34,131 nt of DNA, taken from Pseudomonadota bacterium. GTDB taxonomy: Bacteria; Pseudomonadota; Alphaproteobacteria; Sphingomonadales; Sphingomonadaceae. The notes under the pieces were generated by a model that saw only the letters and a list, made by a program, of their open reading frames with translations, did not search any database and was not told the DNA's origin. Positions 1-34,131 of the stretch are shown here, one piece after another. Every line of letters starts with the position of its first letter. The stretch's first letter is position 1. Location of the stretch: contig JAFEEX010000054.1 of assembly GCA_018240895.1 (NCBI GenBank), forward strand, positions 142-34,272. Reading direction: 5' to 3'. A program made the translations under genes and the position numbers.

Positions 1-501
1 GGTGCGCAGCGCCGGGCGGATCGTCCAGTCGAGTAGCTCACGCTTCTGCTGGAGCGACAGCGGCCCTTCGATCGTAAACATGTAAACGTCGGAAAGCGGC
101 GTGGAGATCGGCGCCAGACCGCCCGTCACCGATGCGGGTAGATCGCCCATCACGCCTGACAACCGCTCGGCGACCTGTTGGCGCGCCCAATAGATGTCGG
201 TGCCATCGGTGAAATCGATGGTGATGTCGGCGATGGCATATTTGGCCGCTGAGCGCAGGATCGCCTGATTGGGGATGCCGAGCATCTCCTGCTCGATCGG
301 CGTGATGACCCGGCTTTCCACTTCCTCCGGCGTCATCCCGGGGGCTTTCAGGATCAGTTTCACCTGTGTCTGGGCGATGTTTGGATAGGCGTCGACCGGC
401 AAGTTGACGAAGGCCCATATCCCTAGCCCTGCCGTCACAGCGGCGAGCAGCAGGACGAGCAGGCGGTAGGACAGCGCGGTGGCGACGAGCGAACGCAGCA
501 T
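1..501 (-). CDS. Heavy-metal RND efflux pump inner-membrane subunit (CzcA/CusA type), N-terminal part
   Basis: The first 167 codons of an inner-membrane proton/metal antiporter of the HME-RND family; the gene continues past the left edge. The reading begins MLRSLVATALSYRLLVLLLA and has one membrane helix at about residues 11-32. The periplasmic start of the porter domain follows, with LPVDAYPNIAQTQV, GMTPEEVESRVITPIEQE, FTDGTDIYWARQQVAERL and KRELLDWTIRPALRT, all typical of CzcA/CusA. Such pumps move cations such as Zn, Co, Cd, Cu or Ag out of the periplasm through a tripartite channel. The start lies 9 bp after the stop of the adaptor gene, so the two are surely co-transcribed. The metal cannot be told because the transmembrane charge motif is outside the window. 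No outer-membrane channel gene is visible here. The family call is firm. Confidence 0.9.
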   Translation of the reverse strand, partial: MLRSLVATALSYRLLVLLLAAVTAGLGIWAFVNLPVDAYPNIAQTQVKLILKAPGMTPEEVESRVITPIEQEMLGIPNQAILRSAAKYAIADITIDFTDGTDIYWARQQVAERLSGVMGDLPASVTGGLAPISTPLSDVYMFTIEGPLSLQQKRELLDWTIRPALRT

Positions 502-510
502 CGGCCGGGC

Positions 511-1620
511 CTAGCGCGCCGCGGCGAGCGCCTTGAGCGCGCTCGTGCCGGAGGTCACCACCTGTTCACCGGGCTTCACGCCCGAAAGCAGGACGATCCG
601 GCCGTTGCTGGCCGTTCCGCTCGTCACGGGGCGAACCGCGTAACCGCCCTGCGCTGCCACGAATACGGCCGACCTGCCGTCGATCATTGTGACGGCGGTC
701 TCCGACACGCTGACCGCGCCCGCCGGTGCGGGACCGGAAATCACGATGCTGGTCGCCCGGCCCGCGACGACGCCTGGCCCTGCCGGGATTTCCGCCTTGA
801 GGCTGGCCGAGCGCGTTGCGGGATCGATCGTCGAACCGACGGCGATAATCCGGCCGGAAATGTCAGGTGGCAGATGCACGGTCATGCCAAGCCGCACCTG
901 ACCGATCAGCCGTTCGGGCAGTTGCCCGATGACTTCATAGCGGTTTGCGGCATCGATCACATAAGGCGCGGTGGTGCCGTCGACCGGATTGCCTGTCTGG
1001 ATGGCCGCGCTGGTCACGCGGCCCGCGATCGGCGCGGTCAGCGTATAGGAGCCGCTGCCGCCATGGCCGCCCACCATGCGCAGGATACGCGCCTTTTCCG
1101 ATACGTCCGCATTGCTCTCGGCGGCGATGGCGCGCGCCTCGTCCGCGCGGGCTGGAGCGATGATGCCCTCCCGGCTGAGCTGCGACAGGCGCGCCGCATT
1201 GGACTGCGCAACGCCCGCACGCGCATGGGCGCGGGTGAGGTCCGAGCCGAGCGTCAGCACTTCGCGACTGGCGACGGTTGCAAGCGCCTGTCCCTGCCGC
1301 ACGCTGTCTCCTTCCACCACATACGTCCGGGTGACGACACCGGGGAAGGTCGCGGCCACCGCCACGCGGGCGTTGGCTGGAGGCTGGATCACCGCTGGAA
1401 TAGTGACGAGCGGGGCTTCCTCGGCAACGGTCGCGGCGGTTAGACGAATGCCCATTTGCGCCGCGCGCTTTGCATCAACGACCAACACCCCCGCGGCAGT
1501 CTGCGCTTTATCGGCAGGCGCTTTCGCGGCGGTGGGTTCGGAATGCGGCGCAAGCCACCAAAAGGCCGCCAAAGCGAGCGGAACCGCCACGCCTGCAATC
1601 GGATAATATCGTCTGGACAT
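511..1620 (-). CDS. RND efflux periplasmic adaptor subunit (CzcB/CusB-like membrane fusion protein)
   Basis: A 369-residue adaptor that bridges the inner-membrane RND pump to an outer-membrane channel. An uncleaved or signal-like hydrophobic helix lies at about residues 5-25. A lipoyl/barrel-sandwich half (VAATFPGVVTRTYVVEGDSVRQGQALATV, with its return half near TAPIAGRVTS) flanks a helical hairpin rich in Ala and Arg at about residues 125-180. The C-terminal beta domains end with ...GEQVVTSGTSALKAL. It sits directly upstream of the CzcA-like gene (9 bp gap) and downstream of the two-component genes on the same strand. A repeated TGAC-N7-TGAC element lies 23 bp before the start. No good Shine-Dalgarno is seen, and a GCCTAGCC element lies only 7 bp before the ATG, so a leaderless message is possible. 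No His-rich metal tail is visible, so the substrate is undetermined. Confidence 0.88.
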   Translation of the reverse strand: MSRRYYPIAGVAVPLALAAFWWLAPHSEPTAAKAPADKAQTAAGVLVVDAKRAAQMGIRLTAATVAEEAPLVTIPAVIQPPANARVAVAATFPGVVTRTYVVEGDSVRQGQALATVASREVLTLGSDLTRAHARAGVAQSNAARLSQLSREGIIAPARADEARAIAAESNADVSEKARILRMVGGHGGSGSYTLTAPIAGRVTSAAIQTGNPVDGTTAPYVIDAANRYEVIGQLPERLIGQVRLGMTVHLPPDISGRIIAVGSTIDPATRSASLKAEIPAGPGVVAGRATSIVISGPAPAGAVSVSETAVTMIDGRSAVFVAAQGGYAVRPVTSGTASNGRIVLLSGVKPGEQVVTSGTSALKALAAAR

Positions 1621-1627
1621 GCCATCC

Positions 1628-1661
1628 GGCTAGGCGGCGAGTCTGACGGAACCCTGACGAG
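1628..1661 (-). promoter_or_regulatory. Direct-repeat operator, copy 1, upstream of the RND adaptor gene
   Basis: On the plus strand the element reads CTGACGGAACCCTGACGAG (1643-1661), with TGAC half-sites at 1644 and 1655 (11 bp period). Read in the direction of the gene it is CGTCAG-N5-CGTCAG. Closely related copies lie upstream of the cytochrome b, VIT and katG genes. Tandem half-sites one helical turn apart are what OmpR/PmrA-type regulators bind. Downstream lies GCCTAGCC (plus-strand 1628-1635), at exactly the spacing seen in copy 2. Confidence 0.7.
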
Positions 1662-1684
1662 ACAGGCGACAGGTCAATCGGCAG

Positions 1685-2701
1685 TCAGGGTTCGGGGAAG
1701 CGCAGTATCAATTCATGGCGATCGGGATCGGTCTCGAGCGTGCCTTCGTGCGCGGCCATGATCCGCTCGACGATGGCGAGGCCAAGCCCAGCGCCGTCCT
1801 TGCTGGCATGATCGGCGCGGCGATGGCGTTGCACGAGATTGCGTAGCCGGTCTGGCGGCAGGCCAGGCCCTTCGTCACGCACGCTGATGCTTGCACCCGG
1901 ACCAACAAGCACCTGGATGGCGCCGCCGGCCGGAGTCACCCGCACGGCGTTCTCGATGAGGTTGCGCAGCGCCGCCGAAATCGCCTCGCGCCGACCCCGC
2001 GTGACGGGCGCGTGAATGCCAGTCACGAGTTCAATGGTCTTGCCTCCGGCAATGATGGCCGGTGCGGCCGCCCCGACGACATCGCTTGCCACATCGCTCA
2101 GCGATATCTGCGCCAGCGGAATCTGGGCGACTGCATCGGCATCGATCTGCGCCAGCAGCATGAGCTGATCGATCAGCCGACGCATTGCCGCGACATCCTT
2201 TTTGAGCCGCTCCGCATCGTCATGCTCCAACCGATCGAGTTCGAGGGACAGCAAGGCGAGCGGTGTGCCCAGTTCGTGCGCGACATCGGCGGCGAAGGCT
2301 TCCTGGCGCTTCGCCGCTTCGTCGAGGCGCGCGAGCAGGTCGTTGACGGCGCTAGTGAAAGGCAGCGCTTCGGTAGGCATCTGCGAATTGTCGATACGGA
2401 AGCCGCGCTCATGGCCTTGCACCGCCTCGATCTCCGCCGCTGCCTCTTCGAGCGGTCGGAATGCCTGGCGGATCACGCGAAGCACAAGCACGGTAACGGG
2501 GATCATCAGAATCGCCACCGGCAGCGCAACATGCTCAAGCATTTCGCGGCTGGCGCGCGCCATCGCCGCTTGCGCATCGAGATGGGCGAAGGTGAAACTG
2601 TAGAAGAAGACGACAGCAGCCAGCAGCAGGAAGGTGCCGACCAGACCGATCAGGCCCAGGCCGCGTTTGAGGCGTCGCGATACGGATCGGCGATCGGTCA
2701 C
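1685..2701 (-). CDS. Sensor histidine kinase of a two-component system
   Basis: A 338-residue membrane kinase. Two transmembrane helices (about 14-36 and 57-78) enclose a periplasmic loop of only about 20 residues. A HAMP-like linker (RPLEEAAAEIEAVQG) follows, then the dimerisation/phosphoacceptor helix FAADVAHELGTPLALL with His142, and the ATPase domain with the N-box LRNLIENAVRVTP (about 246-258), G1 DEGPG (276-280) and G2 GAGLGLAIV (303-311). The start overlaps the stop of the response-regulator gene by 4 bp, so the two are translationally coupled. The tiny periplasmic loop argues against a folded ligand-binding domain, so the signal is probably sensed in the membrane or through another protein. 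From its neighbours, metal or envelope/redox stress is the likely input; this is inference. Confidence 0.92.
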   Translation of the reverse strand: MTDRRSVSRRLKRGLGLIGLVGTFLLLAAVVFFYSFTFAHLDAQAAMARASREMLEHVALPVAILMIPVTVLVLRVIRQAFRPLEEAAAEIEAVQGHERGFRIDNSQMPTEALPFTSAVNDLLARLDEAAKRQEAFAADVAHELGTPLALLSLELDRLEHDDAERLKKDVAAMRRLIDQLMLLAQIDADAVAQIPLAQISLSDVASDVVGAAAPAIIAGGKTIELVTGIHAPVTRGRREAISAALRNLIENAVRVTPAGGAIQVLVGPGASISVRDEGPGLPPDRLRNLVQRHRRADHASKDGAGLGLAIVERIMAAHEGTLETDPDRHELILRFPEP

Positions 2702-3375
2702 GCGCCATTGTCCTTCAGCATATAGCCAACGCCTCGAACGGTATGGAGCGCGCCGGTGACGTGAGCATCCTCCAGCTTGCGCCGCACCCGCGAGATCGTG
2801 GCCTCGATAGCATTGGGCGTCACAGGATCGCTGAAACTATAAAGGGCATTCTCAATCACGGCGCGATGCACGACCGTTCCCGCGTGCCGCATCAGCAATT
2901 CCAGAAGATCGGCTTCCCGGCGCGACAGATCGATCTCCTGATCGCCAGCGCGGGCGGTGCGGTTGGCGACGTCGAAATATAGTCGTCCTACCTCGATCAC
3001 CGGCTGTATCCGCACGCCGGGCCGCCGTAGCAGCGCGCGGATGCGCGCTGCAAGTTCATCGATCTCGACCGGCTTCACGAGATAGTCATCCGCTCCGGCA
3101 TCGAGGCCCGTGATGCGATCCTCCAATGCCCCGCGCGCGGTCAGCATGATCGCGGGCGGCATCTCGTGATATTTTCGGCGGCTCGTAAGCCAGTCGGTTC
3201 CGTCTCCATCGGGTAGCCCAAGGTCGAGCACGATCGCGTCATAGGTTGCGCCGCCCATCGCATCCTCGGCCGCTGTAAGGCTATGGGCGACATCACACAC
3301 GAAGTTCCGGCGCTGGAGGCCGTCTGCGACCAGCGCTGCCATTCGCGCATTATCTTCGATGACGAGAAGACGCAT
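2698..3375 (-). CDS. OmpR/PhoB-family response regulator
   Basis: A 225-residue transcription factor with a receiver domain (acidic pocket at Glu7/Asp8, phosphoacceptor Asp51 in IVLDLGLPDGDG, Thr79, Lys101 in YLVKPVE) and a C-terminal winged-helix domain (about 128-222, with SRREADLLELLMRHAG and the recognition region NAIEATISRVRRKL, ending VRGVGYML). All the residues needed for phosphorylation are present. It is the first gene of an operon with the histidine kinase. Winged-helix regulators of this class bind two tandem half-sites spaced about 11 bp, which fits the CGTCAG-N5-CGTCAG elements found upstream of four genes in this window. No good copy of that element precedes this gene, so autoregulation is not evident. 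Confidence 0.93.
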   Translation of the reverse strand: MRLLVIEDNARMAALVADGLQRRNFVCDVAHSLTAAEDAMGGATYDAIVLDLGLPDGDGTDWLTSRRKYHEMPPAIMLTARGALEDRITGLDAGADDYLVKPVEIDELAARIRALLRRPGVRIQPVIEVGRLYFDVANRTARAGDQEIDLSRREADLLELLMRHAGTVVHRAVIENALYSFSDPVTPNAIEATISRVRRKLEDAHVTGALHTVRGVGYMLKDNGA

Positions 3376-3449
3376 GAATCACTGGAACCTTCGAGGGAGA
3401 TGATGATCGCTGGCCATGATCCGTTCTAGCAGGGGGCCGTCAGAAGTCT

Positions 3450-4139
3450 TCAATCCTTGTCCTCGTGATGTTCATGGGCGCCATCGCGCATATGCGGTGT
3501 GAACGCGGTCGGCTCGCTCCGAAGGATCAGGATCACCGCCAGGATGATGGTGGCCGCGCCGACCAGCAGCGCAAGTGCTCCGGGCGCCCGCGCGTCACGA
3601 GTATCAGGATGAAGACCGGCTCTCTTGCGGCCGGTGACCATCGCGCGAACCAGATTTTCACGAGTGAGAAACGACATCAGGACAACGGCGCCGACATGGA
3701 GGGCGACGAGCGCCAGCAAGCCATAGGCAAGCGTTTCGTGGAAATCCTTGTCGAGCTTGTGCGCAGCGACGCTAACACCGCTCCAAAGGACGATTCCGGT
3801 CAGGCCAAGCAGGGCGAGGACGGCGATCGCTCCGAGCGGATTGTGTCCGACGGAGCGTTCCGGACGGCCGGCGAACAGCTCGCGCACATGCGAGCCGATC
3901 GCCGTCGGTTTGATGAAACGCGCAAAACGGGCATGTTCGCCGCCGACCAGGCCCCAGACCAAGCGAAACGCCAGCAGCACAGCGGCGCACCATCCTGCCA
4001 CCATATGCCAACTGGCGATCGGGCTGTCGTCTTCGGACGATAGAAAAGCCGCCAGAATGGCCAGAACGAGCAGCCAATGGAACAATCGCAGCGGTGCGTC
4101 CCAGACCTTCAACGTGTCCGCCTGAGCGAGATTTGTCAT
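3450..4139 (-). CDS. Cytochrome b561/HupC-type b-type cytochrome
   Basis: A 229-residue integral membrane electron carrier related to the cytochrome b subunit of Ni,Fe-hydrogenases and to cytochrome b561. It has four core hydrophobic helices, and the candidate haem ligands are His21 (LRLFHWLLV), His45 (ASWHMVAGW), His134 (DFHETLAYG) and His148 (ALHVGAVV). A fifth helix at about residues 187-206 precedes a tail rich in His, Asp and Glu (HMRDGAHEHHEDKD), which may bind metal. No hydrogenase or dedicated c-type cytochrome gene is adjacent, so its partner is unknown. A TGAC-N7-TGAC element lies 39 bp upstream, linking it to the two-component regulon. The Shine-Dalgarno region AAGGAAG sits next to and partly inside a stable hairpin. 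Confidence 0.85.
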   Translation of the reverse strand: MTNLAQADTLKVWDAPLRLFHWLLVLAILAAFLSSEDDSPIASWHMVAGWCAAVLLAFRLVWGLVGGEHARFARFIKPTAIGSHVRELFAGRPERSVGHNPLGAIAVLALLGLTGIVLWSGVSVAAHKLDKDFHETLAYGLLALVALHVGAVVLMSFLTRENLVRAMVTGRKRAGLHPDTRDARAPGALALLVGAATIILAVILILRSEPTAFTPHMRDGAHEHHEDKD

Positions 4140-4145
4140 ACAATT

Positions 4146-4164
4146 CTTCCTTCCCGAAGGAAGG
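4146..4164 (-). promoter_or_regulatory. Leader hairpin with UUCG tetraloop overlapping the cytochrome b ribosome binding site
   Basis: In the mRNA sense the leader contains CCUUCC-UUCG-GGAAGG (plus-strand 4149-4164). This is a 6-bp stem closed by a C(UUCG)G tetraloop, one of the most stable RNA hairpins. The 3' arm overlaps the purine-rich ribosome binding site GGAAGGAAG, which ends 6 nt before the ATG at 4139. The structure could limit ribosome access or stabilise the message 5' end. The fold is directly visible; its role is inferred. Confidence 0.5.
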
Positions 4165-4197
4165 GCTAGGCAGATTGTCTGACCGAATCCTGACGAG
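4164..4197 (-). promoter_or_regulatory. Direct-repeat operator, copy 2, upstream of the cytochrome b gene
   Basis: The plus strand reads CTGACCGAATCCTGACGAG (4179-4197), with TGAC half-sites at 4180 and 4191, again 11 bp apart and in the same orientation as the other copies. In the direction of the gene it is followed by GTCAGAC-N5-GCCTAGCC; the GCCTAGCC (plus-strand 4164-4171) lies at the same distance as in copy 1. Confidence 0.7.
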
Positions 4198-4206
4198 AAC
4201 GAGGGG

Positions 4207-4908
4207 CTATACGACCGTCCCGAACAGCCGCCCGATCCCTGCTGTTGCCGCCATGGCGAGCGCCCCCCAGAATGTCACCCGCAAGACCGAGCGCACCGGC
4301 TGCGCGCCACCGGCCCATGCGCCGAGCGCACCGAGCAGTATGAGGAACAGCAATGTCGCGGCGATCTCGATCGGCACGAGACTGGCGCGCGGCGCGACAG
4401 CGACCAGTGCCAGCGGCATGAGCGCGCCCGTACTGAAGGTCGCCGCGGAGGTGAGCGCCGCCTGGAGTGGACGGGCGGTCACGACTTCGGAAATGCCAAG
4501 TTCATCGCGCGCATGGGCGCCCAGCGCATCGCTGGCCATGAGCTCATCCGCCACGCGAAGCGCCAAATCCTTGTCGAGCCCGCGCGCCACGTAAATCTCG
4601 GCCAGTTCATTGCGCTCAAGGTCTGGTTGACCGGCCAACTCGCCGCCTTCTCGGGCGAGATCGGCTTTCTCCGTATCGGCCTGCGAACTCACCGACACAT
4701 ATTCCCCGGCGGCCATGGACATCGCGCCCGCGACCAGCGCTGCGGCGCCGGCTACCAATATTCCTGACTTTTCGGCTCCCGAAGCGGCAACGCCGACGAT
4801 CAAGCTAGCGGTGGACACGATCCCGTCGTTGGCGCCGAGTACAGCCGCGCGCAGCCAGCCGATGCGTGACACCGCATGACGCTCGGGATGGGATCGCAAT
4901 CTGCTCAT
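4207..4908 (-). CDS. VIT1/CCC1-family metal (Fe2+/Mn2+) transporter
   Basis: A 233-residue membrane protein of the vacuolar iron transporter family, which moves Fe2+ or Mn2+ across membranes. It shows the family's first-helix motif LGANDGIVSTASLIVGV (Asp28) and the helix-2 end GAMSMAAGEYVSVSSQAD (Glu69). An acidic cytosolic helical segment (about 79-140) is where the family binds metal, and three further hydrophobic helices follow in the C-terminal half. The start at 4908 is chosen because GAGGACATA precedes it; the frame is open 20 codons further upstream, but that stretch carries the operator and promoter. Iron or manganese removal fits the adjacent peroxidase and metal pump genes. Confidence 0.88.
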   Translation of the reverse strand: MSRLRSHPERHAVSRIGWLRAAVLGANDGIVSTASLIVGVAASGAEKSGILVAGAAALVAGAMSMAAGEYVSVSSQADTEKADLAREGGELAGQPDLERNELAEIYVARGLDKDLALRVADELMASDALGAHARDELGISEVVTARPLQAALTSAATFSTGALMPLALVAVAPRASLVPIEIAATLLFLILLGALGAWAGGAQPVRSVLRVTFWGALAMAATAGIGRLFGTVV

Positions 4909-4964
4909 TATGTCCTCGCAAAGCGTTGGGTGGTTGCCAAACTTTCCTGACTGAACCCTGACGA
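4887..4964 (-). repeat. Duplicated promoter-leader-start block, copy at the VIT gene
   Basis: This block aligns without gaps to 8903-8980 over 78 bp with 13 mismatches by eye (about 83% identity). It covers the operator, the leader, the ribosome binding site GAGGACAT and the first codons of the VIT gene (MSRLRSHP here, MSKLRSHH there). Conservation is highest over the operator and the start of translation and lowest over the spacer between. Confidence 0.8.
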
Positions 4965-4965
4965 C
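4947..4965 (-). promoter_or_regulatory. Direct-repeat operator, copy 3, upstream of the VIT transporter gene
   Basis: The plus strand reads CTGACTGAACCCTGACGAC, with TGAC half-sites at 4948 and 4959 (11 bp period). The gene-sense sequence continues GTCAGGAAAGTTTGG, identical to copy 4 upstream of katG. The element ends 38 bp before the ATG. Confidence 0.7.
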
Positions 4966-5100
4966 CAATATCGTCCATTGGCATGGACCAGGTGGGCGCC
5001 AGCGCGACAGTCCTGGTCGTCATCTCATCGGAGTTACGCCCCTCGTCTGCCTGATGCGCTTCGAGGGCATGGATCTGTCGCTCGGACTGTTCACATCGTG

Positions 5101-6336
5101 TCAGCCAATAAAAATCATCAGCCACGCCGCGCCGATGACCAGTAACTGGGCGGGAATGACGCGGACGACAAAGGCTCGTGTTCCTACCGTTGCGGAAAAG
5201 AAAATCTTGGCGAGGGTGCTGGTGGTACAGGCGGTCAGGACCGGGAGGACGGCCTGTGAGTGGGGCATCGTGCCGTCGGCCACTTGTGCCGCGATCGAAA
5301 TCACCGCGGCATGAACGTCCAGCACCCCGCCGATCGCGGCCACGGCGAGGAGCCCGACATCCCCGAACCAGGCTCTGAGGGCCGCCGCCGATATCAGCAT
5401 GATCGCCACGGTCGCGGCAAAGGTCAGCGCCATCAGCAGATTGAAGGATCTGCTCATTCTTGGTGGCTCGACGGCAACCTCCCGCCAGGCCGAGAGGGTC
5501 AACCATCCGCCCGACAAAAGTGCGGCCAGCCCGGCTGCGCCCACCGGCAGGATGGTGGCAAGAAAGGTGCGATGGTCCGTCGCCTCGATTACAACGGCCA
5601 TTTGCGCATAATTGGCGACGGTCGACAGAACCGCCGCCGCGGCACCCGCCGCGACTGAGGCGGGATTGGCGCGAACCCAGGCACCCATGGCCCCGATAGT
5701 TGCCGAGCTGGAAACGAGCCCCGAGATGAGGCCTAGTGCGGGCACCCCCAGCCGCGCATCCAAAAGCCGCGTGGCCAGTTGGCCCAGCGCATTGATCCCG
5801 AGGACCATGACGACGACCATCCAGATCGAATGGAGGTTGAGCGCGTTGAATGGTCCCAGTTGCCGGTCCGGCAGCATTGGCAGCACAATCAGGGTGGCGC
5901 CGGCGATCAACAGGACGTCAGCGGTCTCGTCTGCGCTGATCGTCTGATCGACGAAGCGATGGAGCGGATCGCGGGCTGCAAGCATGATCGCGATCAGCAC
6001 CGCAAGGGCTCCTGCCAGCAAGGGCGCAGTTACCGCGAGGGCTCCGAGCAGCGTAGTGGCGACGAGGGTAACTTCCGTGGTTATGCCGGGATCGATCGCG
6101 TTGCGCCTGCGCCAACTGCTCAGCAGGGCCAGCGCGGTCATGCACAGCATCACAATCGCGATCATCCACTGCTGCGGCATCAGAGCTGCACCACAGCCCA
6201 GTAAGGCAGCGATCGTGAAGGTGCGCAGCCCCGCTGCGGCCGGACGGTGGACCTTGCGCCGCTCGCGCTCCGCTCCGATCAACAGGCCGATGCCCAGCGC
6301 AACCGGGAGGTGGTGAATGAGGCCGACGTCGTCCAT
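5101..6336 (-). CDS. MgtC/SapB-DUF4010 family integral membrane protein
   Basis: A 411-residue, very hydrophobic protein. The N-terminal part has the MgtC/SapB signature (LPVALGIGLLIGAERERR at about 10-27, then GLRTFTIAALLGCGAA). The rest matches the DUF4010 layout, with TAPLLAGALAVLIAIMLAARDPLHRFV, GLISGLVSSSATIGAMGAW (about 203-221), NYAQMAVV and a C-terminal half with VGLLAVAAIGGVLDVHAAVISIAAQVA. About 12 transmembrane segments are likely. The molecular function of this family is not established; links to divalent cation or stress physiology are suggested but unproven. It lies between the VIT gene and katG on the same strand. No copy of the direct-repeat element precedes it. The ribosome site TAGGAG is about 13 nt from the ATG, slightly far. 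Confidence 0.85.
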   Translation of the reverse strand: MDDVGLIHHLPVALGIGLLIGAERERRKVHRPAAAGLRTFTIAALLGCGAALMPQQWMIAIVMLCMTALALLSSWRRRNAIDPGITTEVTLVATTLLGALAVTAPLLAGALAVLIAIMLAARDPLHRFVDQTISADETADVLLIAGATLIVLPMLPDRQLGPFNALNLHSIWMVVVMVLGINALGQLATRLLDARLGVPALGLISGLVSSSATIGAMGAWVRANPASVAAGAAAAVLSTVANYAQMAVVIEATDHRTFLATILPVGAAGLAALLSGGWLTLSAWREVAVEPPRMSRSFNLLMALTFAATVAIMLISAAALRAWFGDVGLLAVAAIGGVLDVHAAVISIAAQVADGTMPHSQAVLPVLTACTTSTLAKIFFSATVGTRAFVVRVIPAQLLVIGAAWLMIFIG

Positions 6337-6453
6337 GGACAGGGTTCTGTGCTCCTACGCGCCGAGCTAGAGGCAAGCACTTCAAAACCCCTCGCCACGA
6401 TGCACTGACAATCAACTCGGATCACTCGGTGGCGGCTGGCCACGGGAGGATCG

Positions 6454-6488
6454 GGAGCGGCGGCGCCAGGGGGCAACGCCGCCGCTCC
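6454..6488 (-). terminator. Hairpin terminator candidate downstream of katG
   Basis: A perfect 12-bp inverted repeat, GGAGCGGCGGCG / CGCCGCCGCTCC, surrounds an 11-nt loop, 27 bp past the katG stop. No T-run follows on the katG strand, so it is either a high-GC terminator or an mRNA-stabilising 3' structure. Confidence 0.6.
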
Positions 6489-6515
6489 ACGTCCAACCAA
6501 TAGCTAGAAGGTCGC

Positions 6516-8717
6516 CTAACTACGGTCGGCGTTCATGACCTTGGTCCAGGCCCGCACGAAGTCGTCCACAAACTTCTGCTTCGCATCGTCCGAGGCATAG
6601 ACTTCGGACACCGCGCGCAGCTCTGAATTGGAGCCGAACACGAGATCGACCGGGGTGGCCGTCCACTTCGCGGCGCCGGACGCGCGGTCCTTGCCTTCGT
6701 AGAGCCCCGGCGAGCCGACCGACTTCACCCAGACCGTGTTCATCGACAGCAGGTTGACAAAGAAGTCGTTGGACAGGTTGCCGGGGCGAGCGGTGAAGAC
6801 ACCATGTCGAGTGTTTCCGGCATTGGCGCCGAGCGAGCGCATACCACCGACGAGTACCGTCATTTCGGCGACCGTCAGGCCAAGGCTATCGGCCTTGTCG
6901 ACCAGCGATTCAGCCGGGCCGAGATCGGCCCTGGCCGAATAGTAGTTGCGGAATCCATCGGCCTTCGGTTCGAGGAAGGCGAAGGAGGCAACGTCGGTCT
7001 GTGTCTGCAATGCATCGACCCGGCCCGGCGTGAAGGGGACCGAAACCCGCTGTCCTGCCCGATCCGCCGCCTGCTCGACAGCGGTGTTCCCGCCCAGCAC
7101 GATGAGATCAGCCAGCGACACTTGCTTACCGTCCTTGCGGCCCTTGATGAAGTCCGCCTGGATGCGCGTGTAAGCCGCCAGCACCTTCTTCAGCTCTGCC
7201 GGATCGTTGACCACCCAATTGCGTTGCGGGTCGAGGCCGACGCGAGCGCCATTGGCGCCACCGCGGCCATCTGTGTCCCGGTAGGTCGAGGCCGAGGCCC
7301 AAGCCGCACGCACCAGTTCGCCGGTGGAGAGGCCGGAAGCGACGATCTTGGCCTTGAGCTGCGCGACATCGTTATTGTCGATCATCGCATAGTCAGCCTT
7401 GGGCAGCGGGTCTTGCCAGACGAAGGTCTGGTTCGGGACGTCCTTTCCGAGATAGCGGGTCTGCGGCCCGACGTCGCGGTGGGTCAGCTTGAACCAGGCG
7501 CGAGCGAAGGCGACGGCGAATTCTTCCGGATGCTCGCGCCAGCGCGAGGTGATCTTCCGGAAGCCCGGATCTTCCCGCATCGCGATGTCGGTGGTGAACA
7601 TGATCGGCGCGTGCGTTTTGCCCGCGACATGGGCGTCGGGCACCAGGGCCGTCGCTGCCGGGTCGCTGGGCACCCACTGCACCGCGCCGGCGGGGCTCTT
7701 GGTCTTCACCCAGGTGAAGCCGTAGAGGTTGTCGAGATACTGCGTGGTGAAGGTGATCGGATTGGCCGACCATGCGCCTTCCAGGCCGCTGGAGACCGTA
7801 TCTTCCGCATTGCCCTTACCGCATTTGTTGGCCCAGCCGAGGCCCTGCTGTTCGATCGGCGCGACGCCGGGATCGCCGCCGACGCAATCATCGGGTTTAT
7901 GCGCGCCATGCGCTTTGCCGAAGGTATGGCCACCAGCGATCAGCGCGGCGGTTTCCTCGTCGCTCATTGCCATGGCTCCGAAGGCACGGCGAATATCAGC
8001 CGCCGCCGCCAACGGATCAGGATTACCGTTCGGACCTTCGGGATTGACGTAGATAAGACCCATCTGTGTCGCTGCCAGCGGTCCGCGAAGATTACCCTTC
8101 TCGTCCCGCCGTTCGTCCATCATCATCTTGGTTTCCGGTCCCCAGAAGACGAGGTCCGGCTGCCAGGCATCGACGCGGCCGCCCGCGAAGCCGATGGTCT
8201 TGAAGCCCATATCCTCTAGGGCGACGTTGCCGGTCAGAACCATCAGGTCGCCCCAGGAGAGCTTGCGGCCATATTTCTGCTTGATCGGCCAGATTAGCCG
8301 GCGCGCCTTGTCGAGGCTCACATTGTCGGGCCAGCTATTCAGCGGCTCGAAACGCTGCTCGCCACCACCGGCGCCGCCGCGGCCGTCCCCGGTGCGATAG
8401 GTGCCCGCACCATGCCAGGCCATGCGGATGAAGAAGGGGCCATAATGCCCATAATCCGCAGGCCACCACGGCTGCGAAGTGGTCAAAACCTTGCGGATGT
8501 CGGCTTTGACCGCATCGAGATCAAGCGAGGCGAATTCCTTCGCATAGTCATAGTCCGCACCATAGGGATTGGATTGCGCTTCGTGCTGACGCAACGACCT
8601 CAGATCGAGGCTTTTGGGATACCATTCCTTGGCCGTCGGTGCCGCGCTTTGGGCGAAGGCGGCCGGCGAGATCGCCATGACTGCTATCGCCAATAAAGAT
8701 ATTGTTGTCCTACGCAT
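6516..8717 (-). CDS. katG: Catalase-peroxidase with an export signal
   Basis: A bifunctional haem enzyme (733 residues) that removes hydrogen peroxide. The distal triad is Arg98, Trp101, His102 ([14 protein letters not shown]). The Trp-Tyr-Met adduct residues are Trp101, Tyr223 ([12 protein letters not shown]) and Met249, and the proximal His264 lies in [13 protein letters not shown]. All are offset by six from the M. tuberculosis enzyme. A second, haem-less domain fills the C-terminal half, as usual. Unlike most KatG, it begins [23 protein letters not shown], a clear Sec signal with cleavage after AFA, so it should act in the periplasm. The start at 8717 has AGGAGG five bases upstream. The frame stays open upstream to 8945 through a relic of other genes, but that extension would bury the signal peptide. 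It ends in a hairpin. The direct-repeat element lies about 246 bp upstream, beyond the relic. Confidence 0.96.
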
Positions 8718-8836
8718 TAGTCCTCCTGTTGTGGTTGAAGAAGTGGGAGTCCCGTGGACGGTTGGGCCGCCCGTGCCGCACGACAGCAGGCGCCGCCATA
8801 CAAAATCGGAATTAGGGGAGGGGATGACGCGACCGT

Positions 8837-8927
8837 TCATTGGGCCGGGGATTTCAGGTAGGCGGTCAGCGCCGCGCGATCGGCGGGTTTCGACGGACCT
8901 ATGATGGGATCGCAGTTTGCTCATCAT
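8837..8927 (-). pseudogene. Chimeric gene relic: VIT-like 5' end joined near a cytochrome c-like 3' end
   Basis: After the duplicated operator/leader, an ATG at 8924 preceded by GAGGACATG opens a VIT-like start (MSKLRSHH), but homology to the VIT gene stops after about eight codons. In another frame of the same strand, codons 8899 to 8837 read [20 protein letters not shown] and then a stop. This closely resembles the C-terminal helix of small c-type cytochromes. The simplest reading is that a deletion removed the body of one or more genes between the promoter and katG, leaving both stubs. The VIT stub is well supported; the cytochrome c assignment rests on about 18 residues and is tentative. 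Confidence 0.45.
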
Positions 8928-8980
8928 GTCCTCACAAGGCGGCATGGGGATTCCAAACTTTCCTGACGGAACCCTGACGA
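8903..8980 (-). repeat. Duplicated promoter-leader-start block, copy upstream of katG
   Basis: This is the partner of 4887-4964, aligned without gaps over 78 bp with 13 mismatches. It brings the operator, the GAGGACAT ribosome site and the first VIT codons to a position about 200 bp ahead of katG. Confidence 0.8.
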
Positions 8981-8981
8981 G
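8963..8981 (-). promoter_or_regulatory. Direct-repeat operator, copy 4, upstream of katG
   Basis: The plus strand reads CTGACGGAACCCTGACGAG, identical over all 19 bases to copy 1, with TGAC half-sites at 8964 and 8975. Its orientation points toward katG. A divergent membrane-protein gene starts about 100 bp away on the other side and could share control. Confidence 0.7.
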
Positions 8982-9084
8982 CCGTATCGTTCAATCATGT
9001 GGGCAACATTCGGGATGTAAGCCGACTTCTTGTCGGTCAGCATCGGAGCTTGAATTGGCGGGGATTTCCAATTCTAGCCGGATC

Positions 9085-9690
9085 ATGACTTCCTTCCTCC
9101 TCTTGTTCCTGATCGTTTTGGGCATCAACCTCCTGCCTGCCTTCGGACCACCCACCTGGTCGATCATCGTCTTCTATGGTCTAAACAGTGATCTGCCGAT
9201 CGCATCGATCGTCATCGTCAGTGCGCTTGCCGCCGCCTTGGGGCGGCTGTTGCTCGCCCATAGCTTCCGGTTTCTCGGCGGCCGCCTACCGGAAAAACAG
9301 AAGCGCAATCTCGGCGCTGCGCGCGAAGCGCTAGAAGCGCGGCCGCGCAATATGATCCTCGGGCTTGGTTTGTTTGCTCTGTCGCCCTTGCCATCAGCGC
9401 AATTGTTTGCCGCGGCGGGACTGGCAAAGGTACGCCTTCTTCACTTCACTGCCGCGTTTTTCGCAGGCCGCCTCGTCTCCTATTCGATCTACGCGGCGAC
9501 CGCTAAGGGGCTCCGCGGAACCAGTCTCGGCGATTCATTCCTGGAAACGCTCAAAAGTCCCTGGGGCATCGCACTCCAGCTCGGAATGATCGGCGTAGTC
9601 ATCCTGCTCGCGCAAATCGACTGGAGCAGATTCTTCCACGAGGATCACGACCAGGCATCGTCTCAGAACGATGTCAGCGAGCGCCCCTAA
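9085..9690 (+). CDS. Small VTT/DedA-like integral membrane protein, function unknown
   Basis: A 201-residue hydrophobic protein with about five membrane segments. It starts MTSFLLLFLIVLGINLLPAFGPPTW. Internal motifs (ALGRLLLAHSFRFLGGRL, then LGLFALSPLPSAQLFAAAGLAKVRLLHFTAAFFAGRLVSY) have the organisation of VTT (SNARE-associated/DedA) or related small export-like families: a re-entrant Pro-rich segment followed by a Gly/Ala helix with a conserved Arg. The C-terminus is acidic and soluble. I chose the start at 9085 because the longer open frame (from 8917) reads back through the operator and leader of katG and gives a non-hydrophobic tail. No strong ribosome site is seen. It is divergent from katG, and the intervening operator may serve both. 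I do not assign a substrate. Confidence 0.6.
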   Translation: MTSFLLLFLIVLGINLLPAFGPPTWSIIVFYGLNSDLPIASIVIVSALAAALGRLLLAHSFRFLGGRLPEKQKRNLGAAREALEARPRNMILGLGLFALSPLPSAQLFAAAGLAKVRLLHFTAAFFAGRLVSYSIYAATAKGLRGTSLGDSFLETLKSPWGIALQLGMIGVVILLAQIDWSRFFHEDHDQASSQNDVSERP

Positions 9691-9724
9691 ACCTTGGACG
9701 CGCAAGACGGCTGAATAGCGTAGA

Positions 9725-10012
9725 TCATCCAGCGGTGTTCGAATGAGTCCCCAGCACCCGCGCGAAGGCCGCCACGCCGAGGGTTTCGATCATCTCCTGA
9801 GCATAGTCGCCCTCGAACAGCTCGGTCTCGAGTGTGCCCCAGTTCACGAAGATGCCGAACTTCTGGATTTCGGCGAATGTCTCGCTCCAGCTCTTCTTGT
9901 CCTTAATGGCTTTGATCACTGCGTCGGTGTCGTCACCGCCAGAGGCCCCGTCGATGATCCGAACGAGCTTGTACGCTTTTGCCGAACGCCGCCTCCGTCT
10001 CGCCTGACCCAT
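9725..10012 (-). pseudogene. C-terminal remnant of a possible OLD-family (TOPRIM) ATP-dependent nuclease
   Basis: About 95 codons on the minus strand read as plausible protein: KAYKLVRIIDGASGGDDTDAV, DKKSWSETFAEIQKFGIFVNWG and TLETELFEGDYAQEMIETLG, ending shortly after. The phrase GIFVNWGTLETELFE resembles the segment in the C-terminal TOPRIM half of OLD-type nucleases where a short strand precedes the HTLE(V/Y)DL motif. No ATPase domain, Walker motifs or upstream part is present; the fragment runs straight into the start of the divergent ABC gene. It is therefore a truncated leftover, perhaps of a defence gene. The match rests on memory of the family pattern and could be wrong. It is not a complete gene. 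Confidence 0.4.
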
Positions 10013-10032
10013 AGCATTAGGAGTCCCCGCCA

Positions 10033-11340
10033 ATGGCCACCATCCTTGCTCCCCATCCGCTCGTCGAGGTCGATGGACTGCGTCATTATTATGGTTCCGC
10101 CCCGGGCGGTCATCTGGTGCTCGATGACGTCAATCTGACGCTCGTCGAGAATGAGATCGTTGGACTGCTCGGCCGCTCGGGATCGGGCAAGTCGACCCTT
10201 CTGCGCTCGATCGCGGGCCTCATCCATCCGCGCGAAGGCGAGGTGCGCTTCATGGCCGATGAAACCGGCCGGGCGCCAACGGTCAGCATGGTGTTCCAGA
10301 CGTTCGCGCTCTTCCCCTGGCTCACTGTCCCCCAGAATGTCGAGTTGGGGCTGGAGGCGCAGAAGGTGCCGGCCGAGGAGCGTCGCACCCGCGCGCTCGC
10401 CGCGATTGACCTGATCGGGCTCGACGGGTTCGAGAACGCCTATCCCAAGGAGTTGTCGGGCGGGATGCGACAGCGTGTCGGGCTAGCCCGCGCGCTGGTC
10501 GTCAATCCGGCGCTGCTACTGATGGACGAACCCTTCTCCGCGCTCGACGTCCTCACCGCCGAGACGCTCAGGACCGATCTGCTCGACCTCTGGTCCGAAG
10601 GGCGGATGCCGATCAAGGCGATCCTGATCGTCACCCACAATATCGAGGAGGCCGTGCTGATGTGCGACCGCATCCTCGTCTTCTCCTCCAATCCGGGTCG
10701 GGTTGTGGCCGAGATCAAAGTCGACCTGCCGCAGCCGCGTGATCGCCTCGACCCACCGTTCCGCGCGCTCGTCGATGACATCTATGCGCGGATGACCGCT
10801 CGGCCGACCTCGGTGCAGCCCGCCCGCGATGGTTTGTTCCCCGGAACCGGTATCGCGATGGTGTTGCCCCGCGTCTCGACCAACAGCCTCGCCGGCCTGA
10901 TCGAGGAAGTGGACGGTACGCCGTTCGAGGGCCGCGCCGGCATGGCCGAACTTGCCGACTCGCACCAACTCGAAGTCGACGAGTTGCTGCCGATGGCCGA
11001 GACCCTTCAGCTCCTCCGGTTCGCCGAGCTGCAGGGTGCCGATATCCTGCTCACCTCGTCCGCGCGCCACTATGCCCAGGCTGATGTCGATCAGCGCAAG
11101 GCGATGTTCGCTCAGGCGCTGCTGGCCCATGTTCCGCTCGTCCAGCATATCCGACGCATCCTCGACGATCGCGCCAGCCACACCGCACCCGCGCGTCGGT
11201 TCCGCGATGAGCTCGAGGATCATATGTCGCCCGATTATGCCGACGAGACGCTGCGCACCGTGACCCTCTGGGGACGCTATGCCGAGATCTTCGCTTATGA
11301 TGAAGGCAGCGACCAGTTTAGTCTTGAAGACCCAGAATGA
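10033..11340 (+). CDS. NitT/TauT-type ABC transporter ATP-binding protein with C-terminal AAA-associated domain
   Basis: A 435-residue ATPase of the nitrate/sulfonate/taurine importer class. Residues 1-250 are the nucleotide-binding domain, with Walker A GRSGSGKST (about 47-55), Q-loop VFQTFALFPW, signature LSGGMRQRVGLARAL, Walker B LLLMDEPFSALD and switch VTHNIEEA. A C-terminal extension of about 150 residues (from PGTGIAMVLPRVSTNSLAGLIEEVDG to the end) matches the AAA-associated domain carried by a subset of these ATPases. AGGAG lies ten bases before the ATG. In related loci the next gene is a fused permease. Here a new ATG overlaps the stop (ATGA), but its frame breaks within 50 codons, so the ATPase appears orphaned. 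The substrate is unknown. Confidence 0.85.
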   Translation: MATILAPHPLVEVDGLRHYYGSAPGGHLVLDDVNLTLVENEIVGLLGRSGSGKSTLLRSIAGLIHPREGEVRFMADETGRAPTVSMVFQTFALFPWLTVPQNVELGLEAQKVPAEERRTRALAAIDLIGLDGFENAYPKELSGGMRQRVGLARALVVNPALLLMDEPFSALDVLTAETLRTDLLDLWSEGRMPIKAILIVTHNIEEAVLMCDRILVFSSNPGRVVAEIKVDLPQPRDRLDPPFRALVDDIYARMTARPTSVQPARDGLFPGTGIAMVLPRVSTNSLAGLIEEVDGTPFEGRAGMAELADSHQLEVDELLPMAETLQLLRFAELQGADILLTSSARHYAQADVDQRKAMFAQALLAHVPLVQHIRRILDDRASHTAPARRFRDELEDHMSPDYADETLRTVTLWGRYAEIFAYDEGSDQFSLEDPE

Positions 11341-11480
11341 TCGCCCGCCTTCTGCTTCTCGGTATCGGGACCATTTGGGTCGCAAGGTTCCGGCAATTAT
11401 GTGTCCGCCATCCCCACGGCGCTGGCAGTCGCACCCACACCGATAAGGGCGCCGCCGTTCAGGACGCGACAATCCGATAG
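11337..11480 (+). pseudogene. Probable 5' stub of an ABC permease gene
   Basis: An ATG overlaps the ABC ATPase stop in the ATGA arrangement typical of coupled operon genes. It opens 47 codons whose first 18 (MIARLLLLGIGTIWVARF) are hydrophobic like the first helix of a permease. The rest (QLCVRHPHGAGSRTHTDKG...) is polar and unlike any transporter, and then a stop follows. This suggests the permease was cut at about 11390 by a rearrangement. The evidence is the overlap and the hydrophobic start only. Confidence 0.3.
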
Positions 11481-11859
11481 CGCTGCCTTTTCAAGGTAGA
11501 ACGGGGAAATCCAGTAGTCGTTGTCACCACTTAAGCGCCCGCCAGGCACATCGTAGTAGCCATAGCGGTAGAAACTTGCACACGGCGGAATTTTCTCCGG
11601 CCCATTTCTGCTACTATGCATCCCGGAAAGTCAGAAAAACGCGCTGGCTTCCTTATCGTAATGTGGAGATCGGCCTATGACGGCGTAATTCGGTGTTTTT
11701 CGGTGATCGACGGACCTAGAGTAGTATGAGGTGCGATACATATTCGTTATGTTTATCCAGGGCGGGGCGCCATTTTTTCCAGGGTAGTTGATCGGTTGGC
11801 AGGATGGCCAAAGCGCTGTGCTGCCGGCGGCACGCTCCCGTCTTATCATTGCAGACGCT
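11481..11859. other. Gene-poor junction with partly lower GC
   Basis: No convincing gene. On the minus strand one frame is open from about 11849 to 11397 except for a single in-frame stop at 11631-11633. Its conceptual product (rich in Tyr, Asn and Pro, e.g. FYRYGYYDVPGGRLSGDND) is not one I recognise. Base composition at about 11590-11790 is clearly less GC-rich than the flanks (runs such as cattttttcc and ggtgtttttcgg). It separates the stress/metal block from the rhamnose locus and looks like recombination debris. I see no transposase, terminal repeats or tRNA. Confidence 0.4.
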
Positions 11860-14800
11860 TCACTGCGCCAGTTGATCCATCAGCGTCACCGGGCCGATCA
11901 ATCCTGACTTCTGCAACGGGGCATCGGCGCGGTAGGTTTCGAGGGTGGTGTGGGTCAGCCGCGTCGCGCCGGGTTGGGCATCGCCGATCAGGCGGTTGAC
12001 CCACAGGGTGCCGATGCGAATTTCAACCGTGTTGCGTCCACCTCTGGTCACGGCACCGATGTCGACGCGGTAGGGTTTGTGCCAGGCCGACCCTGCAAGC
12101 TGGCCGTTGACGCGGACCTCTGCCACTTCGCGGACATTGCCCAGGTCAATCTTCAGGGGCTGGCCGGGTTTCCAGCCCGTTGGTGCGGTAAACTGGCTTG
12201 AATAGGTTACTTGCCCGGAAAAATACCTGACGCCTGGATCGGCGTGTTCATTGAGCGGAATGAGCTTGGGAAGCGTGATGGATGCGGGTGCGCCGCGTCC
12301 GGACTGGAAGACGAGGGTCCAGGGCGAACCGAGCGTTGCCACGCTGCGCCATTGCGGCGCGGATAAATCAAGCGCGGCGGCGGTCGCGGCCTTGCGAAAT
12401 ACAACGTGAACCGCTTCCTCTCCGTCCAGCGCCAGCGGTACAATCGTTTCGCCATTTTCGCTGCGAAAGCTGACGGGTTCGATCCGCCCGGTTTCCGCGC
12501 GCCACACTTCAGGTTGTTTTCCGGTGATACGGAAGTGCGCTTCCACGGTTTCGGGGCGATCCTTGCGGTTGACGATGAAATAGCTGTCACCATCGCTCAG
12601 GCGGCGGTGAACAAAAGGCAGATCGCTGTCAGCCCTGGTGCCGGTGAAGCGCAGATCGGGATTGATCCCGATCGATGCCATGGCGGGTTCGATTGCCGCT
12701 GCCGCGATGACCTGTCCCTTGCCGATCCGGGTGCCTGGCCCGCCCGGCCACAACGTCTTGACCAGGGCAGACCACTGCGCCGGATCATCCGCAAGGCTGG
12801 GGCTGGATGAGGGGGGCAGGCCAATCACGGTTGCCCCGCCCTGGGCCAGTTCCGCCAGTCGCTTCAGCACCGGCAGGGTCATCCGCTCACTGCTGCCGCC
12901 CAGGTACAGGGCCTTGTAGCGGGCACCGCCCACACTGACCAGTTCATCACCTTCGTTGCGCAGTGCCTCGCTCAGAGCGTCGGGGCTGACGAAGTCATAG
13001 GCGTAGGATTTTGGCGCATTGGCAACGGGGCTATCGCCATAAAGCCCGGTCAGCGGCGCTTCCTCTCCATAGAAATAGGCGACATCGGCAAAATTGCGGC
13101 CTTGCTGCAGCATGAAACTGTTGCGGCTGATATAGTCGATCCACGGCTTTGCCAGTTCGGCCCAGCCTTCGTGCCGGTTGAAATATTGCCCGAAGATCAT
13201 CAGTGACAGGCCGGGTTCACCGGCTTCGTCCGGGCTGTGGACCGAGGTGTGGATCACCGGCCGGTTTACCCCGGTTACGAATTCAAGATCGATCGCGTGC
13301 TTCAGGGTGGGGGGGCTATCCGCCCAATAAGACAGCGCCGAAGTCATCGATTCGGCCGCGACCAGGTTCTGGCCATAGACGTGCGCGATAGAGGCCGCGC
13401 CTTTCATGTCCGCCAGATAGCTGGGGTTGGGCGCGCCGCCCTGCGGGAAAGTCCACAGCGCCGCCATCGGCACATCGGTAAAGCGCCGCATCGCCATGTC
13501 GTCACCCAGTGACGGACGGTGGTCTTCAAGCGCTTCGCCATAGACTTTCAGGCCATTGCGGTGGGCAACGTCGGCAACGGTGCCATAATGCTCGCTCGCC
13601 ATCAGATCGGCCAGGGTGCGGCGATAATCGTACAGGAACCTGTCGCTCGCTTCGCGGCTGGTGATTACGGTGCCGGTCAGCGCGGGAAGCCACGGCGTGG
13701 GATCGTAACCGCGCAGGCGTTTGAACTGGTCGATCAATTTCGGGGTCCAGTTCGCGGCGCCGACTTCGATCGAATCGGTCAGGATCGCGCGAACGCCCTT
13801 GCCGCCGATCAGATCGGCACCGGCGGCATCGCGGTACATTGCGATATAGTGGTCAAGATATCCGCGCACCGCCTCTCCATCGAACTTGTCGACTTCAAGA
13901 CCGGTCGCTTCGGCGGGGGCGGGATGGTTGGTTGTGCCCAGCAATGAATAGCCAAGGCGGACCACTTTCCAGCTGCCTTTTGGCGGGGTCCAGTCCAGCG
14001 TTCCGTCCGGCTTGACCCGATTGGTCAGATCGAAGACTTGGCCCGGCGCGGCCGCGGGGGCGGTGGTATCGCTCAGACCAAGCTTGTAATAATCCTGTTC
14101 GATTTCGAACCCGGCCTTCGCTTCAAACCGGTCCACTTTGGGATCGGCTGAAAGGCTGAACCGGGCGACGCGCCAGGTGCCGCCGGGTTGGGCGGCAAAA
14201 AAGCCCGGCGGGACAATTCCGGGCGCGGGATTGCCCAGGTTGGCCCCGGCGGGATTGCCAGGCTTCAGCACGATGCGGAACAGCCGCGCCGTCGCCGGGG
14301 CGAAACTGATTGTCGTTGGCACCTGCGCCGCCGTCAGGTTGCCAAGCACGGTCCAGGCCTTGCCATCGGGGCTTGCCTCGAGCTGCGGTTCAAGCGCGGC
14401 ACCGGAGAAAGGCGTCTTTGCCCCCGGCACGAACAGGGTTGCGCTGCGCACGGTCACCGGCTTGCGGTAATCAAGCGTGATCGTGGCCGGAGCTTGGGCA
14501 TTGCCGCGCGGCAGATCGATCCCGCTGGCCAGGCTGGCGTCGGTCAGCGCGGCGGCATCCAGCCCTTTGCCCGCGCCGTCGCTGGCCTTGGGCAGGGGCA
14601 AGGCGCGCAGGGCAACGGGGACTGCAAAAACCGCGATAGTGCCGGAATAGACCGGCGGCGCCTTGGGAGGTTCGCTGCTGAGCCCGCCCAGCGGGTCAGA
14701 AAACGGCATATCCTGAAATGCCCCGGTCACCTCTGGCAGCGGGGTGAGTTTGCCCGAAAAGCGCTTGCCGCCGATCAGCGGCGTTTCGCTCCAGACCACT

Positions 14801-15237
14801 TTTTTCAGGGCGTCCTTAGGCGCAACCCACGGGCCGCCGGTTTCCGACCAGCCGGGAGAGGCGGCGATCGCCAGTTCCAGACCGCGCCGCTCAGCCTCGC
14901 TTGCTGCAAAGCGGAAGGCGTCCTTCCATTGCGGGGTCATGTAAACCAGCCGGTTTTTGACCAGTACCGGCGTATTGAGATCGACATCGAAGTTCTGCAG
15001 CCCGCCAATGCCGACGCGCTGCATCCAGTCCATGTCCTTGACGATTCCGTCCTTGGTGACGTTGCCGTTCAGCCAATGCCACCACACCCGGGGGCGGGCG
15101 GAGTTTGGCGGATTATCGAATTGCGATTCCAGCGATGGCGCATCGGGGGCGGTCTGGCCGTAGACACTGGCGGAATTGCAGGCAGCGGCAATCGCGATCG
15201 CCGCGACAACGCGTTTGAACCTGGCCTTGCGCATCAT
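11860..15237 (-). CDS. Exported alpha-L-rhamnosidase, glycoside hydrolase family 106
   Basis: A 1125-residue exported hydrolase that releases terminal L-rhamnose from glycosides or polysaccharides. The start at 15237 (ATGATG after GGGGACAGGGGA) gives an N-terminal signal, RFKRVVAAIAIAAACNSASVYGQ; an atypical lipobox (AAAC) also makes a lipoprotein possible. The GH106 hallmarks follow: PRVWWHWLNGNVTKDGIVKDMDWM (about 48-71), GGLQNFDVD and LELAIAASPGWSETGGPWV (about 120-138). The TIM-barrel core contains VYGEALEDHRPSLGDDMAMRRF and AESMTSALSYWADSP. A C-terminal beta-sandwich resembling a GH2 sugar-binding domain ends the protein (VRVNGQLAGSAWHKPYRVDI). It lies 40 bp downstream of the rhamnose isomerase gene on the same strand, so it is probably the last gene of that operon. 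Its natural substrate (flavonoid rhamnoside or pectic side chain) cannot be read from sequence. Confidence 0.92.
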   Translation of the reverse strand: MMRKARFKRVVAAIAIAAACNSASVYGQTAPDAPSLESQFDNPPNSARPRVWWHWLNGNVTKDGIVKDMDWMQRVGIGGLQNFDVDLNTPVLVKNRLVYMTPQWKDAFRFAASEAERRGLELAIAASPGWSETGGPWVAPKDALKKVVWSETPLIGGKRFSGKLTPLPEVTGAFQDMPFSDPLGGLSSEPPKAPPVYSGTIAVFAVPVALRALPLPKASDGAGKGLDAAALTDASLASGIDLPRGNAQAPATITLDYRKPVTVRSATLFVPGAKTPFSGAALEPQLEASPDGKAWTVLGNLTAAQVPTTISFAPATARLFRIVLKPGNPAGANLGNPAPGIVPPGFFAAQPGGTWRVARFSLSADPKVDRFEAKAGFEIEQDYYKLGLSDTTAPAAAPGQVFDLTNRVKPDGTLDWTPPKGSWKVVRLGYSLLGTTNHPAPAEATGLEVDKFDGEAVRGYLDHYIAMYRDAAGADLIGGKGVRAILTDSIEVGAANWTPKLIDQFKRLRGYDPTPWLPALTGTVITSREASDRFLYDYRRTLADLMASEHYGTVADVAHRNGLKVYGEALEDHRPSLGDDMAMRRFTDVPMAALWTFPQGGAPNPSYLADMKGAASIAHVYGQNLVAAESMTSALSYWADSPPTLKHAIDLEFVTGVNRPVIHTSVHSPDEAGEPGLSLMIFGQYFNRHEGWAELAKPWIDYISRNSFMLQQGRNFADVAYFYGEEAPLTGLYGDSPVANAPKSYAYDFVSPDALSEALRNEGDELVSVGGARYKALYLGGSSERMTLPVLKRLAELAQGGATVIGLPPSSSPSLADDPAQWSALVKTLWPGGPGTRIGKGQVIAAAAIEPAMASIGINPDLRFTGTRADSDLPFVHRRLSDGDSYFIVNRKDRPETVEAHFRITGKQPEVWRAETGRIEPVSFRSENGETIVPLALDGEEAVHVVFRKAATAAALDLSAPQWRSVATLGSPWTLVFQSGRGAPASITLPKLIPLNEHADPGVRYFSGQVTYSSQFTAPTGWKPGQPLKIDLGNVREVAEVRVNGQLAGSAWHKPYRVDIGAVTRGGRNTVEIRIGTLWVNRLIGDAQPGATRLTHTTLETYRADAPLQKSGLIGPVTLMDQLAQ

Positions 15238-15277
15238 TCCCCTGTCCCCTTCCACCCGGTTGATTCCATTCGGTCGT

Positions 15278-16570
15278 TCACACGATCCCGGCGCTGGACC
15301 CCGCCGGCCTGCGCTCTTGCGCCTTGCGGCTGCGCCATTGGCTGCTGCGATAGACGGCCAGCGGGTCGATCGCGCCGCCTGCTTCGGCGCGCGCCCTGGC
15401 AAGGATTGGAGAGACATCGATGGTATAGGCGCTGCGCAGCGCCTGGAACGCCATCATCGTGTCATTGCCCAGCTGCGCGGCGTGGAGCGCATCGCGGTCA
15501 ACCAGACTGGCCTTGGCATAGCACTGGATGATTGCCTCGGCGCTGGAGAGCATCGATTCGATCGGATCGGTGACGTTGTGCGACTGGTCGATCATATAGG
15601 CCGGGTTGAACCCGTCACGCGGATTGCGCTCTGCCTCAACCAGTTCGTTGAACACCAGGAACAGTTGATGCGGATTGATTGAGCCCGAATCGAGATCGTC
15701 GTCGCCGTACTTGCTGTCGTTGAAGTGGAAGCCCCCCAGCTTGCCAAAGCGGTGAAGGCGGGCAACGATCTGCTCGATGTTCACATTGGGAGCATGATGG
15801 CCCAGATCGACCAGGCACTTGGCTTTCGGACCCAGCTCTTGCGCCGCAAGGATGGATGACCCCCAATCGCTGATCACGGTTGAATAGAACGCCGGTTCGA
15901 ACATTTTGTGTTCCAGCAGCATCCGCCAGTCATCCGGCAGGGCGGCATAGACCTGGGCCGCGGCATCAAGATAGCGGTCAAGGCTGCGGGCGAAGTCCTG
16001 CTGGCCGGGGAAGTTGGTGCCGTCACCAACCCAAACGGTCAGATCGCGGCTGCCCAGCTTCTGGCCAATCTCGATGCATTCGATGTTGTGTTCAACCGCC
16101 TGCTGCCGGGTCGCCTCGACGGTCGAAGACAGCGAACCGGTGGCATAGGTTTGCGCCTGCCCCGGCTGGTCCTGAAACGTGTTGGAATTGACCGCATCAA
16201 ACCCCAGACCAAGGCTAGCCGCTTCCTCACGCAATGCCGCATAATCGCTGACCTTGTCCCATGGGAAATGCGGCGAAACGCGGGGAGTAGCGCGGCTGAG
16301 CTGGTTGATGACCGCGCAGTCCTCAAGCTTTTCATGGATAGTGGTCGGCTCGCCGGGAATCGGGAACTTGGCAAAGCGCGTCCCGCCGCGGCCGGCCCCC
16401 CAGCTTGGAACCGCCACGGAGAAACCGGCAACACGGTCCTTGATCGTGTCGATTGCAATCCCGGACCGTTCAAGCTTGCGGCCAAGCGCGGAATAGTCTT
16501 CGTCAAGCGCGGCCATTTCGCGGGCATTGGCCTGGGCGATCAGGTCCGCCGAAAGCGGCAGGGTGGTCAT
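15278..16570 (-). CDS. rhaI: L-rhamnose isomerase (rhizobial/P. stutzeri type)
   Basis: A 430-residue TIM-barrel sugar isomerase converting L-rhamnose to L-rhamnulose. Metal and catalytic residues align with the Pseudomonas stutzeri enzyme with a constant offset of one: Glu220 (LLEHKMFEPAFY), Asp255 and His258 (CLVDLGHHAPN), His282 (GFHFNDSKYG), Asp290, Asp292 and Asp328 (YMIDQSHN). The P. stutzeri numbers are from memory. The family is distinct from E. coli RhaA and usually has relaxed substrate range. The gene lies 20 bp downstream of the aldolase-dehydrogenase gene and 40 bp upstream of the rhamnosidase gene. Cytoplasmic; no signal peptide. The start is at the first ATG, with GGGAG upstream. 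Confidence 0.93.
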   Translation of the reverse strand: MTTLPLSADLIAQANAREMAALDEDYSALGRKLERSGIAIDTIKDRVAGFSVAVPSWGAGRGGTRFAKFPIPGEPTTIHEKLEDCAVINQLSRATPRVSPHFPWDKVSDYAALREEAASLGLGFDAVNSNTFQDQPGQAQTYATGSLSSTVEATRQQAVEHNIECIEIGQKLGSRDLTVWVGDGTNFPGQQDFARSLDRYLDAAAQVYAALPDDWRMLLEHKMFEPAFYSTVISDWGSSILAAQELGPKAKCLVDLGHHAPNVNIEQIVARLHRFGKLGGFHFNDSKYGDDDLDSGSINPHQLFLVFNELVEAERNPRDGFNPAYMIDQSHNVTDPIESMLSSAEAIIQCYAKASLVDRDALHAAQLGNDTMMAFQALRSAYTIDVSPILARARAEAGGAIDPLAVYRSSQWRSRKAQERRPAGSSAGIV

Positions 16571-16590
16571 CGTCGTTCTCCCGGTCCGGC

Positions 16591-18702
16591 TTACCGTGTA
16601 AACGCCTGGGCATTGCCCGCATCGACGTTGATCATGTTGCCGGTTGACTTGGCCGAAGCATCGCTTGCCAGCCAGCAGGCGGCTTCGGCAATATCTTCGG
16701 GCAGAACGTCGCGTTTGAGCAATGAGCGCTGGCGGTAATGCTCTTCCAGTTCCGCACCCGGATCAATCCCGTGCGTACCGGCCCGCTCCCGGCGCCAGTC
16801 ACCGTCCCATATCCGGCTGCCACGGATCACCGCGTCGGGGTTGACCACGTTGACGCGGATGCCGTGCGGCGCGCCTTCAAGCGCAAGGCAGCGTGCCAGA
16901 TGGTTCGCGGCGGCCTTGGCGCTGGCATAGGCGGATGCGCCGGCTGCCGCAGCCACGGCGTTCTTTGATCCGATGAACACCACGCTGGTTCCGCCCTGTT
17001 CCTTCATGCCCCTCAGCAGCGGCCATGCCGCGCGGGCCGTGAGGAAATAGCCCCGGGCGAGCACGTCATAATTGCGATCCCACAGCGCCAGCGTGGTTTC
17101 CTCGATCGGCGCTGAAGAGGCAATTCCGGCGTTGGCGACCAGAATATCAAGCCCGCCAAATTCGCGCGCACAGGCGGCGAAGGCGGCCTGAACCTGCGCC
17201 TCATCGGTAACGTCGCAAGTCACGGCGCGGACCACGTCATTGCCGAATTGTCCGGCAAAACCGGACCGGACCTGCTCCATCGCCGCGCCGTCGCGATCGG
17301 TCAGCATCACGCAGGCCCCTTCGCCCAGCAGCCGCGCCGCCGTGGCCGCGCCGATTCCGCCCGCCCCGCCCGTGACCAGCGCAATGCGCCCCACCATTGG
17401 CCGGGGGGCAGGCATCCGTTGCAGCTTGGCCTCCTCAAGCAGCCAGTATTCGATATCGAAGGCTTCCTGCTCATCAAGCGCGATGTAGTTTCCGATTGCC
17501 TCGGCCCCGCGCATCACGTTGATGGCATTGGCATAGAATTCACCGGCCAGCCGCGCGGTGGTCTTGTCCGCGGCAAAGGTTATCCGGCCCACGCCCGGAA
17601 CCAGCACGACCACCGGGTTGGGATCACGCATGGCGGGGGAATCGGCCCGTTTGCAGCGTTGGTAATAGGCGCTGTAGCGGTCGCGATAGGCCGCGATCCT
17701 TTCAGCAAGATCGGCATCGTCGTGAAGCCTGGCCGGATCAAGCACCAGCGGCGCGATCTTGGTGCGCAGGAAGTGGTCGGGACAGGATGTGCCCAGCGCG
17801 GCGAGCCGCGGCAGATCGACCGAATTGACGAATTCCAGCGTTTCGGCATCGTCCGAATAGTGGCCCAGCTTGCGCCGCGATCCCGTCATCAGCGCGCGCA
17901 GGCGCGGCATCAGATCAGCGGCGATTGCGGCGCGGTCCTGCGCGGTAGAGATGGCACGGCCGCCAAACGCGGGACGCTTTACCAGCTTGCGGTTGAGGTA
18001 ATTTGCCGCATCCGCAATCAGTTGCACGGTGTGTTCGTAGCAGGCCTTTGCGCTGTCAGCCCAGCAGATGATCCCGTGACCGGCCAGCATTACCCCCTGG
18101 ATGCCAGGGTTGGCGGCAACATAGTCGCGCAGCATCACGCCCAGCGTATAGCCGGGGCGTTTCCATTCCAGCCAGCCGATCCTGCCGTTCCATATCTCCC
18201 GGGTCGCCGCCTCTCCGCCCGAACTTGCGGCCAGGGCGATTATCGCGTCGGGATGGACATGATCGACGTGAGCGAATGGCAGCAGCGAATGAAGCGGCGT
18301 GTCGATGGAGGCCGCGCGAGCGTTAAGGTTGAAGGTGCAATGCGGCAGGAAGCCGACCATCCTGTCGTCATCCTGCGGCCCGCTATAGTGCGCTTCAAGC
18401 CCCAGCAGCTTGTCCTGATACAGGGTTGCGAACCCGTCGAGCTTCATCGATCCGATGTCCCCGCCCGAACCCTTGACCCACAGAACATCAACCTCGCCGC
18501 CGGTCAGCGGATCGGTTTCGATCAGCTTTGCAGAGGTGTTGCCCCCGCCAAAATTGGTCACGGTAAGGTCGCTGCCCAGCAGGTTTGAACGATAAAGCAG
18601 CAGTTCGGATGGACCAAGCGCCGCCGCCAGCGCATCATTCCAGCGGCTGGCCGGAACTGCAAATTGCAGTGCTGCGGCGGAAATCGGGGCTTGGGCGTTC
18701 AT
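16591..18702 (-). CDS. rhaD: Bifunctional rhamnulose-1-phosphate aldolase / short-chain dehydrogenase
   Basis: A 703-residue fusion that splits L-rhamnulose-1-phosphate into DHAP and L-lactaldehyde and then oxidises the aldehyde to lactate. Residues 1 to about 420 are a class II aldolase domain with a GGGNTSAK phosphate loop (52-59), zinc ligands in AHVDHVHPDAI (His148, His150) and a further His in MLAGHGIICW (about 209). Residues 435-703 are an NAD-dependent SDR with TGGAGGIG (445-452), NAG (525-527), Ser580 and the catalytic pair Tyr593/Lys597 (SAYASAKAA). The fusion is typical of rhizobia, Bacillus and sphingomonads and differs from the separate E. coli enzymes. It is the first gene of the leftward rhamnose operon, with AAGGG before the ATG, and is divergent from the kinase gene across a 121-bp control region. 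Confidence 0.94.
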   Translation of the reverse strand: MNAQAPISAAALQFAVPASRWNDALAAALGPSELLLYRSNLLGSDLTVTNFGGGNTSAKLIETDPLTGGEVDVLWVKGSGGDIGSMKLDGFATLYQDKLLGLEAHYSGPQDDDRMVGFLPHCTFNLNARAASIDTPLHSLLPFAHVDHVHPDAIIALAASSGGEAATREIWNGRIGWLEWKRPGYTLGVMLRDYVAANPGIQGVMLAGHGIICWADSAKACYEHTVQLIADAANYLNRKLVKRPAFGGRAISTAQDRAAIAADLMPRLRALMTGSRRKLGHYSDDAETLEFVNSVDLPRLAALGTSCPDHFLRTKIAPLVLDPARLHDDADLAERIAAYRDRYSAYYQRCKRADSPAMRDPNPVVVLVPGVGRITFAADKTTARLAGEFYANAINVMRGAEAIGNYIALDEQEAFDIEYWLLEEAKLQRMPAPRPMVGRIALVTGGAGGIGAATAARLLGEGACVMLTDRDGAAMEQVRSGFAGQFGNDVVRAVTCDVTDEAQVQAAFAACAREFGGLDILVANAGIASSAPIEETTLALWDRNYDVLARGYFLTARAAWPLLRGMKEQGGTSVVFIGSKNAVAAAAGASAYASAKAAANHLARCLALEGAPHGIRVNVVNPDAVIRGSRIWDGDWRRERAGTHGIDPGAELEEHYRQRSLLKRDVLPEDIAEAACWLASDASAKSTGNMINVDAGNAQAFTR

Positions 18703-18746
18703 GGTATCCCTTGGTGCGATTTGTGTGCTTGAATCGGCTTGAACGT

Positions 18747-18794
18747 TCGATATCTATTTTACTGGAAATGATCAATCACGATCGATATTGATTG
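18747..18794. promoter_or_regulatory. Divergent rhamnose promoter region with inverted and direct repeats
   Basis: Between the aldolase-dehydrogenase gene and the kinase gene lies an inverted repeat, ATCAAT-N10-ATTGAT (18771-18792), whose centre holds the palindrome ATCGAT. TCGATAT also occurs twice in direct orientation (18747 and 18782, 35 bp apart). The region is AT-rich compared with its flanks and contains a -10-like TAAAAT on the minus strand (18755-18760). It is the natural target for the DeoR regulator at the end of the kinase operon; binding is inferred. Confidence 0.55.
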
Positions 18795-18823
18795 TTTGAA
18801 TAGAACGAATGCGGAGAGGGCGA

Positions 18824-20230
18824 ATGCCGCGCGGGGCTTACGTCGTAATCGATCTGGGCAAGACGCTGGGCAAGGTCAGCCTGTGGTCGCGCGCGGGCGA
18901 AATGCTTGATCGCCAGGTCAGGCCGAATGCGCCGGTTGTGATCGATGGCTTGAAGCGGCTTGACGCGGACGGGATCGGCGAGTGGCTTGTCACGGCGCTG
19001 GCCCGCTATGCGGATCATCCGGTTGAAGCGATCATTCCGGTTGGGCACGGCGCGGGCGTGGTTGCGGTGAGCGGCGCTGGACCGGTCGTGGCTCCGCTTG
19101 ACTATGAACAGGCCTTGCCGGCTGATGTTCTGCGCGAATATCGCCAGCTGCGTGATCCCTTTGCCCTGACCGGATCGCCAGCCTTGCCCGATGGCCTCAA
19201 TCTGGGGGCGCAGCTTTATTGGCTGGACCGGCTCAATTCAACGGCGATGGCCCGGGCCACGCTGCTTCCCTGGGCGCAGTATTGGGCCTGGTTCCTGTCA
19301 GACCGCGCGGTCAGCGAGGTGACGAGCCTGGGCTGCCATTCCGATCTGTGGCACCCGGCCAAAGGGCAGTTTTCCGCGCTGGCCCGGACGCAGGGATGGG
19401 CGGCGCGGTTTGCGCCGCTGGCACAGGCGGCTGATGTGGCCGGGTTGTTGCGCCCCGATCTGGCGCAGCGGACCGGGCTTTCCGCGCAGGTCAAAATTCT
19501 GGCGGGATTGCACGATTCGAATGCCGCGCTGCTGGCTGCGCGGGGCTTTGCCGGGATCGCGCGGAACGAGGCGACGGTGCTTTCAACCGGGACGTGGTTC
19601 ATCGCCATGCGTCTGCCCGGCACCGCTGCCGATACGGGCGGTTTGCCCGAAGCGCGCGATTGTCTGGTCAACGTCGACGTTTTTGGAAACGCGGTGCCAT
19701 CCGCCCGCTTCATGGGCGGGCGCGAAATTGAAAGCGTGATCGAAATCGACACCCGCCGGGTGGACATCAAACCCGATCAGCCCAGGCTGCTTGCCGCCGT
19801 TCCCGATCTGCTCGCAAACAGCACCATGCTGTTGCCTGGCCTTGCGCCGGGCTGCGGCCCTTATCCTGACTGGACGGCGCGGTGGATTGCCGAGCCGGCA
19901 GACTGGTACGCGCGCCGCGCGGCGATGTGCCTTTACGCGGCGCTGGTCGCCGACGTCTCGCTTGATCTGATCGGCAGCCGCGAGCGCCTGTTGATCGAGG
20001 GCAGGTTTGCCGATGCAGAGGTATTCGTCCGCGCGCTTGCCGCGCTGCGACCGGAAACGGCGGTCTTTGTCGCCAATGCCCACAATGATGTGTCCTATGG
20101 CGCGCTGCGGTTGATCGATCCCGATCTGCAACCTCGGGGAGAGCTGGTTCAGGTCCGCCCGCTGGCCGGCGATCTGGCGCAGTATCGCCGGGCATGGCGC
20201 GCGGCGCTGGAAGACCGGGCGCAGCCGTGA
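18824..20230 (+). CDS. rhaB: FGGY-family sugar kinase, rhamnulokinase role
   Basis: A 468-residue kinase of the FGGY family, here expected to phosphorylate L-rhamnulose at O-1 with ATP. The N-terminal phosphate motif is VVIDLGKTLGKVSLW (about 7-21). The probable catalytic base is Asp231 in LAGLHDSNAALLAARGF, and the ATP-site motif LSTGTWFIAM follows at about 250-260. The function is assigned from its position between the other rhamnose genes; by sequence alone it is only a divergent FGGY kinase, not close to E. coli RhaB. The start at 18824 is chosen because GGAGAGGG lies just upstream; an in-frame ATG at 18809 would place that site inside the gene. It is the first gene of a rightward operon with the MFS and DeoR genes. 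Confidence 0.85.
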   Translation: MPRGAYVVIDLGKTLGKVSLWSRAGEMLDRQVRPNAPVVIDGLKRLDADGIGEWLVTALARYADHPVEAIIPVGHGAGVVAVSGAGPVVAPLDYEQALPADVLREYRQLRDPFALTGSPALPDGLNLGAQLYWLDRLNSTAMARATLLPWAQYWAWFLSDRAVSEVTSLGCHSDLWHPAKGQFSALARTQGWAARFAPLAQAADVAGLLRPDLAQRTGLSAQVKILAGLHDSNAALLAARGFAGIARNEATVLSTGTWFIAMRLPGTAADTGGLPEARDCLVNVDVFGNAVPSARFMGGREIESVIEIDTRRVDIKPDQPRLLAAVPDLLANSTMLLPGLAPGCGPYPDWTARWIAEPADWYARRAAMCLYAALVADVSLDLIGSRERLLIEGRFADAEVFVRALAALRPETAVFVANAHNDVSYGALRLIDPDLQPRGELVQVRPLAGDLAQYRRAWRAALEDRAQP

Positions 20231-20256
20231 CCACACGATTTCTGTAGGGGGAAAGC

Positions 20257-21510
20257 ATGATGACCGCAGCCGCAACCAGGCAGCAAGAAAACTGGCGCGA
20301 CACGATCCTGGCCGGACTGGCGAACTATATCGATGCCGGATCGATCGTTGCCGCTTCGGTCGCGCTCAAGCCGTGGCAGGATGGTTTCGGCCTGTCCGAA
20401 GGATTTCTTGGCGCGCTGGGCGCATTTGGACCCAACGCGATCGGCGCGGGGGTAGGCGCGCTGATTGGCGGGCGGCTGTGTGACCGGCTTGGCCGCAAGA
20501 AGATCTATCAATGGGATATGCTGATTTATGCCGCCGGAATGGCCTTGCTGGTTTTCGCGGCGGCTCCGTGGATGATCGTTACGGGGTTCCTGATCGTTGG
20601 GCTGGCCGTTGGCGCGGATATTCCGGCAAGCTGGTCGCTGATTGCCGAGCAGGCCCCCGATGATCGCCGCGGCAAGCATTCCGGCGTGGCGCAGGTGCTG
20701 TGGTATCTGGGGCCGGTGGTGGTTCTGCTGATGAGCCTGGCGCTTACCAGTCTGGGCCTGCTTGGCGCGCGGATCGTCTTTGCGCATCTGCTGGTTCTGG
20801 CGCTTGGGCTGACCTTCCTGCGCAGCCGGATGAAGGAATCGCAGCGCTGGGAAGAAGCGCAGCGGGCCGGGGGAGAGCGCCCCAGGGTTTCGACCCTGTT
20901 TAGGGGCAAGTACCTCACGTCGATTCTCGGTCTGGTCGGGATGTACGGGTTCTGGAACCTGTGGGCAGGGACCAACGGCTTCTTCTTTCCCTATATCCTG
21001 CGCACTGTTGGCGCGGCCAGCCAGTTTCAAAGCGTGGCGATTCAGGCGCTGTCCTTCGCCATCGGCATGGCATCGATCTGGTTTGTGTTCATGCGCCTGG
21101 CGGACAAGGTCAACCAGCGCAGCCTGTTTATCGTTTCCGCGGTGATCCAGGTTGCGGGCATGGCCTTGCTCGCGGTGTTTCCGCTGACCATACCGGTGGC
21201 GCTGCTTTATGTCTTTCTGCTCCAGTTTGGCGGAGGCTTCGGCGCGCAAAGCTTCTTCCAGCTGTGGAGTGCGGAAATGTTTCCAACCATGCTGCGCTCA
21301 ACCGCGCAGGGGCTGTGCTTTGCTGTGGTGCGTATCGGGCTGGGGCTGTTCAGCTTTTTCGTCCCCATGCTTACCGCAACCGGGTTTACCACGCTGGCAT
21401 GGATATTGACCGGGTTTCTGGGCACCAGCGGAATCATCGGGGCGCTGTGGGCACCGCGCAACGCGGGCAAATCGCTTGAACAGCTTGAGGCGGAGCGGCA
21501 GGCCGCCTAG
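20257..21510 (+). CDS. MFS sugar transporter, probably for L-rhamnose
   Basis: A 417-residue, 12-helix major facilitator of the sugar-porter-like branch. The loop 2-3 motif GALIGGRLCDRLGRKKIY (about 68-85) and the helix 4-5 region GLAVGADIPASWSLIAEQAPDDRRGKHSG (about 112-140) are typical of sugar/organic acid:H+ symporters. A second motif-A-like loop, MRLADKVNQRS, lies in the C-terminal half. AGGGGG lies about six bases before the ATGATG start. It lies 26 bp after the kinase gene and 9 bp before the regulator gene, so rhamnose uptake across the inner membrane is the obvious role, inferred from context. It is not a homologue of E. coli RhaT. Confidence 0.85.
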   Translation: MMTAAATRQQENWRDTILAGLANYIDAGSIVAASVALKPWQDGFGLSEGFLGALGAFGPNAIGAGVGALIGGRLCDRLGRKKIYQWDMLIYAAGMALLVFAAAPWMIVTGFLIVGLAVGADIPASWSLIAEQAPDDRRGKHSGVAQVLWYLGPVVVLLMSLALTSLGLLGARIVFAHLLVLALGLTFLRSRMKESQRWEEAQRAGGERPRVSTLFRGKYLTSILGLVGMYGFWNLWAGTNGFFFPYILRTVGAASQFQSVAIQALSFAIGMASIWFVFMRLADKVNQRSLFIVSAVIQVAGMALLAVFPLTIPVALLYVFLLQFGGGFGAQSFFQLWSAEMFPTMLRSTAQGLCFAVVRIGLGLFSFFVPMLTATGFTTLAWILTGFLGTSGIIGALWAPRNAGKSLEQLEAERQAA

Positions 21511-21519
21511 AGCCCGTCC

Positions 21520-22299
21520 ATGCACGCCACCCAGCGCGAAACCCACATCCTTGAGGTTATGAGGCCAAGCGGCTTTGTGACTTACCGCGATCTTGAGGCC
21601 ATGCTCGATGCCTCTCCCGCAACGATCCGCCGGGATCTTGCCCGGCTGGAACTCAGCGGGCGGATCGTGCGGGTTCATGGCGGTGCCAAACTGGTCGATG
21701 ACGGTGCAGACCACGGCCACCCGCGATTGTCGGGCACGCCCTTTGATTTGTCGATCACGCAAAACCTGGCGGCAAAGCAGGCCATTGGCCGGGCCGCAGC
21801 GCAGCTTTGCCAGGCGGGTGAGGGGGTGATGATCGATGGCGGCACGACCACGCTGCAAATGTGCCCGCACCTGGCGGGCCTTGATTTGCAGGTGTTGACC
21901 AATTCGCTGCACATCGTCACCGCGCTGTTGCCCCAGACCGGCACGCGGATCCTGCTGCCATCGGGCGCGGTGTTTCGCGAACAGAACATCATCCTTGCCC
22001 CGGCGGGCGAGGAATCGATGCCGCGGTTTCATGCCCCAAAGCTGTTCATGGGCGCGGCTGCCGTGGGGCCGCAAGGCGCGATGCAGGCCGATGTGGTGCT
22101 GGTTGCCGCCGAACGCCGGCTTATCGACCGGGCCGAACAGGTGATTGTGCTGGTCGATTCCAGCAAGTTCGGATCGTCATCGGGGACCATCGTCTGCGGT
22201 TTGGACGAGATTGATACGGTAATCACCGATCCGGGAATCGACGCGGCAGCGCACGAAATGCTGACGCGCGTCGGCGTGCGGGTGATCATTGCCGGGTAG
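21520..22299 (+). CDS. DeoR-family repressor of the rhamnose genes
   Basis: A 259-residue regulator with an N-terminal helix-turn-helix (RETHILEVMRPSGFVTYRDLEAML, then SPATIRRDLARLELSGRIVRVHGGA, about 6-62) and a C-terminal DeoRC sensor domain with IDGGTTTLQMCPHL, LTNSLHI and LVDSSKFG, a phosphosugar-binding fold. The ligand is probably rhamnulose-1-phosphate or rhamnulose by analogy with other DeoR sugar repressors. It is the last gene of the kinase-transporter operon, so it would control itself through the divergent promoter near 18770. No strong Shine-Dalgarno precedes the ATG; translation is probably coupled to the transporter gene that ends 9 bp upstream. Confidence 0.88.
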   Translation: MHATQRETHILEVMRPSGFVTYRDLEAMLDASPATIRRDLARLELSGRIVRVHGGAKLVDDGADHGHPRLSGTPFDLSITQNLAAKQAIGRAAAQLCQAGEGVMIDGGTTTLQMCPHLAGLDLQVLTNSLHIVTALLPQTGTRILLPSGAVFREQNIILAPAGEESMPRFHAPKLFMGAAAVGPQGAMQADVVLVAAERRLIDRAEQVIVLVDSSKFGSSSGTIVCGLDEIDTVITDPGIDAAAHEMLTRVGVRVIIAG

Positions 22300-22381
22300 T
22301 GGGAAGGGGCCATCGCCTTTGGCCGCGGGCCATGCCATATCGTATCAGATCAGCAAGTGACCGGGTCAGAGTGAGGAAGCA

Positions 22382-23317
22382 ATGAGTTCAGGTGCGGGCA
22401 TCCTGCTGGGCGTGAGTGCGATACTGGCGGCGCTGGTTATCTTCACCCTGTGGAATGCGCGCCGGGCGGAGCGACTGGTTCCACCCGACGGGCAATTTAT
22501 CGACCTGCCGGGGGCAAGGCTGCACTATCTGGACATCGGCACGGGACCGGCGATCGTGATGGTTCATGGGCTGGGCGGCCAGATGCGCAACTTCACTTAT
22601 GCCTTGAGCGATCGGCTGGCCTCCGATCATCGACTGATCATCATCGATCGGCCCGGTTCAGGCTATTCCGCGTGGACCGATCAGACGGAACGCGGCCTGT
22701 TCGCACAGGCAAGGGTTGTGGCCAGCCTGATCGATCGCCTTCAGATCGGGCGTCCGCTGGTAGTTGGCCACTCGCTGGGCGGCGCGGTGGCGCTGGCCCT
22801 GGCGGCTCAGCAGCCGGAACGGATTAGCGGTCTGGCCCTGCTTGCGCCGCTGACCCAGCCGATCGACACCATCAACAAGGTCTTCGCGGCGCTGACCATC
22901 AAATCGCATCTTGCGCGGTGGCTCGTCGCCTGGCTGCTGGCGGCACTGCTGGGCCGGCTGACCCAGAGCCAGTCAGGCGCGGAGGTTTTTGGGCCAGAAC
23001 CGATTGCGCCCGATTTTGAGGCGCGGGCCGGTGCCGCGCTTACCCTGCGGCCTGCGGCTTTCCTGGCCGCGTCCGCCGATGTCGATGCCTGCCGGGCCGA
23101 GATGGGCGCGATTGCCGCGCGCCATGCCGGGATAACCGTTCCGGTGGGCATCCTGTTCGCGCGGGAGGATCGCCTGCTGGATTTCGAACTTCACGGCGCG
23201 GCCACGGCGCGGGCCATCCCCGGCTGCACCCTGACGCCGATCAGCGGCGGCCATATGTTCCCGCTGACTCAGCCGGGCCTGACAGCAGACTGGATTCGTG
23301 AACGCGCCGCCAGGTGA
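22382..23317 (+). CDS. Membrane-anchored alpha/beta-fold hydrolase
   Basis: A 311-residue serine hydrolase. A single N-terminal helix (ILLGVSAILAALVIFTLW, about 7-24) anchors it to the membrane. The hydrolase fold follows with oxyanion motif VMVHGLGGQMRNF (about 59-71), nucleophile Ser131 in VVGHSLGGAVAL, acid Asp263 in FAREDRLLDF and base His291 in ISGGHMFPL. The cap between is rich in hydrophobic helix (HLARWLVAWLLAALLG). It may cleave esters or lactones. It starts 82 bp after the regulator gene on the same strand and converges with the AraC gene, 32 bp away. Nothing in the sequence gives the substrate; de-esterification of an acylated glycoside is one context-based guess. Confidence 0.82.
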   Translation: MSSGAGILLGVSAILAALVIFTLWNARRAERLVPPDGQFIDLPGARLHYLDIGTGPAIVMVHGLGGQMRNFTYALSDRLASDHRLIIIDRPGSGYSAWTDQTERGLFAQARVVASLIDRLQIGRPLVVGHSLGGAVALALAAQQPERISGLALLAPLTQPIDTINKVFAALTIKSHLARWLVAWLLAALLGRLTQSQSGAEVFGPEPIAPDFEARAGAALTLRPAAFLAASADVDACRAEMGAIAARHAGITVPVGILFAREDRLLDFELHGAATARAIPGCTLTPISGGHMFPLTQPGLTADWIRERAAR

Positions 23318-23349
23318 TCCTGGGCCAGAACTGCGCATACAAGGCGGGT

Positions 23350-24366
23350 TCAAGGTGCCAGATGTTGTACAAATGCCTGGCTGGATCGGACAGCCAATCG
23401 GAATTCGTTGCCCGGGCCATGTCGGCGCCATTCGCGCGGTGATTGGCCAAAGGCCAGGGCAAACCAGCGGCTGAAGGCACCGACCGAATTATAGCCCAGC
23501 AAATCCGCCACATCAGTCACGCGGGTTCGCGGATTGGCCAGATACTGCGTCGCCAGCCTGATCCGGGTCCGGTTAAGCGTCGCGCTGAACGATGCCTGTT
23601 CGTTATCCAGCATCCGCTGGAGCGTGCGAACGGTAACGCCCAGCGAAGCTGCGCAATTGTGTATGGTAGCCCGGCGCGAAGGCAGAAACTGGACAATCAA
23701 TTGCTCGACTTCCTGCGCGGTGGTGCGCGGGCCTGGGCTCATCACCGTTTCCAGCAAGTGCCGCGCGTGCCGGGCAAGCTGGGCATCCGCTTGAAGGTTT
23801 GGCCGGTCAAGATCGCTGTTGGTGATGACGATGCCGTTGAATTCGCAATTGAATTCCGGCACGCAGCGGAACAGCCGGGAATAGATGGGCAAGGCATCGC
23901 CAGATGGTGCTTCGTGGGTAAAGCACACGGCCCGCGGGTGCCAGCCATCACCCAAGGATGCGCTGCACAGCCGAGCGAGAACGCCCAGCGCCAATCCGGT
24001 TGATTGGCGGGCCGGTTCGGGCTGGCGAAGATGGAAATCCTCACGCAGGATAGATTCATCGCCCAGCTTTTCGATCTGCAGCATCAGCGTTGAATTGACC
24101 CGGGTGCGAAATTCCCTGAGCGCCTCCAGCGCTTGTCGCAGGGTCGGTTGATGCGCGATGAGCAAGCTGGTGGCACCCAGGTTTGCGAGCGACCGGCATT
24201 CGGCCATTCGCAGCCCCAGCGTGATGCAACCTGTTGCCAGGGAACTGTTTTCCAGCAATCGCATGGCCGCGCGGGCCGGGACCGCGTGCTCCGGGTTGGC
24301 AAGCTGGCCCGCAGACAGACCCTGTTCCCGCAGCAAGGGCGCCGGATCGACCCCAAGCGCTCCCAT
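23350..24366 (-). CDS. AraC-family regulator (OruR/ArgR-like, arabinose-binding-domain type)
   Basis: A 338-residue activator. An N-terminal effector domain of the type found in OruR-like AraC proteins (GVDPAPLLREQGLSAGQL, LGLRMAECRSLANLGATSLLIAHQPTLRQAL) precedes two helix-turn-helix motifs at about 238-315 (AASLGVTVRTLQRML; RVTDVADLLGYNSVGAFSRWFALAFGQSPREWRR). The start is uncertain. The ATG at 24366 has no ribosome site, and the 18 codons before it in frame (AIITDVVRAAVLTGYFET) look like the usual N-terminus of this family, yet no ATG, GTG or TTG occurs there. Either a rare start codon is used or the gene has lost its start. It is divergent from the TonB receptor gene, the likeliest target; the ligand is unknown. 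Confidence 0.85.
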   Translation of the reverse strand: MGALGVDPAPLLREQGLSAGQLANPEHAVPARAAMRLLENSSLATGCITLGLRMAECRSLANLGATSLLIAHQPTLRQALEALREFRTRVNSTLMLQIEKLGDESILREDFHLRQPEPARQSTGLALGVLARLCSASLGDGWHPRAVCFTHEAPSGDALPIYSRLFRCVPEFNCEFNGIVITNSDLDRPNLQADAQLARHARHLLETVMSPGPRTTAQEVEQLIVQFLPSRRATIHNCAASLGVTVRTLQRMLDNEQASFSATLNRTRIRLATQYLANPRTRVTDVADLLGYNSVGAFSRWFALAFGQSPREWRRHGPGNEFRLAVRSSQAFVQHLAP

Positions 24367-24669
24367 CGTTTCGAAATACCCAGTCAGGACCGCTGCACGT
24401 ACAACATCGGTGATGATCGCTCTCCCCGCAACAGCCTGTCCGAACCGGACGGGTGCAGAATGTCGTGATATGTGAAAAGAGCAAGAGGCTTTTCGCTCGT
24501 CAGCGCGGACCGATACCGAAGATTTCGTGCGGCTAACAACGGGTTGAGTGAAAGCCGGGCGCGCAATGGCCGTGTCGCCAATTGCAAAATGTTTGTCGTA
24601 ATTTGTGAAATAATGACTTCAAATTTCCTTTAGGATTCGGGCGACAATCTTGTTCGGGAGGAGAGTTTG
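24367..24669. promoter_or_regulatory. Intergenic control region between the AraC regulator and the TonB receptor
   Basis: About 300 bp without a gene. The half next to the receptor is AT-rich (24580-24640, with TTGCAAAATG, GTAATTTGTG and AAATAATGAC), in contrast to the GC-rich flanks, and should hold the receptor promoter. I cannot fix a single -35/-10 pair. GGGAGGAG precedes the receptor ATG by seven bases. On the AraC side the sequence continues as apparent AraC coding frame back to about 24420. Confidence 0.45.
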
Positions 24670-27063
24670 ATGTCTTACCAGGCCCTGAGCCTGCGCGTCA
24701 GCGCATTTGCCTTGATGACGGTTTTTGCTTCCACCACTCCGGCTCTGGCGCAGGATGTGCCGTCCAGCCCGCCTGCGAGCGATGCCGCCCCCGACAGCGC
24801 AAAGGATGATGCCGGGGTCAACGAAATCATCGTAACCGCGCAAAAGCGATCGGAAAGCGCTCAGAAGGTGCCCATTTCGATTGCCGCGTTCAGCGGCGAA
24901 AAGCTGCAACAGGCAAATGTCGTGACCGTGCTCGATCTGGGCAAGGTTGCCACCAACTTCCAGACCGTGCGTTCATCAAATACCGGGTCAACCCGGATCG
25001 GCATCCGGGGCGTCGGCTCGCTGGCCAACACGCTTATCGAACCGAGCGTCGCGGTGTTTGTCGATGGCGTCTATGTTCCGCGCTCGGGCTCTATCCTGGG
25101 GGCTTTCCTGGATATGCAGGGGGTTGAAGTGCTGCGTGGCCCGCAGGGTACGCTGTTCGGACGCAACGCCAGTGTTGGCGCTTTGTCGCTGCGCAGTGCC
25201 CTGCCGGAAAACCGGCTCTCTGGCCAGGTGTCGGGTGAGGTGGGCTCGTTCGATCGCTACAAACTGTCCGGATACGTCAATCTGCCGGTCAGCGAGAATG
25301 TCTCGGCACGTTTCGCGGGAATGGGGCAGTGGTACAACGGACCGTGGCACAACCGTCTGGACGGCAAGACCTACGGCGGATCGGACGACATGGCGTTCCG
25401 CGGTACGATCAAGGCCGATCTGGGCAATGTCGAATGGATCGTGCGCGGCGATTACACCAAGCTGAAGGGCGACGGGGTAGTCAACTTCGATTTCGATCCG
25501 GCATCGATCAGCCCGGCGCGGCTGGCATTCATCCGCACCGTGTTCAACGGCGGACCGGATACCAATCTCAACGATCGCCAGATGAATCAATATATGGCGA
25601 CCGGCCTGAAAGATGAGAACTGGGGAGCGTCGAGCACCGCTTCGCTCGACCTTGGCGGATCAACCCTCAAACTGATCAACAGCTATCGCCGTTGGAAGAA
25701 TGATCAGCTTGATGGGGACATAATCTATTTCCCGGTCTCGCTTGCATCGCGCCGCAGCCTGTTCGATTCCAAAAGCCAGAACCACGAATTGCAATTCATC
25801 TCGCCCGAACGAGAATGGCTGGGCGGCAAATTCGACATGGTTGCCGGAGCCTATTTCTTTGAAGAAGATTTCAACCTGGGCGAACAGCTCAACATGGGAT
25901 CAAGTTTCTGCGGGATACTGGTGCCGGCAGGCGCGGCGCGAACGGCCTGCGGCACGTACTATGCCGCAGCAGGTGGCGTTGCAGCAACCAATCAGGCGGT
26001 GTTCCAGCACGTCAGGAGCCTCGCCTTCTATACCCAGGGCAACCTTCACCTGACCGACCGGCTGGTGCTGACCCTTGGTGGGCGCTGGACCCAGGACAAG
26101 AAGCGCGGCACGTACCTGCAACAGTCCAGCCCCTTCACCCAGACGCTGCGCGCGCCAGAAGCGCTGACCTTTCCCAAGATTGCAGAGGATCGCTTCACTT
26201 ACCGGATCAGCATGAATTACACGCCGCGTGACGGGGTGATGCTGTTTGCCACGCATTCTACCGGTTACAAATCGGCCGGTTACAATTCGGGGGGGGGCAC
26301 ACCGTCGCTCTCGGTGGTGGACACCAATGGCAACCTTGTTTCGACCAAGCGGCTGTTCAACCGCGAAACGGTCAAGAATTATGAAGTGGGTGTGAAATCG
26401 AGCTGGCTTGACCGCAAGCTGACCGCGAACCTTACCTTCTATCGCATGGACATCGCCGGATTTCAGGACCGCGCGTTTGATGGGGTAAGCTTCATCGTCC
26501 GCAACGCCGGGAACCTGCGCCAGCAGGGCTTTGAATTCGATACGGTCATGGCGCCATCACGCAACCTGTCGTTCACCGCCTCGGTCGCGTACCTTGATTC
26601 CAAATTCACGGATTTCCGCAATGCCTCAAACCTGCCGGGGCTGACCGGAACCCAGGATCTGACCGGAAAGCCGAACAGCTTTTCGCCCAAGTGGTCGGGC
26701 AATTTTGGCGCTGACTGGTCAGGCGATATCGGTTCAGGCGGGATGCGCTGGGTTCTCAATGGCACCTTGTCGCTCGTGTCCGATCAATATGTCGGCACGG
26801 TCAACGATGCCAATCCGCAGTCGCTGGCTGATGGTTATGCCTTGCTGGGCGCGCGGCTGACGCTGTACGGGCGTGATGACCGATGGTCGGTGGCGGTATT
26901 TGGCCGCAACCTGGCCAACCAGCATTACCGTCCGCTGTCGGTCTATCAACCGCTTGGCGCGGCGCTGGGCCTCAACAACACCGCATTTTCAGGCAGCACC
27001 GCCAACCGCGTCCAGGCAAGCGAACCGCGCACCTGGGGGGCATCGGCAACCTTCAAATTCTGA
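24670..27063 (+). CDS. TonB-dependent outer-membrane receptor
   Basis: A 797-residue outer-membrane active transporter. The signal peptide SLRVSAFALMTVFASTTPALAQ is cleaved at about residue 28. A short linker leads to the TonB box EIIVTAQKR, the plug domain (VPISIAAFSGEKLQ, GIRGVGSLANTLIEPSVAVFVDG, LRGPQGTLFGRNASVGAL) and a beta-barrel ending in the classic aromatic C-terminus ATFKF. The start at 24670 is the ATG after GGGAGGAG. This Sphingomonadales-type receptor subgroup usually imports plant- or aromatic-derived compounds rather than siderophores; that is general knowledge, not evidence for the substrate here. It is divergent from an AraC regulator and lies about 2.4 kb from the rhamnose genes, so a rhamnoside is a plausible cargo. 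A hairpin terminator follows. Confidence 0.93.
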   Translation: MSYQALSLRVSAFALMTVFASTTPALAQDVPSSPPASDAAPDSAKDDAGVNEIIVTAQKRSESAQKVPISIAAFSGEKLQQANVVTVLDLGKVATNFQTVRSSNTGSTRIGIRGVGSLANTLIEPSVAVFVDGVYVPRSGSILGAFLDMQGVEVLRGPQGTLFGRNASVGALSLRSALPENRLSGQVSGEVGSFDRYKLSGYVNLPVSENVSARFAGMGQWYNGPWHNRLDGKTYGGSDDMAFRGTIKADLGNVEWIVRGDYTKLKGDGVVNFDFDPASISPARLAFIRTVFNGGPDTNLNDRQMNQYMATGLKDENWGASSTASLDLGGSTLKLINSYRRWKNDQLDGDIIYFPVSLASRRSLFDSKSQNHELQFISPEREWLGGKFDMVAGAYFFEEDFNLGEQLNMGSSFCGILVPAGAARTACGTYYAAAGGVAATNQAVFQHVRSLAFYTQGNLHLTDRLVLTLGGRWTQDKKRGTYLQQSSPFTQTLRAPEALTFPKIAEDRFTYRISMNYTPRDGVMLFATHSTGYKSAGYNSGGGTPSLSVVDTNGNLVSTKRLFNRETVKNYEVGVKSSWLDRKLTANLTFYRMDIAGFQDRAFDGVSFIVRNAGNLRQQGFEFDTVMAPSRNLSFTASVAYLDSKFTDFRNASNLPGLTGTQDLTGKPNSFSPKWSGNFGADWSGDIGSGGMRWVLNGTLSLVSDQYVGTVNDANPQSLADGYALLGARLTLYGRDDRWSVAVFGRNLANQHYRPLSVYQPLGAALGLNNTAFSGSTANRVQASEPRTWGASATFKF

Positions 27064-27087
27064 GGCGGGCGGATTGATCCCTGTGGA

Positions 27088-27110
27088 GGGAGCGGACCAG
27101 GTCTGCTCCC
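27088..27110. terminator. Bidirectional hairpin between the TonB receptor and HxlR genes
   Basis: GGGAGCGGACC-A-GGTCTGCTCCC forms an 11-bp stem (one G-T pair, closing to a tight loop), 24 bp after the receptor stop and 1 bp before the stop of the convergent HxlR gene. Only a weak T-rich stretch (TTCACTTC) follows on the plus strand. It can serve both convergent genes. Confidence 0.65.
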
Positions 27111-27111
27111 T

Positions 27112-27597
27112 TCACTTCAATGACGTTCGCTTCATATCGGTAGCCGCCGCCAGTCCCGGTCCGGTCCGGGCGGCCACGTTGCGGGCGTTTACCTCTTCGC
27201 CGCAGTGCGAACAGCCGATTACCGGCGTGAAATCCGCATCGCAGGTCAAGTGGCGGTGGATCACCGGCAGACCTGTTTCCATGGGATAGTGTCGCCGGCC
27301 CCAGTCGAACAGCGTCAGCAGGGTTGGGTACAGATCAAGCCCCTTGGCGGTCAGGCGGTATTCGTGCCGCACCGGGCGCTGCTGATAGGCGCGCTTTTCC
27401 AGCACGCCTTCATCGGTGAGCAGCGCCAGTCGGTCTGCCACGATCGTTCGGGAAATGCCCAGCCGTTCCTGAAATTCATCAAACCGGCGCACCCCGGCAA
27501 AGCAATCGCGGATGATCAGCATGGTCCAGCGATCACCGATGATCGCCATGGTCCGGGCGATCAGGCAGGGTTGATCCTGCAATTCGTTCCACTTCAT
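27112..27597 (-). CDS. HxlR-family winged-helix transcriptional regulator
   Basis: A 161-residue DNA-binding protein. The HxlR core is obvious: CLIARTMAIIGDRWTMLIIRDCFAGVRRFDEFQERLGISRTIVADRLALLTDEGVLEKRAYQQRPVRHEYRLTAKG in order across about residues 11-87. A C-terminal extension contains CDADFTPVIGCSHCGEEV, with Cys residues arranged like a small zinc or redox site. The ATG at 27597 is preferred over a TTG two codons upstream. The gene is downstream of, and on the same strand as, two crotonase genes, and it converges with the receptor gene. The likely role is local control of the crotonase genes; the effector is unknown. Confidence 0.88.
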   Translation of the reverse strand: MKWNELQDQPCLIARTMAIIGDRWTMLIIRDCFAGVRRFDEFQERLGISRTIVADRLALLTDEGVLEKRAYQQRPVRHEYRLTAKGLDLYPTLLTLFDWGRRHYPMETGLPVIHRHLTCDADFTPVIGCSHCGEEVNARNVAARTGPGLAAATDMKRTSLK

Positions 27598-27669
27598 GCC
27601 CAAGGTCCGATGCTGGTTGCCGTTCCAATACCACGCCGTACCGGGTGCGACCTGCCCCGGCCAGCCCGT

Positions 27670-28449
27670 TCACTTCTTGCGCGCGGCAAAGGCCCGCAAA
27701 CGCTCCGCCACCTCTGGCGCTGCAAAGGCGGTGCAGAAATCTTCCACCGCCACGGCGACGCTGCGGCGATAATCAAGGTCGTTCTGGCGCATGAAGGCGG
27801 CGCGGGCCTGACGCACGGCGGCGGCTGGCTTGGCCGCGAAGGTGGCGGCAAGGGCATGGGCCGCCGCGTCAAGCCTGTCTGCCGGCACCACCTGACTGAC
27901 CAGCCCGAGTTCCAGCGCCTCTGCCGCGCCAAAGCTGCGCCCGCTGAACAGCAGTTCGAATGCGCGGTGCCGGCCGATGATCCGCGGCAGATGGGCAAAA
28001 TGGATTGCGGGAGGCAGGGCCAGGTCGATTTCGGGATAACCGAAAGTTGCATCGTCCGCGGCGATGATCACGTCGCAGGAAATCGCCAGCGTCATGCCCC
28101 CGCCGCGCGCCGTGCCGTTCACCACCGCGATCGATGGCTTGCCCAGCGCATATTGCGCCTCGTTCAGCCCGGGATAGAGATCCAGCAGGATGGCCCGGAC
28201 CGCCGCCGGTTCCGCATCGATCAGCGGCGGCAGGTCCAGCCCGGCGCAGAACCGGCCGGGAACCGCGCTGCACAGCAGCACCGCGCGCGCCGCATCATCC
28301 CGCGCCGCCCGGTTCAACGCGGCGATGATCCCCTTGATCAGCGCGGGGGTGATGGCGTTGACCGGCGGACGGTTCAGCGCAATCCGGGCGATGCCGGCTT
28401 CGACGCTGTAATTCACGCCGCCGTCTGCCATCTCATCCACTGTCTTCAT
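27670..28449 (-). CDS. Enoyl-CoA hydratase/isomerase (crotonase) family protein, 1
   Basis: A 259-residue crotonase-fold enzyme acting on an acyl-CoA thioester. It has the CoA/oxyanion-hole segments GRFCAGLDL (about 65-73) and NGTARGGGMTLAISCDVIIAADDATFGYPEIDLALPP in consecutive order at about 111-147. The Glu pair that hydratases use is only partly matched: Glu140 of GYPEI is near the second position, while the first is replaced in GTARGGGMTLA. It may therefore be an isomerase, hydrolase or atypical lyase rather than a true hydratase. GGACCGG precedes ATGATG, and the second ATG was chosen. It lies 85 bp downstream of crotonase 2. Confidence 0.85.
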   Translation of the reverse strand: MKTVDEMADGGVNYSVEAGIARIALNRPPVNAITPALIKGIIAALNRAARDDAARAVLLCSAVPGRFCAGLDLPPLIDAEPAAVRAILLDLYPGLNEAQYALGKPSIAVVNGTARGGGMTLAISCDVIIAADDATFGYPEIDLALPPAIHFAHLPRIIGRHRAFELLFSGRSFGAAEALELGLVSQVVPADRLDAAAHALAATFAAKPAAAVRQARAAFMRQNDLDYRRSVAVAVEDFCTAFAAPEVAERLRAFAARKK

Positions 28450-28534
28450 CATCCGGTCCTGTTTGGGTGCGATTGGGCCGGATCATCGCACAAGCAATGC
28501 CGGCCGCAACCGCAAAGGTGGCGGGACCGGCCCG

Positions 28535-29323
28535 CTATTGCCCGGTAAACACGGCGGGGCGGCGTTCCATGAATGACTTGATCCCCTCCATCATGTCGGC
28601 TGACCCCATCACCCGTTCGCGGATCGCGGGGATCACGGCGATTGCCGCCTGCTCGCCCGCTTGGGTGTAGTGCCGCGCCGCCTCCTTGGTCACCTGGATG
28701 CCAATCGGGGCATTGGCGGCGATCAGGCGGGCCAGTTCCAGCGCCCGCGCGCCGTGTTGCCCGTGGGGGACGACTTCCTGCACCAGCCCGATCTTCAGTG
28801 CGCGGGCGGCATCGAATTCATCGCAAAGCAGCAGGTGATACATCGCATCGCCCCATCCGGCGCGCGACAGATAGCGGAAATGCGCGCCGCCCAGCGGGGC
28901 GATGCCGCGCTTGGCCTCCATCTGGCAGAACCGTGCGCTGTCCGCCGCCACCACGATGTCCCCCGCCAGCATCAGTTCGATCCCGATGGTGAAGGTGATG
29001 CCTTGCACGGCCGTCACCAGCGGTTTGCGGCAACGCTTGGCCAGGCCAAAGGGATCTACCTGTTCGGGTGGGATCGGCTTGGCAGTGGCCATGGGGCCAA
29101 AGAATTTCGGCATATCCAGCCCGGCGGTAAAGTGATCGCCCTCTGCCAGCAGCACGCCCACCCACAGATCGGGATTGGCGTCCAGCTCGGTCAAGGCAAG
29201 GGATAGCTGCTGCATCATTTCGGGCGAAAAGGCGTTGCGCCGCGCGGGGTTGGCAATGGTGATCTTCAGGATGTGACCGTCCGCTTCGCTGCGCACTTCG
29301 CCTGGGGGTGTTTCGCTGCTCAT
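28535..29323 (-). CDS. Enoyl-CoA hydratase/isomerase (crotonase) family protein, 2
   Basis: A 262-residue crotonase-fold enzyme. The segments are ANPARRNAFSPEMMQQL, the first oxyanion motif EGDHFTAGLDMPKFF, the second VQGITFTIGIELMLAGDIVVAADSARFCQMEAKRGIAPLGG in order at about 105-145, and a C-terminal helix (FMERRPAVFTGQ) that covers the active site. The usual first catalytic Glu region reads TIGIELML, and the second is MEAKRGIAP. The start at 29323 has AGGAG six bases upstream; an earlier in-frame ATG lies before that site and was rejected. The promoter carries TTGACA and an inverted repeat. With crotonase 1 and HxlR it may form a three-gene unit for a CoA-linked catabolic pathway. Confidence 0.86.
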   Translation of the reverse strand: MSSETPPGEVRSEADGHILKITIANPARRNAFSPEMMQQLSLALTELDANPDLWVGVLLAEGDHFTAGLDMPKFFGPMATAKPIPPEQVDPFGLAKRCRKPLVTAVQGITFTIGIELMLAGDIVVAADSARFCQMEAKRGIAPLGGAHFRYLSRAGWGDAMYHLLLCDEFDAARALKIGLVQEVVPHGQHGARALELARLIAANAPIGIQVTKEAARHYTQAGEQAAIAVIPAIRERVMGSADMMEGIKSFMERRPAVFTGQ

Positions 29324-29354
29324 CGCTTGCTCCTGCATATTGGGAAAACGCAGA

Positions 29355-29390
29355 CGCAAGTAAGTATCGATTCTAAACTTATGTCAACCG
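29355..29390 (-). promoter_or_regulatory. Promoter of the crotonase unit with embedded inverted repeat
   Basis: On the minus strand a consensus -35 TTGACA (plus-strand 29382-29387) is followed at a suitable distance by a weak -10 region. An inverted repeat, TAAGT-N11-ACTTA (29361-29365 / 29377-29381), sits exactly in the spacer, where a bound regulator would block or reshape the promoter. HxlR is a candidate ligand-responsive binder. The transcript start would lie about 40 bp before the crotonase 2 ATG. Confidence 0.5.
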
Positions 29391-29453
29391 CGTTTGCACT
29401 GACGTTAGGGAACGCAGGCCTGCACGGGGAAAACACGCCGGACCATCGGCGAA

Positions 29454-31088
29454 TCAGTGCGGCAGATCGGCTGCTTCCGCTGAAGGTTCGCCCGGCTCTG
29501 CGGCGGGGCGCGGGGTGCGCAGATCGGCCTTGCGCATGAAGATGACCAGCGGAACCGTGATGAAGCTTAGCCACATCATCAGATAGAAATCGTCGATATA
29601 GGCAATCATCGCCGCCTGGCGGTTGACCTCTGCATCAACCATTTGCAGCACGGCTTCGCCCATGTCCTGAAACCGGTCGATCGTCGAAAGATCGACCAGT
29701 TGGGTGAAGGACGCGGTAACGTGGCTTGCCAGATCCGAATGCGAAACCTGCAGGTTGCGCGCCAGCAGCGATGTAACCACCGAAATGCCGATCGACGATC
29801 CGATCGAGCGCGACAGGTTGAGCAGGCTTGATCCGTCAGTCCGCAGCGACGGGGGCAGGGTGGCAAAGGCCGATGCGTTCATCGGGATGAATACCAGCCC
29901 CATGCCGATGCCCTGAACGAAGCCAGACATGGCAATGTGGTAATAATCAGTCTGGAGCGACCATGACGACATTTCCCACAGGGATATTCCGGCGATGAGG
30001 AAGCCCAGCGCCATCAGGATTCGCGGATCGAAACCGCGCCGCAGCAGCAGGCCGGACAATTGCATGGTGATCAGCGTGCCGACACCGCGCGGCATCAGCG
30101 TTTCACCGGTATCGATCACGCCATAGCCAAACAGGCGCTGCAACATCGGCGGCAGCAGCGCCATGGTTGCGAACATGACGATGCCGATCACCAGGCTGAA
30201 AAACACCGCGAAGACATAGTTGGGATCGGAAAACAGGTGGCGTTTGAACAGCGGTTCGCGCGCTGTCACCAGATGGATCACCGCCACCCAGCCTGCGGAA
30301 AGGGCAAGGAAGGCATAGACCCACGCCTCTGCCGAATCGAACCAGTCGATATGGTTGCCGCGATCAAGCAGCAACTGGATCGACGTCAGTGTCAGCGCGA
30401 CCAGCGCGAAACCGACCAGATCGAACCGGCGTTGCACCAGTTTGCGCGAAGGCAGCTCTGCCGCCATGATCACCAGCGAAATGATCCCCAGCGGGACATT
30501 GACGTAGAACACCGAACGCCAGTTCCAGTTTTCCGTCAGATAGCCGCCCAGCACCGGGCCAAGGATCGGGCCAGCCATGATCCCCATGCCCCACACCGCC
30601 ATCATCTGCGATTGGCGCGACGGCTTGTTGGTGTCGATCATCGCGGCCTGGCTCAGCGGCGAAATGAACGCGCCGGTCGCGCCCTGCAAGGCGCGGAACA
30701 GTACCATCTGGGTTACGTTCTGGGCCATGCCGCACAGCATTGATGAGAGCACAAAGCCGGTGACAGAGGCCAGGAACAGACGGCGCGATCCGACCCGGTC
30801 CGCCAGCCAGCCGGTGATCGGCATGGCCACGGCCACCGCCACGATATAGCTGGTCAGAACCCAGCTTATCTCGTCGGCCGTGGCGCCAAGGCTGGCCTGC
30901 ATATGCGGAATAGCCACGTTGGCGATGGTTGTATCAAGGATCTGCAACAACGAGGCGAGCATGATCCCCACAGCGAGCAGATAGGGATTTTCCACCGGCA
31001 GGGTGGCAACGTCATCGCTCGCCGCCAGCGCGCGCGGAGCGGGGCGCGCTGGCCGCTTGCTGCTGGGGGAGGCGGCGGCAGTCGCCAT
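29454..31088 (-). CDS. EmrB/QacA-type MFS multidrug efflux transporter (DHA2 family)
   Basis: A 544-residue drug:H+ antiporter with about 14 helices. Landmarks are ILDTTIANVAIPHMQASLG at helix 1 (about 50-68), motif A GWLADRVGSRRLF, motif C-like GPILGPVLGGYLTENWNWRSVFYVNVPLG in order at about 154-182, and a long final helix with VPLVIFMRKADLR. The start lies 11 bp after the adaptor gene stop, so it is the third gene of a marR-emrA-emrB operon. With the adaptor and an outer-membrane channel encoded elsewhere, it would export hydrophobic toxic compounds directly out of the cell. Confidence 0.92.
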   Translation of the reverse strand: MATAAASPSSKRPARPAPRALAASDDVATLPVENPYLLAVGIMLASLLQILDTTIANVAIPHMQASLGATADEISWVLTSYIVAVAVAMPITGWLADRVGSRRLFLASVTGFVLSSMLCGMAQNVTQMVLFRALQGATGAFISPLSQAAMIDTNKPSRQSQMMAVWGMGIMAGPILGPVLGGYLTENWNWRSVFYVNVPLGIISLVIMAAELPSRKLVQRRFDLVGFALVALTLTSIQLLLDRGNHIDWFDSAEAWVYAFLALSAGWVAVIHLVTAREPLFKRHLFSDPNYVFAVFFSLVIGIVMFATMALLPPMLQRLFGYGVIDTGETLMPRGVGTLITMQLSGLLLRRGFDPRILMALGFLIAGISLWEMSSWSLQTDYYHIAMSGFVQGIGMGLVFIPMNASAFATLPPSLRTDGSSLLNLSRSIGSSIGISVVTSLLARNLQVSHSDLASHVTASFTQLVDLSTIDRFQDMGEAVLQMVDAEVNRQAAMIAYIDDFYLMMWLSFITVPLVIFMRKADLRTPRPAAEPGEPSAEAADLPH

Positions 31089-31099
31089 TGCCCCGCGCC

Positions 31100-32176
31100 C
31101 TAGCGCTTGGAATCGGTGGTGAAGACCTTCACCCTGGTTGACAGTCCGGCGATCAGCGGGCGCGGGCTGGGTTCATCCAGCTTGATCCGAACCGGCACGC
31201 GCTGCGTGACCTTGACCCAGTTGCCGGTGGCGTTCTGGGCGGGCAGGACTGAAAATTCGCTGCCGGTGCCAGCGCCGATCGAGGATACGTGACCCTTCAG
31301 CTTGAGGCCGGAATAGGCATCGATCACGATTTCCGCAGGTTGGCCCACCCGCATATCGCCCAGGTCCGTCTCCTTGAAATTGGCTTCTATATAGCTGGAA
31401 CCATCGGCAACCAGAGTGACAACCGGCAGGCCGGTGATCATTTCCTGACCAATCTGCAAGCGGTCCGCCTGGCTGACGATGCCGGATACCGGCGCGCGGA
31501 CTTCGCTGCGCCGCAGGTTCAGTTCCGCGGCGGAGCGCTGCGCCCGGGCTGCGGCAACCTGCGGATAGATGCCCGGCATCTGCGATCCGCTGGACAACTT
31601 TGCGGCAGCTTCGCGGCTTTTCGATTGGGCAAGTTTCAGTTGTTCCTGCGCCAGGGCAACAGCGTGCTGCGCAGCTTCATAGCTGGCCTTGGTGGTGAAC
31701 CCGCGTTTCCACAGCGCCTCCTGCCGGAACAGGGTGGACCGGGCAAAGCCGATCTGTTCCTGCGCGGCGGAAATGTCCGCGCCGGACAGCGCGCTGGAAT
31801 TGGCCAGCGCAACCTCGCTCGCCTGCGCGGTGGCGATTGCCGCATCGGCCTGGGTCAATTGGATCTGGTATTGTTCGGGATCGATCCGGAACAGCAGATC
31901 GCCTGCGTTGACGTGCTGGTTTTCCTTGACCGCCACTTCCACAATCTTGCCGCCGATCTGGGCGCTGACCGAAACCTTGTCGACATGGACATAGGCATTG
32001 TCAGTGGAAACCTGGCCTTGCAGGCTGCGCCAATAGATTACACCGCCAATGATCAGGGCGATCGGCAACGACAGCATCAGGGCCAGACGCAGCCAGTTGC
32101 GCGCAGGTTTGGGTTCGGTTGTGGAATCCTGCGCAGCTTCTGCCGCGGTGATGGTTCCTGGGTCGCGGTCAGCCAT
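31100..32176 (-). CDS. EmrA/HlyD-family membrane fusion protein
   Basis: A 358-residue periplasmic adaptor with an N-terminal membrane anchor (LRLALMLSLPIALIIGGVIYW, about 30-50). The lipoyl half VSTDNAYVHVDKVSVSAQIGGKIVEVAVKENQHVNAGDLLFRID is characteristic of EmrA (in order at about 57-100). A long coiled-coil hairpin (about 105-195) is followed by the return lipoyl half VRAPVSGIVSQADRLQIGQ and the barrel domain. The start at 32176 overlaps the marR stop by 8 bp and gives translational coupling; a longer frame from 32209 would overlap marR further and is less likely. It partners the EmrB-type transporter immediately downstream. Confidence 0.9.
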   Translation of the reverse strand: MADRDPGTITAAEAAQDSTTEPKPARNWLRLALMLSLPIALIIGGVIYWRSLQGQVSTDNAYVHVDKVSVSAQIGGKIVEVAVKENQHVNAGDLLFRIDPEQYQIQLTQADAAIATAQASEVALANSSALSGADISAAQEQIGFARSTLFRQEALWKRGFTTKASYEAAQHAVALAQEQLKLAQSKSREAAAKLSSGSQMPGIYPQVAAARAQRSAAELNLRRSEVRAPVSGIVSQADRLQIGQEMITGLPVVTLVADGSSYIEANFKETDLGDMRVGQPAEIVIDAYSGLKLKGHVSSIGAGTGSEFSVLPAQNATGNWVKVTQRVPVRIKLDEPSPRPLIAGLSTRVKVFTTDSKR

Positions 32177-32612
32177 TGGCGGCAATCCCCGTTGTGCGTC
32201 CGCCGGCAATATTGCCGCGAATCAGTTCAAGCGTGGCGGAAAGGTCTTCGCACTGACGCGCGCTCAACCCGGCCAGCACTTCTTCCTCCAGCCCGGCAAG
32301 GCATTGGCGAACCTCGTCCAGTTTGCGGCGGCTGCTGTCCGTCAGGTGGATGCGCCAGGCGCGCCGGTCTGCCGGATCGGGCCGGCGTTCGATCAGATCG
32401 GCTTCCGCCATCCGGTCAATCAACCGGCACAGCGTGATCGGCTCCACTTCCAGACGTTCGGCATAGGCCACCTGATTTTCGCCTTCGGAATGGGACAGGG
32501 TCAGCAGCAGGCGCGCCTGGGTGCTGGTCATGCCCAGAAGGCTGACCCGCGCATCGAAGGCGCGGCGCAGCAACCGTGCGGTATCGCTGAGAAGGTAGAG
32601 GGTGGTGCTCAT
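32169..32612 (-). CDS. MarR-family regulator of the emrAB operon
   Basis: A 147-residue winged-helix repressor with helices MSTTLYLLSDTARLLRRAFD, the recognition segment VAYAERLEVEPITLCRLIDRMAEADLIERR and the beta-wing DPADRRAWRIHLTD. This is MarR architecture at normal length. The frame is open to 32900, but that extension is not regulator-like and crosses a terminator. An ATG at 32624 lies inside an inverted repeat and TATAAT box, so the ATG at 32612 is preferred, giving a very short leader. The gene heads a marR-emrA-emrB operon that it presumably represses until a phenolic or other hydrophobic ligand binds. Confidence 0.88.
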   Translation of the reverse strand: MSTTLYLLSDTARLLRRAFDARVSLLGMTSTQARLLLTLSHSEGENQVAYAERLEVEPITLCRLIDRMAEADLIERRPDPADRRAWRIHLTDSSRRKLDEVRQCLAGLEEEVLAGLSARQCEDLSATLELIRGNIAGGRTTGIAANG

Positions 32613-32621
32613 CAAGCGCGC

Positions 32622-32646
32622 CATTATAATATGCAAGCTTATAATG
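32622..32646. promoter_or_regulatory. Perfect inverted-repeat operator at the marR-emrAB promoter
   Basis: CATTATAA-N9-TTATAATG is a perfect 8+8 bp palindrome centred at 32634, ten bases upstream of the marR ATG at 32612. On the minus strand the downstream arm contains a consensus -10 TATAAT, so a bound MarR dimer would cover the promoter. The size and symmetry fit known MarR operators. It is the strongest operator candidate in this half of the window. Confidence 0.75.
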
Positions 32647-32710
32647 CAATCGGCATTCTGCACGGGCGCAACGCAGGTGAATCCGCAGTGAGGAACAGGC
32701 TGCAAGACAT

Positions 32711-32743
32711 TGATAAAAAAGAAGGGCCGGCTTGCGCCGGCCC
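32711..32743 (-). terminator. Rho-independent terminator of the LysR gene
   Basis: A perfect 8-bp stem, GGGCCGGC-TTGC-GCCGGCCC (32724-32743), is followed on the minus strand by TTCTTTTTT (plus-strand AAAAAAGAA, 32715-32723). This is a textbook intrinsic terminator about 100 bp past the LysR stop, and it separates that gene from the marR operon. Confidence 0.88.
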
Positions 32744-32816
32744 GGAAAGTCTTGGGAGAGGATGCCTGAAAGGCCCGTTCCATATGGGTTGCAAATTGCC
32801 ATGCTGCAAGTGCGAA

Positions 32817-32858
32817 AATCGCAATCAAGTTGCATTTTATGCAACTATCGTTGCGATT
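32817..32858. repeat. Nested inverted repeats across the LysR stop codon
   Basis: Four 8-bp arms are arranged AATCGCAA-tca-AGTTGCAT-ttt-ATGCAACT-atcg-TTGCGATT. The inner pair (32828-32835 / 32839-32846) and the outer pair (32817-32824 / 32851-32858) would give one long hairpin with a 3/4-nt internal loop. It spans the last codons and the stop (32845) of the LysR gene. The role is unknown: mRNA 3' protection, a pause site or a protein site are possible. Confidence 0.65.
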
Positions 32859-33732
32859 GCCGGCAAATTGACGCATCCGGCGTTGTCTCTCTGAAGGCAT
32901 CGATCAGGGCGTGATCAGCGCCGAACTGGCTGGTCCAATCCGCGCCCAAAGCCAGCCCCAGGCGGCGGCGCAGGCCAAATTCCGTGATGGGAACCATGGC
33001 AATACCCGGCCCGCCCAGCGATCGCGGTGCGACGGTCACCCCCAGGCCGGCGCGAACCATGGCCATGACGCGATCATCATTGGCGGAGCGCAGGGAAAAG
33101 CGGGGGCGCACGCCGCGTTCGGTAAAGAACCGGCTGGTTTCGCCCAGCACCTCGCACGATCGGCGCGCGATCATGGTTTCGCCGGCAACGTCAGCGGCGC
33201 TGATGGCGCTTGCTTCGGCGAGGGGGTGAGAGGCGGGCAGGGCCAGGCAATAGTCCTCCTCGATCAAGACCTCTCCATCATTGCGGCGCGTGCCGCCCAC
33301 CAGGGTCAGCGCCAGATCAAGCGAGCCATTGGCCAGCGCCGAATGCAGTTCGCGCTCCCCGCCCTCGGTCAGGTCAAGCGGTTCCGGCCCGGCATAGCGC
33401 GCCACGGTTGCTTCCAGCCATGACGACGGGGCGCTTTCCAGCACGCCAAGGCGGATCGGGCGCACCGGCACCGGCAAGTGGCCCACCTGGACTTCGGCCT
33501 GGTGAAACCCGGCCTCGATCGCGCGGGCCAGTGGCAACAGGGCGTTGCCTGCCTGAGTCAGCCCGACGCGTCGCCGCTGCCGCAGGAACAGCCGCGTGCC
33601 AAGCTGACGCTCCAGTTCGGCAATCCCGCCAGACAGCGTCGGTTGCGCCACGTTGAGCGCATTGGCGGCGCGGGTAAAACTGCCGGTATCGACCACGGCA
33701 AGGAACTGGCGAAGCTGGGTTCGGCTTAACAT
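32845..33732 (-). CDS. LysR-family transcriptional regulator
   Basis: A 295-residue LysR regulator. The N-terminal helix-turn-helix reads LRQFLAVVDTGSFTRAANALNVAQPTLSGGIAELERQLGTRLFLR (in order at about 7-51). The effector domain of two alpha/beta lobes follows (LDLALTLVGG; DEVMAMVRAGLGVTVAPRS-like segment NDDRVMAMVRAGLGVTVAPRS near 218-238). It is divergent from an isovaleryl-CoA dehydrogenase gene with 96 bp between the starts, the usual arrangement for LysR control of a neighbour. The AT-rich spacer includes the palindrome CTATA-C-TATAG (33742-33752) 10 bp from its own ATG. The effector may be an acyl-CoA or branched-chain metabolite, by context only. It ends in a clear terminator. Confidence 0.9.
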   Translation of the reverse strand: MLSRTQLRQFLAVVDTGSFTRAANALNVAQPTLSGGIAELERQLGTRLFLRQRRRVGLTQAGNALLPLARAIEAGFHQAEVQVGHLPVPVRPIRLGVLESAPSSWLEATVARYAGPEPLDLTEGGERELHSALANGSLDLALTLVGGTRRNDGEVLIEEDYCLALPASHPLAEASAISAADVAGETMIARRSCEVLGETSRFFTERGVRPRFSLRSANDDRVMAMVRAGLGVTVAPRSLGGPGIAMVPITEFGLRRRLGLALGADWTSQFGADHALIDAFRETTPDASICRQSQR

Positions 33733-33741
33733 CGGATAATC

Positions 33742-33752
33742 CTATACTATAG
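33742..33752. promoter_or_regulatory. Palindrome in the LysR / acyl-CoA dehydrogenase divergent spacer
   Basis: CTATA-C-TATAG is an 11-bp perfect palindrome in the AT-rich spacer, and its minus-strand reading also offers a -10-like TATAGT for the LysR gene. It could be part of a LysR box overlapping that promoter. The evidence is symmetry and position only. Confidence 0.35.
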
Positions 33753-33828
33753 CCCGCTCAAATCCAGTTTTTCTAATTTCAGTGGCTGCGATAACGTGCC
33801 ACCAATCACCGGTCTGAGAGGAATGCCG

Positions 33829-34131
33829 ATGCGCGCCACCCCCGATTTCGATTTCGGCCTGACCGAAAGCGCCCAGATGATCCGTGATGCGGCGGGCCGC
33901 TTTGCCGATGAACAGATCATGCCGCTCGCCGCCGAGATCGACCGCGATGACCGCTTTCCGCGCGAGCTGTGGGAACCGATGGGCGCGCTGGGCCTGCACG
34001 GGGTGACGGTGGAGGAGGAGTTCGGCGGGCTGGGCCTGGGCTATCTCGATCACGTTATAGCGGTGGAAGAGGTCAGCCGCGCGAGTGGCGCTGTCGGCCT
34101 GTCCTATGGCGCGCATTCCAACCTGTGCATC
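33829..34131 (+). CDS. Isovaleryl-CoA dehydrogenase, N-terminal part
   Basis: The first 101 codons of an FAD-dependent acyl-CoA dehydrogenase; the gene runs off the right edge. It reads FDFGLTESAQMIRDAAGRFADEQIMPLAAEIDR in order, then LWEPMGALGLHGVTVEEEFGGLGLGY and VSRASGAVGLSYGAHSNLCI. The phrase LSYGAHSNLC is characteristic of the isovaleryl-CoA dehydrogenase branch, the third step of leucine catabolism. ATG at 33829 is preferred, because GAGAGG lies seven bases upstream; an ATG at 33823 would sit too close to that site. It is divergent from the LysR gene, a likely regulator. The catalytic Glu is beyond the window. Confidence 0.88.
   Translation, partial: MRATPDFDFGLTESAQMIRDAAGRFADEQIMPLAAEIDRDDRFPRELWEPMGALGLHGVTVEEEFGGLGLGYLDHVIAVEEVSRASGAVGLSYGAHSNLCI

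Follow-up and report, generated by a model that had tools for sequence, protein, structure and literature searches.

A stretch of sphingomonad DNA of 34,131 nucleotides (the window, by which we mean the whole of the stretch analysed) carries four nearly identical direct repeats, and raises the question of which regulator reads them and what response they serve. A preliminary description had assigned all four to the response regulator encoded among them. Comparison with related genomes supports this assignment: the repeat is very probably the site of that regulator, and judging from sequence we consider it highly likely that the locus is a self-contained two-component regulon for metal and peroxide, with the response regulator acting as an activator at the box.

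The repeats and the genes behind them

The features on which the argument rests are the following (HK, histidine kinase; RR, response regulator):

After czcB, running off the start of the window, minus strand: first part of a CusA/CzcA-family RND gene (ORF map; NCBIfam on the RND of locus L031)
511–1620, minus strand: czcB-like periplasmic adaptor (Pfam HlyD_D23; ORF map)
1643–1659 (exact core 1643–1658), minus strand: putative RR box, C-GTCAG-N6-GTCAG, before czcB of the RND adaptor operon (exact match; 30 distinct site sequences before czcB across loci)
1685–2701, minus strand: sensor HK (Pfam; alignment of 40 HKs)
2698–3375, minus strand: OmpR/PhoB-family RR, PmrA-like, the proposed reader of the box, with recognition helix PNAIEATISRVR (Pfam; nearest structures PmrA/BasR; helix-element association)
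3450–4139, minus strand: cytochrome b561-type membrane protein, Ni_hydr_CYTB (Pfam)
4179–4195 (core 4179–4194), minus strand: putative RR box before cytb561-RR-HK, its position suggesting autoregulation (exact match; same place in many relatives)
4207–4908, minus strand: VIT-family metal transporter, start MSRLRSHPERH (Pfam; box 38 nt upstream and SD-like sequence)
4947–4963 (core 4947–4962), minus strand: putative RR box before VIT (exact match; same place in many relatives)
6516–8717, minus strand: catalase-peroxidase KatG with a signal-peptide-like N-terminus (NCBIfam catalase/peroxidase HPI, above cut-off)
8963–8979 (core 8963–8978), minus strand: putative RR box before katG (exact match; leader identical in L031–L034)

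The genes had been described as an RND adaptor, a b-type cytochrome, a VIT metal transporter and an exported catalase-peroxidase, and these identities hold by Pfam and NCBIfam. The RR has a PF00072 receiver and a PF00486 Trans_reg_C winged helix, both above the Pfam cut-off; VIT scores 219.1 bits with PF01988 (cut-off 28.1), and KatG 1047.4 bits with TIGR00198, catalase-peroxidase HPI (cut-off 770.25). The RND gene of the window is partial, and its CusA/CzcA assignment (TIGR00914, 983.7 bits against a cut-off of 701.45) was made on the full-length RND of the near-identical locus L031, where the RND gene is followed by a DUF3240 gene and then by an outer membrane efflux protein gene. Pfam also reported a CusB/HlyD-type adaptor, an MgtC/DUF4010 protein and a peroxidase in the window. 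Two gene starts matter for what follows: VIT starts at 4908, with the element 38 nt upstream, and not at 4968, and for katG the most likely start is 8717, where the signal-peptide-like N-terminus begins.

An exact-match search confirmed the four near-identical repeats, their 11-bp spacing and their common orientation to the downstream gene. GTCAG-N6-GTCAG had four matches in the 34-kb window, all on the minus strand, against 0.07 expected (sd 0.29, 100 shuffles). With up to one mismatch, CGTCAG-N5-CGTCAG gave five matches (0.22 expected), the fifth of which (10124–10140) was taken as chance, being on the other strand and inside an ABC-ATPase ORF. At three mismatches the same search of the window was at chance level (42 matches, 41.98 expected), so that the signal is confined to near-exact copies. 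Judged by position, the element before cytb561 serves the RR and HK genes as well.

A scatter of the element over the genome without promoter bias had been named as what would count against a regulon; no such scatter was seen. The strict form, CGTCAGGNNNNNGTCAG (CGTCAGGN5GTCAG), occurs at only four places in the 3.17-Mb draft genome, and all four are the window sites. The shorter exact pattern GTCAGN6GTCAG was found at eight more places (L002, L003, L006, L014, L017, L028, L175 and L176), where simple arithmetic on the genome as fetched leads one to expect about six; each of the eight overlaps an open frame longer than 100 codons, and none had promoter-like placement by our crude gene calls. 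We also considered, and rejected, a wider regulon in this genome: a relaxed motif with up to two mismatches gave 18 places, against 7 for a reversed control, and outside the four window sites just one of them (C48) has a single mismatch, in a place where it overlaps open frames on either strand.

Association of the box with one response regulator

The preliminary description had suggested scanning related sphingomonads for co-occurrence of element and regulator, and such a scan bears the pairing out. Among 71 loci with an RR relative, the exact element was present at all 35 close loci (L031–L065, at least 59% identity) and at none of the 36 distant ones (L066–L101, at most 47%), both sets including near-copies. 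OmpR/PhoB-family regulators bind tandem half-sites one helical turn apart, and the 11-bp direct repeats here co-occur with a regulator of that family. Many of the 35 close loci are near-copies in different species; that of Sphingomonas trueperi DSM 7225 (L033) is nearly identical to the locus in the window. This points to transfer of the RR locus, and the loci are thus not independent of each other. Across 298 genomes of the family (G handles), a set that in part repeats named genomes of the locus scan, 35 had an RR match at E <= 1e-50. By hand count, 30 of these carried the strict site, which was absent from the other five, compared with 89 of the 263 remaining genomes.

This last figure is what speaks for a different reader, some other, chromosomal regulator that binds the element while the RR merely lies in the same island. 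The positions of the sites point the other way: the 35 RR-bearing genomes have 63 strict sites, of which 44 are no more than about 10 kb away from an RR (hand count), and the remaining 19, about 0.5 per genome, are close to the background of about 0.4 in RR-less genomes (a Poisson estimate from the 89 of 263). The regulon had been called local, and this clustering agrees. Mobile copies also keep regulator and element together. Of 72,556 plasmid records, three matched the RR at E <= 1e-50; two of these are typed as conjugative and one as mobilizable, and elements are present on all three. In the plasmid of Sphingopyxis sp. DBS4, three unrelated genes separate HK from czcB, and the element stands 22 nt before czcB; a lone half-site was seen by the HK end. 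When window positions 1–9100 were used as the plasmid query, the best 20 of 178 records all covered katG only.

The recognition helix provides further evidence. In element-adjacent RRs it reads PNAx[ED]xxxSRxR in the alignment, and an exact element lay within 3.5 kb of 44 of the 46 RRs with this signature, compared with one of the 13 without it. The set comprised 59 distinct RRs, of which 11 were picked by hand among the 36 distant loci; L065 was excluded because of its short length. The signature was derived from the very alignment used to test it, and part of the association could be due simply to kinship among the RRs. The single signature-less RR with an element (L064_42) shares its locus with a signature-bearing one. 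On the RR tree, with its long branches and arbitrary root, the signature needs three changes, against 11.9 in shuffles. Since element and recognition helix go together in this way, sites cluster at RR loci and the plasmid loci keep both, we consider a separate chromosomal regulator quite unlikely. The pairing of this RR with the box is supported by their co-occurrence, the helix association, the placement before czcB in Sphingopyxis and, as described below, the adenine found at a fixed distance in held-out sites.

Several loci depart from the common arrangement. G114 has IS21-type genes after cytb561, no RR at E 1e-50, and orphan elements before VIT and cytb561; G296, also without an RR match at E <= 1e-50, has VIT and cytb561 with elements on a contig that ends there. 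Two RRs with the helix signature have no exact element within 3.5 kb: that of L153 is interrupted by an in-frame stop, and that of L161 is preceded by a one-mismatch site. Four genomes without an RR match (G061, G133, G230 and G075) have a letter-identical strict site. In the two of them that were read, L166 and L170, it is a minus-strand site next to or within an ORF of the plus strand, and no minus-strand gene was called directly downstream; the site was set aside as a probable coincidence.

Promoter geometry and the origin of the katG leader

After exclusion of the class 'other' and of sites whose flanks were short or whose projected distance exceeded 150 nt, 150 promoter-placed sites were kept, of which 56 are non-redundant (flank identity below 70%). 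An A stands at position +12 after the element in 50 of the 56, in a column outside the search pattern, and a T or C precedes it in 50 of the 56. Around the first half-site, a C comes before in 45 of 56 and a G after in 46 of 56, and position 8 is T in 34 of 56; together with the A, these are the most conserved columns that the search pattern leaves free. The class 'other' served as a held-out set of 26 distinct sites, split by flank into 18 and 8. The A at +12 recurred in 18 of 18, several of which are related (L137–L139; L062 and L063; L150 is close to logo sites) and two of which have no clear downstream gene start (L146 at 736, in RR orientation, and L160 on the minus strand). The other eight are minus-strand sites inside the DUF3240 coding start; all have T, not A, at +12, and were rejected as coding coincidences. 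For a single site the A is weak evidence by itself, because four of the eight chance sites in the genome of the window, read by eye, have it too.

The A at +12 is likely the -11A of a -10 element. Read in this way, it would place the element at about -38 to -23 and the transcription start near +23, a placement that fits a tandem activator of the PmrA-like kind. For czcB this gives the following feature:

1627–1632, minus strand: predicted czcB -10 region, TAGCCG, with a putative -11A at 1631, 12 nt after the box (from sequence, logo, held-out sites and distances)

Transcription of czcB is predicted to begin on the A of its ATG at 1620 or right beside it. In 27 of 30 site sequences before czcB, the first ATG, counted when 15–40 nt after the site, follows the element at 22–23 nt, one of the 30 being the second, overlapping element of L133; the window ATG, at 22 nt, is outside the 27, a chance out-of-frame ATG having been scored at 17. 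An SD-like sequence was present in 3 of the 30. For VIT, where 10 of 12 sequences could be measured, the start is 38–44 nt after the element and all 10 have an SD-like sequence; for cytb561, where 17 of 18 could be measured, it is at 35–43 nt and 11 have one. Because its ATG comes 22–23 nt after the element, mostly without a Shine-Dalgarno sequence, the czcB mRNA is probably leaderless.

In the mechanism that we propose, the phosphorylated PmrA-like RR would form a head-to-tail dimer on CGTCAG-N5-CGTCAG, which at about -38 to -23 takes the place of a -35 box, and would recruit RNA polymerase to the -10 element marked by the conserved A 12 nt downstream. In so doing it would activate its own operon (cytb561-RR-HK), VIT, the efflux operon (czcB-RND, with DUF3240 and the outer membrane factor) and the exported KatG, the czcB message beginning at or beside its own AUG.

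The katG promoter has a composite history, visible in two adjoining pieces:

8903–8980, minus strand: copy of the VIT 5' region (box, leader and first codons), apparently fused upstream of katG (83% identical to the window's own VIT leader across 78 bp)
8713–8907, minus strand: last part of a c-type cytochrome gene, followed by the native leader and opening codons of katG (88% identical to R. wittichii pIBU218 across 196 columns)

The VIT-derived and cytochrome/katG pieces share 5 bp (CCATC) at the junction. On the R. wittichii plasmid pIBU218, katG comes after this c-type cytochrome gene, with no box upstream, either exact or with one mismatch. The simplest reading is promoter capture, in which the VIT promoter was copied, the copy became joined to the region ahead of katG, and most of the cytochrome gene was lost; from this one outgroup we infer that the element-free katG is the older state. 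The chimeric leader would thus be a readable case of regulon recruitment by promoter copying.

Since the katG copy so clearly duplicates the VIT 5' region, one may ask whether all four elements are recent duplicates of one promoter that have drifted and are not kept by selection. The invariance of the half-sites is of no help here, since the search pattern demands it; the pattern does not demand the A at +12, nor the C and the G that flank the first half-site. The czcB, cytb561 and VIT promoters of relatives, moreover, have unrelated flanks (the 56 sites below 70% identity) and yet the fixed A at +12. Recent duplication and drift without selection, as the source of all four, is therefore extremely unlikely.

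The peroxide arm, the sensor and comparison with known systems

The proposal of a single response that joins metal efflux with electron flow and with the removal of peroxide in the periplasm gains weight from distant relatives, in which a second KatG, di-haem peroxidases or rubrerythrin stand behind the element. At L158, whose RR is 49% identical, a different exported KatG, 66% identical, begins about 80 nt past the element, and VIT lies downstream. The element precedes di-haem cytochrome c peroxidases (PF03150) at L146 and L148, and exported rubrerythrin-family proteins (PF02915), divergent from the RR operon, at L155 and L157; export was called by eye from signal-peptide-like N-termini. At L044 and its relatives the gene behind it is ferric-reductase-like, and a gene for a TonB receptor comes next. 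Genes of this kind are not seen at most RR loci, so the peroxide arm is optional. We lean towards a broader picture, that of a mobile sphingomonad regulon in which a PmrA-like RR couples metal efflux and transport to periplasmic peroxide or iron handling. Its second arm would be an open slot, filled in separate RR lineages by non-homologous exported proteins: rubrerythrin, di-haem cytochrome c peroxidase and, on at least two occasions, KatG. One of these recruitments would be a promoter-capture fusion, with its junction still legible in the window, and the efflux mRNA is predicted to be leaderless.

The sensor HK has two hydrophobic stretches, a very short periplasmic loop and an E-x3-H motif right before the second stretch. 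Among 40 aligned HKs (L159 poorly), every one with letters at these positions has the expected residue: all 38 have the E and all 39 the H. Five more distant HKs with a larger periplasmic domain (L154–L158) keep the motif, and it was not seen by eye in the other five distant ones (the second HK of L064, and L160–L163). L160 and L163 have elements despite an HK without E-x3-H. The pair is a candidate metal ligand, and the HK may sense an envelope metal or metal-plus-peroxide signal, possibly through E-x3-H at the outer end of the second membrane helix. As to the inducing metal, the RND pump would point to divalent cations, and VIT, ferric reductase and rubrerythrin would point to iron.

In kind, this is a known type of system, an OmpR-type activator of a metal-stress regulon. 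We found no description of the regulator-box pair in the open-access literature; as far as these searches go, the box, the gene set, the open peroxide slot and the captured promoter are undescribed there. The pair is of interest for its precise promoter geometry and for tying metal export to peroxide removal outside the cytoplasm. In Sphingobium sp. ba1, a nickel RNA-seq study (PMC5557971) reports a pair of the OmpR/CopS type as Ni-induced.

One might suppose instead a metal regulon of the UzcR or CopR/CzcR type with a box already known, given that the genes are metal genes and that RR and HK match the CopR/CopS NCBIfam models at significant E-values. The scores, however, fall under the curated cut-offs (172.1 against 279.2 bits with TIGR01387 for the RR, 139.8 against 292.55 for the HK). 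Like the present pair, CopRS, CzcRS and AgrRS combine an OmpR-family RR and a kinase with metal-resistance targets, and activation with autoregulation is described for AgrR in PMC7380067; their boxes, according to the same source, are inverted repeats, whereas the present one is a direct repeat. On this form and the NCBIfam scores a CopR/CzcR-type box is unlikely. UzcRS of Caulobacter crescentus, which responds to U, Zn and Cu, is likewise an alphaproteobacterial metal-responsive system activating envelope genes, but its motif, CATTAC-N6-TTAA, is a different one, and PMC8963506 gives 57 binding regions where we find a local regulon. Searched with two mismatches, that motif is at chance level in the window (5 matches, 5.70 expected), with none at 1–11800, and UzcR was rejected as a direct parallel. 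We regard such a known-box regulon as hardly credible, and keep the PmrA-like RR as the reader of the direct repeat.

The pump belongs to the CusA/CzcA family together with ZneA and CzcA, ZneA being the nearest solved structure, and differs from these in the DUF3240 gene between RND and outer membrane factor. For the regulator, the closest comparison is PmrA/BasR (PmrAB of Klebsiella and Salmonella), which has the same OmpR/PhoB fold and is its best match among solved structures, although the RR stays below the PmrA equivalog cut-off in NCBIfam (NF007928, 189.9 against 330 bits). PMC4660055 lists Asn188, Asn196 and Arg210, with Thr187, Val192 and His195, as base contacts of PmrA; in the structure-match alignment our RR keeps Asn188 of the recognition helix and has Ser-Arg instead of His-Asn at 195–196. 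The PmrA box, according to PMC4660055 and PMC3973317, consists of two hexamers with 5 bp between them, which PmrA binds head-to-tail, and half-site 1 is where the -35 element lies. The present box shares the hexamer half-sites and their 5-bp separation and would likewise be read head-to-tail, with half-site 1 in the -35 position, and differs in having GTCAG where the PmrA half-site is of the TTAA type, and in its neighbours, which in the window are metal efflux and peroxide genes.

Further window genes and the katG leader

Other genes of the window include the following:
5101-6336, MgtC/DUF4010 membrane protein gene, between the katG and VIT transporter genes
10033-11340, ABC-ATPase-like ORF that carries a long extension at its C-terminus
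11860-15417, ORF of 1185 residues

The MgtC/DUF4010 gene has no GTCAG-N6-GTCAG element of its own, and may be transcribed from the katG promoter. The katG leader contains a short tandem repeat, whose length varies between near-identical loci (L031 and L033, the latter from Sphingomonas trueperi DSM 7225). The ORF upstream of katG shares the katG reading frame in the window; the same ORF was called in a different frame in L031.

Distribution and orphan elements

The system was also present in contigs from metagenome-assembled genomes labelled Candidatus Marinimicrobia (L062 and L063), which may reflect mis-binning or acquisition by transfer. The genome of locus L164 had no match to the response regulator (E <= 1e-50), and its elements are left as orphans. 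After its cytochrome b561 gene we found:
L164 7808-10152, istB and transposase genes, IS21-type

Variant neighbours of the element

On the Sphingopyxis sp. DBS4 plasmid pDB-2 (L174, regions 13691-13900 and 15780-15880), three genes separate the histidine kinase gene from czcB; the element upstream of czcB is intact, and the kinase end carries only a single GTCAG half-site. In locus L137, a different cytochrome b561, identified as such by Pfam (3949-4575), lies downstream of an element, at the place taken by the usual cytochrome b561 gene in other loci, and a gene resembling it by eye occupies the corresponding place downstream of an element in L138 (7482-8033).
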